Origin: Desulfomarina profundi | Lineage (GTDB): Bacteria; Desulfobacterota; Desulfobulbia; Desulfobulbales; Desulfocapsaceae | Direction of reading: 5' to 3' | DNA: 64,000 nucleotides | Assembly (NCBI RefSeq): GCF_019703855.1 | Contig: NZ_AP024086.1 | Span: forward strand, 1,322,501-1,386,500 | Shown here: positions 1 through 64,000 of the stretch, piece after piece | How the letters are laid out: each line of letters starts with the position of its first letter | Position numbering within the stretch: the stretch's first letter is position 1 | Notes under the pieces: generated by a model | Seen by the model: the letters and a program-made list of their open reading frames with translations, nothing else | Told to the model about the DNA's origin: nothing | The model's database searches: none | Position numbers and translations under genes: made by a program

Positions 1-30
1 GATAAACACATCATGTGATTGGACACGACT

Positions 31-1070
31 ATGGTTGAAAAAGAAGTTTTGGTTGAAGTTCTTGCCGATATGGTGGGAGGACGGATTAGTGGTGATGGTT
101 CTGTCAGGATCAGGGGCTTTGCCTCACTCGATCAGGCTGGACCAACCGATATGTCATTTCTGGTAAAAAAGAAGGATCTGGAGCTTCTGAAGACGAGCAA
201 AGGGGCTGCTTTTATTGTTCCGGAAGGTGTGGAAAGTGATGGGAGTCGACCCCTTGTTATTGTCAGAGATCCGTATCTTGCAGCAGCCATTATTCACAGC
301 TATATCCTCAGGGAAGAATTTCAGGCCGGGGGAATTCACAGCAGGGCGTTTGTCGGTGAAAACTGTGAAATCAGTCGCGAGATAACTATAGGTCCGATGG
401 TTGTCCTTGGTGATCGGGTTACTGTTGGAAAAAAAGTTACCATAGAAGCAGGGGTTGTAATCGGAAATGATGTGACAATTGGTGATGAATGTCTTATCAA
501 GTCCAATGCGACAATATGTGATGGAAGTATTCTCGGCAGCAGGGTGATTATTCAACCGGGAGCAGTAATCGGCAGTGATGGTTATGGCTATGCAACTGAT
601 GCCGAAGGCTGTCACGTTAAAAGGCCCCAGGTGGGTATTGTGCGTATAGAAGATGATGTTGAGATCGGCGCCAATACAACCATTGACAGGGCCGCATTCG
701 GGACTACATGGATCAGGTCCGGTGCTAAAATTGATAATCTTGTCCAGATAGGCCACAATGTTGTGGTTGGCGAGAACAGCCTTATTGTGGCCCAGGTGGG
801 TATCTCCGGTTCTGTTACTCTCGGCAGGAATGTGGTCATGGGAGGGCAGGCAGGAACTGCAGGTCATGTGAAAATCGGTGACAGAGCCATGGTTGCGGCC
901 CGGGGGGAGTGCATAGTGATGTTGCCGAGGGTGCAAAGATCGGAGGAGCACCGGCAATGCCTGTACATCAATGGGCCAAGGCCAGTGCTGTTTTCGCAAA
1001 ACTGCCGGAGCTGCGGAGAGAAGTGAAGAAACTCAGTAAGGCTGTAAAAAAAAGTGAACAGCAGGATTGA
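31..1070 (+). CDS. lpxD: LpxD, UDP-3-O-acyl-glucosamine N-acyltransferase (single-base frameshift)
   Basis: Adds the second hydroxyacyl chain, from acyl-ACP, to UDP-3-O-acyl-GlcN in lipid A synthesis in the cytoplasm. An N-terminal uridine-binding domain (about residues 1-100) is followed by many hexapeptide repeats of a left-handed beta-helix. The catalytic-His motif [11 protein letters not shown] is present. The reading frame breaks at a run of six G (902-907): as read, the protein ends in an unrelated tail at 1026. Adding one G restores a normal LpxD C-terminus ([14 protein letters not shown]) that stops at 1070, giving 346 residues. ATG 31 is preferred over the in-frame TTG at 19. It is first in a lpxD-fabZ-lpxA-lpxI cluster. 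Because lpxD is normally essential with LPS, the shift is probably a sequence error. Confidence 0.93.
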
Positions 1071-1108
1071 ATGGGAAACAATAAAGTTACGTGATAGAGA
1101 GAATAACC

Positions 1109-1561
1109 ATGGCAGATAAAATTATACCCGAACAGATTGATATATTAAAAATTCTTGATACCCTCCCCCACAGGTATCCGTTCGTTATGGTGGACAGGAT
1201 AATCTCAATGGAACTGGGAAAAGAAATTGTGGGCCTGAAAAATGTCACCATCAATGAACCTTTTTTTCAGGGACATTTTCCCGGGCGTCCGGTAATGCCG
1301 GGGGTGCTGATCCTCGAAGGCATGGCACAGGTTGGCGGTATTATGGCTTTTTATGCCAAGCCGGAAGCCATTGGTGAAAAGCTTATCTTTTTTGCCGGTA
1401 TAGACAAAGCCCGATTCCGTCGTCCTGTGGTTCCCGGAGATCAGATTATTTTTCAACTTGAATTTGTGAAGGAAAAACGCTCGGTTATGGTGATGAAGGG
1501 CAAGGCCTATGTGGATGATAAGCTGGTTGCTCAGGCAGAACTCATGGCCTCTTTTTCCTGA
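1109..1561 (+). CDS. fabZ: FabZ, 3-hydroxyacyl-ACP dehydratase
   Basis: Dehydrates 3-hydroxyacyl-ACP in fatty acid elongation and so competes with LpxA/LpxD for the hydroxyacyl-ACP pool. It is a single hot-dog fold of 150 residues, the usual length. The active-site motif GHFPGRPVMPG (catalytic His) and the helix ILEGMAQ (catalytic Glu) are both present. ATG 1109 has a purine-rich AGAGAG about 8 bases upstream. The in-frame GTG at 1091 adds six poorly conserved residues and is less likely. The position between lpxD and lpxA is the common Gram-negative arrangement. Confidence 0.96.
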   Translation: MADKIIPEQIDILKILDTLPHRYPFVMVDRIISMELGKEIVGLKNVTINEPFFQGHFPGRPVMPGVLILEGMAQVGGIMAFYAKPEAIGEKLIFFAGIDKARFRRPVVPGDQIIFQLEFVKEKRSVMVMKGKAYVDDKLVAQAELMASFS

Positions 1562-1656
1562 TTCTGAAAACATTCTGAACTGATGAGAAATGCGGCCTGA
1601 TTGGCATGGCCGGAAAAAATGGCTCAGCCATTTATGCCCTGACGGGTACAACAAAG

Positions 1657-1711
1657 TAATGAAAATCTGACTGCGGCAGAAATATCTTCTGTGGCGGGTT
1701 TTTCAGATAAA
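1657..1711 (+). repeat. Short dispersed leader repeat, copy 1
   Basis: About 55 bases just upstream of lpxA share a pattern with 12473-12528 (before selB) and 39638-39693 (before the E1beta gene): AATGAAAA, then CTGACTG-like, GGCAGAA, CTGTGGC, and TTTTCAGAYAAA. The two halves form an imperfect hairpin (CAGAA with TTCTG). All copies lie on the coding strand ahead of a start codon. Its function is unknown, and the similarity is judged by eye. Confidence 0.4.
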
Positions 1712-1726
1712 GGATTTATATTTCAA

Positions 1727-2524
1727 ATGTCTATACATAAAGCAGCAGTTATCGACCCAGGCGCGGAACTGGACTCTTCCGTGTCGGTTGGACCATACGC
1801 GGTTATTGAAGCGGGTGTCAGGATAGGTGCCGGAACCAGGGTGGAAGCCCATGCCGTGATATCAGGACCTACGACTATTGGCGAGAGAAATCTGATCGGT
1901 TCTTTTGCTGTAGTGGGAGGCGCCCCGCAGGATCTCGGTTACAATGGTGAACCGACGGAATTGATCATCGGTTCTGATAACCAGATCAGGGAATACGCCT
2001 CCATTCACCGTGGTACACCGGGTGGTCATGGAAGAACGGTTATTGGTGATCATAATCTCCTCATGGCCTATACCCATGTGGCCCATGACTGTCAAATCGG
2101 CAACCACGTGATTCTTGCCAACGTGGCAACGCTTGCGGGACATGTGGAGGTCGGTGATCGTGCGTCCATTGGTGGACTTGTGGCGATTCACCAGTATTGT
2201 CGAATAGGAACTTACAGTTATATTGGCGGCGTGTCAGGTATCAGTCTCGATGTCCCTCCTTATATCATTCTGGCAGGAACCAGGAACCGCACCCGTATTT
2301 CCGGAATCAACAAGGTTGGTTTGAGGAGGAACGGCTTCAGTCGGGAAACGATCAAAAATCTGGATCGGGCCTTCAAAATTATCTTTCGTTCTCCAAATCT
2401 TCTCATGAAGGATGCAATTGAAATTGCCAGGAATGAAATGAAAGATTGTCCCGAAGTCGGCGCTCTGGTTACCTTTTTTAAAGAGTCCAAGCGTGGTGTC
2501 GTCAAGCAGACCATAATGGATTGA
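1727..2524 (+). CDS. lpxA: LpxA, UDP-GlcNAc O-acyltransferase
   Basis: First step of lipid A synthesis: moves a 3-hydroxyacyl chain from ACP to the 3-OH of UDP-GlcNAc. The protein has 265 residues, a standard length. Hexapeptide repeats fill about residues 1-190 and a helical C-terminal domain follows. The catalytic His lies in AHDCQIGNHVILAN, and GGHGRTVIGDHN and IGGLVAIHQYCRIG are LpxA signatures. ATG 1727 gives the standard N-terminus (MSIHKAAVIDPGA); the GTG at 1691 adds 12 residues with no family support. The stop overlaps the region where lpxI begins. Confidence 0.96.
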   Translation: MSIHKAAVIDPGAELDSSVSVGPYAVIEAGVRIGAGTRVEAHAVISGPTTIGERNLIGSFAVVGGAPQDLGYNGEPTELIIGSDNQIREYASIHRGTPGGHGRTVIGDHNLLMAYTHVAHDCQIGNHVILANVATLAGHVEVGDRASIGGLVAIHQYCRIGTYSYIGGVSGISLDVPPYIILAGTRNRTRISGINKVGLRRNGFSRETIKNLDRAFKIIFRSPNLLMKDAIEIARNEMKDCPEVGALVTFFKESKRGVVKQTIMD

Positions 2525-2529
2525 GTCGA

Positions 2530-3378
2530 ATGACACAGGAGGTTGAAAACAGGAAGATAGGGATTATTGCGGGTGGTGGTCAGTTTCCACTCCTCTTTGT
2601 TGAAGCTGCGAGAAAAGCGGGTCGGCAGGTTGTTGTCATTGCCCACAAAGGGGAGACTGACAAGCGGGTCACCGAGGCTGCAGACGAAGTTTACTGGGTC
2701 AAGCTGGGTCAGCTTGGGCGGGTTATTTCACTTTTTAAAAAGAGTGGGGTCGCAGAGACTGTTTTCCTGGGGACAATAACCAAGACGAGAATTTTTCGTG
2801 ATGTGTTTCCGGATCTGAAAGGGCTGACCCTGTGGAATAAAATTGACCGAAAACAAGATGATGCCATTCTCAGGGCCATAGCCGATACATTGGAAAGAGA
2901 GGGAATAAAGGTCCTTGAATCCACACTGTACCTCTCTCACCTGCTTTTTCCGGCAGGGGTGTTGACAAAAAACAAACCCAGTAAAAAACAGATAAAAGAT
3001 ATAGAGTTTGGCTGGAAAAACGCACGGGAAATCGGCAGACTGGATATCGGCCAGTGTGTGGTTGTCAGGGATTGTTCCGTCATGGCCGTTGAAGCGATAG
3101 AAGGTACTGATGAGGCTATCCTGAGGGGCGGACGTCTCGCCAAGGAAAATGCTGTTGTTGTGAAAGTCAGAAAGCCGGGACAGGATTTTCGCTTTGATCT
3201 TCCTGCCACTGGAGTCAGAACTCTTGAGAGCCTGAGACGCGTTCATGGTTCTGTTCTTGCTGTAGAGGCTGGACAATCCCTGCTGTTTGACAGGGAAAAG
3301 ATGATTGAAGAGGCGGATAAATCAGGTATAGTGGTTGTTGGTGTTGTTGAACAGGAAGATGGGAAACTTATAATGTAA
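2530..3378 (+). CDS. lpxI: LpxI, UDP-2,3-diacylglucosamine pyrophosphatase
   Basis: Hydrolyses UDP-2,3-diacylglucosamine to lipid X; it is the LpxH substitute found in many alpha- and deltaproteobacteria. About 282 residues in the two-domain DUF1009/LpxI form: an N-terminal domain starting IGIIAGGGQFP and a C-terminal domain with FGW..AREIGRLDIGQ, RDCSVMAVEAIEGTD and LPATGVRTLES. ATG 2530 is chosen; TTG 2521 overlaps the lpxA stop and is possible. The stop codon sits exactly at the left edge of an inserted MITE-like element, whose target-site copy includes the stop bases. Confidence 0.93.
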   Translation: MTQEVENRKIGIIAGGGQFPLLFVEAARKAGRQVVVIAHKGETDKRVTEAADEVYWVKLGQLGRVISLFKKSGVAETVFLGTITKTRIFRDVFPDLKGLTLWNKIDRKQDDAILRAIADTLEREGIKVLESTLYLSHLLFPAGVLTKNKPSKKQIKDIEFGWKNAREIGRLDIGQCVVVRDCSVMAVEAIEGTDEAILRGGRLAKENAVVVKVRKPGQDFRFDLPATGVRTLESLRRVHGSVLAVEAGQSLLFDREKMIEEADKSGIVVVGVVEQEDGKLIM

Positions 3379-3623
3379 CCTAAATCCTGCAATTGGCAAG
3401 TTTTTCGGAGATGCGAGGCATCAAGGGCGCAGATGTATTAACATACTTCAAGCACTTGATAACGAAGCAGATTCGATAAAATTGCCAATCCCCCAGGGCA
3501 AGGGAATAAAGAAAAAACAATCTCACTCTGATAGTGAGTAGTACAGCCCCTACTGCAATATGATAACTATCTGTTTATACAGTATAAATAATTTTTCTTT
3601 ATTCCCGAAGTGCAGGATTTAGG
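3379..3623 (+). mobile_element. MITE-like element, copy A (245 bp, TIR and 5-bp target duplication)
   Basis: The ends are a perfect 13-bp inverted repeat: CCTAAATCCTGCA at 3379-3391 and TGCAGGATTTAGG at 3611-3623. Directly outside are identical 5-bp repeats TGTAA (3374-3378 and 3624-3628), a target-site duplication. The inside is non-coding and very similar over its whole length to the complement of 62848-63093. There is no transposase, so it must have been moved in trans. Termini starting CC with 4-5-bp duplications fit IS1380-type elements, but that family assignment is inference. It separates lpxI from the next gene. Confidence 0.85.
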
Positions 3624-3670
3624 TGTAATTAATCATCCGATTAAGGAATGCTTGTGCAGGGAGGTTATTT

Positions 3671-4561
3671 ATGCAGGCAATGATTCTTGCAGCAGGGCTG
3701 GGAACCAGATTGCTGCCGCATACAAGGGTCTGTCCCAAGCCTCTTTTCCCAATTCTCAATCAACCCCTCCTGCTTCTTACCATCAAGAGGTTACAAAACC
3801 ACGGATTTGATTCGATTCTGGTGAACTGCCATCATTTGGGGGATCAGATTGTCTCCCTGGTGGATTCATTGAGTGGAGTAACCGTGCTCCATGAAGATAA
3901 AATCCTAGGTACCGGAGGCGGACTGCGGGGTGGTCTTGAACATATGAGAGATGAGCCTCTTCTGGTAACCAATGGCGACATCTATCATACTGTTGACTTT
4001 CGTGCTTTATACAATCACCATCAGCAGAACGATTCTGTTGTTACATTGGCAATGCATGACCACCATCGTTTCAACAATGTGATGATCAGGGATGGCAAGG
4101 TGGCCAGTTTTGACAACAGGGTAGAATTTACCCAGCTGGCTTTTACTGGACTACATGTCATTGATCCTGAAATTCTGGAAGATGTTGAAAAGAACAGGAA
4201 TTCCTGCATAATTGATTTCTACAGAAAACTTCTTGAACGGGGTGAGTCGATTGATTGCTATCGGGTTGATGACTGTTTCTGGACTGATATGGGGACGGTG
4301 GATGATTATCTCGACCTTCACCGTGGCCTGCTGAAGGATGATATCCCCTGCTGGGCTGAGATCGGTGAGGTGAGAAAACCATACTGTATCGATATGGCTG
4401 CAAAACTTCCTGCCCATATAGTTCTGGAAGACTGGGTCTGCATCGGTGGAGCCCATATTGAAGATGGCAGTCATCTTGAGCGGGTTGTTGTGTGGAACAA
4501 TGTTCGGGTTGCTGCCGGCAGTCGTCTGGTAGATACTGTAATCAGTGATGGTACCAGCTGA
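3671..4561 (+). CDS. Sugar-1-phosphate nucleotidyltransferase (MurU-like)
   Basis: A nucleotidyltransferase that activates a sugar-1-phosphate to an NDP-sugar. The N-terminus has the GXGTRL...PKPL signature (AAGLGTRLLPHT, then KPLFPI), followed by GTGGGLR and VTNGDIYH, a metal-binding-Asp region. A short hexapeptide-type C-terminal domain (about residues 240-296) is present. A Shine-Dalgarno GGGAGG lies 6 bases before ATG 3671. The next gene is an AmgK-like sugar kinase. In Pseudomonas the AmgK/MurU pair recycles cell-wall MurNAc, which is the favoured role. The C-terminal helix also recalls mannose-1-phosphate guanylyltransferases, so the substrate is not certain. Confidence 0.8.
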   Translation: MQAMILAAGLGTRLLPHTRVCPKPLFPILNQPLLLLTIKRLQNHGFDSILVNCHHLGDQIVSLVDSLSGVTVLHEDKILGTGGGLRGGLEHMRDEPLLVTNGDIYHTVDFRALYNHHQQNDSVVTLAMHDHHRFNNVMIRDGKVASFDNRVEFTQLAFTGLHVIDPEILEDVEKNRNSCIIDFYRKLLERGESIDCYRVDDCFWTDMGTVDDYLDLHRGLLKDDIPCWAEIGEVRKPYCIDMAAKLPAHIVLEDWVCIGGAHIEDGSHLERVVVWNNVRVAAGSRLVDTVISDGTS

Positions 4562-4653
4562 AAAAAATATACCTGATAAACTATAGCTGGTCCTGGTCAC
4601 AGGGCAGGCAATTTTGTTGTATCAATCATCGCATTTGTATCAGGTCTTGTATA

Positions 4654-5751
4654 ATGTCAGGCAATCTTAATTCTTATATTGAATCCAGAATCAAAATACT
4701 CCTTGTAAAAACTGGTTTGGTCGATCGGAAAACTGTCGAAAAACTGTTTGTCGACAGCAATTCTCAGTTGCTGCGAGGAGACGGGTCGAACCGGATTTTT
4801 CTTCGTATTTTTTCAGGAAAAAGACCAGAAGGGTGCATTGCTGTAATTCCCCCTGTTGATTCAACTGAATCAGATAAAAGGGAGGCGCAGGCATCACGGG
4901 ATATCGGCCTTCATCTATACAGTCGCCGGGTTCCGGTTCCTGAACAGCTCGGTTGGGACGAAAAGAGCAGTATTCTACTGATGGAGGATCTGGGGGATAC
5001 CCGTCTGCATGATCATGCCGTTGCCTGGGAAAAGGATGGGTCTCACAGTGACATCCTGATGGCTCTGTATCGGGATGTTATCCGTGAACTTGTTAATATG
5101 CAGTTTAATGGTGTCCAGGGTTTTAAGCCGGCGTGGTGCTGGGATACGCATGTGTATGACAGAAAGTTGATGATTGAGCGTGAATCAGGTTATTTTCTCA
5201 GGGCGTTCTGGCAGCAACTCCTCGGCATGGAATTTTCACAGGATGTACAGGAGGAATTGAACCATATCGCCGACAGAGCGGCTGAAGCGGAACCTGGGAC
5301 TTTTCTGCACCGGGATTTTCAGAGCCGTAATATTATGGTCAAGGACGGGAAGGTGAGATTTATTGATTACCAGGGGGGACGACTGGGCCCACCGGGGTAT
5401 GATCTCGCCTCACTTCTTCATGATCCTTATTGTGGGCTCAATGAAGAAATGATCGAAATACTCTATCATTGTTATGTTGAAACTGCCTCGGCTTTTGACG
5501 AATTTGACAGAAAAGAATTTTCCCGTTGCTATTCTTTTCTTGCATTTCAGAGAAATGTGCAGATAATAGGCGCGTTCTCTTTTCTTTCCAATGTGAAAAA
5601 GAAGACATTTTTTACTCAATATATTTATCCTGCTCTCATTACTCTGAGCAATCGGCTGGAACAACCGGAATTTTCAGAGTATGAAAAAACCAGAAAACTG
5701 GTGAAACAAGGGTTGTTGCTTGTGGAGCAAAGCGGGAATATCTCAAGATAA
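4654..5751 (+). CDS. AmgK-like aminoglycoside-phosphotransferase-fold sugar kinase
   Basis: 365 residues with an APH/choline-kinase fold. The catalytic loop HRDFQSRNIM and metal-binding IDYQGGRLGPPGYD are intact, and an N-terminal nucleotide-binding lobe contains DGSNRIFLRI. It follows the nucleotidyltransferase by 92 bases on the same strand. This matches the amgK-murU pair that phosphorylates an amino sugar at C1 and then activates it, bypassing de novo UDP-MurNAc synthesis. That role is inferred from gene pairing. The start ATG has only a weak ribosome site. Confidence 0.78.
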   Translation: MSGNLNSYIESRIKILLVKTGLVDRKTVEKLFVDSNSQLLRGDGSNRIFLRIFSGKRPEGCIAVIPPVDSTESDKREAQASRDIGLHLYSRRVPVPEQLGWDEKSSILLMEDLGDTRLHDHAVAWEKDGSHSDILMALYRDVIRELVNMQFNGVQGFKPAWCWDTHVYDRKLMIERESGYFLRAFWQQLLGMEFSQDVQEELNHIADRAAEAEPGTFLHRDFQSRNIMVKDGKVRFIDYQGGRLGPPGYDLASLLHDPYCGLNEEMIEILYHCYVETASAFDEFDRKEFSRCYSFLAFQRNVQIIGAFSFLSNVKKKTFFTQYIYPALITLSNRLEQPEFSEYEKTRKLVKQGLLLVEQSGNISR

Positions 5752-5792
5752 GCTGAATTTCAAAGGTAGCCAGAAAGGAATAATTAAATACT

Positions 5793-7136
5793 ATGGTTCA
5801 GGGAAATTGTCCAATGGTGGCCTTGATCGGTCGCCCGAATGTGGGAAAATCCACATTATTTAACAGGATAACAAAGTCAAGAAAAGCTCTGGTTGATCCA
5901 ACCCCGGGGGTGACCCGCGATCGCCACTATGACAGGGTTACCTGGGACAATAAATCCTTTGTCCTGGTAGATACCGGTGGTATTGATGACAATCCGGAAG
6001 ACCTACTCGTCGGCCATATCAGAGAACAGGCACTGGCGGCTATCGAGGAGGCGGATATCATACTTTTTCTCATGGATGGTAGGGAAGGTGTTACCCCGGC
6101 GGATTACGAGGTCGTTGAAATCCTGAGAAGAACCAGAAAACCGATTTTCCATGTGGTCAATAAGATTGACAGTCCCAAGCAGGAAGTCGAATTGCTGGCC
6201 CAGTTTTACGAACTTGGGATTGAAAAACTCTGGTCCCTTTCCGCTGAACACAGTTTCGGGTTCCGTGATCTGATGGATGGCCTCAGCGCAATTATCGAGG
6301 GAGAATCGGATGACGAGGGGTTGCCGGAAGATCTGATGAGAGTTGCCTTTTTTGGCAGGCCGAACGTGGGTAAATCATCAATGATCAACAGGATATTAGG
6401 GGAGGAGCGGATGGTTGTTTCCGAAATATCTGGAACAACCAGAGATTCGGTTGATACCCTGTTGACCCATGGAAAATACAACTATCTCCTGATCGATACA
6501 GCCGGAATCAGGCGCAAGGGCAAGACAAAGGAAAAACTGGAGAAATTCAGTATCTTAAAATCTCTGGCAGCCCTGAATAAATGTGATATTGCGGTGATCC
6601 TGATTGACGGCGAGGAGGGAATCACCGAACAGGATACCAAGGTGATTGGTTACGCCCTGGAACATGGCCGGGCCTTGATCATCCTGGTCAATAAGTGGGA
6701 CCTCCTTGAAGGTGACAAAAAGCGCCAGCAGCAGCTTCTCTCAGAGGTGGGACGCCAGTTGCCTTTTCTGGGATTTGCTCCGGTTCTCACTGTGTCGGCC
6801 AAGACCGGTTATGGTATAAAGAGACTGTTTCCTGTTATCGGATCAGTATACAGACAGTACAGAGCCGTCTTTCCGACATCTGCGCTCAACAGGCTGTTGC
6901 GGGAGGCCATAGAGAATCATTCTCCGCCTATTTATAAAAATAAACGTTTAAAATTTTATTATACTTCACAGATCGGCACCAGTCCGCCAAGATTTGTCAT
7001 TATGACAAACAGCTACAAGGGAGTTCACTTCTCCTACCAGCGATATCTGACAAATAAGTTCAGAGAAGGTCTGGGATTGGAAAAGGTGCCGATTCAACTG
7101 ATTTTCAAGGATAAATCCAGTCAAAGGGGCACCTGA
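5793..7136 (+). CDS. der: Der (EngA), tandem GTPase for 50S ribosome assembly
   Basis: Two consecutive Era-like GTPase domains and a C-terminal KH-like domain in 447 residues, the normal Der layout. G domain 1: GRPNVGKST, DTGG, NKID. G domain 2: GRPNVGKSS, DTAGIRRKGK, NKWD. It acts in late maturation of the 50S ribosomal subunit. ATG 5793 follows an AAAGGA; the internal ATG at 5814 gives a N-terminus closer to other Der proteins and cannot be excluded. Its stop directly abuts the stop of the convergent aminotransferase gene. Confidence 0.96.
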   Translation: MVQGNCPMVALIGRPNVGKSTLFNRITKSRKALVDPTPGVTRDRHYDRVTWDNKSFVLVDTGGIDDNPEDLLVGHIREQALAAIEEADIILFLMDGREGVTPADYEVVEILRRTRKPIFHVVNKIDSPKQEVELLAQFYELGIEKLWSLSAEHSFGFRDLMDGLSAIIEGESDDEGLPEDLMRVAFFGRPNVGKSSMINRILGEERMVVSEISGTTRDSVDTLLTHGKYNYLLIDTAGIRRKGKTKEKLEKFSILKSLAALNKCDIAVILIDGEEGITEQDTKVIGYALEHGRALIILVNKWDLLEGDKKRQQQLLSEVGRQLPFLGFAPVLTVSAKTGYGIKRLFPVIGSVYRQYRAVFPTSALNRLLREAIENHSPPIYKNKRLKFYYTSQIGTSPPRFVIMTNSYKGVHFSYQRYLTNKFREGLGLEKVPIQLIFKDKSSQRGT

Positions 7137-8318
7137 TTATCCTGCTTCAGCCATGACCTTTTTAAAACTTTCAGCCGACCGACTGATGACATCATCGGGT
7201 ACGCAGAAGGCAAGACGGATATGGCCTGGAGCCCCGAATCCAGTACCGGGAACGGCGAGAATCTTATGTTTCTGCAGAAGCCCACAGAATTTCACATCAT
7301 CTTTTATGGGTGTACGGGGAAAGATATAAAAGGCTCCTTTGGGATGGGTGAAATTCATCCCGGCCTCTTCGAGGAGTTTGCAGAAAATGGCCTTTCTCTC
7401 AGCGTAGATTGAATTATCCACTGAGGCATCCTGAAGCTTTGCGACAACCCGTTGCATCAGTGCGGGTGCATTGACAAATCCCAGGATTCTGTTGGCAAGA
7501 GTCAGACCATCCACAAGATTCTTCTTGTCTGTTATTTGCGGGTGAACAGCCAGATAACCGATACGCTCTCCTGGAAGGGAAAGATCTTTCGAATATGATG
7601 AGACCACAATACTGTTCCGGTATGCTTTGAAGATGGATGGCACGGTATGACCGTCAAAAACAATCTTCCGGTAGGGTTCATCCGATATCAGGTAAATTGT
7701 GCTGTTGTATCGGCTCTCCGCTTCAGTCAGAAGAGTCCCGAGAGCTGCAAGGGACTGGGCTGAATAAATCTGGCCGGTCGGGTTGTTTGGGGAATTGATG
7801 ATAATCGCTTTGGTTTTCTCTGTGATGGCGTCTGAGATTTTCTGGAGATCCAGGTTGAATTCTGAGTCGGTTTCGACAATTCTACTGACACCTCCATGGT
7901 TATCCACGTAGAAGTTGTATTCAACGAAATAGGGTGCCAGGAGAATGACTTCATCATCTGGATTGAGCAGGGATTTCATGACAATGTTCAAACCACCCGC
8001 AGCACCGCAGGTCATCAGCATATCGCCCTGGTCTACTTCAATTTCCTGTTCCCTGGACATCTTTTCCGCTATGGCTTCACGAACAATGACGTAGCCACCG
8101 TTTGGCATATAGGCATGAACTCCGGGGCTTTTATCACGAATTATTTCAGCAATCACCTCATTGTATTTTTCAGGAGGTGGTACATCTGGATTGCCGAGGC
8201 TGAAATCAAAGACGTTTTCAGCACCGTACTCGGCCTTCATTCTGGCACCTTCCTCAAACATCTTACGTATCCATGATGATTTTTCAGCAAACAGTTTCAT
8301 TTTTTCTGAAACAGCCAT
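7137..8318 (-). CDS. Class I/II PLP-dependent aminotransferase
   Basis: 393 residues of fold-type I aspartate-aminotransferase type. The PLP Lys lies in SYSKDLSLPGERIGY. SPNNPTGQIYS, SDEPYRKI and C-terminal HIRLAFC (carboxylate-binding Arg) are also present. It probably moves amino groups between aspartate, alanine or another amino acid and 2-oxoglutarate; the donor cannot be read from sequence. It is last in an ftsY-DjlA-like-aminotransferase run on the minus strand, 17 bases after the previous gene. Confidence 0.88.
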   Translation of the reverse strand: MAVSEKMKLFAEKSSWIRKMFEEGARMKAEYGAENVFDFSLGNPDVPPPEKYNEVIAEIIRDKSPGVHAYMPNGGYVIVREAIAEKMSREQEIEVDQGDMLMTCGAAGGLNIVMKSLLNPDDEVILLAPYFVEYNFYVDNHGGVSRIVETDSEFNLDLQKISDAITEKTKAIIINSPNNPTGQIYSAQSLAALGTLLTEAESRYNSTIYLISDEPYRKIVFDGHTVPSIFKAYRNSIVVSSYSKDLSLPGERIGYLAVHPQITDKKNLVDGLTLANRILGFVNAPALMQRVVAKLQDASVDNSIYAERKAIFCKLLEEAGMNFTHPKGAFYIFPRTPIKDDVKFCGLLQKHKILAVPGTGFGAPGHIRLAFCVPDDVISRSAESFKKVMAEAG

Positions 8319-8335
8319 TCGTCTCCTCCGGTTTT

Positions 8336-9166
8336 TTACAGTTTTTCAAGATAATCGTGTGCCGCGTTGATTTCCTTCATCTTTTCCTCGGCAATCTTTT
8401 GAAATTCCTCGCCGAGATGCCGAACTTTATCCGGATGATACTTCATGCTCAGTTTACGGTATGCTTTTTTAATTTCTTCTTTCGAAGCTCCCGGCTGCAA
8501 ACCGAGGGTTGCATAGTGGCGGGCGGACATATCCGGAGATTGGGGCGATGAAGTGTAAGCTCTACCATATTTATATTTTGCTTCAATAGTCCGTTGGTCA
8601 TATGCAGAAATTTCAAGAAAGGCTGCAATTCGTCTGGCGATAGCCAGTTCATTTTCAGGAACATCCCTTTTTGTATAGAGAATCTGGTAAACCAGTTCCA
8701 GCAGGATCAGTCTGGGTTCGTAGGCAAAGGTGGTTTTGAATTCTTCCAGCAGGGCGTCAAGGGAAGGTGAGGAATTTGTAGCTTCTTTTATAATCTCCTT
8801 AACCCAGAGCATCTTGGTCTGGTTATAATGGAGATTATATTGGAAAAACCGATGGATAGTCTGGATTTCCTCTTTGGTTATCCGGCCATCTATTTTGGCT
8901 GTATGCATGAGGATATGGACAAGCAGCCAGACAAACCTGCTGTGGCTTTCGGTCTGGGATTGCTCATAGGTGGCGACTTTTTTCTGCACCCAGAAGGAAA
9001 AACCCCAGAAAAGGGCGATGAAGACAAGTACACCTGCAAGCCCTGTATAAATAAGCGTACCGAGAAAAGAGATAAGGGCCGGTGCCCCTCCTGAAACAAA
9101 GACGAGCAGCAGGACAATAAGGAGGCAACCACCGCAACCGGGCTGTTGTTGTCGTTGATAATTCAT
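8336..9166 (-). CDS. DjlA-like membrane co-chaperone (TM + TerB-like + J domain)
   Basis: 276 residues. One or two hydrophobic segments lie at about residues 12-60 (CGGCLLIVLLLV, then GVLVFIALFWGF). A helical TerB/DjlA-type domain covers about 75-200. A C-terminal J domain of about 65 residues has the DnaK-stimulating HPD motif (YHPDKV). This order matches DjlA, which recruits DnaK at the inner membrane. It sits 14 bases downstream of ftsY on the same strand, which fits a membrane-biogenesis setting. The substrate is unknown. Confidence 0.85.
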   Translation of the reverse strand: MNYQRQQQPGCGGCLLIVLLLVFVSGGAPALISFLGTLIYTGLAGVLVFIALFWGFSFWVQKKVATYEQSQTESHSRFVWLLVHILMHTAKIDGRITKEEIQTIHRFFQYNLHYNQTKMLWVKEIIKEATNSSPSLDALLEEFKTTFAYEPRLILLELVYQILYTKRDVPENELAIARRIAAFLEISAYDQRTIEAKYKYGRAYTSSPQSPDMSARHYATLGLQPGASKEEIKKAYRKLSMKYHPDKVRHLGEEFQKIAEEKMKEINAAHDYLEKL

Positions 9167-9180
9167 TTTATATGGTTCCT

Positions 9181-10272
9181 CTATTCGTCAACAGTCCTGG
9201 TGTCGCTCTGGAAAAGTGCTTCAGTGAATTCATCAGCATTAAAATCCCGTAAATCGTCCATCTGTTCACCGATACCGATAAATCGTATTGGAACCTTGAT
9301 TTCACGACATATATTGGCGACGATACCGCCCTTTGATGTTCCATCAAGTTTGGTCAGAGCCATACCCGTGATGGTGACCGCATCATCAAACAGCCTCGCC
9401 TGGCTTATCCCGTTCTGACCTGTGGTAGCATCTATTACCAGAAGGATTTCATGGGGTGAACCGGCAAGTTTTTTCCCCATGACTCTTTTGATTTTTTTCA
9501 GCTCTTCCATGAGATTGGCCTGGGTGTGCAGTCTTCCTGCTGTATCCACAAGAACCACGTCTATATTTTGTGAAACAGCGGTACCCAGGGCATCAAAAAC
9601 AACTGACGATGGATCAGCTCCTTCCTGATGAGCGACAACAGGGACGTTATTTCTCTCTCCCCATATCTGCAGTTGTGAGACTGCAGCAGCACGAAATGTG
9701 TCGGCAGCCACAAGCATCACACTTTGCCCAGACTGCTGAAATTTATGGGCGATTTTACCAATGGTTGTTGTTTTGCCGACGCCGTTTACACCTATAACCA
9801 TAATAACAAAGGGACCTTTGTCGGGCATTCTCAGTTCATCGTTAGCCACGGCGTCGAGAATAAAAGCTTTTATTTTCTCCTTGAGGGTATCCTTCAGGGC
9901 GGCCGGATCGGTCAGTTCCTTTCGTTTGACCTTGCGGCGTGCGTGTTCAAGCAGCTCCTGGGTTGTTGCCACTCCCAGGTCGGCAGTGATCAGAATCTCT
10001 TCAAGATCATCCAGAAGTTCATTATCGATTTCTCTTTTTCCAAGAAAAAGTGTGTCCAGTTGGTAAGTGAATGTAGATCTTGTTTTTGAAAGCCGTTCAC
10101 TGAGCCTTGAAAAAAGATTTTTCTTTTTATTTTCCCTGGATTCTTTTATGGGTACTGTTTCTACAGGAGCGGGTTCCGGTGATTGTTTTTCTTCCTGGAC
10201 CGGGCTCTCTGATTCAGGTATTTCAGTTGTTTTCTCTGGAGTCTGTTTCTTTTTTTTAAACCAACCTAACAT
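9181..10272 (-). CDS. ftsY: FtsY, signal recognition particle receptor
   Basis: Receptor GTPase that docks SRP-ribosome complexes at the inner membrane. 363 residues: an acidic and basic N-terminal A region (about 1-55), the N domain (about 60-140) and the G domain. G-domain motifs are GVNGVGKTTTIGK, DTFRAAA, DTAGRLH and TKLDGTSKGG, in SRP-GTPase order. It is the first gene of a three-gene minus-strand operon; the upstream 370 bases must hold its promoter. Confidence 0.96.
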   Translation of the reverse strand: MLGWFKKKKQTPEKTTEIPESESPVQEEKQSPEPAPVETVPIKESRENKKKNLFSRLSERLSKTRSTFTYQLDTLFLGKREIDNELLDDLEEILITADLGVATTQELLEHARRKVKRKELTDPAALKDTLKEKIKAFILDAVANDELRMPDKGPFVIMVIGVNGVGKTTTIGKIAHKFQQSGQSVMLVAADTFRAAAVSQLQIWGERNNVPVVAHQEGADPSSVVFDALGTAVSQNIDVVLVDTAGRLHTQANLMEELKKIKRVMGKKLAGSPHEILLVIDATTGQNGISQARLFDDAVTITGMALTKLDGTSKGGIVANICREIKVPIRFIGIGEQMDDLRDFNADEFTEALFQSDTRTVDE

Positions 10273-10649
10273 GGGGGTTTTTCCTGGTTAAAAAGTTATA
10301 GCCACCTCGAAAAATTGCTTTTCGCCTGACTTCGAACGAAAATTCTAATTATTCAAGGCACCCTTATTTGAAAGATGCTGTTTTGTGGACAAAGATTTTT
10401 TATCTTACGTAGAGTAGGAAAAGAAAGCAACAAAAAGTCATCATCACATCCATGATTGTCATGGTTAAGTTGTATAGGTAAACAGAAAATCTTTTAATCG
10501 TAATTTTTGATCGTGCCTGAAAATCATTGCAATTCCTTCCAGCGGCATTACTGTAGTGATGTTAATTTTGGAACGGGTGGTGGTTTTTGCCCGTGTAGAT
10601 GTTAATCAAAATCTATCTTTATATATTCAAAGTGTTAGGAGGTATCGAA
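10273..10649. other. Divergent intergenic region ftsY/mrp
   Basis: AT-rich 377 bases between divergent genes with no credible coding sequence. It should contain both promoters. A small hairpin ACGGG...CCCGT is visible at 10573-10594, about 55 bases before mrp; it lacks a T tract and could be regulatory. I see no clear -35/-10 pair. Confidence 0.5.
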
Positions 10650-11585
10650 ATGGCCGGATCGTGTGGAAGTTCCTGTGGCACAAATGAGGCGCAACAGGCT
10701 GCGGCTGCCCAGCAGGAAAATGCAATTACCAGGTCCTTAGGCAAGATTAAAAATAAAATCCTTGTGATGAGCGGAAAGGGTGGAGTGGGAAAATCCACTA
10801 TTTCTGTTAATCTTGCTCTCGGGCTTGCTGCCCGTGGTTTCCAGGTGGGGCTGATGGACGTGGATATTCACGGTCCCGACGTGGTCCGCATGCTTGACCT
10901 CAAGGGGAATGTTGAGCCACCTGAAACCCCTGACTCGCTGGTTCCTCCTCTGAAATATAACGATAATCTGAAAGTTGTTTCTCTCGAGTATATGATGAGA
11001 GACAGGGATGAAGCAATTATATGGCGTGGTCCATTGAAGATTCAGGCAATCAGGCAGTTCGTTGCCGATATGGACTGGGGTGAACTGGATTATCTCATCA
11101 TTGATGCTCCTCCGGGGACAGGTGATGAACCCCTTTCCGTCGCTCAGACAATTCCCAATGTCAAGGCCATCGTTGTGACAACGCCACAGAAAGTGGCGCT
11201 TGCGGATGTGAAGAAATCCATTAATTTCTGCAAGACCGTCAAGATGGAGATAATCGGTGTTGTGGAAAATATGTCCGGTTTTGTCTGCCCGCACTGTAAT
11301 GAAACCGTTGATATATTTAAATCCGGTGGTGGAGAGACACTGGCCAGAGAGCTTGAACTGCCTTTTCTCGGGAAAATCCCCATGGATCCCCAGGTAGTTA
11401 TGGCAGGTGATGATGGAAAGCCTTATCTTTCTTCAGATTCCGACAGTCCAGCCACCAAGGCATTTGGAGAGGTTGTAAGCGCTGTTGAAACACGTGTTCC
11501 ACCTGTAGCTCAACCGACTGTATTGAAGATGGCTGACACCGATTCCGGTTGTGCCTGCGGAGGAAGCTGCGCTTCACATTCCTGA
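10650..11585 (+). CDS. mrp: Mrp/NBP35-type Fe-S cluster carrier ATPase
   Basis: P-loop ATPase that carries and delivers Fe-S clusters. The deviant Walker A GKGGVGKST is at about residues 44-52, with DAPPGTGDE and the cluster-binding pair CPHC. Extra cysteines lie at both ends: an N-terminal GSCGSSCG like NBP35/nitrogenase-type carriers, and a C-terminal CACGGSC. This form is common in anaerobic deltaproteobacteria. ATG 10650 is set by a strong AGGAGG 7 bases upstream; the in-frame ATG at 10599 has no such site. Confidence 0.93.
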   Translation: MAGSCGSSCGTNEAQQAAAAQQENAITRSLGKIKNKILVMSGKGGVGKSTISVNLALGLAARGFQVGLMDVDIHGPDVVRMLDLKGNVEPPETPDSLVPPLKYNDNLKVVSLEYMMRDRDEAIIWRGPLKIQAIRQFVADMDWGELDYLIIDAPPGTGDEPLSVAQTIPNVKAIVVTTPQKVALADVKKSINFCKTVKMEIIGVVENMSGFVCPHCNETVDIFKSGGGETLARELELPFLGKIPMDPQVVMAGDDGKPYLSSDSDSPATKAFGEVVSAVETRVPPVAQPTVLKMADTDSGCACGGSCASHS

Positions 11586-11622
11586 GATATTCATTTTTTG
11601 TGAATTTTCGAAGAATGGATCA

Positions 11623-11653
11623 GCGGGTTCTTGCTTTCCCTGCAAGAGCCCGC
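11623..11653 (+). terminator. Strong hairpin downstream of mrp
   Basis: A near-perfect stem of about 12 bp (GCGGG-T-TCTTGC with GCAAGA-G-CCCGC) begins 37 bases after the mrp stop. It has no good T tract, so it may be a transcript-end stabiliser or a terminator of reduced strength. Confidence 0.5.
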
Positions 11654-11678
11654 TTGCCGGTTGCCAAAACACTTTAAA

Positions 11679-11795
11679 CCCCAATCCTGCGATATTACCG
11701 AATCCGCATTGTTATCAATTGCTTGAAGTATGCATATAAGTCAGAGTCGTTGCTGCCCTGTATCTTCGGAAGACTTCATGATTGCAGGATTGAGG
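11679..11795 (-). mobile_element. MITE-like element, copy C (shortened, 117 bp)
   Basis: The ends CCCCAATCCTGCG (11679-11691) and TGCAGGATTGAGG (11783-11795) match the 13-bp termini of copies A and B with a few changes. Flanks TTAAA (11674-11678) and TTCAA (11796-11800) look like a decayed 5-bp target duplication. Read on the minus strand, the first 100 bases align with the start of copy A, including CATACTTCAAGCA-TTGATAAC; the rest is deleted. It therefore looks older and internally deleted. Confidence 0.7.
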
Positions 11796-11825
11796 TTCAA
11801 TACAATTTCTGATGAGACCGAGACA

Positions 11826-12452
11826 ATGAAAGTAAAACAGATGATAGTTGGATCCATGGCCGTCTGCTGCTATATTATCTCCTGTGAAAAAACGAAGAAA
11901 GCAGCGATAATTGATCCGGGTGGAGATGAAGATAAAATTCTGGCTGAAGCAGAAAATTTGGGTGTCAGCATAGAATATATCATTGTTACCCATGGGCATC
12001 CTGATCATGTATGCGGCAATCGAAAAATCCAGGAAGCTACCGGCGCAAAAATAATTATGCATAGAGCCGACGCACAGTTTTTTGACAAGCCAGAAGTGAA
12101 GAACTATTTCTCAATGCTTGGCATGGAACCTTCACCATCACCGGACATACTTGTGGAAGACGGTGATATCATAGAGCTTGGCGAAGAGAAACTGGAAGTC
12201 ATGCATACGCCCGGTCATACTCCCGGAGGTATGTGTCTGTATAACAGTCCTGATGTTATTACAGGTGATACGCTTTTTGTCGGGGGACTTGGACGGACTG
12301 ACTTTCCTGGTGGATCCCATGAAGAACTGCTCAATTCCATCAGGACAAAACTGCTTGTACTGCCGGATGAAACAATAGTCTGGCCTGGACATGGATACGG
12401 GGGAAGTCGTTCTACCATAGGTGAAGAAAAGGTTTCAAACCCATTTCTTTAA
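11826..12452 (+). CDS. Metallo-beta-lactamase-fold hydrolase (glyoxalase II-like)
   Basis: 209 residues with the complete metal site of the fold: THGHPDH (HxHxDH), HTPGHTPGG, TGDTLF (bridging Asp) and a final GHG. Size and motifs fit small glyoxalase II-like hydrolases of thioesters or polysulfide-type substrates; the substrate is unknown. ATG 11826 is chosen because the in-frame codons upstream lie in the MITE-like element. It is on the same strand as selB, 108 bases upstream of it. Confidence 0.88.
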   Translation: MKVKQMIVGSMAVCCYIISCEKTKKAAIIDPGGDEDKILAEAENLGVSIEYIIVTHGHPDHVCGNRKIQEATGAKIIMHRADAQFFDKPEVKNYFSMLGMEPSPSPDILVEDGDIIELGEEKLEVMHTPGHTPGGMCLYNSPDVITGDTLFVGGLGRTDFPGGSHEELLNSIRTKLLVLPDETIVWPGHGYGGSRSTIGEEKVSNPFL

Positions 12453-12472
12453 CGCTCATTCCCACAGCAGAG

Positions 12473-12528
12473 TAATGAAAATTCCAACTGTGGCAAAAAA
12501 AAATGTGGCGGTTGAGTTTTCAGACAAA
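12473..12528 (+). repeat. Short dispersed leader repeat, copy 2
   Basis: Upstream of selB. It shares AATGAAAA, ACTGTGGCA, TGTGGCGGT and TTTTCAGACAAA, in the same order, with the copies before lpxA and the E1beta gene. An A8-9 run lies between the two GTGGC blocks. Confidence 0.4.
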
Positions 12529-12560
12529 TTCCGGGAACTTGAAAGAAGAGATTATTATTT

Positions 12561-14492
12561 ATGCGTGAAATAGTTCTGGGTACTGCCGGTCATGTGGACC
12601 ATGGTAAAACAAGTTTTATCCGGGCTCTGACCGGGATAGAAACGGATCGTCTGAAAGAGGAGAAAAAGAGGGGGATCACCATTGAACTGGGATTCGCCTT
12701 TCTTGATCTGCCCTGCGGACATCGTATCGGCATTGTCGATGTTCCCGGCCATGAAAAATTTGTCAAGAATATGGTTGCCGGGGTAACCGGTATGGATATT
12801 CTGGCATTTATAATTGCAGCGGATGAAGGGATAATGCCGCAAACCCGTGAACATTTCGAAATCTGTCGACTGATGGGTGTTAGACGTGCTCTGGTGATTG
12901 TGACCAAAATTGACCTTGTGGAACCGGACTGGCTTGAAATGGTGGATGAAGAAATATTTGAATTCTGTCAGGGCAGTTTCCTTGAAGATGCACCGGTTCT
13001 CCATGTTTCATCCATTACCGGAGAAGGACTTGATGAGGTTCGTACCACTCTGGATAATTTTGTTACCCAGCACAATTTTACCCAGAGCTTTGGTCCTTTC
13101 AGACTTCCGGTGGACAGAAGTTTCGCCATGAAAGGTTTTGGCTCAGTTGTTACCGGCACTTCCATTTCAGGTAGAACGGCCATTGGTGAGGAACTGCGGC
13201 TCTACCCATCGGAACGTATGGCAAAAGTGAGGGGAATTCAGGTCCACGGGGAACCGGTTGAGGAAGTGGAGGCCGGTCACAGGACGGCGGTGAATCTCCA
13301 GGGTCTTGACAGTACGGAAATTGAGCGCGGTATGGTTCTGGCGCCACCTGAAGTGCTGGAACCCGGCTATATGCTCGATTGTCAATTACTTTATCTCGCT
13401 TCAAATACAAAACCACTTAAACATCGGGCACGGATTCGCGTCCATGTGGGTACTTCTGAAATAATTGGCAGGGTGTCTCTTCTGGACAGAGATGAACTGC
13501 TACCCGGAGAAGAAAGCATTGTCCAGCTGCTGCTTGAAGAAAAGGTTGCAGTCTGGCCTCAGGATCGTTATGTGGTGAGAAGTTATTCACCTGTGTTTAC
13601 GATTGGTGGGGGTGAAATTTTAGGCAATCTGCCATTCAGGAAAAGAAAACGGCTCACAGAAAAAGACCGGGAGTATAACAGGCAGTTATACGAGGTTCTC
13701 GCCGGGGGAACCGTGGAGGAAAAGGCACTGTTCTTTCTGGCAGAGAGTGGAGAAAAGGGGCTCACAGCCGGAGAATTGGGTATTCGCCTCGGCCTTTTTG
13801 GCAAACATCTCAAAAAGGCGTTGAATGAACCGCTTTCCACGAAAAAGATGGTTGTGGTTGATTCATCAACTCAACGTTATGTTATTCGCGATATAGCGGA
13901 AAAGATCAAGGAAACAATTATTTCCACACTCCAGCAATACCACAGGGACAATCCTATTCAGGTGGGGCTGGTGAAAGAGGAACTCCGATCCAGTGTTGGA
14001 AAAAGGGTGGAACAGAAGGTATTTAATTACTGCCTCAATGAGTTACTGCGAAAATCTGTAGTGGTTCTTGAGGAGTCCGCAATCCGTATGGCTGACCATC
14101 AGGTGGCTCTGAAGGCTGATGAAAAACAGTTGGAGAGTGAAATCATCGAGTGGTACAGGGAAAAAGGGTTGACTGCGCCCACGGTGAAAGAAACCATGGC
14201 AAGGTTTTCCGAGTACCCTGAAGGACTTGTGAAGGAAGTTCTACAGTTGCTTCTGCGGCAGGAAACTCTTCTGAAGATAAGTGAAACGCTTTATTTTTCA
14301 AAAGAACGTTTTGATCCGCTGGTGGAATCAGTGGTTGAGGCCATTGAAAGAGATGGAGAGATTGACGCGCCACGTTTCAAGGCCCTGACTGGACTGACCA
14401 GAAAATTCTCAATTCCCATCCTCGAATACCTTGACCGGATAAAAGTCACCATGAGAATTGGGGACAAGCGGGTATTACGTCGTAAAGGCTAG
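12561..14492 (+). CDS. selB: SelB, selenocysteine-specific elongation factor
   Basis: Delivers Sec-tRNA to UGA codons marked by a SECIS hairpin. 643 residues: an EF-Tu-like G domain with GHVDHGKT (about 10-17), RGITIELGF and DVPGHEKFV, two beta-barrel domains, and a C-terminal set of winged-helix domains (about 380-643) that bind SECIS RNA. The organism therefore probably makes selenoproteins, although no selenoprotein, selA, selD or tRNA-Sec gene is visible here. The stop overlaps the convergent tilS stop by two bases. Confidence 0.95.
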
Positions 14493-15967
14493 CCTGGGAC
14501 AGCCTCCTCCTGGCCTGTATTGTTCTCCATGAATGTGGGCTCCAGCCTGATGGTGAGTATCCGTGTCGTTTTTTCAGTGATTCGTGTTTCATGGGCAATT
14601 GCCAGGCTAGGCAGGGCAATGATCCTGTCGGTTTCAACAGAGGCAAGAACAGGAAAACCCGGCCTTCGTTTCTGTTCAATTTTCCTTTCGCTCAATATCC
14701 TTGATATTTTTTTTCTGCCGGGTGCGTTAAATGGTCTGAATTTTTCTCCCTTATGGGGAGGACGCAATACAAGGGGAAAGGTGAAACTCTCCATGTCAAC
14801 ATAGAGAGTATTTTCTTTCCCTGAAAACACCTTGTCTTCATGGAGGTGAAGGCAGAGGTTCAATTCCGGTACCGGATAGGAGCCTGGTTGCGGAACAGTC
14901 AGCGGAGAAAATGATTGCGGCTCCAGGGAACCACGTAATTTCCCCTTTGGAAGAGGGCGGGAGAACAGCAGGAAGTTCTGATGTTTTTCGACACGGACCC
15001 CATCACTGAGATGTATTTCCCCACCGTTGTTCCCTGTTCGGGTAAGATTCAGCAGGGTGACTATTTTTTTAAAATCCGGTCTTATGGACATTTTCCAGAA
15101 GCATTTTTCCAGGATCCTTCTTGCTATTGCATGATGGCAGGTTTGGAGATGGGTAGTGGAAAGTTTGAGAGTGTCTGAGTCTGTTGTCACACTTTTTTGG
15201 TATGCCTTGTCGGCCACCTCTTCAAGATAATCGTTATCCGTTCTGAGAATATCCATGCACTGCAGGACTGTGGTTCTGATGGATGGGTTGAATTGTTTTT
15301 CAAGACCGGGAAGGAGTTCTAATCGAACCCGGTTTCGAAGAAAGACCGGATCAAGGTTTGAGGAGTCCAGGCAGAATGTGATGTTGTTGCTTTTGAGATA
15401 GTGGAGAAGGTCTGATTTTTTTTCAAGCAGCAGGGGACGTACGATTTTTCCCGATACCGGAGACATGCCTGACAATCCTTTCATGCCGCTGCCACGGATA
15501 AGTCGGATAAAGAATTCTTCCACTTGGTCATCTGCTGTGTGGGCAACGGCAATAGCAGAACCGTTAAATGCCCGACGGGTTTGTTCAAGGGCGGTGTACC
15601 GGAGAATTCTGGCACCTTCCTCCGGGGAACAGCCGGTTGATTTTATGTGAAGAGGAACATTGACAGTTCTGCTGACAAACTGAATATTCAGAGTTCTGCA
15701 GACCTTCTTTACCGTATTTATTTCCTGTCTGATTTCTTTCGGGCGAAGCTGGTGGTTGATATAAACTGCCAGGAGTTTCAGGTCCAGGTCAAGCGAGTGG
15801 AGCAGGTGAAGCAGGGCAAGGGAATCACCCCCACCGGAAACAGCGGCAATAACCCTGTCGTGTCGATGCAGTAAGCTGTTCTCCCTGACAAAGGTTTCAA
15901 CGCTGTTGAGCAGGTTATAGTTTTTTTTTTGCTGATATTTTTTTTTAAAATTGTATTGAGTTGTCAT
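14489..15967 (-). CDS. tilS: TilS, tRNA(Ile)-lysidine synthetase
   Basis: Makes lysidine at C34 of the tRNA-Ile that reads AUA, using ATP and lysine. 492 residues with the N-type ATP-pyrophosphatase P-loop SGGGDSLALL at about residue 45, then AHTADDQVEEFFIRLIRGSG, and TilS-type central and C-terminal domains. It is the last gene of a minus-strand run (small ORF, mpl, Hpt, tilS), nine bases after the Hpt gene. Confidence 0.94.
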   Translation of the reverse strand: MTTQYNFKKKYQQKKNYNLLNSVETFVRENSLLHRHDRVIAAVSGGGDSLALLHLLHSLDLDLKLLAVYINHQLRPKEIRQEINTVKKVCRTLNIQFVSRTVNVPLHIKSTGCSPEEGARILRYTALEQTRRAFNGSAIAVAHTADDQVEEFFIRLIRGSGMKGLSGMSPVSGKIVRPLLLEKKSDLLHYLKSNNITFCLDSSNLDPVFLRNRVRLELLPGLEKQFNPSIRTTVLQCMDILRTDNDYLEEVADKAYQKSVTTDSDTLKLSTTHLQTCHHAIARRILEKCFWKMSIRPDFKKIVTLLNLTRTGNNGGEIHLSDGVRVEKHQNFLLFSRPLPKGKLRGSLEPQSFSPLTVPQPGSYPVPELNLCLHLHEDKVFSGKENTLYVDMESFTFPLVLRPPHKGEKFRPFNAPGRKKISRILSERKIEQKRRPGFPVLASVETDRIIALPSLAIAHETRITEKTTRILTIRLEPTFMENNTGQEEAVPG

Positions 15968-15976
15968 GGATTCAGA

Positions 15977-16297
15977 TTAACTATCCAGAAGTGAGCTGAG
16001 TTGTTCACGCAGGATGTTGATTGTTTGTGAATAATCCATTGATTCATCATTTGTTTTTCCTGACTGTTCAATACGGTAGGCAATTTCAGCACTCTGTTCA
16101 AGCCCAAGGTTCAGCAGGGCTCCTTTGATGGTATGAGCCGCTTTGCCGATTCGTTCCAGGTCGTTTTCTTCAACGCATTTTTCAAGAGTTATCAGGTGAG
16201 AATGGAGAGTAGTTAAAAAAGCAGGCAGCATGGTGTCTATTTGTTCTGCTGTCAGGTTAAACTGTTCAGAAAGATATTTTCTGATTTTTTCTTTCAT
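15977..16297 (-). CDS. Stand-alone Hpt (histidine phosphotransfer) protein
   Basis: 106 residues forming a four-helix Hpt domain, with the phospho-acceptor His in AAHTIKGALLNLG at about residue 53. It would pass phosphate between a hybrid kinase and a response regulator. It lies between mpl and tilS, so the partner cannot be read from the neighbours. The hybrid kinase at 54679 in this window is one candidate. Confidence 0.88.
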   Translation of the reverse strand: MKEKIRKYLSEQFNLTAEQIDTMLPAFLTTLHSHLITLEKCVEENDLERIGKAAHTIKGALLNLGLEQSAEIAYRIEQSGKTNDESMDYSQTINILREQLSSLLDS

Positions 16298-16326
16298 TGG
16301 TTCCCTGGAAAGATCGAATTGATCAT

Positions 16327-17772
16327 CTACATGGTTTCCTTTATCCTCTGGAGCAGCCTGTTGTGAATATCATCAAAACCACCATTTGAAAGAATGGCTA
16401 TAATATCACCCGGTTGAATAAAGCTCATAAGACGGTCAATAATTTGGTCTGTATCATCAAATGCTGCTGCATCAAGATCTTTTATATTTTTGAGATCGTC
16501 AGCAAGTTTTTGTGATGAGAACATTTCATCAGGTGCAATATTTTTCAGGGGCACCGGTTCCCGCAACAGTACGATGTCGGCAAAGTCAAATGAGTCGGTA
16601 TATTTCTTTTGGAAAATAGCCCTTCTCGATGAATTTGTTCTCGGTTCAAAAACAATTATGAGCCGGCGGTCTCCATAGGCATCTTTCAGAGCCTGGACAG
16701 TCTCCTTCACCGCTGTAGGGTGATGGGCAAAATCATCAATTACGGTTATTCCTTTCTCTATTCCCCGTATTTCCTGTCTTCGCTTAACACCGCTGAAACT
16801 GCTCAGGCCCTGCTGTATGCTCCCAGCCTGAATACCAAGATGGTGCATGACTGCCGTAACAGCCAGACTGTTCATGCAGTTATGTCTGCCTGGCAGCCTG
16901 ACTGACATTTCCCCATAGGGCTGATCTTCGTGAAAGACTGTAAAATGAGTCTGTCCCCCACTGGGTTTTATGTTTTTCAGGGACCAGGTAAGATTGTCTG
17001 TCTGTCCGTATCCTTCAATTTTACAGGACGCTTTTTTTGCAATTTCAACCACATTGGGGTCATCAAAATTGGCGATGAGCAATCCATCCTCCGGAATCAG
17101 GCGCACGAATTTTAAAAATGCCTTTTTGATAGCAGCCAGGTCTTTAAAGATATCTGCATGGTCAAACTCTATGGAGGTAATAACACCAATCCGGGGTTGA
17201 TAGTGGAGAAATTTGGATTCCTTGTCAAAAAAAGCGGTGTCGTATTCATCCCCTTCGGCAACAAAATAGGGACCGTTACCAAGGCGAAAATTACTGTTGA
17301 ATTCTCTGACGATACCACCAATCATAAATGTCGGGTCAAGACCGCAACTGTGCAAGGCAGTGGCAAGGAGTGAGCAGGTTGTCGTTTTTCCATGGGTTCC
17401 TGCCACCACAAGTGAAGTTCTGTCGGAGATAAAGAAATGTGAGAGTGCCTGTGGAAAGGAAAGGTAAGGGATTGTCGTTTGGCCCAGTCCACAGGCCTCC
17501 GGGTTTTTTGCAGTAATGACATTACCAACGATAACGAGGTCAGGTGCCGGTCGCAGGTTGTCAGGGTGATATCCATCCATGACCGTGATGTTGAGTCTGC
17601 TGAGAAAATCAGACATGGGGGGATAGACATGACTGTCACTGCCGGTAATATGAAATCCTTTTTGCTGCAGCATTCCGGCAAGAGCGGCCATACCGGTTCC
17701 ACAGATTCCCATTATATGGATATGACGGGCGTTGGGAATGCATTTGTTCAATGATGAATCAAGTTCAATCAT
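16327..17772 (-). CDS. mpl: Mpl, UDP-MurNAc:tripeptide ligase (murein recycling)
   Basis: Mur-ligase family, 481 residues. N-terminal nucleotide-fold HIMGICGTGMAALAG, ATP loop AGTHGKTTT at about residue 123, GDEYDTAF, and a C-terminal ligase domain with IDDFAHHPTA. The glycine-rich start and Mpl-like VGNVITAKNPE favour Mpl over MurC. Mpl joins recycled L-Ala-gamma-D-Glu-meso-Dap to UDP-MurNAc. Together with the MurU/AmgK-like pair at 3.7-5.7 kb this suggests active wall recycling. Its start overlaps the preceding small gene by eight bases. Confidence 0.87.
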   Translation of the reverse strand: MIELDSSLNKCIPNARHIHIMGICGTGMAALAGMLQQKGFHITGSDSHVYPPMSDFLSRLNITVMDGYHPDNLRPAPDLVIVGNVITAKNPEACGLGQTTIPYLSFPQALSHFFISDRTSLVVAGTHGKTTTCSLLATALHSCGLDPTFMIGGIVREFNSNFRLGNGPYFVAEGDEYDTAFFDKESKFLHYQPRIGVITSIEFDHADIFKDLAAIKKAFLKFVRLIPEDGLLIANFDDPNVVEIAKKASCKIEGYGQTDNLTWSLKNIKPSGGQTHFTVFHEDQPYGEMSVRLPGRHNCMNSLAVTAVMHHLGIQAGSIQQGLSSFSGVKRRQEIRGIEKGITVIDDFAHHPTAVKETVQALKDAYGDRRLIIVFEPRTNSSRRAIFQKKYTDSFDFADIVLLREPVPLKNIAPDEMFSSQKLADDLKNIKDLDAAAFDDTDQIIDRLMSFIQPGDIIAILSNGGFDDIHNRLLQRIKETM

Positions 17773-17962
17773 TTCCTTTTTTACCTGCCGTATTACTGAT
17801 GGTTGAGTGGATAGTAGAAAAGATCGAAGGAAAATTGGTGGGGGTAATACGACCGACTTCTATGAATTTCACAGCGATTTCCTTGGATATTTTCAATATC
17901 ATTTCTTCCGGTACACCTCTGCCAGTGGATGGTGAATTTGCGTTTTTTTTCTCTGCTGCCAT
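17765..17962 (-). CDS. Small conserved-looking protein of unknown function
   Basis: 65 residues, soluble, with a predicted amphipathic stretch MILKISKEIAVKFIEVGRI. It overlaps the mpl start by eight bases, the mark of translational coupling, and has an AGAGAAAG before its ATG. I recognise no named family. The overlap, a good ribosome site and protein-like composition support a real gene. Confidence 0.6.
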   Translation of the reverse strand: MAAEKKNANSPSTGRGVPEEMILKISKEIAVKFIEVGRITPTNFPSIFSTIHSTISNTAGKKGND

Positions 17963-18098
17963 TTTCTTTCTCTTTTCATGGAGTTGGCAACGCCCCTGCT
18001 GCTTGAAGAAGGCCAGTTCGTCAGAGTAACAGCAGAGGCGTCAATCAAGAATAACCTGTCCAGCCATTCAAGTGTCGGTGTAAGTTTTATTCTATTTA

Positions 18099-18112
18099 TT
18101 GATCCAGGTCAA
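18099..18112. promoter_or_regulatory. CRP/FNR/HcpR-type operator candidate
   Basis: TTGATCCAGGTCAA is a palindrome with arms TTGAT/GTCAA around four bases, one mismatch from the FNR consensus and close to HcpR sites of sulfate reducers. It sits between the mpl operon and the cupin gene. No experiment is implied. Confidence 0.4.
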
Positions 18113-18268
18113 CGCAGAGTGTATTTAAGTGTAATAATTTATCCTGACTGCACAGTTAATGATGATTACTGTTTAACCAGAATTTATCATGCGGGTTTGT
18201 GCCTGTCCATAAATGGCTTTTTTGTCCGATTTCTGCGTGGCTGTGAAAGATAAAAATGCTCCTGTGTG

Positions 18269-18312
18269 ACATGTTTAAAGTCGTTGATAATGAAGCAGAT
18301 TCGGTGAAATTA
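18269..18312 (+). repeat. Fragment of the MITE-like element (copy D)
   Basis: About 43 bases, including CGTTGATAATGAAGCAGAT and TCGGTGAAAT, match the interior of copy B almost exactly. There are no terminal repeats. It lies just before the cupin ribosome site, and AAAGATCTCA downstream also resembles the element, so this is a worn remnant. Confidence 0.6.
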
Positions 18313-18342
18313 AACACCTCGAAAAGATCTCAGGGAGAAATA

Positions 18343-18663
18343 ATGAAAGTACTTGATTTGAATACAACCAGGGAATTTACTGAAGGGGCCATGAAACGAT
18401 TTTTTCTAGTGGAAGATTCAGAATTTTTTAAAATCATAAATTTTAATCTCAAGGCGGGGGTAACCTTTCCAGTCCATTCACATGATCTTGATGGTGAGCT
18501 TTCGATTCAGGTTATTGAAGGGCAGGGATTTTTTCTTGGTGAGAATGGAGCGGAGATTCCAGCAAAAACAGGCAATATTCTTATTTCTGAAATACGAGAA
18601 CCCCATGGCGTGAGGGCCGAAACGGATATGCGTATAGTCGTGACTATTGCACCTCCGATCTGA
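18343..18663 (+). CDS. Small cupin-domain protein
   Basis: 106 residues forming one cupin barrel. Motif 1 is recognisable around FPVHSHDLDGELSIQVIEG (metal ligands His, His, Glu) and motif 2 around REPHGVRAETD (His). Such single-domain cupins bind metal and act as small-molecule isomerases, oxygenases or sensors; no substrate can be named. ATG 18343 is set by AGGGAG seven bases upstream. The longer in-frame reading from 18256 runs through a repeat fragment and is rejected. Confidence 0.82.
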   Translation: MKVLDLNTTREFTEGAMKRFFLVEDSEFFKIINFNLKAGVTFPVHSHDLDGELSIQVIEGQGFFLGENGAEIPAKTGNILISEIREPHGVRAETDMRIVVTIAPPI

Positions 18664-18667
18664 AATA

Positions 18668-18691
18668 CACCTGTTTTTGTCAGTTCAGGTG
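18668..18691. terminator. Possible bidirectional terminator between cupin and FliT-like gene
   Basis: CACCTG...CAGGTG hairpin with flanking AATA/TTATT, between two convergent genes. The T tract is poor, so support is limited. Confidence 0.35.
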
Positions 18692-18727
18692 GCGTTATTT
18701 GAAAGCCAAAGCAATTCCCGTGGGGGG

Positions 18728-19168
18728 TTAAATTGATTCGGTAAGAATACCTTTATTTTCTGAGGAAAGAGATCTGTACCCTCTCATTGCATTATGGCCG
18801 GTATTCATTGTGTTGAGTTCATGCTGCAGCAGAGATTTCACATTTTGTGCTTTGGTGTGGAGAAATCTGTTTCTGTCGTAAATTCGTTCCAGTACTTTTT
18901 TCTTTAACTGTATGAGCGAATCAGTCTCTTTTGTCTGGGAAATCGATGCATTTTCCATCAGTGATTGTATCTGTCTGTCAATATTCTCCACTTTGCTGAA
19001 CAGGTGTGAGAGCTCATGAATGGAGGTTTCCGTGGAATTCAGCATCGAGTGGGGTGGTTCGTTGCCTATCCTGAGGTAAACTGCATCAATTCTGCAGTAA
19101 TAGTCGATTGATCTTTGAAAGAGCTTTTGTAATGTATCCGACCAGGAACGACTGTCGAGTTGTGACAT
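18728..19168 (-). CDS. Probable flagellar chaperone (FliT-like), unassigned
   Basis: 146 residues, largely helical and polar, with heptad-like stretches at about 50-110. No clear named domain. It directly follows fliS in the fliC-flaG-fliD-fliS run, where fliT usually lies, so a FliD-chaperone role is inferred from position only. It ends convergently with the cupin gene. Confidence 0.55.
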   Translation of the reverse strand: MSQLDSRSWSDTLQKLFQRSIDYYCRIDAVYLRIGNEPPHSMLNSTETSIHELSHLFSKVENIDRQIQSLMENASISQTKETDSLIQLKKKVLERIYDRNRFLHTKAQNVKSLLQHELNTMNTGHNAMRGYRSLSSENKGILTESI

Positions 19169-19212
19169 TATAATTTTTCCTTATCAGTATGGTGTCTTTG
19201 CAATGAAATATG

Positions 19213-19668
19213 TCATCCGGCAGCGGAAAGGTGGTTTACCTGATGCTGCATTTCATTTGTTTTGTCCTGTTTTTCAAGACCAATTGAGTTCTGTTCATTC
19301 TTTGTAATTTCTATAGCTTCACTCCAGGTCTGTCTAAGGTCAACAAGGAGTCCTTCCACTATTTTCAGATGCTCTTCACCTGGATCTTTTCTGGCTTTAT
19401 GCAGTTCTCTCAACATGAACTGATACAATCCATCAAGATCTGCAGCTATTTCTCCGCCGATATTGTGGTCAAGAGAATTTGAAAATTCGGTTATAATAGC
19501 GAAAATTTTGGCAATGCGGCCAATTTTTTCCTCCATGTTTCCTGCACGACTGGCGGCAATGGCCTGATGACAGAATCTGATGGCCCCGTCATACAGCATT
19601 ATAAGAATCTGTTCCCTGGAGGCTGTCATAACCTGGTTCTGCTGGTATTGGTTCATATAGGCATTCAT
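19213..19668 (-). CDS. fliS: FliS, flagellin export chaperone
   Basis: 151 residues. The N-terminus YQQNQVMTASREQILIMLYDGAIRF is FliS-like (MT.S.E.LI.MLYDGAI); it forms a helical bundle that keeps flagellin unpolymerised before export. The C-terminal 20 residues are a polar tail. Its ATG overlaps the fliD stop (TAATG), so the two are translationally coupled. Confidence 0.93.
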   Translation of the reverse strand: MNAYMNQYQQNQVMTASREQILIMLYDGAIRFCHQAIAASRAGNMEEKIGRIAKIFAIITEFSNSLDHNIGGEIAADLDGLYQFMLRELHKARKDPGEEHLKIVEGLLVDLRQTWSEAIEITKNEQNSIGLEKQDKTNEMQHQVNHLSAAG

Positions 19669-21121
19669 TATTTTTTCATCCCGTTAAGCGCATTCATCTG
19701 CTGGGTCAGAAAATCACCCTGTGCGTTCAGTTTGCTGACCATCTGCTCCATGGCATTAAACTGGGCGCGAAGAGCTTTTTCTCTTTTAGTCATCCTGAGC
19801 TCCATCTGGTCAATCTGGTAATCAAATTTTTCCATCGCCTGGTTGCTGGCCTTTTTCTTGGTGGCGTATATGCCGGATGTTGCACTGGTCAGGTCAAGCA
19901 GCAGGTTGTTGAAATTTTTCATGATGCCGTCCGTTTCGTCTTTTCCGGCCAGGAGGTAGACAACGTCATCAAAATTATTATTCAGGGCATCGTCAAGTTT
20001 TGTGTTGTTCTGTGTAAGAGTTCCATCAGAGTTGGTGGTGATACCCAGTTCTGCCAGACTTGAAAATTCCCCCCCGTTTTTATGGAACTGGTAAGAATAC
20101 CCTGTAACTGCCTTTTCACACTGTTGATTGTTGCATCTCCACGAAGCACCGCCCCCAGAAGAGGATCTTTATCCTCCTCTGTACTTTCCGGAACTTCCGG
20201 GGATCCACCAAATTCCTTATAGCCTGAATTTATCCATTCCATAACACCATTATAGGCAGTGACAAAAGCAGTAATTTTTTCCTTGGTGGTATCCGTGTCA
20301 GCCTTGATGTCCATTTTGGTTGTGCTGTACACCGGAGGATCGGCCCAATCCCATGGGTCCACTCCCGCTTCCGGGGTGCCGTCATGGGTTGTTTTACTGA
20401 CTTCATTGAGGTTCAAGGTTACCCCGCTTATCGCCGTACTGATAGTATTGCTGTTGCTGACGACCTTCAGTCCGTCAATAAAAACAACAGCTTCCTGTGC
20501 CGTCTGGGCATCAGTCGTGGTGAAATCAATGGGGTTTGAACCTGAATCAACAAGATTGCTGGTAACCGTAAAATTCGTGCTGGAATCTTTACCTGTAAAA
20601 ACCAAATGATATGGTGAACCTGAAGAACCATCATTAATAATGGTTGCGGTAACACCGGTTGTCTCCGACTTTTCATTAATGGAGTTTGCAAGGCCAAGGA
20701 GAGAATTATTGTCCTCGTTTACGGTTATTACAGTACCATTGATGGTGATTGATCCGGTACCAAGAAGAGATTCGGAATTAGAGGAGAAACCGTTAGTGAT
20801 GCTTTTCTGTACCTGACTGAGTTGTGCAACAGAAATATTATAGCTTCCGAGAGATCCGCTAGTGGTCGTTGCGGTGAATGCATCCTCTGAACTGAGGGAA
20901 ACTTTGGTTGTCCGCACCTCACTGGTAATGTTGAGATCACCCACTGCAGTTTTCAGATCATCAAGTTTTGTCTTAAACTGCGCAAAGGCATTTAACCTCT
21001 CGGTTTCTGAAGTTTTTTTTGCCTCAATTCTGTCAAGAGGAGCACGTTCGAGAGTCATTATATCGTTGACAATCTTGTCCGTGTCCAGTCCGGTCGCAAG
21101 ACCGCTGAAGGTGATAGACAT
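19668..21121 (-). CDS. fliD: FliD, flagellar filament cap (single-base frameshift)
   Basis: Cap protein that folds flagellin at the filament tip. The N-terminal FliD domain begins MSITFSGLATGLDTDKIV. The frame breaks at a run of seven C on the plus strand (20069-20075). One more base restores FSSLAELGITTNSDGTLTQ and joins the C-terminal coiled coil (QIDQMELRMTKREKALRAQF), giving 484 residues, a normal FliD. Without it the protein is a 379-residue truncated form plus an orphan 84-residue piece. It lies between flaG and fliS. Confidence 0.93.
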
Positions 21122-21157
21122 AATAATACCTCAAGTAATTACGGAACGAAAAAGGTC

Positions 21158-21508
21158 TCAGCCCTTGGTGTTCACCAGATTTCCAACAAGTTCCGCAAAA
21201 GATGCCTTGAAATTGAGCAACTCTTCGGCCGGGATCTGCCTGATGACTTCCTGGGTTTCGTTATCAAAAATTTTGACAACCAGATCCTGAACAGTATCAT
21301 CTTTTTCAAACCGCACGCTGTACAGTCCATCCTGGGTGATGGTTTTTATCTGGTCAAGCAACTCTTCCGGCTGGACTTTTACATTCTCCGGAGAGACCTG
21401 GGGATCTGTTGCTGCTGTTTCCCGGGTCTTTCTCTGTGTATCAACTCTTTCCGCAGGATTGAGCTGCTGCATCATTCCTCCGGTGCCATTAATCATATCG
21501 ACATTCAT
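21158..21508 (-). CDS. flaG: FlaG family protein
   Basis: 116 residues: a disordered N-terminal half and a conserved C-terminal FlaG fold (LQFRFEKDD-like VRFEKDDTVQDLVVKIFDN, then VIRQIPAEELL). FlaG is linked to filament length control and usually precedes fliD, as here. AAGGAG precedes the ATG. Confidence 0.92.
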   Translation of the reverse strand: MNVDMINGTGGMMQQLNPAERVDTQRKTRETAATDPQVSPENVKVQPEELLDQIKTITQDGLYSVRFEKDDTVQDLVVKIFDNETQEVIRQIPAEELLNFKASFAELVGNLVNTKG

Positions 21509-21533
21509 GGCAGTCTCCTTAACTGAAATTTGT

Positions 21534-21582
21534 AAAAACCGGAGTGGGACCGGTAAAAACCGGTCCCTTTTGCCTTACTCCG
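21534..21582 (-). terminator. fliC1 terminator
   Basis: On the minus strand, an outer stem CGGAGT/ACTCCG encloses a perfect inner stem GGGACCGG/CCGGTCCC, followed by GTTTTTAC. It starts 12 bases after the fliC1 stop and separates it from flaG. Confidence 0.88.
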
Positions 21583-21593
21583 ATTTACTATCC

Positions 21594-23120
21594 TTATCCA
21601 AGCAGTGACAGGGCCAGCTGCGGCGCCTGATTGGCCTGGGCAAGGATGGATACACCAGCCTGCTGCAGGATGTTGTTTTTGGTCATTGCCGATGTTTCCT
21701 GGGCAATGTCCGCATCCAGAATCCGGCTTCGGGCTGCGGAGAGATTCTCCGAAACATTGGACAGATTGGAAATCGTGGACTCGAACCTGTTCTGCACGGC
21801 ACCGAGGTTACCACGGATATTATCAATCTGCATCAATGCGCCGTCAATGGACTTGATGGCGTTAGCCGATCCAGTAACAGTGGTAATGTTGACATTGTCA
21901 ATGGAGCTCAAGGTACTGACATTGGCTCCGTCAGCCGCTGTATTAAAAAGAGATCCGCTTGCTGCTGCAACATCACTTGTAACATTAAATCCGGAGGAGC
22001 TGGAGAAAGAGATTTCTCCACCGACAGTGGAAGAATCGGTATCATCAGCTCTGGTTGTATCACCACCCTTGGTGAGGGTTGCTGCATTGCCTTCACTACC
22101 TGTTAACTTAATAGTGACTGCAACAGAATCACTGGAACTGCTGTGGGAGAAATCAGTAACTTTGATATCATAACCTGCAGACTGCTCCAGGGTGATACTT
22201 GCCTTATCGGAACTCAGGGTAGCAGTTATTCCTGTATTTCCGGTCTGCTCGTTTAAGGCAGTGACCAGGTTAGTCAGGTCATCCGAGAGTACAGTGGCAT
22301 TGATTGCAACAGCCGTGGTATTTGTACCCTGCAGATTAAAAGTTACACTGCCGTTTGCATCGAGGTTGCTCAATGTGGCGGTGGTCGTTGCAGTGGCGGT
22401 AACACCGGTGTCAGAACTTACATTGTTGATCTTACCGGCAATTACTGCCGCACTGTCACCAGTACTGACAGATGCTGTCTGCGATCCTTCCTTACCAACT
22501 ATAGTAAGAGTTTGTGCCATGACATCGTTTGCTGAACTTCCCGATGCAGCAGAGGTGGCAGCTTCGATACTGTAGTTGGCCGTGCTGTTATCAGAAGTAA
22601 GTGCATTGTTACCCAGACTTGACGCCTTGGCGGAACTGATGCCAAAGGAGATGGTCTGGTTTGCATTGGCTCCTACCTGGAACTGTGCAGATGTCAATGA
22701 ACCGTCGAGAAGCTTTTTGCCGTTGAATTCAGTGGTTTCTGCGATCCTGTCCATTTCCTGTTTGAGCTGATTGACCTCAGCCTGAAGGGATGAACGGTCG
22801 GATGCGCTGTTTGTATCGTTTGCCGACTGGACAGCCAGTTCACGCATACGCTGCAGGATATTGGTGGTTTCCTGCAGGGCACCCTCAGCTGTCTGGGCGA
22901 GGGAGATACCGTCGTTTGCGTTTCGGGCTGCCTGATTCAGACCGCGGATCTGCGAGGTCATACGGTCAGAAATAGAAAGTCCGGCAGCATCATCTTTTGC
23001 CGAGTTGATGCGGAGACCGGAAGAAAGGCGCTGCATTGATTTTGACAGCGCTGATTGAGAGTTACCCAGGTTACGCTGGGCGTTGAGAGACATTACATTT
23101 GTGTTAATAGTGAGTCCCAT
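21594..23120 (-). CDS. fliC: Flagellin FliC1
   Basis: Filament subunit, 508 residues. N-terminal D0/D1 (about 1-165: [30 protein letters not shown]) and C-terminal D1/D0 (about 415-508, ending LALSLLG) are typical. The central 250 residues are rich in Ser, Thr, Asn and Ala and form the exposed domain, the likely target of the nearby GT41 glycosyltransferase. It is paralogous to fliC2 at 43492-45000 along its whole length. A sigma-28 promoter, a GGA-rich leader and a terminator frame it. Confidence 0.97.
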
Positions 23121-23245
23121 TATATTCCTCCTTGAATATAGTGTATTGGGTATTCGTTAGGCATCCTTGCCTGGTTCTAATTTAACAGGTACTGCAGTTT
23201 TTGTCGGTTCACCTCCTTGTTTGAAAGAATAAATTCGTACGTTAT
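23121..23245 (-). promoter_or_regulatory. fliC1 leader with CsrA-like GGA sites
   Basis: The inferred leader of about 125 nt has three GGA motifs. First, a perfect anti-16S sequence AAGGAGGTGA (23209-23218) with no ORF behind it. Second, a hairpin GGCA-AGGA-TGCC (23160-23171) that places GGA in the loop, the classic CsrA target. Third, the true ribosome site AAGGAGGAA before the ATG. csrA and fliW are in this window, so CsrA repression relieved by FliW, as for Bacillus hag, is a reasonable inference. Confidence 0.6.
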
Positions 23246-23251
23246 AGAACA

Positions 23252-23279
23252 GTATCGGCAGAAGAGATTTTTGAGTTTA
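23252..23279 (-). promoter_or_regulatory. Sigma-28 promoter of fliC1
   Basis: On the minus strand TAAA (with C following) and GCCGATAC are 16 bases apart, very close to the FliA consensus. It lies about 130 bases before the fliC1 ATG. Confidence 0.85.
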
Positions 23280-23307
23280 GAAAAAAATGAAAAAAAGAAG
23301 GAAAAAA

Positions 23308-24534
23308 TCAGAATATTTTTAGAAACGGAATAGCAGTAACAAATTGTCCTTTCCATTCACGTATATAGGATAACTGGTCCATAATTTCGTTTTTGATATT
23401 CCATGGCAGTATCAGGATAAAATCAGGCCGAACTTCTTTGAGCCGGTTTTCATCGACTATGGGAATGCGACTTCCGGGCATGAATTTATACTGTTTTGCC
23501 GGGTTTCGATCAACAACAAAGGGGAGGAGATCCGGCCTGATACCGGCATAATTAAGAAGAGTATTTCCCTTGGCGGCGGCCCCATAGGCGGCGACAGTCA
23601 GATTCAGTTTTCCGGACTCGATGAGAAACATCAGTAAATCATTCTTTATTTTTTCGACCTTTGCCTGAAAGCCGGTATAAAACGACATTTCATGTATTCC
23701 AGCCTTGTTTTCTTCTTCAAGAAACCTTGATACCCTGTTATGGCAGGTTCTTTGCTGGCCATCCGTACGTTCAGCAAAAACCCGCAGGCTGCCCCCGTGG
23801 GTGTCGAGTTTTTCCACATCAAAAATGTGAAGGCCGTTTTCCGAGAAGATGCGCTGTACAGCAGTCAACGAAAGATAGGAATAATGCTCATGATAGATTG
23901 TATCAAACTGGTTTTCCCGCATAAGCCTGAGAAGATGCGGAAATTCAAAAGTAGCAGTACCACCGGGTTTGAGAAGAATTGAAAACCCCTTGACAAAATC
24001 CTTGATATCCGGCACATGAGCCAGAACATTATTGGCAGTCATGAGATCCGCTTCATGCCCCTGATTGACAAGTTTTTTTGCCAGGGAAGTACCGAAGAAT
24101 TCCTCTATAATGTCAAGACCTTTTTTCCTGGCAGCCCTTGCTGTTCCCGTGGTCGGTTCCACTCCAAGGCAGGGAATCCCTGCCTGGTGGACATATTGAA
24201 GCAGATATCCATCGTTTGCGGCAATTTCTATAACCTTGCTTTTCCGGTCAAGGGACAACCTGTCAACCATCGCTGTGACGTACCTGCGGGCATGGTCTAG
24301 CCAGGTCTTTGAGAAGGAACTGAAATAGGCGTAGTCTTCAGTAAACAGGTTTTCTGCCGTGGAAAAATCTTCGGTCTGGACAAGATGGCATTGCTCACAG
24401 ACCATTACCCGTAATGGAAGCCACTGTTCAGGATTTTTCAAGCTTTCTGTCGTAAGATAGTTATTTGAAGGAGGAGCGGAGCCAAGGTCAACAAAAGTAT
24501 GTTTGAGCGGGCTTTGACAATACCGGCAGTTCAT
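23308..24534 (-). CDS. NDP-hexose C-methyltransferase
   Basis: 408 residues of the TylC3/NovU type, which methylate C3 or C5 of a 4-keto-6-deoxy NDP-sugar with SAM. An N-terminal zinc-binding unit (CRYCQSPL...CEQCHLVQTEDF), a SAM-binding core (VIEIAANDGYLLQYV), EHYSYLSLTA with the likely catalytic His region, and a C-terminal domain with AAYGAAAKGNTLLN are visible. It overlaps the epimerase by four bases and ends the giant operon. It suggests that the CDP-sugar made here is branched. Confidence 0.88.
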   Translation of the reverse strand: MNCRYCQSPLKHTFVDLGSAPPSNNYLTTESLKNPEQWLPLRVMVCEQCHLVQTEDFSTAENLFTEDYAYFSSFSKTWLDHARRYVTAMVDRLSLDRKSKVIEIAANDGYLLQYVHQAGIPCLGVEPTTGTARAARKKGLDIIEEFFGTSLAKKLVNQGHEADLMTANNVLAHVPDIKDFVKGFSILLKPGGTATFEFPHLLRLMRENQFDTIYHEHYSYLSLTAVQRIFSENGLHIFDVEKLDTHGGSLRVFAERTDGQQRTCHNRVSRFLEEENKAGIHEMSFYTGFQAKVEKIKNDLLMFLIESGKLNLTVAAYGAAAKGNTLLNYAGIRPDLLPFVVDRNPAKQYKFMPGSRIPIVDENRLKEVRPDFILILPWNIKNEIMDQLSYIREWKGQFVTAIPFLKIF

Positions 24535-25091
24535 GGCTGTATTCCCTTAAAATTTTGATTAAGAACCGGATGCTTCTCGTCTCTTTCTGAAATTGCAGTG
24601 TGTGGCAGGGGCCACGGCAGCGCGAGTTTTGGATCCAGGGGATTGAGTCCGTCCTCAGCAGAAGGGGAGTATACGGCAGAATGAAAATAAAGGAGCTCAA
24701 CAGAATCAGTCATTGTCTGGAATCCATGGGCAAAACCTTCTGGAATATGTAATCCCAGGGAATTCTCTTCAGAGAGAATGACAGTGTAATATTGAAGAAA
24801 AGTAGGAGAACCCGTGCGAATATCAATCACGATATCCATAATGGAACCTTTGAGACAGAGCAGCAGTTTTTTTTCTGAAAAAGGTGGGTGTTGGAAATGC
24901 ATTCCCCGGATTGTTCCCTTTTGTGCAGAATAGCTGAGATTGACCTGGGCAACGGGAGTATCCCAGCCAAGGCAGGAAAGTTCCTCCCGGCAGAAGAGGC
25001 GTATAAAATACCCTCTGTTATCTCTGATCGGGACTCTTTTTACAAGCGAAAGTCCGTCAAATGAAGTCGGCTTTATTATGAGTTTACTCAT
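24531..25091 (-). CDS. dTDP-4-dehydrorhamnose 3,5-epimerase family protein
   Basis: 186 residues, RmlC-type cupin. RGMHFQHPP and GFAHGFQT (with the catalytic His) are present. In this operon it would epimerise a CDP-4-keto-6-deoxyhexose, before or after C-methylation, rather than the dTDP-rhamnose precursor, since no rmlA, rmlB or rmlD is adjacent. It overlaps both neighbours by four bases, so it is tightly coupled. Confidence 0.88.
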   Translation of the reverse strand: MSKLIIKPTSFDGLSLVKRVPIRDNRGYFIRLFCREELSCLGWDTPVAQVNLSYSAQKGTIRGMHFQHPPFSEKKLLLCLKGSIMDIVIDIRTGSPTFLQYYTVILSEENSLGLHIPEGFAHGFQTMTDSVELLYFHSAVYSPSAEDGLNPLDPKLALPWPLPHTAISERDEKHPVLNQNFKGIQP

Positions 25092-26146
25092 AAGCTTGAT
25101 TCAAATTCGGCAAGTTGCGAAAGACAGAGTTTTCCGGCATCCTGTCCGTTTTCAAGTTGCCGGTACCAGCTGATGGTTTCCTTTATCGCCTTTTCCAGGG
25201 ACCATTTGGGAGTGACGCCTAATACAGAACGGGCTTTTGCGGTTTCCAGGGCCAGGTTGTTTGCTTCATGGGGACCTGTTTTCCGGGTGTTGAAAGCTGT
25301 TTCCCCCCGCCCGTAAAAAGTGCTGGCGAGAGTAATCACCTCCTTTACGGAAGCGGTTTGGGACGGGGCAGGGCCAAAATTGTATGACCCGGAAAGAGAT
25401 CGGTCGCCGACCATATTTTCCGCAAGAACCAGGTAACCGTAAAGAGGTTCGAGAACATGCTGCCATGGACGGATTGCCCCGGGGCGTCGTATGGTGAGAG
25501 TCTGCCCTTTCTGCCATGCCTTTATGGCGTCGGGAATCAGCCGATCTTCAGCCCAGTCCCCTCCACCGATCACATTACCGGCCCTGGCTGTTGCCAGCCC
25601 GGCTGTCATCTCCGTAAAAAACGATTTCCTGTATGACTCAACGATAATTTCAGTCGCTGCCTTGCTGGCACTGTAGGGATCGTATCCTCCAAGCTCATCC
25701 ACCTCCCGGTAGGGATAGGGCCATTCAAGATTGCGGTACACCTTGTCAGTGGTGATAATTACGCACGCTTCAAGACTGTCGCATTTTCGTAATGCATCAA
25801 GAACGTTTACTGTTCCAAGGATATTGGTTTCAAAGGTTTTAACCGGTTCATGGTACCCGGCCCGGACCAGTGGCTGGGCAGCAAGGTGAAAGACGATTTG
25901 TGGATTTACCCGTTTAATTTGTTCTGAGAGCCTGTTTCTGTCCCGTATATCGATAAAATGACCTTTGATTGTTTTTTCAAGGCTGGCCAGTAAAAAAAGA
26001 TTGGGACTGGTAGCCGGTGGAAGAGAAATCCCGGTAATGTCAGCACCCAGTTTTTGCAGCCAGAGGGCAAGCCATCCTCCCTTGAACCCGGTATGACCAG
26101 TGAGCAGCACACGTTTTCCGGACCAGAAATTCATTGAAGGTTTCAT
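25088..26146 (-). CDS. rfbG: CDP-glucose 4,6-dehydratase
   Basis: Converts CDP-glucose to CDP-4-keto-6-deoxyglucose with bound NAD. Extended SDR fold of 352 residues: LLTGHTGFKGGWLALWL at the start, TTDKVY, YDPYSASKAATE (catalytic Tyr and Lys), and RPWQHVLEPLYGYL. ATG 26146 overlaps the rfbF stop (TAATG) and is preferred over the codon 36 bases upstream. Confidence 0.94.
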   Translation of the reverse strand: MKPSMNFWSGKRVLLTGHTGFKGGWLALWLQKLGADITGISLPPATSPNLFLLASLEKTIKGHFIDIRDRNRLSEQIKRVNPQIVFHLAAQPLVRAGYHEPVKTFETNILGTVNVLDALRKCDSLEACVIITTDKVYRNLEWPYPYREVDELGGYDPYSASKAATEIIVESYRKSFFTEMTAGLATARAGNVIGGGDWAEDRLIPDAIKAWQKGQTLTIRRPGAIRPWQHVLEPLYGYLVLAENMVGDRSLSGSYNFGPAPSQTASVKEVITLASTFYGRGETAFNTRKTGPHEANNLALETAKARSVLGVTPKWSLEKAIKETISWYRQLENGQDAGKLCLSQLAEFESSL

Positions 26147-26916
26147 TACCAGACCTTCCATGGAGCGCTGCCTGATTGCCATAATTCCTCAAGCATGTTT
26201 TTTTCACGCAGCGTATCCATTGGCTGCCAGAAACCGTCATGGACAAATGCCTTCAGTTCGTCGTCGGCAGCAAGGCTCGTCAGAGGTTCGAGTTCCCAGC
26301 TGGTATCGTCCTCAGCTATGCGATCGATACATTCTGGAGAGAGGACAAAAAAACCTCCGTTGATAAGACCCCCGTCACCACGGGGTTTTTCTGAAAACCC
26401 TGCAACACTGTCATTCGATATTGTGAGTGCTCCGAACCGTCCGGGTGGTTGGACAGCTGTTACAGTTGCCAGTTTCCCATGGGATTGGTGAAATCTGATG
26501 GTCGCTGAAATATTCACATCCGCAATACCGTCTCCATAGGTAAAACAGAAAAGTTCTTCATTGCAAACGTACTCCCTGACCCGTTTCAGCCTGCCGCCGG
26601 TCATTGTGTTTTCACCGGTATCAACCAGGGTGACCCGCCATGGTTCGGCATGGTGCTGATGTACCTCCATGCTGTTTTTGGTCATATCAAAAGTGACATC
26701 CGACATATGAAGAAAATAGTTGGCGAAGTATTCCTTGATCAGATAACCTTTATAACCGCAACAGATAACAAAATCATTTACTCCGTGCGAGGAGTAGATT
26801 TTCATTATATGCCAGAGAATGGGTTTGCCGCCAATTTCGATCATGGGCTTGGGTTTAAGATGTGTTTCCTCACTGATACGTGTTCCCAGTCCACCCGCAA
26901 GTATAACTGCTTTCAT
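26146..26916 (-). CDS. rfbF: Glucose-1-phosphate cytidylyltransferase
   Basis: Makes CDP-glucose from CTP and glucose-1-phosphate. 256 residues with [32 protein letters not shown], the RfbF form of the nucleotidyltransferase signature, then [10 protein letters not shown] and SGSAPWKVW at the end. Its ATG overlaps the stop of the giant glycosyltransferase gene (ATGA). Donor synthesis is thus translationally coupled to the transferase. Confidence 0.95.
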
Positions 26917-29900
26917 GAGTTCTCCTCACACCATTGTAAAAACATCTGTCTGTAGGCCTTTTCTACCTTATCGGCAAAATCCTTTTCATCCATAAGCAGA
27001 CTTTTTTCCATTTCAGAACGAAGGCTGGTTCTGAGAATGGCCAGCTGGTCCAGGTTTTCTGTGAGACGGGTTGTGATATCAATATATTCCAGTTCGTCCC
27101 TGGCGATCCATTCGGGATGTCCCAGTCCTTCAAGGATTGTACTGCCAAGTCTCCCGACGCTTGGTCTGTCTGCAAGGGTGATGAAAGGGATACCCATATA
27201 CAGGGTTTCATAGAGTGTTGTCCCGGAATTATGAGGGAAACAGTCAAGGCCGATATCCATGGAACGAAAACTATCCCAGGGAGGACTTGTATACCCGATT
27301 TCCAGCCTGTCTCGTTCTATGCCATGGGCCGCAAACTGAGAGGCCATGTTTTCCTGCATTTCCGGATCCGCAAAGCTGCCACTGTTCAGAATGAGTTTTG
27401 AGTCTTTAACCTGGCGCAGTATTTCAGACCAGGTTCGTATTGTTTTGTAGTTAATCCTTACCGCACGGCTGAGACAGCCAAAGGTGATATAGCCGTTTCG
27501 TTTTGCAGGCAGATCATTGACATCACCCATCCCGGGAGAGGGGCGGTAGGAAAAGGAAGGTCTGTCAAGTCTCCATGGAGTTTCAGCAAACAGATGTTCA
27601 CAACCCTCGGGTACGACAATAGTATCGGCCAGGTAATAATCAATTGCCGACAGACCGGTGGTATAGCCGAAATCAAGCCAGTGAATGGAAACTGGAGCAG
27701 GTTTTGTAGCAAAAACTGCCAGTCTGTTCCGTTCTGTATGGCCAGCCAGATCGACGAGGATGTCGATTTTGTCAGCTAGAATTTCAGTCGCCATTTGCCT
27801 GTCGCTCATTTCAGCTGTATCGATCCAGTGATCCATGTATGTCCTGTATCGATCGGTTACCTCGTCTTCGCGCAGAACATCACTGTAACCATACAGCTCA
27901 ACATTTCTCCGGTTGTGACTGGCGAGAAGCGGTTCAAGGAAATTAAGAACAGGATGCTTGCAGAACTGGGGACAGACATAGCCAATTTTTAAACGTCGGT
28001 TTGGGTTTCGACTGTTTCTGTATACCTGGGAGGCGGGTGTGAGCGGTAGTCCAAACTTATCGTCAAAAAGTCTGTATTCTTCAAAAATCTCCTCTGCTGA
28101 TTTATCAGGATGATAATTCAGGAGAAAAAGGAGATTGCCAAAGGCATCCTGTGAATTCGGATACTTTTTCAAAACAGTGCGAAAAACTGTTTCGGATTCA
28201 TCAAAACGGGCCTGTTCCTGGAGGATATTGCCCAGGTTATTCAAGGCTTTTTTGTAATTCGAGTCAAGCTGCAGGGCCATTCTGTAGCTGTTTTCCGCTT
28301 TTGTCAGCAATCCCTGTTTCTTACAGGTGTTTCCATGGTTCAACCACAGCTTTTTATCATCGGACCGGTTGACGAGGCCTTTTTCATAGTGGATTAATGC
28401 CTTGCTGTTATCACCTCTGTCCGCAAAACAGTTTCCAAGGTTAAACCAGGCTTCAGGATGCTCCGGATTCTGTTGTACTATCTGTTGAAAGCAGGGTATG
28501 GCTTCGCCGGTTCTGTTAAGAGAGGAGAGGGTTTTTCCAAGATTGTGTAATGCTTCAATATAACCAGGTTTGAATTGTATGGCTTTTCTGTAACAGATTT
28601 CAGCCTCATCCAGACGTTGCTGCTCATGGAGGATTGTACCCAGAGAATTGAGTGCCGCTGGATATTCGGGGTTGAGTTCAAGTGCCCTGCGGCATTCGGT
28701 CTCAGCTTCTTCCAATCTTCCAAGGGAAAGCAGTGTCAGGCTCAGTCCGCAATAACATTCTGCGGAATCAGGATGTGCCTTGAGCGCACGGCCATACAGT
28801 TTTTCAGCCTCTTCATAGCTGCCGGTTTCATTGAGAACAAGGGCCAGATTGATACATGCATCCGCAGTGTCAGGAGCAAGCTTCATCGCTTTTCTGAAAG
28901 CTTTTTCCGCTTCCTGATATCGTTTTTGTGATCTGAGAGCGGATCCCAGGGTGTTGAAAGCGTCAGGGTAATGCGGGTTGATTTTCAGTGCCTTTCGACA
29001 ATATTTTTCCGCTTCCTGGTATTTCCCCAGATCACAGAGGATAACAGCAATATTGCGGAGACAGATATAATCCCGCGGAGAAAATGTAACTGATCTTTTC
29101 ATGGCAGTCAGAGCCTCATTGAAGTCTCCAAGTTGCCTGCGGACAGCACCTAGAATTTTCCAGGTCTGGGCGTCATCGGGATACAGTTTTAGAAGAGAAC
29201 GGGCTGTTCTCTCAGCTTCTACCATATTACCCTGTTGATACATTTTGATGAGTCTGTCCTGTTCAATTGTCGGAACCTGTCCGGGTCTGCCATGGACCTT
29301 GCCGGATTTTTGTTTTTTGTTCTTTTTGTTTTTTTTCCGGCCGGTCAGTTTCCCGGTAGTTGTCTTTTTTTTCTGTTCCCTGCATTTTTTTTCAAACATC
29401 TCCCGGTAGGCCTTTTCCATCCTGCGGGCAAAGCCCTTTTCGTCCATCAGGCTGCTTTTTTCCATCCTTGAACGTAATTTTGTACGAATAGTTGCAAGTT
29501 TATGGATATCTGAGGCCAGATTGATCGCCAGCTGGACATAATTCTCCCTGGTTGAGGCTATCCATTCGGTATGTCCAAGCCCGGTGAGAATAGTACAGCC
29601 AAGACGACCTGTCGCAGGCCTGCCGGCCAGGGTGATGAAAGGAATACCCATGTAAAGGGTTTCAAAAAGGGTGGTTCCGGAATTATGCGGAAAACAGTCC
29701 AGGCCAATATCTATCTGCCGCATCAGATCCCATGGAGGAGTGTGGAATCCGATTTTAAGTCTTTCAGGGGTTATCCCTCTTGTGGCAAACTGTTCCTTCA
29801 TTGAATCCTGCATTTCCGGTCTGCGAAAATTATTGGAATCGATGATCAGCCGGGAGTTTTTCACCTGCCTGAGAATTTCGGCCCAGGCATCAATTGTTCT

Positions 29901-32900
29901 ATGATTAATACGTATGGCACGGGTAAGGGTTCCAAAGGTGATATACTTGTTTTCCAGTGCCGGTAATACACTGACTTCTCCCATCTTTTCAGCAGGTCTG
30001 TAAGCAAAACAGGGGGCTCAACCCGCCATATTTTTTCTGAAAAGAGGTGATCAGTTCCGGTGGGGACTATTGCTTCGTCTGCAACATAATAATCAATGGC
30101 TGTAAGGCCGGTTGTGTAACCAAAATCGAGCCAGTGCAAAGAGACAGGGGCGGGCTTTCGGGTAAACATCAGCAGACGGTTGTGAGCTGTGTGTCCGGCA
30201 ATATCAATGAGAATATCTATTTCATCATTTCTGATCCGTGCCGCCAGTTGATCGTCATTCAGGTTGACCGTGGGTATCCAGTGATCGATATAAGATCTGT
30301 ATCGTTTCGAATATTCATCTTCTTCTGTCTGTTCGGCGTAGGCAAAAATCTCAAATGTATCCCTGTCGTGATTGGCGAGAAGCGGTTCAAGGAAATGAAG
30401 AGTTGAATGTCTTTTGAACTGAGGTGAGACATATCCAAGTTTCAGGGGATGTTTTTTCAGATCCCGACGGGTTCTGAGGGGAGCAGGCTGAACCGGATCA
30501 CGGGGAGTTCCGAATTTCTGATTATAGCGATGGTATTCAGCAAAAATTTCTTCCGGAGTTTTATCAGGATGATAGTTTAAAAGGAAGAGAAGGTTGCTGT
30601 GAGCCTCGGAAAAATCAGGATTGAGTTCCACGGCCTTTCGCAGGTAAAATTCTGCTTCCTCTATTTTTCCCTGCTCTTTCAGCACAGAGCCGAGGTTACT
30701 CAAACACAGGGTGAAATCAGGTTGGATCTTCAGTGCTGATTTATATCTGTTTTCAGATTTTCTGTAGTATCCCTGTTCTTTCAGACAGGCCCCTGAATTG
30801 ATCAGTGCTTCTATGAAATCAGGGCGGATATGCAATGCCTTTTCATACCATTTTTCTGCATCCTGCAGGCGCCCCCTGAGTTGCAGGGTGATTCCAAGAT
30901 TTGAGTAGGCCTGTAGATGGTTGGGATCGATTTCAATTGTTTTCAGGTACAGTTTTTCAGCTTCGTTAAGATGGCCCTGTTCTCTCATCAGGTTCGCATG
31001 GTTGAAAAACGGCGCGGCATAGTCGCAGGCAATGTGCTGTGCCTTGATAAAACATTCTTCAGCTTTTGTTGAATCTCCTTCGCGCTGGAAGAGATTACCC
31101 AGGTTCACATAGGCGTCTGTCAGGTTCGGGTTCAGTTCAAGTGACTTTAAATATGATGATTTTGCCATCTCATTTCTGTCCTGCTCAGCCTGAACAATAG
31201 CAAGGCCGAACCAGGATTCGGCAGCCTGCGGGAGATGGCGAAGCGAGTCAAGATAGCATTCTTCCGCTTTGGTCAGTTGTCCGGCTCGGATGTAAATTTC
31301 GGCTAGCAGATGGTAGAGTTCCAGGTCTTTAGGAGCAAGAGAGATTGCCTTCTGCAGTACCGGTATTGCCTCTTCTGATTTTTTTTCACCATGCAGGGCC
31401 AGTCCGAGGGCTTTGCAGCCAAGGGGATATTCAGGACATCTTTTCAGCAGGGTACGGGCGTAGTCCTCACATTCCGCGTATTTTTCCTGTTGAAAAAGAG
31501 TTATCAACTGTTTTTCTTCATCGGGGTCTATCTCAAATTTTTTATCTTCAACTGAAGGACCGGAAAAATTCCCAGCGATTTTCTGTCTTAAATCGGAGAT
31601 ACTGTTGTCCGAGAGACCAGCCTGAACAGCCATTTCAAGAAGCTCCATGGCTGTTTCTGAATTTCCACATTCGTCCAGGGCATCAATATATGACAGCCAG
31701 TACTGTCCCTGTTCCGGAGCAAGATCCACCGCTTTCTGAAAATAGGGAAGGGCTGTTTCGGGTTGTCCCAACACAACGGCGAGACTACCAAGACGGTAAT
31801 GGGCATGAGGATTGTCAGGGGCGTTCTTGAGAATGTCCATGTAGATATTCCCTGCGAGGTCATACTCATTTTCTGCAAAAAATTCTTCAGCGGTGCGGAA
31901 CTGGTCTTCCAATGTATTTATTTCTGATTTTGCATTATTTTTTCTGCTGTACCACTTATCAAACATGTGGATGTAAGCATTTTCCACTTTTGCGGTAAAA
32001 CCGACCTCGTCCATTAACGGGCTGTTTTCCATTTCTTTACGAAGGCCTGACCTGATCCTGGAGAGTCTGTCCAGGTTCCCGGTAAGCTGAACCGCTTTTT
32101 CAATATATTCCTCTTCATTTTCTGCAGCCCATTCAGGATGGCCGACTCCGGCAAGAATTGCACACCCGAGTCGCCCAACACTGGGGCGGTCTTTCAAGGT
32201 GATATAGGGAATACCCATGTAAAGGTGCTCAAAAAGAGTAGTACCTGAATTATGGGGAAAACAGTCAAGACCAATGTCCATGTTTCGCAGTATATCCCAT
32301 GGGGGGTATGAAAACCTATTTTCAACCGGTTTTTTTCAATCCCCAATGCGCCAAATTTTTCCTCAAGTTTCTTTCGGGAGTCAGGATCCTGGTAATCTCC
32401 ACTGTCAATTACCAGTCTGGAACCCCTGACCTTTTTCAGGATCGCCGCCCAGGTGCGTAGCGTCCTGTCATTCAAACGAATCGCCCGTGTAAGTGTACCA
32501 AAAGTTATGTACCCATTGGTTCGAGCCGGCAGCGGAGATACCTCTCCCATTCCGGGTGCTGGACGATAAGCCAGGCTGGGATTTTCCAGGCGCCAGACTT
32601 TTTCACTGAAAAATTCCTCACTTTTTTCTGGAACAATATATTTGTCGGTCAGGTAATAATCAATGGCTGTTAAACCGGTTGTATAGCCGTAATCGAGCCA
32701 GTGCAGGGAAACCGGGGACGGTTTTAACGCAAAAACTCCCAGCCGGTTTCCTTCCGTATGACCAGCGAGATCAACCAGAATATCGATACCATCCCTGCGA
32801 ATCTGTTCTGCTACGGATTGATCAGAAAGTCCCGTGGTGACAAACCAGTGCTCCATGAAAGTCTTGTAACGCCTGGTTTGCTCATCTTCCCCATACAGTT

Positions 32901-35900
32901 CGGCGTAGGTGAAAAGTTCAAATTTTTCCCTGTTATGGTGTTCCAGTAAAGGCTCCAGGCAGTAGCGGGCAGAATGTCTTAGAAATTGGGAAGAGCCGAC
33001 ATAACCTATTTTCAGGCGTCTTCCTGCAGACGGACTGTTTTCATGATCGGTCCATTGATTTTTGCGTGGTTTTTCGAATAATGCATTGAACTTAAGATAC
33101 TCTTGGAAAATGCTTTTCGAACATTTATCTGGGTGGTAGTTTAATTGAAATAATAAATTGCTTATTGTAAGGATATTATCAGGATCCAATTCCAGTGATT
33201 TCTGTAATAATAATTCACTTTCCAGTAATTCCCCTTTTCTTATAAGAATATTACTGAGATTGTTGTATGCTTTAATATAATCGGGCTTTCTTTTGATGAT
33301 TTTTCGGCAGATTGATTCCGCTTCAGCGCTGAAACCACGTCTGTACTTTGTAATTGCCAGATTATTCAGGGTTTTTATGTCATTTGGATGTATTGAAAGT
33401 GCTTTGTAGTAACTTATTTCCGATTCCTCAAGTTTTCCTGCCTTGTGTAAAATCATTCCTTTACACCTATGTGCTTCAAAGAAAACAGGACTAATGGAAA
33501 GGGCCTGATCGCAGTAATGATTAGCTTTCTCCAATTGACCTTTCTCAAGAAACAATAAAGCTAGATTATTGAGTGCGGGTACAAATGATTGGTTGAAATC
33601 AAGTGCCTTGAGATAGCAGTTCCTGGAATCTTTAAAAGCGTTTTTTTCTTGATAAACGAGTCCAAGATTATTGAATGCTTCACATGAGTCAGGCTGTAAT
33701 TCAATGGCTTTTTTACAAGCTTTCTCAGCATCATCTAGTTTGTTTAATTCCTTTAATGTCAACCCGAGGTTACTGTAAATTTGGCTGGATTTTGGATTGA
33801 TTGTGAGTGCTTTTTCATAAAATTCTAGAGCTTGATGATATTTTTCCTGATGTCTGAAAAGATTACCAAGATTACAATAAGCTTCGTAAAATTCATGATG
33901 GTTTTTGATTGCGGCAAGAAATGCAGTAATGGCCTCATCCAGTTCGCCAAGTTCAAAAAGAACATTCCCCAGGTTGTAATATGCCTGACTGTTATCCGAT
34001 TTGAGTCGCAGGGTTGAACGGTAAAATTCAATGGATTCCCGAAGGTTTCCTGATTGCTCCAGGCCAATTGCGAGATTGAAGTGGGCTTCAGGGTCATCAG
34101 GCAGCAGAGCCGCGGCCTGTTTCATGGCCTGAATGGCTTTTTCAGTTGCTCCCTGCTGAAAAAGAAGAGGGCCTAGAATTTTCCAGGTAAATCCGCTGTC
34201 AGGGTGTTTTTTTACCAGAGATTGGGCAAGGGACAGGGCTTCCTGTTGTTTGCCACTGTTGAATAGTCTGACGAGTCTGGCCTGTTCCTTTTGGGTCGGG
34301 TTTGTCCTCTGTTTTTTTTGTTTCTTAGACCGTTGTTTTTTCCTTGGTTTATTTTTCCCCTGATACCACCTGTCAAACATTTCACGATATGCTTGTTCAA
34401 CCCTCAGGGTAAAGGCTTTCTCATCCATCATCGGTCCGAGTTCAAGAGTCCTTCGCAGGTTTTTCCTTATCTCGGAAAGCTTTTTAATATCTGAGGCGAG
34501 CTGGATCGCCAGCTGAATATATTCGTTTTCCGTGTCGGCGATCCAGTCCGGGTGATCAACACCATACAGAATCGAACTGCCTATTCTGCCCATTCCGGGA
34601 CGTGCTGCCAGGGTGATATATGGAACCCCCATATACAGGCTTTCAACCAGTGTTGTTCCGGAGTTATGGGGGAAACAGTCAAGACTGATATCAATTTGCC
34701 GGAAAACATCCCATGGCGGAGAATTACATCCGATTTTTAATCGATTTTTTTCAATACCGTGGGAAAGAAACTGTTGTTCCATCTGATGTTGCATTGATGA
34801 TTCTTTGAAACTGCCACTGTTTATGACAAGTTTAGAATCTGGTACTGCATGGAGAATTTCAGCCCAGGTACGAATTGTTTTATAATTAATGCGAGCAGCC
34901 CTGGTGAGGGTTCCAAAGGTTATGTAATTATTTGTTGCGGCAGGGAGATCATTGACTGGTCCGGTATCTTCAGGAGGTCTGTATGCCTGAGCGGGAGTAT
35001 CTATATACCATGGGGTTTCTGAAAAAAGGTGCTCGGAACCTTGGGGGACGGTTATGTGGTCGGTCAGGTAGTAATCAATGGCAGACAGACCGGTTGTATA
35101 GCCATAGTCAAGCCAGTGAAGGGAGACAGGGGCGGGTTTTCTTGCAAAAACAAGAAGACGACTGCCTGCCGTGTGACCGGCCAGATCAACAAGAATGTCA
35201 ATACCGGCAGCACGTATGGTTTCTACAAGCTGCTGGTCACTTAATTGAGTTGTAGATAACCAGTTGTCAACGTGCCCATGAAAAATATCGCTTTCAGCCT
35301 CATGTTCAGGAACTGCCACAAAGCTGTAAATCTGAAATAGATCCCTGTCATGGTTCGCCAGTAAAGGAATAATAAAATATCTGGCAGGATGTTTTCTGTA
35401 ATCGGCAGCGCAATACCCGATTTTCAGGCGTCGATTCTTGCGGGAGGTGTTGGTATGGGGCTGCCAATGTTTTTTGAGCGGCAGACAGAAACGGTCATCA
35501 AATTTTTTATATTCAAGAAAAAGATCTTTTGCTGATATGTCCGGGTCGTAATTCAGGGTGAAGAGCAGGGTACTGTACGAATTAATGTGATCAGGTTTGA
35601 GGTCGGTCGCTTTTCTTAAAAAATTTTCAGCATCCCTGTGACGTCCCTGTTCCTGGAGAATATTGCCGAGATTATAAAGGGCAAGATGATAATCCGGTTG
35701 CAGGCTGATTACCTGCCGGTAATACTTTTCAGCCGGCTCCAGATTATGTTGAATCTTGTGCGTATTTGCAAGGTTGAAAATGGCATCAGTATATTCAGGT
35801 CTGTACTGCAGAGCCCGGGTAAGGCAACTTTCAGCTTCCCGGTAGTTGCCCAGTTGTTGAAAAACTACCCCCAGGTTATTCCAGGCGTCGGCAAAATCGT

Positions 35901-38385
35901 GTTGGATATTGAGAGCATTTATGAACTGGTTTTTTGCTTGATCATAACGTTTTTCCTGAAGGAAATCGATTCCCCTGTTGAAAAGCGATACCGCCTCCGG
36001 GTCGATCCGGTTTTTGCTGTTATTGTTTTGTGAATCGCTCCATATCCTGAACATGGATCGGTAGGCGTTTTCGACCTGTCCGGTAAAGCCTTGGTGATCC
36101 ATCAGCTTCCCGGTTTCCATCTCATTCCTGAGGCTTTTTCTAAGGTGTGATAATTGTTCAATGCCTGAGGCCAGTTGAACGGCCTTATCCAGGTATTCCT
36201 GTTCATTGGCAGCGATCCACTCAGGATGTCCTATTCCCTGCAATATTGAACTGCCGATTCTTCCAACACCGGGACGGTCTGCCAGAGTAATATAAGGAAT
36301 ACCCATGTAAAGACTTTCAAAGAGTGTAGTGCCGGAGTTATGGGGAAAACAGTCAAGGGTTATGTCTATTTGTCTCAGTATGTCCCAGGGCGGTGAATGG
36401 AATCCGACCTGGATCCGTTCCTTTTCTATGCCATGGGCAATGAACTTGTCGAGCAGTTTCTGCTGGGAGTGGGTGTCTTTAAAATTGCCGCTGTCTATGA
36501 TGAGACGGGAGTTTTCCACTCGTTTCAGCAGTTGTGACCAGAGCCGGATAGTCCTGTGATTTATACGTATGGCTCTTGTAAGAGTGCCGAAGGTAATATA
36601 ATTGTTTGTACAAGCCGGCAGTTCACCGACAGGTCCCATGTTCCTGGAGGGTCGGTAAACAAACGAGGGAACAGTAAGGCGCCATATTTTTTCGGAAAAG
36701 TATTTTTCAGAACCAAAGGGGGCGCAAAACGGGTCGGAAAGATAATAATCTATGGCAGTAAGGCCGGTAGTATAACCGAAATCAAGCCAGTGCAGTGATA
36801 CGGGGGCAGGTTTGCGTGCAAAAACACCAAGCCGGTTTCTGCCCGTATGACCAGCCAGGTCAACGAGAATATCTATCCGGTCTTCACGAATTCGTTCAGC
36901 CAGCTGGTCATCCGAATACGCTGTGGTCGGGATCCAGTGGTGAAAAAAATGTTTGTAGCGATCTGTAATTTCATCATCTCTTATGGTTTCAGAATAGGCA
37001 AAAAGTTCAAAAGATGAGCTGTCATGGTTTGCCAGCAGAGGTTCAAGAAAGTTGAAAACAGGATGTCTGGAAAAAGCGGGAGAGACATAACCCACCCGAA
37101 GACGACGATCCGTCGAGGGACTATTCTGGTGAGGTTTCCAGCTGGTTTTCTGTGGCAGGCCAAACGTGGTATCATACTTTTTATAGCGTGAAAAGAGTTC
37201 ATTAGAAGTAAGATCAGGATGATAGTTTGAAATAAAAAGCAACCCGTCAAACGGTTCTGTGTATTCGGGATCGAGATTCATGGCAGCGCGGTAGCATTCT
37301 TCAGCTTTGTCCAGTTCTCCCATGCAATGGAGGGTATTGCCGAGATTGTTATGGGCAATGGCGGAATGTTCGTTAAGCTCAAGGGCCTTGAGAAAATTCT
37401 GTTCTGCTTCGCCAAGTCTTCCAGCGGAATGGAGAACATTACCCAGATTATTGTATCCGTCCCCGTATCGCGGATTGAGCTCAAGCGCTGTTCTGAGACT
37501 TTTCTCAGCCTCAGTCAATCGACCAAGGTCTTTCAGGGTGATCCCGAGATTACTGTGAGCTTCGGTGTAATCCGGTTGCAGTCGTATGGCCTCATTAAAA
37601 GCCTGTTCGGCATCTTTTAGTCTTCCAAAAGATCTGAATGTGACACCGAGATTGTTGTAGGCCTCAGCAAAGCCGGGATCAAGGGAGATCGCCCGTTGGA
37701 GCATCTCTTCTGATTCGGACAATAAACCTTCATTTTCAAAGATAATGCCGAGATTGTTGAAAAGCAGGGCATCTTCCGGGAGATACTGTGCGGCTTTGAG
37801 CATGGTATCAATGGCTTCTCCGACACGGTTCTGTTGTTTGAGAACCGCACCCAATATTTTCAAGGTGTTACCGTTTTCAGGAAAGGTTGTGAGAATCTGA
37901 CGTGCCAATGCTTCGCATTCAGTAAATTGCTTTCTTTCATAAAGGGCAATAAGTTCTGCCTGCAGTTCAGGATCCGGATCGTTGAGCTCAGAAGTAGATT
38001 TTTCTGGATACAGACGGTGGGAGAGTGCGTCAACCTCATCGCCCGCCAGACCAGCTTTTTGGGCCAGATCAAGAATCTTACCAGCTTCTTCTGTTTGTCC
38101 GGTTTCTGCAAGCGCATCAATATACGATATCCAGTACGGGCCATGTTCAGGATTCTGGTCAAGTGCGGTTTCAAAATGGGAGAGAGCCAGGGAAAGGAGG
38201 TTTTTCTGTCGGCAAAGAGAACCGATTAAATAATTTGCCTCGGGATGATCCGGCATCAGGTCAAGAACTGCCCTGAAATATTGTTCCGCTTCATCGGCAG
38301 CTCCGTTATGGAGTAATGATTGTCCTTTTTCAAGGGCTTCAGATATAAGCTGGAGTTGTTCTTCGTTTTTTTGAGATGAATTCAT
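26913..38385 (-). CDS. Giant five-module TPR + GT41 (OGT/SPINDLY-type) glycosyltransferase, two single-base frameshifts
   Basis: Restoring one G at each of two runs on the plus strand (G6 at 32301-32306 and G5 at 30012-30016) makes one frame of 3,825 codons, a protein of about 3,824 residues. Both joints rebuild conserved motifs (FHTPPWD; EPPCFAYRP). Five GT41 domains of about 360 residues lie at about 426-781, 986-1342, 1788-2146, 2642-2999 and 3459-3824. Each is preceded by a block of TPRs (34-residue repeats like AYNNLG...EAE..). All modules have the His of the RHP/RHS motif, [18 protein letters not shown] and [10 protein letters not shown]. Lys-rich linkers follow modules 2 and 4. No signal peptide or membrane segment is seen, so it is probably cytoplasmic. 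The likely target is Ser/Thr of flagellin, before export; this is inferred from place. It heads an operon with rfbF, rfbG, epimerase and methyltransferase. Confidence 0.88.
26916..28010 (-). other. GT41 module 5 of the giant protein
   Basis: C-terminal catalytic module. It begins [20 protein letters not shown] (His of the active-site region), has [39 protein letters not shown] and [17 protein letters not shown], and ends at the stop. It is preceded by about 11 TPRs (28070-29240). Confidence 0.85.
29390..30460 (-). other. GT41 module 4 of the giant protein (contains frameshift)
   Basis: It has [44 protein letters not shown] and [17 protein letters not shown]. The frame changes at G5 30012-30016 between EPP and CFAYRP. 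It ends in a Lys-rich linker (29285-29390). Preceded by about 11 TPRs (30570-31900). Confidence 0.83.
31950..33022 (-). other. GT41 module 3 of the giant protein (contains frameshift)
   Basis: It has [46 protein letters not shown] and [17 protein letters not shown]. The frame changes at G6 32301-32306 inside FHTPPWD. Preceded by about ten TPRs (33150-34270). Confidence 0.83.
34360..35430 (-). other. GT41 module 2 of the giant protein
   Basis: It has [46 protein letters not shown] and [17 protein letters not shown]. Preceded by only about four TPRs (35500-36000), the shortest block, and followed by a Lys/Arg-rich linker (34290-34350). Confidence 0.85.
36045..37110 (-). other. GT41 module 1 of the giant protein
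   Basis: It has [46 protein letters not shown] and [17 protein letters not shown]. Preceded by eight or nine TPRs (37180-38380) that start the protein. Confidence 0.85.
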
Positions 38386-38694
38386 ATTTGAACCGGTTTG
38401 CCAGGATATTAAAAAAAATCGGGTTGTTATAAAGAGCTTCTCATATATTTATTAAGATTGTCAAGGCATATATGGGCAAAGAAAAAAGACTGATCGTTTT
38501 TTACGAACGTGATGTAATTGACTGAATTGATATTTAAAAAACCTGATAGTGCAGGTAATATTTTTTGGCCGTTTTCATTCTATTTTGAAAAATCGGTGAG
38601 TCCGACTTGATTGTGCGCCTCTTTGGGATGTATAACAAGGGAGGATGTAAAGAAAAACAAGTGTGTACATCAAAAATGGAAACAGGTAAGGAAC
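38386..38694. other. Divergent intergenic region between the two glycosylation operons
   Basis: 309 AT-rich bases between the start of the giant gene (-) and the E1alpha gene (+). It must hold both promoters. A TTGACA on the minus strand (38454-38459) is visible without a well-spaced -10. No sigma-28 site is seen. A GGGAGG at 38639-38644 is followed directly by ATGTAA, so it makes no useful reading frame. Confidence 0.45.
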
Positions 38695-39609
38695 ATGAAA
38701 CTGCAAGACCTCTGTGTTGACGCTGTAGGTGAACTTACGGAAGACGAGAGAAAAAAAGTTTTTTTCAGCCAGATGGCTGCTATCCGTTTTTGTGAAGAGG
38801 CTCTTCTGGCATTGTTTTCAAAAGGACTGGTTCGTGGAACTGTTCATACTTGTCTTGGACAGGAAGGGTGTGCGACGGGTGTAGTGAACGGACTGGATCG
38901 TAAAAAGGATATTATCTGTTCAAATCATCGGGGGCATGGTCACTTTCTGGCGTACAGTTTTAATTTTCGTGGACTGGTGGCCGAGATAACTGGACTGGAG
39001 TCGGGGGTATGTGGTGGGATAGGTGGCAGCCAGCATCTGCATATGGGGAATTTTTACTCTAATGGTATTCTCGGAGGAATGCCACCAGTTGCCACGGGTA
39101 TGGCTGCTGCCGAAAAAACAAAAGGCAGTGACAGCATAGTCTGTGTTTTTCTGGGAGATGGAGCGATGGCAGAGGGGAGTTTTTACGAGGCATTGAATCT
39201 TGCAGGATTGTGGAAACTGCCGGTTCTTTTCGTGGTCGAACATAATCAGTATGCCCAGAGTACCCACTGGAAAATGCAGCATTCCGGTGAACTTGAACAG
39301 AGGGCGGCGACCTTCGGCGTCCCGGTGTTTGAAGTTGACGGTAACATGGTTGAACGTGTTTTTCAGGCAACTTGTGAATGCACAGCTTCAATCAGAGGCG
39401 GTGGTGGCCCCGGAATGCTTTTTCTCAAAACTTACAGACTCGGTGCCCACAGCAAAGGAGAAGACCATAGAAGTTCAGCAGAACTGGATAAATACAGGGT
39501 TTGCGATCCTCTGGTGCAGCTCAGGAAACAAATTGATCAGCAATGGTGTGACGATTGCGAGGCGGAATTGAACCGGGAGATCAGAAATCTGGTTGACTCG
39601 CTTTTCTGA
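38695..39609 (+). CDS. 2-oxoacid dehydrogenase E1 alpha subunit
   Basis: 304 residues of the pyruvate/acetoin/branched-chain dehydrogenase E1alpha type, using thiamine diphosphate. The ThDP/Mg motif runs GDGAMAEGSFYEALN to EHNQYAQST; the first Asn of the usual NN is His, while the metal-binding Asn is kept. NHRGHGH, IGGSQHLH and YRLGAHSKGEDHR are also typical. It would decarboxylate a 2-oxoacid and pass the acyl unit to lipoamide. ATG 38695 follows AAGGA; the upstream TTG has no ribosome site. First gene of the divergent decoration operon. Confidence 0.9.
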   Translation: MKLQDLCVDAVGELTEDERKKVFFSQMAAIRFCEEALLALFSKGLVRGTVHTCLGQEGCATGVVNGLDRKKDIICSNHRGHGHFLAYSFNFRGLVAEITGLESGVCGGIGGSQHLHMGNFYSNGILGGMPPVATGMAAAEKTKGSDSIVCVFLGDGAMAEGSFYEALNLAGLWKLPVLFVVEHNQYAQSTHWKMQHSGELEQRAATFGVPVFEVDGNMVERVFQATCECTASIRGGGGPGMLFLKTYRLGAHSKGEDHRSSAELDKYRVCDPLVQLRKQIDQQWCDDCEAELNREIRNLVDSLF

Positions 39610-39637
39610 GATCTGAATTATCGGAAACAAGAGGAAA

Positions 39638-39693
39638 AAATGAACGTCTGACTACTGCAGAACAACCTCTGGTCTCGGTATTTTCAGATATAA
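39638..39693 (+). repeat. Short dispersed leader repeat, copy 3
   Basis: Between the E1alpha and E1beta genes. ATGAACGTCTGACT, TGCAGAA, CTGGTCTCGGT and TTTTCAGATATA follow the same order as copies before lpxA and selB. Confidence 0.4.
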
Positions 39694-39706
39694 TATATTC
39701 GGAGAA

Positions 39707-40708
39707 ATGATGAATTTTCTTGAATCATTGAAAAAAGGGTTGTTTGAATCTTTTGCCGAAGATGACAGGGTAGTGTTACTGGGGGAGGATATTGTTGACC
39801 CCTATGGCGGTGCATTCAAAGTGTCACTGGGGTTGTCCTCCCTTTATCCTGATCGTGTTTTAAATACCCCGATCAGTGAAGCGGGTTTTACAGGTGCTGC
39901 CGGAGGTATGGCCATTCGCGGGTTGAGACCTGTTGTGGAGATAATGTTTGGAGATTTTCTGACCCTTTGTACAGATCAGATTGTCAATCATATCACCAAA
40001 TTTGCATCGATGTATCCCGGAGTTGAGGTTCCTCTTGTTATTCGGACACCCATGGGAGGTGGACGGGGGTATGGGGCAACCCACAGCCAGACTCTTGAAA
40101 AAATGTATCTTGGAGTGCCGGGGTTAAAAGTCGTGGCGCCTGGCCTTGCACATGATCCCGGAAAAATAGTGCGAACCGCTGTTCTCAAGGACAGTTCTCC
40201 GGTCCTTTTTATTGAAAATAAGGCCCTCTACAGCAGGGAGCTGATTGCTGAAAAGGCAGGGGAATTGACGGTGAAGGAAATTGAGACGTCTACCGGCTAT
40301 CCTGTCGCCGTTGTCAGTAATATGGAAGGGAGCAGACCTGATGTTGTTGTTCTGGCCTATGGTGGTGCGAGCCTTCCTTTGTGTGAGGTTATGGAACAGT
40401 TTGCAGATGAGGAAATCAGCATCAAGGCGTTGTTTCCGTCTCTGATTAATGAGGTGGATATGGAACTGTTACTTCCGGAACTCAGGGGATGTGGCAATAT
40501 TGTTATCTGTGAAGAGGGCAGTGAAGGATTTAACTGGGGAAGCGAGATGGCTGCATGTATCTATGAAAAAATGCATAGGCAGTTGCGAAATCCCATACTC
40601 CGTGTGGCGGCAGAGAATACTGTCATACCATGTGCGAAAAAGCTGGAGGATGCGGTGTTGCTGAATGAAAACAAAATTGAACAGGCAATAATGGAGTTAT
40701 TATCATGA
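39707..40708 (+). CDS. 2-oxoacid dehydrogenase E1 beta subunit
   Basis: 333 residues with transketolase-like pyrimidine-binding (LLGEDIVDPYGGAFKVS, ISEAGFTGAAGGMAIRG) and C-terminal domains, normal for E1beta. GRGYGATHSQ contains the active-site His. CGGAGAA lies just before the ATG; a second ATG follows immediately. The stop overlaps the next start by four bases (ATGA), so E1beta is coupled to the lipoyl-acyltransferase. Confidence 0.92.
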   Translation: MMNFLESLKKGLFESFAEDDRVVLLGEDIVDPYGGAFKVSLGLSSLYPDRVLNTPISEAGFTGAAGGMAIRGLRPVVEIMFGDFLTLCTDQIVNHITKFASMYPGVEVPLVIRTPMGGGRGYGATHSQTLEKMYLGVPGLKVVAPGLAHDPGKIVRTAVLKDSSPVLFIENKALYSRELIAEKAGELTVKEIETSTGYPVAVVSNMEGSRPDVVVLAYGGASLPLCEVMEQFADEEISIKALFPSLINEVDMELLLPELRGCGNIVICEEGSEGFNWGSEMAACIYEKMHRQLRNPILRVAAENTVIPCAKKLEDAVLLNENKIEQAIMELLS

Positions 40709-41820
40709 ACGCTGAATTTGTACAGGTGCCGGCAATCAACGCCAATGACACCACAGCGACACTGGTAGAATGGACTGTTGATGATCGTGAGGCTGTGTCC
40801 ACGGGTGATATTATCGCAATAATTGAGACTACCAAGGCTGCAATCGAGGTGGAAGCCCCTGTCGAAGGGTATTGCGCCCATCTGTATCAGGAAGGAGAAA
40901 AGCTCTCTGAAGGAGCATTCCTGGCCGTTATCCTTCAGGATCAGGATGAAGACCTGGAACCATATCTGCACAAGCTTAAAAAAAGAGAAGAAAAGAAAAA
41001 AGATAGCCGCCAATGGACGAGAAAAGCTGAGTTAATGGCTAGGAAATTTGGTATTGATATTGAACAACTGGCAGCAAAATTAGGGAGGAGGGTCAAGGAG
41101 AGTGATGTTATGAATTCCCGGGATCCCGGTGCTGTTCTCTTAGATCTGGTGGATGATGAATACCCGGCCACCAGGCGGGAACGTGTTCTGCTGATAGGAG
41201 GAGCCGGGGGAGGGGGAGTGATAACCCTTGATGCAATAGCGCGAACCCTGCATCAACGTGCCGTGGGAATTCTTGATAATAATTCAGGTCTCAAGGGGAA
41301 GACATTGATGGGTGTACCTGTTCTTGGGACCAATGACATGGCATGGGAACTCTGGGAAAAGAAATTTTTTGATGCGGCAATTATTGTTGTAACTGCCGAT
41401 ATAGGTCAGCGTGAGGAGTTGTTTGAGTGGGTGAAGATGGAAGGTATTCCACTCACGAATGTTATTGATCCATTGGCGGAAATACGTACTAACTGTTCCC
41501 TTGGGACCGGAAATCTCATAATGGCCAACTGTTTTCTGGCGGCCTGTGTGAAACTTGGAGATAATAATTTCCTGGCCAGTCACGTCTGTATTGAACATCA
41601 CAGTGTTGTCGGCAGTCACTGTACTTTCGGGCCAAGGACCACGACCTCCGGGGCTGTAACTATTGGAAACCGGATCAAGTTCGGTATGGGTGTCCTCGTG
41701 GAGCCTTACCTGGAAATTGGTGACAATTCGGTTATTCCGTCTGGAATTGTCTTGAACAGCTCGCTTTCTGCCGGAACTGTTTTAAAGGTCAAGCGAAATT
41801 ACAGTGAAACAGTTCGCTGA
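40705..41820 (+). CDS. Lipoyl domain + subunit-binding domain + NeuD/PglD-like sugar acyltransferase fusion
   Basis: 371 residues. About 1-80: a lipoyl domain with the modifiable Lys44 in IIETTKAAIEVEAP. About 105-140: a peripheral-subunit-binding domain (RKAELMARKFGID...GRRVKESDV), which in E2 proteins docks E1 or E3. About 155-371: a PglD/NeuD-type domain, with Rossmann-like VLLIGGAGGGGVITLD, NNSGLKG and MGVPVLG, then a left-handed beta-helix with IEHHSVVGSHC (first His at the catalytic position) and FGPRTTTSG. The usual E2 catalytic domain with HxxxDG is absent. With the E1 genes just upstream, the reading is that an acyl group made from a 2-oxoacid is passed on the lipoyl arm to a sugar amine or hydroxyl. 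That chemistry is inference; the domain order is visible. No E3 gene is adjacent. Confidence 0.88.
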   Translation: MNAEFVQVPAINANDTTATLVEWTVDDREAVSTGDIIAIIETTKAAIEVEAPVEGYCAHLYQEGEKLSEGAFLAVILQDQDEDLEPYLHKLKKREEKKKDSRQWTRKAELMARKFGIDIEQLAAKLGRRVKESDVMNSRDPGAVLLDLVDDEYPATRRERVLLIGGAGGGGVITLDAIARTLHQRAVGILDNNSGLKGKTLMGVPVLGTNDMAWELWEKKFFDAAIIVVTADIGQREELFEWVKMEGIPLTNVIDPLAEIRTNCSLGTGNLIMANCFLAACVKLGDNNFLASHVCIEHHSVVGSHCTFGPRTTTSGAVTIGNRIKFGMGVLVEPYLEIGDNSVIPSGIVLNSSLSAGTVLKVKRNYSETVR

Positions 41821-41838
41821 AACTCTTTTTCTGTTTTG

Positions 41839-42635
41839 ATGCATATGGAAGAATTTACAGTTTACGGCAGCACAGGGATTATTGGAAGTCATGTCACAAG
41901 GTATTTGGAAAAGAATGGTTTTTCGGTAAACACTCCCGACAGGGACGAAGTGCTTTCTTTTAGTACCCCCCTGGGCCATGTGTTGTACTGTATCGGGGTA
42001 ACAGCTGATTTCAGAAACAGACCCATCGATACGGTTCAGGCTCATGTCTGTGTACTGTCGGAAATTTTGAGAAGGGGTGATTTCACATCACTGCTCTACC
42101 TTTCTTCCACCCGGATTTACAGTGGGGCCGATAGTGGACGTGAGGATGCCCGTTTCAGCCTGGATCCGTCAGATCCGTCAGACCTCTATAATCTTTCAAA
42201 GCTCATGGGAGAATCACTTTGTCTCCAGTGTGGCAGGAAAGGGGTGAAAATTGCCAGACTGTCAAATGTGGTGGGGGACGGGACGAGGGTGAGCAGAATT
42301 TTATACCGTCTCTCATGCGCGATGCAAAAAAAGGGCAGATTCTGCTTCGCTCTGATCCTGCATCGGCGAAGGATTATATCCATATCGATGATGTAGCTTT
42401 TCTTGTGAAGGAAATTGCCTGCAGGGGAAAACAAAAAATCTACAATGTTGCCGGAGGACGGCAGATTACCCACGCAGAGTGGTTAGAACAACTGGTTTGC
42501 CTGACAGGTTGTACAGTCGAAGTGGAAGAAGGGGCACCACTTGTCAAATTTGTACCTGTTGATATTTCACGGGTAAAGGAAGAATTTGGTTTCAGTTCGC
42601 AATCTGTGTTTACAGTTCTTGAAAACAGGATATAA
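41839..42635 (+). CDS. NAD-dependent sugar epimerase/reductase (single-base frameshift)
   Basis: Extended SDR fold: VYGSTGIIGSHVTRYL near the start, SSTRIYSG, and YNLSKLMGE (catalytic Tyr and Lys). The frame breaks at five G (42273-42277). One more G gives the family pattern NVVG..DEGEQNFIPSLMRDA, followed by LRSDPASAKDYIHIDDV, 265 residues in all. As read, the first part ends in a random tail at 42396. It may reduce or epimerise the 4-keto group of the operon's nucleotide sugar. ATG 41839 is chosen; 41845 is possible. Confidence 0.85.
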
Positions 42636-42645
42636 CGGTGATGAA

Positions 42646-43428
42646 ATGAAAAATGATATGATTCAGCAATTTCGGCAGGAACGTGCTGAGCGGGTACAAA
42701 GGTATGCGGAGGATAAATCTTTTCAGCAGTTGAGTGGTTCCTGGCTTGCTGAATCAATGGCCAGAAAATATGTCTATAATTTTGAATGGCTGGGTAGGCC
42801 TGTTATTCAATATCCTCAGGATATGGTTGCTGTTCAGGAACTGGTGTGGCGCTGTAGACCTGATCTGATCATCGAAACAGGAATTGCCCACGGTGGTTCC
42901 CTGATACTGAGTGCCTCTCTTCTCGCCCTTCTTGAGATGTTTGATGCCATGGAAAACGGTGTAGAGCTGGATCTTCAGAATCCAGCAAAAAAGGTTATAG
43001 GTATTGATATTGATATACGGGCGCATAATCGCAGAGCAATTGAAGAACATCCCCTTGCAGGGCGTATAGAAATGTTTGAAGGCTCCGCCATAGACAGTGA
43101 CATAATAAAAAAAGTTCATGACGCAGCCAGAGGGTTCAGCAAGGTAATGGTATTTCTTGATTCGATGCATACCCATGAGCATGTTCTGAAAGAATTGGAA
43201 GGTTATGCACCACTGGTTGGCAGGGGCAGTTACTGCGTGGTCTTTGACACCTATATTGAGAATATGGAGCCGGGGTTCTTTCCTGACCGCCCCTGGGATG
43301 TCGGAAACAATCCCATGACTGCGGTAAAACAATGGCTGGTTGATAACCGGGATTTTACGGTCGACAGGGAAATGGAAACAAAACTACAGGTTACAGTCGC
43401 ACCGCACGGTTTCTTGAGAAGGAAATAA
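42646..43428 (+). CDS. CmcI/cephalosporin-hydroxylase-family SAM-dependent methyltransferase
   Basis: 260 residues. The Rossmann-type SAM site ETGIAHGGSLIL, IGIDIDIRAHN and LDSMHTHEHVLKELE are characteristic of the CmcI family. Despite its name the family includes O-methyltransferases for sugars and antibiotics. In this operon it would methylate the glycan; that is inference. The upstream gene ends ten bases earlier. A shared terminator follows. Confidence 0.82.
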   Translation: MKNDMIQQFRQERAERVQRYAEDKSFQQLSGSWLAESMARKYVYNFEWLGRPVIQYPQDMVAVQELVWRCRPDLIIETGIAHGGSLILSASLLALLEMFDAMENGVELDLQNPAKKVIGIDIDIRAHNRRAIEEHPLAGRIEMFEGSAIDSDIIKKVHDAARGFSKVMVFLDSMHTHEHVLKELEGYAPLVGRGSYCVVFDTYIENMEPGFFPDRPWDVGNNPMTAVKQWLVDNRDFTVDREMETKLQVTVAPHGFLRRK

Positions 43429-43440
43429 AAGGAGAAAAGG

Positions 43441-43484
43441 TTTTAAAAATCCTCCGGAAAGAATCGGTTTGTTCTCTCCGGAGG
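43441..43484. terminator. Bidirectional terminator between methyltransferase and fliC2
   Basis: Stem CCTCCGGA (43451-43458) with TCCGGAGG (43477-43484). On the minus strand it is followed by ATTTTTAAAA, so it mainly serves fliC2. It also lies just after the plus-strand operon. Confidence 0.82.
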
Positions 43485-43491
43485 AATAAGC

Positions 43492-45000
43492 TTATCCCTG
43501 CAGGAGCTGGAGAGCAAGCTGTGGTGTCTGGTTTGCCTGTGAGAGGATTGCCACTCCCGCCTGTTGGAGAATATTATTCTTTGTCATGGCAGAAGTTTCC
43601 TGGGCGATATCGGCATCAAGTATTCGTGATCTTGCCGCAGAAAGATTTTCTGAAACATTGGAGAGATTAGCGATTGTTGATTCAAACCGGTTTTGAATTG
43701 CCCCGAGATTACCGCGCATACTGTCTATCTGGTCAAGAGCTCCATCAATTGTTTTTATCGCGTTTCCTGAGCCGGTTACGGTTGAAATATCAATATTATC
43801 CACTGAACTGAGAGTGCTTACGTTGGCATTGTTTGCCGCGACATTGAACAGGGAACCTGAAGTGTTGGCGATATCACTGGAAATATTAAACCCGTTGGGA
43901 CTTGAAAATGTGATTTCTCCACCGACTGTTGAAGAATCGGCGTCATCAGCAGCTCCAGCTTCGGTAAGGGTTACCGCACTGCCTTCACTCCCCTGCAGGG
44001 TTATTGTCGCAGAACCTGAACTATGCGCGAAATCAAGGATTTTAATATCATAACCACTTGATTGCTCCAGTGTCACACTGGCCTTGTCCGCGCTGAGTGT
44101 GGCTGTAACTCCGGTGTTTCCTGTCTGCTCATTGATGGCAGAGACCAGGTTGGTCAGATCATCTGACAGGACAGTGGCATTGATGGTCACAGCAGTAACG
44201 TTGGTACCCTGCAGGCTGAAACCGACATTGCCGTTTGCGTTGAGACTACTGAGTGTTGCCGTGGTTCTTGCGGTAGCCTTTACTCCGGTATCTGATGATA
44301 CCGCATTAATTTTACTGGCAATTACATTGGCGGTGTCACCATCGGCCACAGAGGCTGTTTTGGATCCCTGGGGTCCTGCAATTGTCAGTGTTTGAGCCAT
44401 GACATCATTTGCAGAACTGCCTGAGGCAGCAGATGTAGCGGCTTCAATACTGTAATTTGCAGTGCTGTTACTGGAGGTGAGGCTGTTATTGCCGAGATTG
44501 GCAGCCTTGGCGGAGCTAATACTGAAGGAAATTGTTTCATTTGCATTGGCCCCGACCTGGAACTGTGCCGAGGACATTGTACCGTCCAGCAGTTTTTTGC
44601 CGTTAAATTCAGTGGTTTCAGCAATACGGCTGATTTCCTGCTTGAGCTGGTTGACTTCGGCCTGAAGAGAAGAGCGATCTGACGCACTGTTGGTGTCATT
44701 GGCCGACTGAACAGCGAGTTCCCTCATTCTCTGAAGTATATTCGTTGTTTCCTGCAGGGCTCCTTCTGCTGTCTGGGCAAGGGAAATCCCATCGTTCGCA
44801 TTTCTGGCTGCCTGGTTCAATCCTCGAATCTGCGATGTCATTCGATCCGAGATTGCAAGTCCTGCAGCGTCATCTTTAGCCGAATTAATTCGCAGGCCGG
44901 AAGAGAGACGCTGCATTGCTTTGGCCAGGTCTCCCTGGGATTTTCCTAAATTTCTCTGTGCGTTTAATGATGATACGTTCGTGTTGATTGTCAGTGCCAT
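43492..45000 (-). CDS. fliC: Flagellin FliC2
   Basis: 502 residues, paralogue of FliC1. Terminal D0/D1 regions are almost identical ([35 protein letters not shown]), and the central Ser/Thr-rich part is similar with scattered changes. The end differs slightly (LALQLLQG). A weak sigma-28-like promoter and a leader with AAGGAC and AAGGAGG lie upstream. It closes the glycosylation island on the right. Confidence 0.97.
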
Positions 45001-45090
45001 GTATAATTCCTCCTTGAAAGGTCCTTCGGCGTCGATAGCAATCTGTGCAAACGTAATGTCTTTTTCTCAATGTTCTCGCAGTTAAATGAC

Positions 45091-45118
45091 TTTTCGTCAC
45101 TGTTGGGGAAAAAGTTTA
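45091..45118 (-). promoter_or_regulatory. Sigma-28-like promoter of fliC2 (weaker)
   Basis: On the minus strand TAAA, 16 bases, then GACGAAAA; six of eight -10 positions match GCCGATAA. The spacing is the same as in the fliC1 promoter. The poorer -10 suggests lower expression than fliC1. Confidence 0.55.
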
Positions 45119-45215
45119 GTAGCTTAAGGAATTATTTTAATTTTTTTTGCGCAGGATAGAGGAAAAACAAAACCACAGAGATGGTATAGTTTAGGGAGGG
45201 AGAACAAGATGAAGC

Positions 45216-45250
45216 TTAAAAAGATGAGGCAGTTTTTGATAAACTGCCTC
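45216..45250 (-). terminator. csrA-fliW terminator
   Basis: Perfect 10-bp stem GAGGCAGTTT/AAACTGCCTC (45226-45250), followed on the minus strand by ATCTTTTTAAG, 26 bases after the fliW stop. Confidence 0.82.
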
Positions 45251-45275
45251 TCAGGAAAAAAGTGCAGGAGCCCGA

Positions 45276-45695
45276 CTATTCAGGGAGCGGAGTTTTCGTT
45301 TGAAAATCGCTGTTCTCAAGAATAATCTGAATGGCACGGTTACTCTTTGGAGAGAAGAGAATCGGGGCTCGGAGATTAAGGGTTATTTTTGCGTCACGAG
45401 GCACAGTTACGACAGACAAGACAAAACATTCATCTTCCGGATCTATCTGGAGGTATGTTCTTTCAGTATCGTCGGGGATAACCTTATAGTCCAGAAAAAA
45501 ATTCGTAGGATCGGTGAGAACAAAGGCAATATCAGGATCATCAACCGACTGAATCCAGAACAGCGGCCCATTTTTTTTGTTGGGCATCACGATGAAGTCG
45601 TGGAGGGTTGGGAATCCGATCATGCCGGCCGGAAAATGGAGAAGATTAGTCGGATCGTATTCAACTTCTCCGAATCGTGTCTGTATTTTTCTCAT
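45276..45695 (-). CDS. fliW: FliW, flagellin-sensing antagonist of CsrA
   Basis: 139 residues. FliW motifs: TRFGEVEYD near the start, [29 protein letters not shown] and [20 protein letters not shown]. FliW is released when flagellin is exported or binds free flagellin, and frees or blocks CsrA accordingly. Its start overlaps the csrA stop (ATGA), the usual arrangement. Confidence 0.95.
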
Positions 45696-45931
45696 TTTTC
45701 TGTTCTTCCGCTGGAAATATCTACAAGTATATCGAGATCAGCCAAATCCCACTGGGCGGCGTTTTTATTCTCTTCTACTATGCGATCATATACTTCCTGC
45801 CGATATATTTTTTTATTTCGTGGAGCATCTATGCCGATTCGCACGGCTCCACTCTTGCACTCAATAACTTTAATGATAATATCATCCCCGATGAGTATGC
45901 CTTCACCGGTTTTTCTGGTAAGGACCAGCAT
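45692..45931 (-). CDS. csrA: CsrA, post-transcriptional regulator
   Basis: 79 residues starting [18 protein letters not shown], with the RNA-binding core and [20 protein letters not shown]. The C-terminal tail is longer than in E. coli CsrA, as in FliW-regulated CsrA proteins. It binds GGA motifs in mRNA leaders; the fliC1 leader here is a likely target. Confidence 0.96.
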
Positions 45932-46089
45932 GTGTTAGACTCCACAAGGTATCAGCCTGAGAAAAGTGTAAGGGCCTGTTAAAAGATCGTTTCAAAACCA
46001 AAACCACCTGACTCAGCTCATAGTATGTTGATTATCTCAGGATGTCAAATCGTTAATGAACAGATCGTGTTAAAAAAAGTTACGATAAC

Positions 46090-47748
46090 TTACCTGAAAT
46101 AATCAAGAATGGAAATATCTGAAACCCGTGCAGTAATATTGAGAGCCGACTTGAACGCTGTTTCCTGCTGGATGATGTCATTATAGATTTCAATCATATC
46201 CGCATCCTGGTACCGTGAAAGAATCTGTTTCAGATCAATTTTTGCGTCTTCCTGGTGAAGTTTGGCGGAATCGACTCGTTTTGCCTTGGCACCGAGAGAG
46301 CTCCTCAGTCCGCGGTTCTGATCAGCGGCAACTTCGAGATTGTCAATCTGTGCCTGAATAGAGCCGCCGGGACCATTGACGTCATCGACATTGCCTGCGC
46401 GGATTGCTTCTTCAGTGCGTGTCAGTACTGTAAAGAGATCTATTCGTCCAGAAGATCCATTGAGGGTATCAGCTGTCAGTCCGACACTGGCAAGGCCTGT
46501 ACCTGCAATAGTTACATCAGTAGGTGAATTGGTTTCAATATTGATTGTACCGTAAACAGTCTGGTCTCCACCTGAAATGCCACCTGATGGCGTGGTTCCG
46601 GTGACGACACCATCGGTAATAGTCTCATCAAGCTCTATTTCCGAGCCGTCGGCAGGGCCTGTAAGAACAAGACTTCCACTGGAAATGTCGTAGCTGACTC
46701 CATTTGAAAGAGTCCCACTGGTGGAAGTGAGATTGGTGGCCCCGGCAGTATTGGCAAGTGCTGAAGCCATACCGCTGAGTGTGTAATCATAAGTTCCCGA
46801 AGGTCCGTCGAGAGTAACGGAAATTGTGTTACCGCCTGAAGTAATATCAAGACTGTACGTGTCTTCCGTATCGACGAAATTTGTAAGGGAAAGATCTCCA
46901 AGGTCTTGAGTCGCCGCATTGACCGTGCCCACCAGGCCGGTTCCTGATTGACTGAAGAGTGCTGCAACTTTAGCTGCATAATTGTTTTCACCGGCCGGGT
47001 CCGTCAGGTCAGTTCCTCCTGAGATTGTTACAGGTGGATTGCTGCCCGCGGTGATGGTAATATCATTCCCCGGAATTCCTGGGCCAATGGCTGTAGAGGT
47101 CTGGCGTTCCCCTCGAAATGGGTTGGTGTATCCTGCTGCTGCAATTTCATTGGTGATCCCCATGAACAGTTCATTGCCCGTAAGGTTGACATCCATGAAT
47201 TCGCCGGGTGTAATTTCGAGGCTGGTGTTATTATAATCTCCATGATAGAGATAAGGCCAGGTAGTTACATCGTTAACATCATAAAGCGCAGGATCGTAGG
47301 CGGGATTTTCCGTAAAGGGTTTTGTTTTTTCATTAAATCCGGCGAAAATATATTTTCCGTCAACCACTGCATTCGCTGAATCAAGCAGTTCATTTCGCAG
47401 CTCGGCAATTTCATCCCCGAATGTTGCCAGGTCTGATTCACTCATACCACTGTTTACAGCATTTATTGCAATTTCCTTGACCCTGACCATGATGTTTTCG
47501 ACATGGTTCAGGTGACCGTCCGTTGCTGCCATGGTGTCACCGGCATGGCCCATGGTTTCAAGATATCTTTCGTTTTGCTGCAGCTGGGTCCGGGTTGTCA
47601 GGACCGGACGGATTGCCCCGGGATCATCGGACGGTTTGTTGAGCTTGAGACCGGTGGCTCCCTGGTTTCGCAGTCCGAGCAGGTCATTGGTGATTTTGTC
47701 AAGATTTGTCTGCATCAACCGAAATGTGGACTGGTCTGTAACTTTCAT
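46090..47748 (-). CDS. flgL: FlgL, hook-filament junction protein 2
   Basis: 552 residues, longer than E. coli FlgL (317) because of a Gly/Ser/Thr-rich insert in the middle. The N-terminus has LGLRNQGATGLKLNKPSDDPGA and the C-terminus ILSRYQDADMIEIYNDIIQQETAFKSAL, both flagellin-family. It follows flgK with a nine-base gap. Confidence 0.9.
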   Translation of the reverse strand: MKVTDQSTFRLMQTNLDKITNDLLGLRNQGATGLKLNKPSDDPGAIRPVLTTRTQLQQNERYLETMGHAGDTMAATDGHLNHVENIMVRVKEIAINAVNSGMSESDLATFGDEIAELRNELLDSANAVVDGKYIFAGFNEKTKPFTENPAYDPALYDVNDVTTWPYLYHGDYNNTSLEITPGEFMDVNLTGNELFMGITNEIAAAGYTNPFRGERQTSTAIGPGIPGNDITITAGSNPPVTISGGTDLTDPAGENNYAAKVAALFSQSGTGLVGTVNAATQDLGDLSLTNFVDTEDTYSLDITSGGNTISVTLDGPSGTYDYTLSGMASALANTAGATNLTSTSGTLSNGVSYDISSGSLVLTGPADGSEIELDETITDGVVTGTTPSGGISGGDQTVYGTINIETNSPTDVTIAGTGLASVGLTADTLNGSSGRIDLFTVLTRTEEAIRAGNVDDVNGPGGSIQAQIDNLEVAADQNRGLRSSLGAKAKRVDSAKLHQEDAKIDLKQILSRYQDADMIEIYNDIIQQETAFKSALNITARVSDISILDYFR

Positions 47749-47757
47749 AATTGTCCC

Positions 47758-49206
47758 TTATCGTTTGATTCCCATTATTGTGTTCATCATTTCATCAACA
47801 GTGGTGAGGAATTTTGCAGAAGATTCAAATCCTCTCTGGAATTGAATCAGACTGATCATTTCCTCTTCAAGGGAAACCCCCTGGAGTCCGTCCCGGAAAT
47901 TTTCAAGCTGGACAAGTGCATCCTGGGCTCCTTTGAGGGAAAGTTTATTCTGATTGCTTTCGACACCGACTTTGGCAGCTATTTTTCCATACAGTGAATT
48001 AAAATTATCCGTTCCATCAATGAGGTAATTATCGGCAATATTGGAAAGTATCAAAGCGTTACGATTATCACCCGGGGAGACGGTTCCTGGAGGAGGACCA
48101 GGGTCAGGAGCTGCTCCAGCCGCGATTTTTTTTGGGTCGGTAAGCACTACCCTCATTTCTCTTGCCGCATCTTTATATTCTGCGGCAGCAGGTGGTGGGC
48201 CTGGTGGAGAGGCAACATAATTTGGAGGTACTGAGAAAAACAGATTTCCCGTACTGGAGTCAAGTGCGCCTCCTGCCTGATGTTGAAGATTGACCTGGGT
48301 ACTTAACTCATAGGCAAGTTTATCAAGGTCTGCATTGAGTTCAGGTATAAACCTGTCCCTGATATCCACCAACCCCTTGAATTCCCCCCCCATGTTGTTG
48401 GAAGTCAGATCTCTCACAACACCACCTGCATGAAGTTGCAGCGTCAGAAGAGATCCTGAGGTGTCAGCACTGATGGACATGGGCATGGTCCCCTGAACGA
48501 GTGGCAGACCACCGGGAAGCTGGACCGAGAGCATACCTTTAGGATCTTCGTAAGACTGGGCGCCAAGAGTCTGGGCAAGTGATTTAGCGACCATATCACG
48601 TTGGTCACGTGCACTGTTGGCAGTCTGTCCGTGGATTTCTATGGAATAGATCCTGTCGTTGAGGTCGGCGATTTCCTGTATTTGAGAATTCACCGTGTCA
48701 AGCTTGGAAAGGATGGTATCGTTTATATTTTCCTTGATCGCGTTAAGTTCGTTGACCGTATTGTTGAAACTGGTGGACAAAACCTGGCCCTGGAGTATAA
48801 CATTGTTTCGCTGAACAAGATCGGCGGGATTTGCCGAAAGTTCCTGAAGAGAATCAAAGAAAGTGTCTATGTCTGTAGAAATATTGTCTTCTGTTATATT
48901 GAAAACCCGATCGAGTTCGGAAAGTGGTCGTGTCGCTGCGTCTTCCAGGCCGAGATTGACAGCTTTTTCCTTGATCTGTTGATCAATGAATACGTCATGC
49001 TGTCTTTTAACATCAGAGATTTTTACACCCTGGCCAATGAAGAAATCACCAAAATTCATTGCCGGATAAGTTTCCAGTACAGCCTGTTGTCTGGAGTAGC
49101 CTTCCGTATTGACATTGGAGATATTATTGCCAATGATTTCAATAGATTTTTGATTAACTTCCAGTGATGTTCTTGCAGCATTGAGTGCGTTGAAAAGACC
49201 GGCCAT
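47758..49206 (-). CDS. flgK: FlgK, hook-filament junction protein 1
   Basis: 482 residues. N-terminal rod/hook motif ALNAARTSLEVNQKSIEIIGNNISNVNTEGYSRQ shortened here as ISNVNTEGYSRQ, and C-terminal VSLEEEMISLIQFQRGFESSAKFLTTVDEMMNTI-type end (SLEEEMISLIQFQ). A proline-rich loop (PPGPPPAAAEY) is unusual. Part of the flgM-flgN-flgK-flgL run. Confidence 0.94.
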   Translation of the reverse strand: MAGLFNALNAARTSLEVNQKSIEIIGNNISNVNTEGYSRQQAVLETYPAMNFGDFFIGQGVKISDVKRQHDVFIDQQIKEKAVNLGLEDAATRPLSELDRVFNITEDNISTDIDTFFDSLQELSANPADLVQRNNVILQGQVLSTSFNNTVNELNAIKENINDTILSKLDTVNSQIQEIADLNDRIYSIEIHGQTANSARDQRDMVAKSLAQTLGAQSYEDPKGMLSVQLPGGLPLVQGTMPMSISADTSGSLLTLQLHAGGVVRDLTSNNMGGEFKGLVDIRDRFIPELNADLDKLAYELSTQVNLQHQAGGALDSSTGNLFFSVPPNYVASPPGPPPAAAEYKDAAREMRVVLTDPKKIAAGAAPDPGPPPGTVSPGDNRNALILSNIADNYLIDGTDNFNSLYGKIAAKVGVESNQNKLSLKGAQDALVQLENFRDGLQGVSLEEEMISLIQFQRGFESSAKFLTTVDEMMNTIMGIKR

Positions 49207-49207
49207 A

Positions 49208-49561
49208 TCAGATTTTTCCCGAGAGAAGTCTGCCGTTTACCTGTGATGCTATGGCATTGGCACTGGATGAATAGGTGGAAGTGACAGTTTTTTGACCAAA
49301 AAACTCCATGGTGTCTCTGATCCAGCCTAAAGTGGATTTGAAGAGAAAGGCGTTTCTTCGGTTTTCCGCCCGGATCTCATCCGCAATGGGTCTGTCATTT
49401 TCATCAATAACCCGGATATGCGCGAGTATCTGAATAAGTTCCTCTTTTTCTGTCATGGCACGGGACATTCCTTCCATGTCAAGAGCTTTGGCAAATTCAC
49501 GCTCTTCGAGTATGACATCTCGCAGACGAATAAGATATTCTCTTGTTGTACCGCCGCTCAT
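49208..49561 (-). CDS. flgN: FlgN family export chaperone
   Basis: 117 residues, helical, with EREFAKALDMEGMSRAMTEKEEL and a C-terminal GRLLSGKI. This matches FlgN in size and position between flgM and flgK. FlgN keeps FlgK and FlgL soluble before export. Confidence 0.82.
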   Translation of the reverse strand: MSGGTTREYLIRLRDVILEEREFAKALDMEGMSRAMTEKEELIQILAHIRVIDENDRPIADEIRAENRRNAFLFKSTLGWIRDTMEFFGQKTVTSTYSSSANAIASQVNGRLLSGKI

Positions 49562-49562
49562 T

Positions 49563-49850
49563 TTATTTACCTTCCACCAGGAATTCCAGGAGTGAGGCTG
49601 AAACCTTGTTCAAATCAGGTTCATATGATCCGTTTGCAACCTGGGCCTTGATTTCAGCAATACGCTCCATTCTTTCAGTGTCGGTTGTTTTTCCACTGGT
49701 CTGTGCTTTATGGACATCCTGCAGAACCGAGGAAAACTGGACCTTGTCTTCTCCTGTTTCCTTTTCCTGAGCTGCTGCCGGGGTTTTCGTGCTCTTTTTA
49801 AGATTTCCGATCTGCCCTGGTCCGCCAACGCCAAAAAATTCAACGCTCAT
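49563..49850 (-). CDS. flgM: FlgM, anti-sigma-28 factor
   Basis: 95 residues. The C-terminal half (RMERIAEIKAQVANGSYEPD and an LLEFL helix) is the FlgM sigma-binding part; the N-terminal half is low-complexity. It holds FliA inactive until exported through the finished hook. The gene for its target, fliA, is at the end of this window. Confidence 0.9.
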   Translation of the reverse strand: MSVEFFGVGGPGQIGNLKKSTKTPAAAQEKETGEDKVQFSSVLQDVHKAQTSGKTTDTERMERIAEIKAQVANGSYEPDLNKVSASLLEFLVEGK

Positions 49851-49858
49851 AACATCAC

Positions 49859-50440
49859 CTAGGTTTTCATTGAATGACTGTGATTTCCATCTGCCCAGTC
49901 ATCAAGTTTTTTAAAAACTGCATCGTAGGTATCGTAAGATATTTCAGGGAGCCAGCCTCCAAAGGCATCAAGTGCTTCCTGAAATCCCTTTTCCACCCCC
50001 TGTTTGATTGTGTCAAGTCTTGCCGGATCGTTACCGGCGATTCCTGTTGCAAAATCTACAATACGATCTGACGTTTGTTCAACTCCAAAATATCCGTCAT
50101 CATCCACAAGCTCAGCCGCTTCTTCGCTGGAGAGTTCCTGTATATTGATTTCCTGTACATCAGTGGTGATCCTGTACCCGACATTCTGATTCTTGAAAAT
50201 ATTGAGTACCAGATCTTTCAGAACGTTATACATATCACCCTGTGTCCCTTTAAGAGACATGGAACTGTCATAGGTGATAATGGATTCGCTGCTGAATGAA
50301 AGTGTCATCCGGTCGTTTTCAAAGAAAACTTCTTCCCGGCTGGTTTTCTGTTTCTGCAGTGATACCGCAACTGTATCAAGCTGTTTCTGTTTGTAATTCT
50401 CGAGTGGTGTCGATTTGACGGTCAGAGTGTTTTCAATCAT
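49859..50440 (-). CDS. Uncharacterised protein, first gene of the flgM operon
   Basis: 193 residues: an N-terminal polar part (ENTLTVKSTPLENYKQKQL) and a helical C-terminal part (ILSSEEAAELV-like ELSSEEAAELVDDDGYFG, then FATGIAGNDPARL and AFGGWLPEISYDTYDAVF). It resembles the DUF5610-type proteins seen in flagellar operons, at low certainty. ATG 50440 is set by GGAGG nine bases upstream. It is under the sigma-28 promoter and eight bases before flgM, so a flagellar role is inferred. Confidence 0.75.
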   Translation of the reverse strand: MIENTLTVKSTPLENYKQKQLDTVAVSLQKQKTSREEVFFENDRMTLSFSSESIITYDSSMSLKGTQGDMYNVLKDLVLNIFKNQNVGYRITTDVQEINIQELSSEEAAELVDDDGYFGVEQTSDRIVDFATGIAGNDPARLDTIKQGVEKGFQEALDAFGGWLPEISYDTYDAVFKKLDDWADGNHSHSMKT

Positions 50441-50967
50441 TTCCTTTAGCCTCCATGCTGACTGTACAATGCGTCCATGCACTGTTTTGCCTGTAAAAAA
50501 GATTCTGTTGCTCTTTGTATCGGTAGGAAAATAGAGAAACTTTAGGAAAAAACTGAGATAAATGGAAAGATTTTGTTGTTATTCCTAAATGAATACGTAT
50601 CGATGAACCGGTTTTTGATTGGTAACTGTGGTGGAGTATTGTTTTTAACGGCTTAAAGAAAGGGAAAGCTGTTTGGATTCCGCTGGTTTTTCTCGTTTCT
50701 GTGTTCATGGTGTCTTTTCTACTTGTTATTTTATGGTTTTTCAGTGGTTTTTTTCTGAGGAGAAAGTGGGCCACAAACCTGTTATGAGAGTATTTTTCAT
50801 TAGCCTGTAAATGTTCTATGTGATATAGGGAAGATATGTATGCCTGCATGAGTATATTTACCTATACGATATTATTTTTCAGTGTGGTTGGTTTGTTCCA
50901 GGTGCCATGTAAAAAAGAGTGGAGTTATGTGAAATATTTTGAGGGAAGGGGGCTGAGAGAATAGTCA
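50441..50967. other. Intergenic region between flgM operon and GGDEF gene
   Basis: 527 bases. It holds the sigma-28 promoter of the minus-strand operon at 50517-50544. The remainder is T-rich on the plus strand, with no credible gene. A 138-codon minus-strand open frame covers it, but its composition is not protein-like and it runs through the promoter. Confidence 0.55.
50517..50544 (-). promoter_or_regulatory. Sigma-28 promoter of the flgM operon
   Basis: On the minus strand TAAA, 16 bases, then ACCGATAC, 77 bases before the first ATG. Same spacing as the fliC1 site. Confidence 0.82.
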
Positions 50968-52413
50968 ATGATGGAAAAGTTACGATCGCCACAGACACAG
51001 GCATCATTTCTTCCGATACGGGAATTATCGCCTGGAATTTTTTCCTCTCCAGGGAATGAGGAAATCTTGCTGATAGGGAGTCAGCGGCGTTTCAATACCA
51101 GCCTTCAGCACCTGCTTGAGGCCTCAGGATTTGCCTGTAAGAGTGCAGAAGGTAGAGAAGAAATCATCAGCCTGCTGGCAACTCAAAACTTCCCATTGAT
51201 CATTCTTGATCTGGATGTCATGGAAAATGGCCACTCGCAGATCGTTGAGAAAATCAAAAGACTGAACAGAAAAGGCAAACTTATCTTTCTGAGCAGGGAC
51301 TGTACTCTCGAGAAAGTTCTCTGGGGACTGAGGCAGGGTGTGGATGACTTTTTCAAAACGCCCTATTCTCCCGATCAACTGCTTGCATCTGTAGAGAAAA
51401 TACTTCGCCAAACAGGACGAACGAAGCCAGTGGTACAGCAGAGCCGTGCAGATCTGTTGAAATCTGAGATCCTCCATCGATATATGGTGAACAATTCACC
51501 CGATATCATCTATCTCCTGGATCAGCAGGGGAAAATCGCCTTTATTAACCGTCAGGCCCAGGCGCTTCTCGGTCTTCCGGCGAATGATTTCATTGGCCGC
51601 CATTATAGCAGACTTGTTTATCCTGAAGATATGGAAAAGGTGCGCTTTGCACTCAGTGAGCGGAGAACAGGGAAACGGGCTTCGCGGGATATCGAATTAC
51701 GTCTGGTACGCTGGGGCAATGATAAACATCCTGTAGTCGAGGTTGAGCTTTTTTCGACCGGAGTATACAAAGGCGGCTCTCAGTTCCCCCAAAATGTTTT
51801 TTTGGGAACATATGGTGTATTACGTGATGTTTCCCGGCGGAAAAAACTGGAAAAACAGTTTTATCACCAGCTCTACCATGACAGCCTGACCAATCTGCCT
51901 AATCGCAGCTTGTTTCAGGATCGTCTCAGGCTTGCCATCAGTCAGGCCAGAAGAAACCACGAGAAACTTGCGGTTATGTTTCTTGACATAGATGGTTTCA
52001 AGGATATTAACGATACATTCGGGCATCGGTATGGTGACCAGCTTCTCCAGTCGTTCAGCTCGCGGCTGAGGTCCTGCCTGCGGGAGGGGGATACCCTGGC
52101 CAGGATCGCCGGGGATGAATTTACCATTCTGCTTCCGGGGATCCAGGGGCATAAAGACAGTGGGAAGGTTGCTGCAAAGATTCTTGCAGAATTCAACGTG
52201 CCTTTCCGGCTTACGGATCAGGAAGTGAAGATTGGAGTAAGTATCGGTATTGCCCTGTTTCCTGAACACGGCAACCTTGAAGAGGAGCTTTTGCAAAGGG
52301 CTGACTGGGCCATGTATTTTGTGAAACATAACGGAAAGAATAATTTTCACTATTACGAAAAAACTGCCCGTACGCGAAACAGGGTTTTTTCAGCCCGCCA
52401 GGCAAACCCGTAA
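50968..52413 (+). CDS. REC-like + PAS + GGDEF diguanylate cyclase
   Basis: 481 residues. About 30-150: a receiver-like domain (ILLIGSQRRFNTSLQHLLE, LIILDLDVMENG). About 170-290: PAS (YMVNNSPDIIYLLDQQGKIAFINRQAQ). About 305-470: GGDEF, with DSLTNLPNRSLF and the active-site motif present as AGDEF (about residue 380), a form often still active. It makes c-di-GMP, a motility/biofilm signal. No EAL domain. Followed by two other signalling genes on the same strand. Confidence 0.9.
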   Translation: MMEKLRSPQTQASFLPIRELSPGIFSSPGNEEILLIGSQRRFNTSLQHLLEASGFACKSAEGREEIISLLATQNFPLIILDLDVMENGHSQIVEKIKRLNRKGKLIFLSRDCTLEKVLWGLRQGVDDFFKTPYSPDQLLASVEKILRQTGRTKPVVQQSRADLLKSEILHRYMVNNSPDIIYLLDQQGKIAFINRQAQALLGLPANDFIGRHYSRLVYPEDMEKVRFALSERRTGKRASRDIELRLVRWGNDKHPVVEVELFSTGVYKGGSQFPQNVFLGTYGVLRDVSRRKKLEKQFYHQLYHDSLTNLPNRSLFQDRLRLAISQARRNHEKLAVMFLDIDGFKDINDTFGHRYGDQLLQSFSSRLRSCLREGDTLARIAGDEFTILLPGIQGHKDSGKVAAKILAEFNVPFRLTDQEVKIGVSIGIALFPEHGNLEEELLQRADWAMYFVKHNGKNNFHYYEKTARTRNRVFSARQANP

Positions 52414-52470
52414 GGGTATTCCACGATATCCTTCACAGATTCCTGAGAATTACTGGGAGAATCTTCATCC

Positions 52471-54621
52471 ATGGACAGAGACAGGAAAAAATGCGTTTAT
52501 CAGACATTACGGAAATCGGATACTCTGCCGTCCCTGCCCCAGGTCTTATTGCAGGTGATCGAAACCTGCGAGAAAGAGGATGTCCACCTCTCTGAGTTGT
52601 CTGCTCTTATTCGCAAGGATCCCGCAATCAGCTCGCGTCTGTTAAAACTGGTCAATTCTGCGGCTTTTGGGGTGAAGAACAGGTTTGTCTCCCTGGACCA
52701 GGCTGTAGTTTATCTCGGAGTGGAAACGATAAAGAATATTACCGTTACTGCCTCTGTCTACCAGGTGTTTGGCAGTCTGAAAAACAGTGAGTGCTTTTCT
52801 CTGCCAGTTTTCTGGTGGCATTCGTTGACTACGGCTGTCTATGCGCGCAGGATTGCCGAAAAGACCAACTATGCAAATCTTGAGGAGGCCTATCTTGCCG
52901 GTCTGTTGAATAACCTGGGTGAGTTGTTACTGTGGATGAATTTTCCTGGTGAGTATACAGCAGTGTGGCAGGAGCAGCCCTCTTCCTCTCAGCAGCTCTG
53001 TGCCCTTGAAGAAGAGCGGATAGGTATCAATCATTGCGAGGCTGGTGCCTGGCTGATTCGTCACTGGAAGCTTGGTTCTTTCCTGGCCGATGCCATTCTT
53101 TATCACCATACTGCTTTGGAACAGGTTCAGGGCGGATTTCCTCTGGTCAGGATTATCCGGCTGGCCACCTGTTGTAATCGTTATGAACAGCAGGGTCTTG
53201 ATGGACTATACAAGGCTGGAGAACAGCTTTTAGGATTTCACAGTGGAGAGATCGATGATCTTCGGGCAGGGGTAGAGGAAGAGGTCGTCGAAACGGCAAA
53301 AACCCTGGGGGTCAAGGTAAAACCGCCGACGGAAAAAAGAACTGAAGCAGAGCCGGTGCTTTGCAGCGATGACGGAAAGCTGCAGGAGCTGGTGAAAAAC
53401 TATTCTCTATTGAACGGGTTTTCAGCCAGTCTGCTTCAGGCAAGATCGCGCGATGAGCAGTTGCAGGCTGTCGAACAGGCCCTTGTTTTGCTTTTTGACT
53501 GTGAAAAGATTATTTTTTTTCTCCGTGATTTTGAGCAGGACCAACTACGCGCCTGCTGCTCAAATAGTAATATATATAGTAAGGAAATTCACGACCTTAC
53601 TATTTCTCTGCAGCAGAATGACTCAATGTTGGTTCGGGTTTTAAACGAAGGAAAAGTTAAAAAAATTGGTCAAGATGATGAGGTAAGAGGGCTTGCCGAC
53701 CTCCAGTTGATGGAAAGCCTTGGGCGGGATGGGACCCTGTATGTGCCGATGAAGGTGCACAACAAAGGGGTTGGCCTGATAGTTCTCGGTCTGGAGGAGA
53801 ACCGGGAAGGTAAGAACCCTGTTGAGCACGACTCAGATCTTCTTAAGTTACTTGCAGCTCAAGCTGCAATGTCTCTTTATCTCGGGGAAGTAAAAAGAAC
53901 CCAGGAACAGAAGATACAGGAAGCTCGTTTGGAAACGGCAGCCATGACTGCAGCCAGAGTAGTGCATGAAGTTAACAACCCATTGGGTATCATTCGCAAC
54001 TATTTGAAAGTTGTTGAACTGAAGCTGTCTGACGAAAGCCCAGTTTTAAAGGAGTTGGCCATCCTTGATGGGGAAATCAGCAGGATAGCACGGATTGTTC
54101 AGAAATTAGATACCTTTTCAACACCTGCTTTTGGGAGTTGCCAGCCTCTTGATATCAACAAATTGTTAGGGGGGTTTCTTGCTGTTTTGTCCAAGTCTTT
54201 TTTATATTCGTCTCTGGTACGGATCTATTTTCAGCCCGCGCAAAATCTCCCTGAGATTGTGTCTGACGGAGAACTCGTTAAACAGGTTGTCCTCAATCTG
54301 GTAAAAAATGCTGTTGAAGCAGTGGGGGCTGATGGCTCCGTATGGGTTGCAACCGCCCATACTTTAGTTAACGGCCCCCGAATCGAGATAACGGTTCGCG
54401 ATGACGGTCCGGGAATTGGTGAAAAAGAGCTGGCTCACATCTTTGATCCATTTTTCAGTAGTAAGGGAAAGGGGCATTCCGGTCTTGGGCTAGCTATTGT
54501 CAGCTCTCTGGTGAAGGAACTGAGTGGAAGTGTAAACTGTAAAAGTAAACCGGGTAAAGGTTCAGAGTTTATTGTCTCCCTGCCTCTTGTAAACAGGTCA
54601 ACTGCCAATGGAACATTATAA
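52471..54621 (+). CDS. HDOD + GAF + histidine kinase
   Basis: 716 residues. HDOD domain at about 15-215 (LPSLPQVLLQVIE, IRKDPAISSRLLKLVNSAAFG), a GAF-like sensor at about 310-470, HisKA with the phospho-His in RVVHEVNNPLGIIR at about residue 499, and a HATPase (NLVKNAVEAVG, DDGPGIGEKELAHIFDPFFSSK, GLGLAIV). HDOD fused to a full kinase is less common than HDOD alone. The next gene is a hybrid response regulator, a likely partner. Confidence 0.9.
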   Translation: MDRDRKKCVYQTLRKSDTLPSLPQVLLQVIETCEKEDVHLSELSALIRKDPAISSRLLKLVNSAAFGVKNRFVSLDQAVVYLGVETIKNITVTASVYQVFGSLKNSECFSLPVFWWHSLTTAVYARRIAEKTNYANLEEAYLAGLLNNLGELLLWMNFPGEYTAVWQEQPSSSQQLCALEEERIGINHCEAGAWLIRHWKLGSFLADAILYHHTALEQVQGGFPLVRIIRLATCCNRYEQQGLDGLYKAGEQLLGFHSGEIDDLRAGVEEEVVETAKTLGVKVKPPTEKRTEAEPVLCSDDGKLQELVKNYSLLNGFSASLLQARSRDEQLQAVEQALVLLFDCEKIIFFLRDFEQDQLRACCSNSNIYSKEIHDLTISLQQNDSMLVRVLNEGKVKKIGQDDEVRGLADLQLMESLGRDGTLYVPMKVHNKGVGLIVLGLEENREGKNPVEHDSDLLKLLAAQAAMSLYLGEVKRTQEQKIQEARLETAAMTAARVVHEVNNPLGIIRNYLKVVELKLSDESPVLKELAILDGEISRIARIVQKLDTFSTPAFGSCQPLDINKLLGGFLAVLSKSFLYSSLVRIYFQPAQNLPEIVSDGELVKQVVLNLVKNAVEAVGADGSVWVATAHTLVNGPRIEITVRDDGPGIGEKELAHIFDPFFSSKGKGHSGLGLAIVSSLVKELSGSVNCKSKPGKGSEFIVSLPLVNRSTANGTL

Positions 54622-54678
54622 AAATCAGTGCGAAGGTCTATGCCTGGGGTTAGCCTGTAACTGGAGGCGAGTAGTATC

Positions 54679-56595
54679 ATGAATGATGTAAAACGAATTC
54701 TTCTTGTGGATGACGAGCCCCATTTCTGTCATAGTCTTGCAGAGGTTTTGCGGTGTAATGGTTATCATGTTTCACTTGCCTTGGAAGGTCGCCAGGCCCT
54801 GGCGCTGCTGAAGAAGGAGGTCTTTGATCTTCTCCTTTTGGATGTTGATCTGCCGGACATGCCCGGTTATCGCATAATGGAAAAGCTGACGGGTGAAAAC
54901 AGGGATGTGTCTACCATAATGCTGACTGGATTTGCAAGGGTTGAAACAGCAGTTGAGGCCATGAAACTTGGCGCTTACGATTATCTCAGAAAGCCGCTGG
55001 ATTACGAATTACTGTTCAACACCATGAATAAAGCTGTTGAGCGAAGTCGATTGTTACACGACCTTGCTTTAAGCAAGGAGAGAGAAAAACTGTTGATCGA
55101 TGCATCTTGGGAGGGCATTGTTATCCATTCGGAAGGGCGTCTTCTTGATGCCAACAAACAGTTTACCGATATGTTTGGGTATGACCCCAAGGAGCTTCGC
55201 GGGCAGCTCTTTCGGGAAAAAATACTACTGGAGTCAGGAAAAGATCATGGTTTTTCCGGCAATATCTGCCGATTGGAAGAAGAGGGAGAACTGACAGGAA
55301 TCCGGAGGGATGGTAGTCGTTTCCCTGTTGAAGTCAACTGCCGTCGGATGAAATACAGGGGGAAGATTGTTCAGGTCTGTGCTATTCGTGATATTACTGA
55401 GCGGGTTCTGGCTGAACAGGAAAAAATCGAACTGGAAAAACGACTTGCCGTATCCTCTAAAATGGAAACCCTGGGCCTTATGGCGGGGTCGGTAGCACAT
55501 GACCTCAACAATATCCTGTCCGGGCTTGTAACCATGCCGGAGTTGTTGCTGCTCGAACTTGGCAGAGAACACTCCTTGTCCGAGTATGTAAAAATTATCC
55601 ATGAGACTGGTCGGGAGGCCGCTTCGGTAGTTTCGGATCTGCTTACCATTGCCCGTGGGGCAACAATTGAAAAAAAAGTATGTGATCTCAACCTGTTGCT
55701 CAGAAAATTTCTTCGTGTATTCAGGGAGAGAGGAGATGAGCATTTTGAGGGAATTACAATAGTTGAACGATATGAAGCCGGTCCTTTAAACAGTTATTGT
55801 TCCGAAGTGCATCTCGGCAAGGTCATAATGAACCTGGTTAGTAATGCGGCCGAAGAATTGAAAGGAAAAGGAACCATTGAACTTCGAACGGATCGAGTTG
55901 TCCTTTCCAGTACACGTTCCGGATACGAGAAGATCCCACCCGGGATCTATAATGTACTCAGCGTGCAGGATAACGGATCCGGTATCCTGGCTGGAGACAG
56001 GGGAAAGATCTTTGAGCCTTTTTATTCGAAAAAAAAGATGGGAAAGAGTGGAACTGGCCTGGGGTTGTCTATTGTCTGGAATGCGATTCATGATCACGAT
56101 GGGTTTATCGATTTGATAAGCAGTGAAGAAGGGACTTGCTTTGACCTGTATATTCCGGCTACGGAAGATCGTATCGAACAACGGAGTAAGGTCGTTGCTT
56201 ATGATGCACAGATAAAGGGAAGCCGGGAAAAAATTCTCGTTGTTGACGACCAGGAAAAACAGAGAAAAATTGCCAGCAGCCTGTTACGCTACCTTGGCTA
56301 CAGGGCAGATGCTGTAGGAAGCGGAGAGGAGGCGGTGGAGTATATACGACACAATTCCGTTGACCTTGTTCTTCTTGACATGATACTTGAACGGGGTATG
56401 AATGGTCGTGAGACCTATGAACGGATTATCCAGGTCAAACCCGGCCAGAGGGCAATTATTGCCAGCGGTTTTGCCCAGAACGAGGAAGTTCACAAGACCC
56501 TGAGCCTGGGAGCAAGCAGGTTCATCAAAAAGCCCTATACCCTTGAGCAGTTGGGAGGAGCCGTGAAACTGGCGCTGTCCCATTCCCCTCCTTGA
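54679..56595 (+). CDS. Hybrid sensor kinase: REC + PAS + HisKA/HATPase + REC
   Basis: 638 residues. REC1 (ILLVDDEP, acceptor Asp near 54 in LLLDVDLPDMPG), PAS at about 145-245 (SWEGIVIHSEGRLLDANKQF), HisKA with His at about 272 (SVAHDLNNILSGL), HATPase (MNLVSNAAEEL, GTGLGLSIV), REC2 (ILVVDDQEKQ, acceptor in LLDMILERGMNG). GGAGG precedes ATG. A partner Hpt could be the stand-alone protein at 15977-16297. Confidence 0.92.
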   Translation: MNDVKRILLVDDEPHFCHSLAEVLRCNGYHVSLALEGRQALALLKKEVFDLLLLDVDLPDMPGYRIMEKLTGENRDVSTIMLTGFARVETAVEAMKLGAYDYLRKPLDYELLFNTMNKAVERSRLLHDLALSKEREKLLIDASWEGIVIHSEGRLLDANKQFTDMFGYDPKELRGQLFREKILLESGKDHGFSGNICRLEEEGELTGIRRDGSRFPVEVNCRRMKYRGKIVQVCAIRDITERVLAEQEKIELEKRLAVSSKMETLGLMAGSVAHDLNNILSGLVTMPELLLLELGREHSLSEYVKIIHETGREAASVVSDLLTIARGATIEKKVCDLNLLLRKFLRVFRERGDEHFEGITIVERYEAGPLNSYCSEVHLGKVIMNLVSNAAEELKGKGTIELRTDRVVLSSTRSGYEKIPPGIYNVLSVQDNGSGILAGDRGKIFEPFYSKKKMGKSGTGLGLSIVWNAIHDHDGFIDLISSEEGTCFDLYIPATEDRIEQRSKVVAYDAQIKGSREKILVVDDQEKQRKIASSLLRYLGYRADAVGSGEEAVEYIRHNSVDLVLLDMILERGMNGRETYERIIQVKPGQRAIIASGFAQNEEVHKTLSLGASRFIKKPYTLEQLGGAVKLALSHSPP

Positions 56596-56951
56596 TTCTT
56601 TCCGTAAACGTTCCTGGCTTAAAAAACAACTGGCAGGGGCGGAAAGGATGCCCCGATATATGAAACATCAACTTTCAGCCAGTATTTCTCATGAACTTGT
56701 GTTAATTTTTAGAATACCTGCATAATACAAACAATTGGCAACCATAAACAATGCTGTAAATTTTCCACAATGTTCACCAGAGATCAGTCCGGACGACGCT
56801 TTCTACCGCAGCATTTCTTGGTCTGCATTACCTGACAGTAAGTTACAGGTCACTATAATTTACTGTCAAAAACTGTGAAGCTGACGCCGCCTGAACTGAT
56901 GAGGAATAAGGGTTAGACGGCTTTGTGATTTCTTCCGGGAATAATTGATAA
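56596..56951. other. Intergenic region before the DMT transporter gene
   Basis: 356 bases without a gene. An inverted repeat GACAGTAA (56834-56841)/TTACTGTC (56860-56867), with arms of 8 bp around 18 bases, lies 85 bases before the transporter start and could be an operator. A GC-rich patch after 56625 may be a weak terminator of the kinase gene. Confidence 0.45.
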
Positions 56952-57845
56952 ATGCCATATATTCTTTTAATTATGACGACACTTTTCTGGTCTGGTAATT
57001 TTGTTCTCAGTAGGGGAATGAATGCGCAAATTCCACCAATTACTCTCTCTTTCTGGCGATGGGCGGTTGCACTGCTCATTCTCTCTTCCTTTGCCTTCAA
57101 ACATCTTTACATTCAGCGGGAAATTGCCATCCGGCATAAAAAGTTTATTATTATGCAGGGTCTGTTAGGTGTCACCGGCTTTAATAGCCTTATCTATCTG
57201 GCTTTACAATCGACAACTGCCATTAATGCCGTGCTCGTTAATTCCTGTATTCCTGTAATTATCGTAATTATATCATGGGGGATTTACAACGAACGTCTCA
57301 GCTTCAGACAATGTATCGGGGTGTGTATTTCGTTCAGCGGTGTAATCCTGATTATCTCCGGTGGAAATATTTCAACGCTTGTCAGACTACAGTATAACCA
57401 TGGAGATGTTCTGGTGTTTATTGCGGCTGTTGTCTGGGCACTTTACTCGGTGAACCTGAAAAGATATCCACAGGAGTTGCATCCTCTTGCATACCTGAGC
57501 GCAATTGTTATTGTGGGATTAATTGCCCTGCTGCCATTTTATGTTCTCGAGCTGTTCTCAGGAAAAACAATGGTTCTCACTGTTAACTCTGTGATTACCA
57601 TTATCTACGTTGCACTTTTTGCCTCTGTCCTGGCGTTTATTTTTTGGAATCGTGCTATCGCCGAGGTCGGGGCTAATATTGCCGGGCCATTTATTCATCT
57701 TATGCCCGTTTTCAGCACCATTCTTGCGGTGATTTTTCTCGGTGAAACCCTCACCGCCAATCATCTTCAGGCAATTCCTTTTATTTTTGGAGGCATCATG
57801 CTTACAACGTTCAGACCCCCAGGAAAAGTCGCTTTGCAAAAATAA
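56952..57845 (+). CDS. EamA/DMT-family transporter
   Basis: 297 residues with ten predicted membrane helices in two EamA repeats (first starts LIMTTLFWSGNFVLSRG; second about VLVFIAAVVWALYSVN). It exports small metabolites, often amino acids; the substrate is unknown. It is the only transporter here and has no clear link to its flagellar neighbours. Confidence 0.88.
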   Translation: MPYILLIMTTLFWSGNFVLSRGMNAQIPPITLSFWRWAVALLILSSFAFKHLYIQREIAIRHKKFIIMQGLLGVTGFNSLIYLALQSTTAINAVLVNSCIPVIIVIISWGIYNERLSFRQCIGVCISFSGVILIISGGNISTLVRLQYNHGDVLVFIAAVVWALYSVNLKRYPQELHPLAYLSAIVIVGLIALLPFYVLELFSGKTMVLTVNSVITIIYVALFASVLAFIFWNRAIAEVGANIAGPFIHLMPVFSTILAVIFLGETLTANHLQAIPFIFGGIMLTTFRPPGKVALQK

Positions 57846-57891
57846 TCAAAGTGTCTATTTGAGAATTCTGGTTAACAATTTGATTGAACGG

Positions 57892-58203
57892 TTATTTTTT
57901 CTTTTCAATGAGTGGCGCCATCTGTTTGTAAATGGCATCGGCAATTCCAAGGCCGGGGCCGGCAACTGTGGCTTTTGCTGTCTCCATATCAAGCATTTCC
58001 TGATAAATTTCCGTGGAAGTGCTTTTTTCAAAAAGTCCTCCTTCAGGAATGGTCTTGCGCATGGCTTTCAACATTTCCATAACAAACAGAGATTCAAGTT
58101 GCTGGCTTGATTCTCTCAGAGCTTTCAGGTCTTGAGCTTTTCTGTCTGAGGTCGTCGGGGGTTTCGGACTGATCAACATCCTCGGATCTATTTTGAAATC
58201 CAT
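57892..58203 (-). CDS. flgJ: FlgJ-like rod-binding protein (no muramidase domain)
   Basis: 103 residues forming only the N-terminal rod-binding domain (LESLFVMEMLKAMRKTIPEGGLF, YQEMLDMETAKATV). The peptidoglycan hydrolase half of E. coli FlgJ is missing, as in many deltaproteobacteria. ATG 58203 is preferred to GTG 58212. Last gene of the flgF-to-flgJ run. Confidence 0.88.
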   Translation of the reverse strand: MDFKIDPRMLISPKPPTTSDRKAQDLKALRESSQQLESLFVMEMLKAMRKTIPEGGLFEKSTSTEIYQEMLDMETAKATVAGPGLGIADAIYKQMAPLIEKKK

Positions 58204-58284
58204 TTTCCGCACCTTGATTTGGAAACTGTACTGAAAAAGGTTATCCTGCCGCAGTCATGGTCCATACGACTCGGTCATTTCGGT

Positions 58285-59409
58285 TTAAAGAATAATAAGT
58301 TCGCCATGCATGGACCCGGACGCTTTTATTGCCTGAAAAATTGCAATAAGATCTCTCGGAGTGGCACCAATGGCATTCAGAGCGTTTGCGATTTCACCGA
58401 TGGAAATTCCTTTTTTCATGTCAAGGAGAACAAGCTCTCCTTCCTCTTCAACAACAGAGACATTGGTTTTAGGGGTAATAACAGTGTCTCCTTCAGCCAG
58501 GGGGTTGGGTTGGGAGACTTCGTAATCATCCCTGATGATCAAGCTCAGATTCCCATGGGACACCGCAACGGTTGATAACCGGACGTCCTTACCCATGACG
58601 ATGGTCCCCGTTCGTTCGTTGACTACAACTTTTGCTGTGGAATCGGCATCCACATCGAGATGTTCCATACCTGCGACAAATTCCACGATCCTGTTTCTGT
58701 ATGATTTGGGTATCAAAACCTTTACGGATGAAGAACTTTCAGGAAAGGCTGTTCCCTTGCCGAATCTTCTGTTGATTGCCTCAGCCATATTTGCCGATGT
58801 GGTGAAATCCGCCTGGCGAAGCTGGTATTCAAGAGTGCCGTCTTTACCGATATCGACGTTGACACTGTTCTCGACTATCGCGCCACCTGCAATCCGACCG
58901 ACTGTGGGATGGTTTTTCTGGGCCTGGGCAGCCTTGCCGCCAAAGGAAAAGGCTCCTATGGCCAGAGGACCCTGGGCTACAGCGTACACCTTTCCATCAG
59001 CTCCGACGAGAGGTGTCATGAGGAGTGTGCCCCCTGCCAGGCTTTTCGCATCACCCATTGATGAAACCTGAATATCGATGGTGGAGCCTGATCGGGCAAA
59101 AGGCGGGAGATTTGCAGTGACAATGACAGCCGCAACATTTTTGATTTTTATGTCATTAATTTTTGCAGGATCGATAGTGATACCATGCCTGGTCATCATA
59201 TTGTAGACAGCCTGAAGGGTGAATTTCGATTTTTTCATATCATCCCCTGTACCGTTCAGACCAGTAACAAGACCGTATCCCATGAGCTGATTGTTTCTTA
59301 CTCCATGGACCTGGGCAATGTCTTTTATACGTACACCATAGGAATCATCAGGTGACAGGAGAGAGACTATCAATGTTGTGATGATTAAAACTGAGAATAT
59401 ATGTTTCAT
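58285..59409 (-). CDS. flgI: FlgI, flagellar P-ring protein
   Basis: 374 residues. Signal peptide at about 1-24 (MKHIFSVLIITTLIVSLL), then VRIKDIAQVHGVRNNQLMGYG and VTGLNGTGDD; it ends with SMHGELIIL. It forms the ring in the peptidoglycan layer around the rod. ATG 59409 is chosen because it starts the signal peptide. Confidence 0.95.
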   Translation of the reverse strand: MKHIFSVLIITTLIVSLLSPDDSYGVRIKDIAQVHGVRNNQLMGYGLVTGLNGTGDDMKKSKFTLQAVYNMMTRHGITIDPAKINDIKIKNVAAVIVTANLPPFARSGSTIDIQVSSMGDAKSLAGGTLLMTPLVGADGKVYAVAQGPLAIGAFSFGGKAAQAQKNHPTVGRIAGGAIVENSVNVDIGKDGTLEYQLRQADFTTSANMAEAINRRFGKGTAFPESSSSVKVLIPKSYRNRIVEFVAGMEHLDVDADSTAKVVVNERTGTIVMGKDVRLSTVAVSHGNLSLIIRDDYEVSQPNPLAEGDTVITPKTNVSVVEEEGELVLLDMKKGISIGEIANALNAIGATPRDLIAIFQAIKASGSMHGELIIL

Positions 59410-59549
59410 GACTATTGTTCCATTTTCAGATAAAATGCAGCCTAACACCCAACAAGGGGGTATAAGTGCCTTGAAAAAAACCTAACTATTTAATTTCACA
59501 ACACCTTCCCCTTTCTTGTTTTTTATGATAGAAATTCAGGAGTAAGGCA

Positions 59550-60263
59550 CTAAAACGGCCAGATATTATCAAGTGTCCGCATCATCCAGCCGGGTTCCTG
59601 TTTGTCACTGACTGCCCCTTTGCCGGTATAGGTGATGCGTGCGTTCAGTATCTTATTTGAGCTGACCGTGTTGGCGGCTGTAATGTCAACGGGCCTGACA
59701 ATTCCGGTAAGGTAGATAATCTGGACCTCATTGTTGACCATAACTTCCTTTCCGCCCCTGATTTTTAGCTGGCCATTTGGGTATTTACCGACGACCTGGG
59801 TGGTGAGGGATGCCGTCAGATCCTCCTTGCGGGTGGTCGTTCCATTACCGTCAAAGCCATTTTTAAAATCGGCCTTGACCAGGTTAGAGAGATCAACAGG
59901 ATTATGGCCGTTCCAGATCTTATCATTTTCAAGACCAAAAAAATTGGGAATGGACGCAGACATGCTGGTTGTACGATCCGTTTTGGTGGAGGCCTGTTTT
60001 GAGGCACTGGCCTGCTCTGAAATAAGTACGGTTACAATATCTCCGATATTTTTCGCCTTTCTGTCGGCAAACATGGAACTGTTTCTTTCACTCCAGATGG
60101 ATCCGCTTTCCTTTGCTATTGAATCACCTGTCTTGATTTCCTCCAGAGGTTCCGGGATGGTTGCAATTCTGGGTGGGGGAGAAGCACAGGATGTCAGGAA
60201 AACAAGGACAAGTACATTGAGTATGATTTTTGAAACAGCAAGGGTTTTCTTCAATTTATTCAT
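59550..60263 (-). CDS. flgH: FlgH, flagellar L-ring lipoprotein
   Basis: 237 residues. Lipoprotein signal with lipobox LTSC, then SIWSERNSSMFADRKAKNIGD and VTVLISEQASASKQA. The C-terminus has RPVDITAANTVSSNKI and GAVSDKQEPGWMMR, all FlgH-like. It forms the outer-membrane ring, in keeping with the LPS genes at the window start. Confidence 0.95.
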   Translation of the reverse strand: MNKLKKTLAVSKIILNVLVLVFLTSCASPPPRIATIPEPLEEIKTGDSIAKESGSIWSERNSSMFADRKAKNIGDIVTVLISEQASASKQASTKTDRTTSMSASIPNFFGLENDKIWNGHNPVDLSNLVKADFKNGFDGNGTTTRKEDLTASLTTQVVGKYPNGQLKIRGGKEVMVNNEVQIIYLTGIVRPVDITAANTVSSNKILNARITYTGKGAVSDKQEPGWMMRTLDNIWPF

Positions 60264-60264
60264 T

Positions 60265-61212
60265 TTACAGCACCACCTCCACCAGGCCGGCGGATGCGAC
60301 CCGGCAGTAGATTATTTTATTTGAACTGATGTTCTGTACACGAATCATCTGATCCTGACGTCCATCATTTCTCGCGATACCAACAGCGGACAGGAACATG
60401 GCACCATGGTGGAGAACAATTTTTACACGTTGTCCTCTTTTTATGACAGGGCGTGCTTCTATCATCGCGGTATTGATGACAGAACCTTCTCTGAGACTTC
60501 GTTTTAATCTCTTTCCAAAGAATTTATTAATATCTGTACCAGCAGATGAAAACTTGCCGAGATCTCTTGTTGCCAGGGTAAGATGGCTTCTGTTTAAAAT
60601 TGTACCTTTTGATAACCTGGTCGCAGCAATAACCACCGGTGCCAGAGCTTCAAGTTTTCCTTTTATGGACATGTTTTTGGCTACGCGATCATTGACCCTG
60701 AAAATAATTGAGAAACGCGAACTCCCAAGAATTCGAGGGTTGGATGGTACAACTTCATAGGTGAGTTTTCCGGCAGGCAGGGTAAAGGGAATCGGAAGGG
60801 CACCGGGATTAAAATGAATTTCAGCGTCTGGCAGGTTCCTTTTATTTTTTTCAAGATATTCGTCTATGATTTTCAGGATTTTGGTGGGTCCGATATAAAT
60901 GCCGAGTCGACTCAGAGAGACTGAGGGAGAGCCTTTCCAGAGGGTGTTATCCGGTAAATCCAATGTTGTGAGCAGATAGTTTTTGATCCGCAGTGAACGA
61001 AGAGAAACAGTTTCTCCCGGCAGAGGAGCCTGGCCGATTACCTGGGATGCCAGAGCCCGGCTGAACTCTGAATCTTCATCAAAATCAACAATATCACCAA
61101 GGGTGATGGATCTACCGTTTACAGTAGCATTCTTCCTGAAGGTGATCTGCAGACCATAGGCAGGTACGGTTGTTGAAATAATGAAAACTATGAGAAGAAT
61201 TTTTTTGAACAT
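60265..61212 (-). CDS. flgA: FlgA, P-ring assembly chaperone
   Basis: 315 residues. Signal peptide (MFKKILLIVFIISTTVPAYG), and a C-terminal SAF domain with ATRLSKGTILNRSHL and KRGQRVKIVLHHG. It helps FlgI form the P ring in the periplasm. ATG 61212 is chosen over a TTG 24 bases upstream that overlaps flgG. Confidence 0.92.
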   Translation of the reverse strand: MFKKILLIVFIISTTVPAYGLQITFRKNATVNGRSITLGDIVDFDEDSEFSRALASQVIGQAPLPGETVSLRSLRIKNYLLTTLDLPDNTLWKGSPSVSLSRLGIYIGPTKILKIIDEYLEKNKRNLPDAEIHFNPGALPIPFTLPAGKLTYEVVPSNPRILGSSRFSIIFRVNDRVAKNMSIKGKLEALAPVVIAATRLSKGTILNRSHLTLATRDLGKFSSAGTDINKFFGKRLKRSLREGSVINTAMIEARPVIKRGQRVKIVLHHGAMFLSAVGIARNDGRQDQMIRVQNISSNKIIYCRVASAGLVEVVL

Positions 61213-61228
61213 TTCAGAAAAGTTTATC

Positions 61229-62014
61229 CTATACAAGGTTGTTTGTTGTCTGCATCATTTCATCAGAAGTCTGGATTGTTTTGGAATTGATCTCATAAGC
61301 TCTCTGGGTCGTGATCATATTGGCGATTTCCTCAACGATATTAACATTGGAACCTTCAAGATAGGTTTGCAGAAGAGTACCGTATCCATCTTCACCGGGA
61401 GTTCCGGTTTGTGCCGTACCAGAAGCGGACGTCTCTTCAAAAAGATTTTTACCAATTGCTGCAAGACCGGCGGGATTGGTAAAGGTTGCGAGTTCCATGG
61501 TTCCCAGTTCGGTGCTGACAGTATCGTCGCCAATAAGGGCGCTGACAATTCCGGTTTCACTGATGGTTATCTGTCTGGATCCATCGGGAATGGTAATGGT
61601 TGGCAGAACAGGATATCCGTCTGAATTGGTCAATCTGCCGTTGCTGTCTCTTTTGAGAGCGCCGGCACGGGTATAGGCTGTATTGCCGTTTGGCATTTCA
61701 ATCTGAAGAAATCCATTGCCTTCAATGGCTACATCCAGCTCATTTTCCGTAAGAATAAGATCCCCCTGGGTGAAGATTTTGGTGACGGCGGCAGGCTTGA
61801 CACCAAGGCCGATCAGAATACCGGTAGGTGATTCCGTGTCGGTGGATGTCTGGCTGCCAGGTACCTTCATGGTCTGGTAGAGGAGATCCTGAAAATCTGC
61901 TTTGCTCTTTTTAAACCCCGTGGTACTGACATTGGCGAGATTATTGGCAATGACGTCGATGTTCAATTGCTGTCCATGCATACCGGTTGTACCGGTCCAG
62001 AGCGATCTGATCAT
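61229..62014 (-). CDS. flgG: FlgG, distal rod protein
   Basis: 261 residues. N-terminal SLWTGTTGMHGQQLNIDVIANNLANVSTTGFKKS (rod motif ANNLANVSTTGFKK) and C-terminal GSNVNIVEEIANMITTQRAYEINSK-type end (EEIANMITTQRAYE). Standard length and typical position after flgF. Confidence 0.96.
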   Translation of the reverse strand: MIRSLWTGTTGMHGQQLNIDVIANNLANVSTTGFKKSKADFQDLLYQTMKVPGSQTSTDTESPTGILIGLGVKPAAVTKIFTQGDLILTENELDVAIEGNGFLQIEMPNGNTAYTRAGALKRDSNGRLTNSDGYPVLPTITIPDGSRQITISETGIVSALIGDDTVSTELGTMELATFTNPAGLAAIGKNLFEETSASGTAQTGTPGEDGYGTLLQTYLEGSNVNIVEEIANMITTQRAYEINSKTIQTSDEMMQTTNNLV

Positions 62015-62024
62015 AATATTCCTC

Positions 62025-62774
62025 TTATCCTACTGTTCCGAGCTCTTCGAGTTTTTCACCGATGGTGGAATAACTTTTCAATACTTTGTGATATGTTTCG
62101 AAAGTTCTCTGATTATCTATGAGTTTTGCCATTTCTGTGGCCATATTGACATTGGAGAGTTCCAGTCTACCCTGGAGCACCCTGTAATTTTCGGCCGGAA
62201 TTTCATTCCCTCCGTTTTGGAGAGAAAATGTAGTATCCGGTTCCCTTTTCAGTTTTGATGTATCGTCAACATCAACAATAGCCAGTTTTGCAACTTCGGC
62301 TCTGCTGCCTCTGGGACCAAGGATGAAAATCGTACCACTGTTACCAACACCTATGCTGCTGGTGTCAGTATCGGGAATGGTTATTTCTGCCCCGGCTTCA
62401 TCAAGAACCTTGAGACCGTTACTGGTGGTCAGCAATCCTTCTTCGTTTATCTGGAAGTCACCTCTTCTCGTATAGAGAATTCCATCTCTGCCCTGAACCT
62501 TGAAAAAACCAGACCCGTTTATTGCAATGTCCAGTGGATTTTCCGTTGGTTTCATTGGGCCGGGAGTAAAGTCGATATAATTCTTTTTTATCCTGTCGTA
62601 ATTGATTCCTTTTGCGCTATTGGCCTGCTGTTCACCCTTGAGTATGGCTTCAAAGCTGACGGTGGACTTTTTGAAGCCTGTTGTACTGATATTGGCCAGG
62701 TTTGCGCTGATATTGGCAATAGACTGTTCTCTTGATATTGCACCGGCAAGTGCGGCATATTTTCCTGAGACCAT
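62025..62774 (-). CDS. flgF: FlgF, proximal rod protein
   Basis: 249 residues. It has the rod motif ISANLANISTTGFKKS near the N-terminus and NVNMATEMAKLIDNQRTFE at the C-terminus. It is related to FlgG, but the N-terminus (MVSGKYAALAGAISRE) is of FlgF type. First gene of a six-gene operon under a sigma-28-like promoter. Confidence 0.93.
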   Translation of the reverse strand: MVSGKYAALAGAISREQSIANISANLANISTTGFKKSTVSFEAILKGEQQANSAKGINYDRIKKNYIDFTPGPMKPTENPLDIAINGSGFFKVQGRDGILYTRRGDFQINEEGLLTTSNGLKVLDEAGAEITIPDTDTSSIGVGNSGTIFILGPRGSRAEVAKLAIVDVDDTSKLKREPDTTFSLQNGGNEIPAENYRVLQGRLELSNVNMATEMAKLIDNQRTFETYHKVLKSYSTIGEKLEELGTVG

Positions 62775-62818
62775 TGAGTGAATTCCATGTTGAGATTGCT
62801 TTTGATTGTTCTGTTATA

Positions 62819-62846
62819 GTATCGGCAGCACAACTCTTTTTCTTAA
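62819..62846 (-). promoter_or_regulatory. Sigma-28-like promoter of the flgF operon
   Basis: On the minus strand TTAA, 16 bases, then GCCGATAC, about 45 bases before the flgF ATG. The -35 part lies inside the 5-bp target duplication of the adjoining MITE-like element. Confidence 0.72.
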
Positions 62847-62847
62847 A

Positions 62848-63093
62848 CCTAAATCCTGCACTTCAAGAAAAAAGAAAAAAATATTTTCACTGTAGAAACG
62901 GATAATTATCATGTCACGGTACGGGCTGTACCATTCACTATCCGAGTGAGATCTTTTTTTCTTTATTCTTTTGCCCTGCGGGATTGGCAATTTCACCGAA
63001 TCTGCTTCGTTATCAACGGTTTGAAGTATGTTAATACGTCTGCGCCTTTGATACCTCACTTCTTCGATAAACTTGCCAATTGCAGGGTTTAGG
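62848..63093 (-). mobile_element. MITE-like element, copy B (246 bp)
   Basis: Inverted ends CCTAAATCCTGCA (62848-62860) and TGCAGGGTTTAGG (63081-63093; one mismatch). Flanking direct repeats TTAAA (62843-62847 and 63094-63098). The interior is the complement of copy A with scattered changes. It sits between the small membrane-protein gene and flgF, directly upstream of the flgF -35. Confidence 0.85.
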
Positions 63094-63151
63094 TTAAATA
63101 GGAAATTCCGGCAATTTTGAACACCAAGGTGTTTGGCGGAACCAGTTTTTT

Positions 63152-63571
63152 TCAGGTTCCTGCAAGTTTGGCCAGGGCAACAAGCTGTTGTGCTTCATGG
63201 GTGGATACAGACAGGATTCCAGCGATTTCCTCAGTACTCATGCCCTGGCCGAGAAGAGAATGAACAAATCGATATCTTTCGGGTGTTGATCCCTTGGCTG
63301 GTGAAAGTTGTGATGTAAGTCTTGACTGCTGAAGCCTGGTTGTCAGTTCTGCCTCGCTCAAACTGTTTTGAAACCTGGCAATTCTGTCGTGCTGTTCCCG
63401 TATTTTTTCCAGTTCCCTTTTGACCTGTTCATAGCTGTTACTGGTTTGGGTAAGTTGTCGGAGGAGGAGTTCCTTCTCCTTTTTCAGAGAGAGGGCCTTC
63501 AAGAGAATACAGAATCCCAGCAGGATGAGTGAAATAATGAGAATATGGTGTGGTGAAATGAAGAAATCCAT
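63152..63571 (-). CDS. Small membrane-anchored coiled-coil protein (DUF2802-like)
   Basis: 139 residues. One membrane helix at about 8-26, a coiled coil to about 75, and a C-terminal helix-turn-helix-like part (LLGQGMSTEEIAGILSVSTHEAQQLVALA). Such proteins are often found next to fliA/motility genes and are called DUF2802-like; their function is unknown. It follows fliA with a 124-base gap. Confidence 0.78.
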   Translation of the reverse strand: MDFFISPHHILIISLILLGFCILLKALSLKKEKELLLRQLTQTSNSYEQVKRELEKIREQHDRIARFQNSLSEAELTTRLQQSRLTSQLSPAKGSTPERYRFVHSLLGQGMSTEEIAGILSVSTHEAQQLVALAKLAGT

Positions 63572-63695
63572 TTTGGTTTTTCCCCTGAATCAATAACGGG
63601 CGTATTTTTAAAAGTAGGTTGGAAATAAGGTTAACTCTCTGATTACCCATGAAATTCAACAAACCATGAGATGAAGTAATTGTACCAGGCGCGGG

Positions 63696-64000
63696 TCAGT
63701 GGAGTCTGGCTTCGACTTTGTTTCTGAGTTTTATCAGGGCCTGGCTGTGCAGCTGGGAGACCCGGCCCTCCGACAGCTCCAGGATTTCAGCTATCTCCTT
63801 CTGGGTCAGCTCTTCATAGTAGTACAGGGAGATGACCAGTTGTTCTTTTTTAGATAATTGTCCTATGATTTCCGCCAGCTTTTTCGTCAATTCCTGGTCT
63901 TCAATTCTTTTTCCGGGGAGAGCACTGGTTCGCTGGTCAACAAGTGTTTCAAGAAAGGATCTCCCTTCGACGGTATGATCGAGCGTTTCATTCAGGCTGA
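63696..64000 (-). CDS. fliA: FliA, RNA polymerase sigma-28 (5' end outside the window)
   Basis: The C-terminal 101 codons are present; the gene continues past base 64000. Region 4 is clear: LSKKEQLVISLYYYEELTQKEIAEILELSEGRVSQLHSQAL-type sequence (ELTQKEIAEILELSEGRVSQ). It transcribes the late flagellar genes, whose promoters are visible here. FlgM is its inhibitor. Confidence 0.93.
   Translation of the reverse strand, partial: SLNETLDHTVEGRSFLETLVDQRTSALPGKRIEDQELTKKLAEIIGQLSKKEQLVISLYYYEELTQKEIAEILELSEGRVSQLHSQALIKLRNKVEARLH

Follow-up and report, generated by a model that had tools for sequence, protein, structure and literature searches.

What does a lipoyl arm do on a sugar acyltransferase? 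This question is raised by a locus of Desulfomarina profundi in which genes for both E1 subunits of a 2-oxoacid dehydrogenase precede a gene that joins a lipoyl domain to a left-handed beta-helix (LbH) acyltransferase of the NeuD type. An earlier interpretation made from the letters alone (the sequence-only reading) proposed that the acyl group of a 2-oxoacid passes through the lipoyl arm directly to a nucleotide-sugar, skipping CoA. The window, i.e., the whole stretch of DNA analysed (64,000 nucleotides), contains the following features at and around this locus:

38695..39609, + strand: E1 alpha, ThDP-dependent 2-oxoacid dehydrogenase-like, 304 aa (PF00676 2.4e-53; GDG...N motif)
39707..40708, + strand: E1 beta, 333 aa (PF02779 1.5e-28, PF02780 7.6e-12)
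40705..41820, + strand: lipoyl-PSBD-NeuD-type LbH acyltransferase fusion, 371 aa (PF00364, Hexapep, TIGR03570)
40720..40932, + strand: lipoyl domain of the fusion, residues 6-76 (Biotin_lipoyl PF00364 8e-11)
40834..40836, + strand: Lys44 codon, predicted lipoylation site, the lysine of ETTKA (alignment of fusions)
41011..41124, + strand: PSBD-like helical domain, about residues 103-140 (hhalign to E2 PSBD; model helices)
41179..41784, + strand: PglD_N-like and LbH acyltransferase part, residues 159-360 (TIGR03570; PerB fold)
41596..41598, + strand: His298 codon, aligned with His141 of PerB (sequence alignment)
41836..42635, + strand: NAD-dependent epimerase-like gene, split over two frames (41836-42396, with PF01370 5.6e-15, and 42219-42635, joined to it by eye)
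42646..43428, + strand: RMNT_CmcI-type methyltransferase (PF04989 1e-88)
23308..26916, - strand: nucleotide-sugar genes, namely NTP_transferase, dehydratase-like (GDP_Man_Dehyd), dTDP_sugar_isom and C-methyltransferase (Pfam)
26913..38385, - strand: TPR proteins with Glyco_transf_41 (SPINDLY-type) domains (PF13844 in 26913-29984 and 29861-32281; the gene at 32194-38385 read by eye only)

The gene order given by the sequence-only reading, E1 alpha, E1 beta and then the fusion with a four-base overlap, is borne out by the Pfam matches and by the ATGA at 40705-40708. E1 alpha scores 224.5 bits against TIGR03182, below the cut-off of 393.85, and carries a GDG...N motif that we take to be the ThDP motif; the closest kin of E1 beta belongs to a Burkholderiales locus (L083, 54-55%). 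The predicted domains of the fusion protein also hold. An AlphaFold2 model (mean pLDDT 90.9) contains a lipoyl domain that matches that of the PDH E2 (3crk_C, TMt 0.79, rmsd 1.4) and three helices (106-114, 119-126 and 132-137) in the region corresponding to the peripheral-subunit-binding domain (PSBD). This region aligns with the E2 PSBD in a profile-profile comparison (hhalign, 22 of the 33 aligned fusions against 10 lipoyl-CAT, E2-type, proteins; probability 95.3%, E 2.1e-8). Pfam E3_binding does not match the window protein and matches 6 of the 33 fusions at E<=0.01; judged from these alignments, the PSBD is degenerate. The E2 catalytic domain (2-oxoacid_dh, PF00198) is absent from the domains listed for the window protein and from all families that Pfam detects in the 33 fusions, its place being taken by the LbH part, and no PP-binding domain is listed by Pfam for the window protein.

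The acyltransferase part resembles enzymes that acylate amino sugars. NeuD_NnaD (TIGR03570) matches residues 162-359 (6.6e-36), its 123.8 bits falling short of the family cut-off (160.8), and Hexapep matches at 1.1e-12; PglD_N, found in 31 of the 33 fusions, reaches in the window protein 19.3 bits, under the Pfam cut-off of 23.4. The closest folds are NDP-amino-sugar N-acetyltransferases, among them the GDP-perosamine N-acetyltransferase PerB (4eab, TMt 0.89, rmsd 1.2). His298 and Gly316 are each kept in at least 90% of the 33 fusions and, by our own mapping, correspond to His142 and Gly160 of Pcryo_0637, described in the excerpt consulted as the base and the oxyanion glycine (PMC8040287). The window protein lacks the second His of this motif in NeuD, which counts against transfer from lipoyl to a sugar. 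The C-terminal G.PA motif, associated with CoA, is absent from 28 of the 33 fusions and is kept (as GNPA) in four deltaproteobacterial fusions and in L107. Many free NeuD proteins also lack it: G.PA occurs in 13 of 33 free NeuD-like frames picked by script, with a narrower pattern that leaves the GIPA of L034 uncounted, and in 15 of 25 frames of a second set (29 loci, four of which gave no frame), a low count because several of the picked frames (those of L171, L181, L182, L188 and L190) look wrong. A rival reading is that the NeuD domain still depends on CoA (or acyl-ACP), the lipoyl domain and E1 supplying acyl-CoA locally (from the lipoyl arm to CoA and on to the sugar), or that the fusion is an alternative E2 that makes acyl-CoA. 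This we consider unlikely: the solved NeuD/PglD structures whose titles name a donor name CoA or acetyl-CoA, and GNPA persists in the five fusions mentioned, but the motif is missing from all the others.

The proposal of the sequence-only reading depended on the fusion recurring in other genomes, and it does so in 32 public loci from several phyla, which with the window make the 33 complete fusions aligned (L086, cut by a contig end, being left out). Named hosts are Mesorhizobium loti DSM 2626, Halochromatium salexigens DSM 4395 and Rhodohalobacter sulfatireducens. These loci come from 80 examined of 121 confirmed relatives; 37 (L056-L090, L107 and L116) were surveyed in detail, the E2-type L087-L089 and L116 being left out of the fusion set, and the assessment of the others used the match list, the E2 query and spot checks. 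Within the limits of the searches run, the fusion looks rare and patchy, since few matches were found in relatives and in the phylum and class samples. One full-length relative (G211) appeared in a phylum sample of 395 genomes, including the host's own (E<=1e-20, few candidates scored per genome), and among 274 genomes of the class around Halochromatium the fusion was found only in Halochromatium itself (profile, E<=1e-40, up to 7 candidates per genome). Searches with a single sequence were too weak: a first one confirmed no relative in genome contigs (34 pattern matches), none reached 80% coverage of the query in plasmids or phages, and no full-length fusion was among the matches listed for 96 relatives (E<=0.001).

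Of the 33 fusions, 31 (30 of the 32 public loci) have an E1 gene no more than 3 kb away; with this linkage and its recurrence, the fusion is not one arisen by chance. The linkage is nearly universal, failing in L075 (whose 21 kb show no E1 gene) and L061 (none on its 3.3-kb contig). In 16 of the 33, E1 and fusion share a strand and are at most about 100 nt apart, with four-base overlaps like that of the window in L080, L083, L084 and L085; 12 complete Anaerolineae loci have a gap of about 800 nt, which in L062 holds a DUF4013 gene. Lys44 is invariant in the 33 aligned fusions, most of this count not being independent because the pattern used to find the public loci demanded its equivalent. That the protein is an ordinary CoA-dependent NeuD whose lipoyl part no longer functions hardly deserves credence: the degenerate PSBD would fit it, but the ETxKA lipoyl motif is intact (partly by selection) and E1 genes have been kept beside the fusions in several phyla.

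The E1 proteins themselves are less specific than they appeared. In a first E1 beta tree (57 rows, 32 fusion-linked and 25 E2-linked), which took in 15 of 47 E2-type loci and left out L101, L118, L122, L125, L130, L131, L133 and L135, one branch parted the two labels (100/99). With these eight loci added (65 rows, several branches being long), the fusion label needs 3 changes, and the main fusion group (33 rows, 100/100) contains 28 fusion-linked E1 and 5 others (L118, L122, L131, L133 and L135), linked to lipoyl proteins that are not NeuD fusions and in which a CAT domain was detected in L118, L131 and L133. The idea of a separate E1 lineage was, therefore, withdrawn. Likewise, His78, Gln113 and Lys254 of E1 alpha occur in 29 of 29 fusion-linked proteins and in 0/16, 0/15 and 0/16 E2-linked ones, solved PDH E1 alpha having Tyr, Met and Met at these positions in the alignments, but as a substrate fingerprint they are weakened by L101, which has the His and Lys, and by L118, L131, L133 and L135, which have the Gln; no substrate follows from them. 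Matches shorter than 180 residues and the duplicate L136 had been dropped before the trees and the residue comparison. Because E1 of the fusion group also serve ordinary lipoyl proteins with a CAT domain, the type of E1 alone does not prove a route to sugars, and these pairings favour CoA as the donor.

The distribution of E2 genes bears on the same point. Within the extent of their contigs, the 33 public fusion loci (L056-L086, L090 and L107) contain no E2 catalytic domain and no E3 of at least 70 bits, absences that are only moderately controlled because the E2 query, which matches 39 of 47 other loci, misses 8 (3 of which hold PF00198) and the E3 query, which had no positive control, matched no locus at all. 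Apart from this locus, D. profundi carries an E1beta-E2-E3 cluster (C1:3304071-3307723) that contains the only PF00198 match of the genome (C1:3305590), as well as lipA and E3 genes elsewhere. Of 32 other host genomes, 31 have a PF00198 match, which in G535 is no more than a 39-residue fragment; the one with none is G531, a 1.6-Mb assembly. The fusion as sole E2 of its hosts was, thus, rejected. A fusion that makes acyl-CoA fits poorly here: it has no E2 catalytic domain, none was found nearby at 70 bits and, with E2 matches elsewhere in 31 of 32 hosts, a second source of acetyl-CoA seems idle.

Gene neighbourhoods point to glycans in several loci. L090 combines Polysacc_synt_2, DegT (aminotransferase), CTP_transf_3, a fused E1, the fusion and NeuB; L076, Poly_export, Bac_transf, PIG-L, DegT, E1 alpha, E1 beta and the fusion; and four deltaproteobacterial MAGs, Gfo/Idh, the fusion, E1 alpha, E1 beta and DegT. 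In Rhodohalobacter the unit adjoins DegT and NeuB-type genes, and in Mesorhizobium and Halochromatium it follows DegT. The Halochromatium locus (L085) repeats the window set, with all four nucleotide-sugar Pfam types, E1 alpha, E1 beta, the fusion, a CmcI-type methyltransferase (L085:11915-12691, 7.9e-99) and GT41 (PF13844 in L085:12556-17856), and adds DegT. Judged by gene order, the unit stands in several loci at the position expected of a sugar N-acyltransferase; the Pse-like and Pgl-like pathways read here are based on Pfam names, gene order and known pathways. Against a sugar, and in favour of CoA as the donor, two Anaerolineae loci scanned (L062 and L066) have non-glycan neighbours (LysM, Lgt, DUF4013 and, in L066, citrate synthase, a housekeeping gene).

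The window itself is a flagellin-glycosylation island, and the product probably decorates flagellin. It contains no strong DegT match (one weak partial match, 7797-8015, 24.9 bits, E 2e-5), the nearest lying 67 kb past its end, so that N-acylation is only putative at this locus. Two other outcomes were weighed. O-acylation of a hydroxyl, or acylation of something other than a sugar, in place of an amino sugar is unlikely; this shares direct lipoyl transfer with the explanation preferred below, and their probabilities overlap. Besides the lack of a strong aminotransferase match in the window, it can invoke L107 and, on weaker Pfam scores, L068, which carry LbH of other types, and the CAT-domain lipoyl protein that adjoins NRPS-like genes in L131, but the nearest folds act on NDP-amino sugars and PglD_N is nearly universal among the fusions. 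That E1 instead adds a two-carbon branch to a keto-sugar through a C-C bond, the lipoyl-LbH protein being a partner or scaffold, is very unlikely: the dehydratase and C-methyltransferase genes of the window and its lack of strong DegT would suit it, but the fusion holds a NeuD catalytic domain with a general base, DegT genes adjoin E1 in other loci and, to our knowledge, carbon acylation is not an LbH reaction. Its precedent would be the PDH-like E1 pairs AviB1/AviB2 and Pau11/Pau12, implicated in branched sugars in the excerpt seen (PMC4425429).

The explanation that we favour, as probable, is that the three genes encode a small complex that moves an acyl group derived from a 2-oxoacid or acyloin, via the lipoyl arm, directly to a nucleotide(-amino) sugar. 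E1alpha2beta2 with ThDP would cleave the 2-oxoacid (or acyloin) and reductively acylate the lipoyl group on Lys44, the PSBD-like domain tethering the fusion to E1 and perhaps also to E3. Flexible linkers would let the lipoyl domain swing into the cleft between adjacent beta-helix subunits, where His298 would deprotonate the acceptor, most probably an amine that a DegT aminotransferase has introduced. Dihydrolipoyl would hand its acyl group straight to the sugar without free acyl-CoA arising, and an E3 encoded elsewhere would reoxidise the dihydrolipoyl. The genes, domains, recurrence, linkage, genomic context and conserved catalytic residues are its direct basis, from which we infer lipoylation, the acyl group, the acceptor and direct transfer. 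The original interpretation, thus, gains from recurrence, E1 linkage, glycan neighbours in several loci, the conserved His and Gly and the presence of lipA and E3, but not from the type of E1. It is an evenly balanced question whether the lipoyl arms charged by a single E1 group are attached to acyltransferase folds that can be exchanged (LbH of the NeuD type, other LbH in L107 and L068, CAT in L118, L131 and L133), a general CoA-independent logic by which acyl groups from 2-oxoacids or acyloins would go directly onto surface sugars and secondary metabolites.

If direct transfer is true, lipoic acid would donate acyl groups directly in the making of glycans, 2-oxoacid metabolism would be tied to cell-surface sugars bypassing the CoA pool, and acyl groups that need no acyl-CoA form could be explained on flagellar and O-antigen-like sugars; under the general logic, lipoyl would join CoA and ACP as a third thioester that donates acyl groups to sugars. 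E1 genes adjoining a lipoyl-LbH gene are a readable genomic signature, the named hosts make the hypothesis testable, and the enzyme could be a modular one for new acylated nucleotide sugars.

No description of a lipoyl-sugar-acyltransferase fusion was among the papers that literature searches listed. The claim that no such system had been described needs narrowing, however, because PDH-like E1/E2 systems proposed to deliver acyl groups to carrier proteins in place of CoA have been published and AviB-type E1 pairs act on sugars; only the wiring of lipoyl to a sugar acyltransferase was missing from those papers. In naphthyridinomycin biosynthesis (Peng 2012), NapB/NapD, a PDH/transketolase-like E1 and a lipoyl-bearing partner, reportedly deliver a glycolicacyl two-carbon unit without free CoA, and are said to differ from the fusion in their acceptor (an acyl carrier protein) and substrate (a ketose phosphate). 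The fusion, with no PP-binding domain, is unlike both this system and that of pepteridine, which are proposed to deliver to carrier proteins. In the latter (Photorhabdus), PDH-like E1/E2-like enzymes are proposed to make an acyl group derived from a 2-oxoacid that, as in our case, ends on a non-CoA acceptor with an E3 borrowed from the cell, but the proposed path runs over a condensation domain and the carrier protein of an NRPS, with a pterin as acceptor (PMC5384830, which also cites Peng 2012). AviB1/AviB2 and Pau11/Pau12 likewise tie a PDH-like E1 pair to sugars, a likeness drawn from their description, but the two-carbon branch is proposed to be placed on carbon and the part of the paper seen mentions no lipoyl-acyltransferase fusion (PMC4425429). 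Pyruvate and branched-chain 2-oxoacid dehydrogenase complexes share E1 alpha and beta and the order of lipoyl domain, PSBD-like domain and flexible linkers of E2, and differ in having CAT where the fusion has a NeuD-type LbH, with no E3 gene seen near it (a weakly controlled absence). With NeuD, PglD, PerB and VioB (TIGR03570), the fusion shares the PerB fold, the catalytic His, a PglD_N-like domain and, in several loci, DegT neighbours, and it is set apart from them by its score under the family cut-off, the frequent absence of G.PA, the linked E1 genes and the lipoyl carrier fused to the acyltransferase itself.

Three co-directional genes at window 38695-41820 encode an E1alpha (304 aa; Pfam E1_dh), an E1beta (333 aa; Transket_pyr/Transketolase_C) and a 371-aa fusion protein (Biotin_lipoyl and Hexapep), whose start shares an ATGA overlap with the E1beta stop. 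The PglD_N match of this fusion lies under the Pfam cut-off, and a NeuD_NnaD match (NCBIfam, residues 162-359) also scores under its family cut-off. An AlphaFold2 model (mean pLDDT 90.9; input alignment of 33 rows) predicts a lipoyl domain, helices within 85-137, a low-confidence linker at residues 144-156 and, beyond it, an alpha/beta domain that leads into a beta-helix. Its top Foldseek match is GDP-perosamine N-acetyltransferase (TMt 0.89, 1.2 A), and lipoyl (L2) domains of pyruvate dehydrogenase (PDH) E2 are also matched (TMt 0.71-0.79). The peripheral-subunit-binding domain (PSBD) is degenerate by Pfam, being matched in 6 of 33 fusions, the window's not among them; the region aligns with E2 PSBDs by hhalign (95.3%, comparing 22 of the aligned 33 with 10 proteins that have lipoyl and E2 catalytic, or CAT, domains). 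The lipoyl-PSBD-NeuD architecture and the four-base overlap described in the sequence-only reading are thus borne out by ORFs, Pfam/NCBIfam, model and hhalign.

The fusion recurs in other genomes, as had been asked of it. A phylum sample of 395 genomes contained one full-length relative besides the window's own (genome G211), and genomes related to G211 gave three more. Scanning one genome per species (84,980 species) with a single lipoyl motif, ET[ST]KA, yielded 121 confirmed relatives, a count that fusions with another lipoyl motif escape; the best 80 were kept, and among these at least 32 public loci carry a complete fusion of lipoyl and left-handed beta-helix (LbH) domains. With the window's fusion these make 33 aligned rows, all with Biotin_lipoyl and Hexapep and 31 with PglD_N (E<=0.01); the invariance of Lys44 comes mostly from selection, because the search motif demanded it. 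Hosts are deltaproteobacterial MAGs, Hydrogenedentes, Anaerolineae/Chloroflexi, Actinomycetes, Thermoleophilia, Gaiellaceae, Mesorhizobium (2), Halochromatium, Burkholderiales, Bacteroidetes, Ignavibacteria, Rhodohalobacter and Phycisphaeraceae. Among the matches listed, the nearest to the window is a Burkholderiales locus, L083 (identity 51% for the fusion, 58% for E1alpha, 54% for E1beta). The lipoyl-LbH fusion with E1 is a conserved system, patchy in its spread.

On the earlier question whether E1 is always adjacent, blast with E1 as query places an E1 gene within 3 kb of 31 of the 33 complete fusions; it found no E1 gene in the 21 kb of L075 nor in L061, a 3.3-kb contig with 220 bases upstream. 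E1 and fusion lie on the same strand within about 100 nt in 16 of the 33, the window included, and are separated by a gap of ~800 nt, again on one strand, in 12 complete Anaerolineae loci and the contig-cut L086. In three loci (L068, L079, L081) E1 is on the opposite strand, and that of L068 adjoins a second lipoyl-LbH protein. With the genome's own E2 catalytic domain and E3 as tblastn queries, nothing above 70 bits was found for either in L056-L086, L090 and L107; this absence is only moderately controlled, because the E2 query, which matches 39 of 47 other loci, misses true E2s (PF00198 is present in three of the eight missed), and the E3 query matched no locus anywhere, leaving no positive control. 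The window genome contains lipA and its own E1beta-E2-E3 cluster (C1:3304071-3307723), with the genome's only PF00198 match.

In a first E1beta tree (57 rows), one branch parted fusion-linked from E2-linked rows (100/99). After eight left-out loci were added, the main group comprised 33 rows, 28 fusion-linked and five from non-NeuD lipoyl loci (L118, L122, L131, L133, L135, of which L118, L131 and L133 show a CAT domain), and the E1beta of four deltaproteobacterial fusions fell on the E2-linked side. An E1 dedicated to the fusion is weakened by these five loci; the main E1 group therefore serves several lipoyl-acyltransferase types, which fits a modular reading. In the wider tree the window E1beta is placed with Halochromatium (99/90); its grouping with Burkholderiales and Ignavibacteria is less firm (91/94; 96/99 in the first tree). 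E1alpha His78, Gln113 and Lys254 mark the wider E1 class, not the fusion-linked E1 alone. Other lipoyl-acyltransferase loci are as follows.

L068:9015-10607 (-): a further protein of lipoyl-LbH-like build, 531 aa long (Biotin_lipoyl at 2.2e-9, Hexapep at just 6e-4, GVPAR in sequence), adjoining an E1beta of the fusion-linked group; NeuD-type fusion in the same locus
L107:9980-11221 (Phycisphaeraceae): lipoyl fusion whose LbH is of another type, with a GNPAK tail and no PglD_N match, beside a fused E1
L131:8043-14620 (Paenibacillus): E1alpha, E1beta and lipoyl-CAT protein, which follow a Condensation-domain protein and directly precede a protein of 1164 aa (PP-binding, reductase-like and, weakly, FkbH_N domains)
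L133:7971-12035, with L118, L122 and L135 (Magnetococcales and Microbispora): E1beta within the fusion E1 group; CAT domain on the lipoyl protein of L133 and L118

Gene orders around the fusion are listed below.

L090 (Rhodohalobacter): Polysacc_synt_2, DegT, aldo-keto reductase, SDR, CTP_transf_3, fused E1, fusion, NeuB
L076 and L078 (Mesorhizobium): DegT, E1alpha, E1beta, fusion; in L076, Poly_export, Bac_transf and PIG-L ahead of these
Four deltaproteobacterial MAGs: Gfo/Idh, fusion, E1alpha, E1beta, DegT
Window, first side: FliD, flagellin, C-methyltransferase, isomerase, dehydratase, nucleotidyltransferase, GT41 proteins, then E1alpha, E1beta, fusion
Window, after the fusion: epimerase, CmcI methyltransferase, flagellin (43492-45000, from its sequence), Flagellin_N protein, FlgK
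L085 (Halochromatium), in common with the window: NTP transferase, dehydratase, isomerase, C-methyltransferase, E1alpha, E1beta, fusion, CmcI, GT41; beyond the window set, DegT ahead of E1alpha and a TylF-type methyltransferase

The L090 set we take to be a nonulosonic-acid pathway. The G211 locus additionally holds radical SAM and carbamoyltransferase genes, with glycosyltransferase and flippase-like genes read by eye; in two Anaerolineae loci whose neighbours were scanned, no glycan genes were seen. No strong DegT match occurs within the window, the nearest lying 67 kb past its end; like the Anaerolineae neighbours, this counts against a role in glycan acylation. Further features were noted in the window and elsewhere in the genome.

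19982-49206: large island for flagellin glycosylation, in which two or more TPR-GT41 proteins lie between one flagellar gene set and another
16327-17772 (-): Mur ligase family protein close to the flagellar island
7797-8015 (-): partial and weak match to the DegT family (24.9 bits, E 2e-5) inside ORF 7137-8318, whose product may be another aminotransferase type
41836-42635, and the end of the GT41 protein in 32194-38385: epimerase and GT41 genes, each split between two frames (both by eye)
G000:C1:1504161-1505278, outside the window: DegT gene likewise split

The three split genes look like assembly indels or broken genes.

His298 of the fusion aligns with His141 of PerB (GDP-perosamine N-acetyltransferase), whose structures matched by the model include the H141A and H141N mutants, and by our own mapping it corresponds to His142 of Pcryo_0637. 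For the latter enzyme, His142 is proposed as base, the oxyanion hole is assigned to Gly160, and an Asn-Pro peptide bond of the last turn is described as cis but, when CoA is absent, trans (PMC8040287). By our reading this Asn-Pro would be the NP of the GNPA motif. Catalytic His and oxyanion Gly are kept in the fusions, and the CoA-associated G.PA motif is missing in 28 of 33, being kept in four deltaproteobacterial fusions and L107; in free NeuD-like frames, which like the fusions are not independent sequences, it is present in 13/33 of one set and 15/25 of another. Its absence fits, without proving, a changed thioester donor, and counts against a NeuD domain that still uses acyl-CoA, with the lipoyl/E1 part as a local supply, an arrangement we consider unlikely. 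The mixing of non-NeuD loci into the wider E1beta tree makes that arrangement slightly more likely, and makes slightly less likely the transfer from 2-oxoacid through an E1-loaded lipoyl arm to a nucleotide sugar by the LbH domain. This transfer, proposed from the sequence alone, is supported by context and is probably right as the best available reading, one whose chemical steps we infer.

No description of a lipoyl-NeuD fusion was found in the titles and abstract openings of the papers listed by searches of the open-access literature. Naphthyridinomycin reportedly offers a further precedent, besides pepteridine, for PDH-like acyl delivery. Pepteridine is a precedent of principle (PMC5384830), as are the PDH-like pairs of E1 proteins implicated in branched sugars (PMC4425429). 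There is a real chance that the unit is an instance of a general lipoyl-based acylation logic. In Geobacillus PDH the PSBD keeps E1 bound, and E1 engages the lipoyl domain through its active-site loops (PMC2663715). The fusion offers the same parts, a lipoyl domain and a PSBD-like domain for E1, so the simplest reading is a cycle in which the acyl group would pass from E1 to the lipoyl arm, the LbH domain and the sugar; E3 would be supplied from elsewhere in the cell, as is proposed for pepteridine (PMC5384830).
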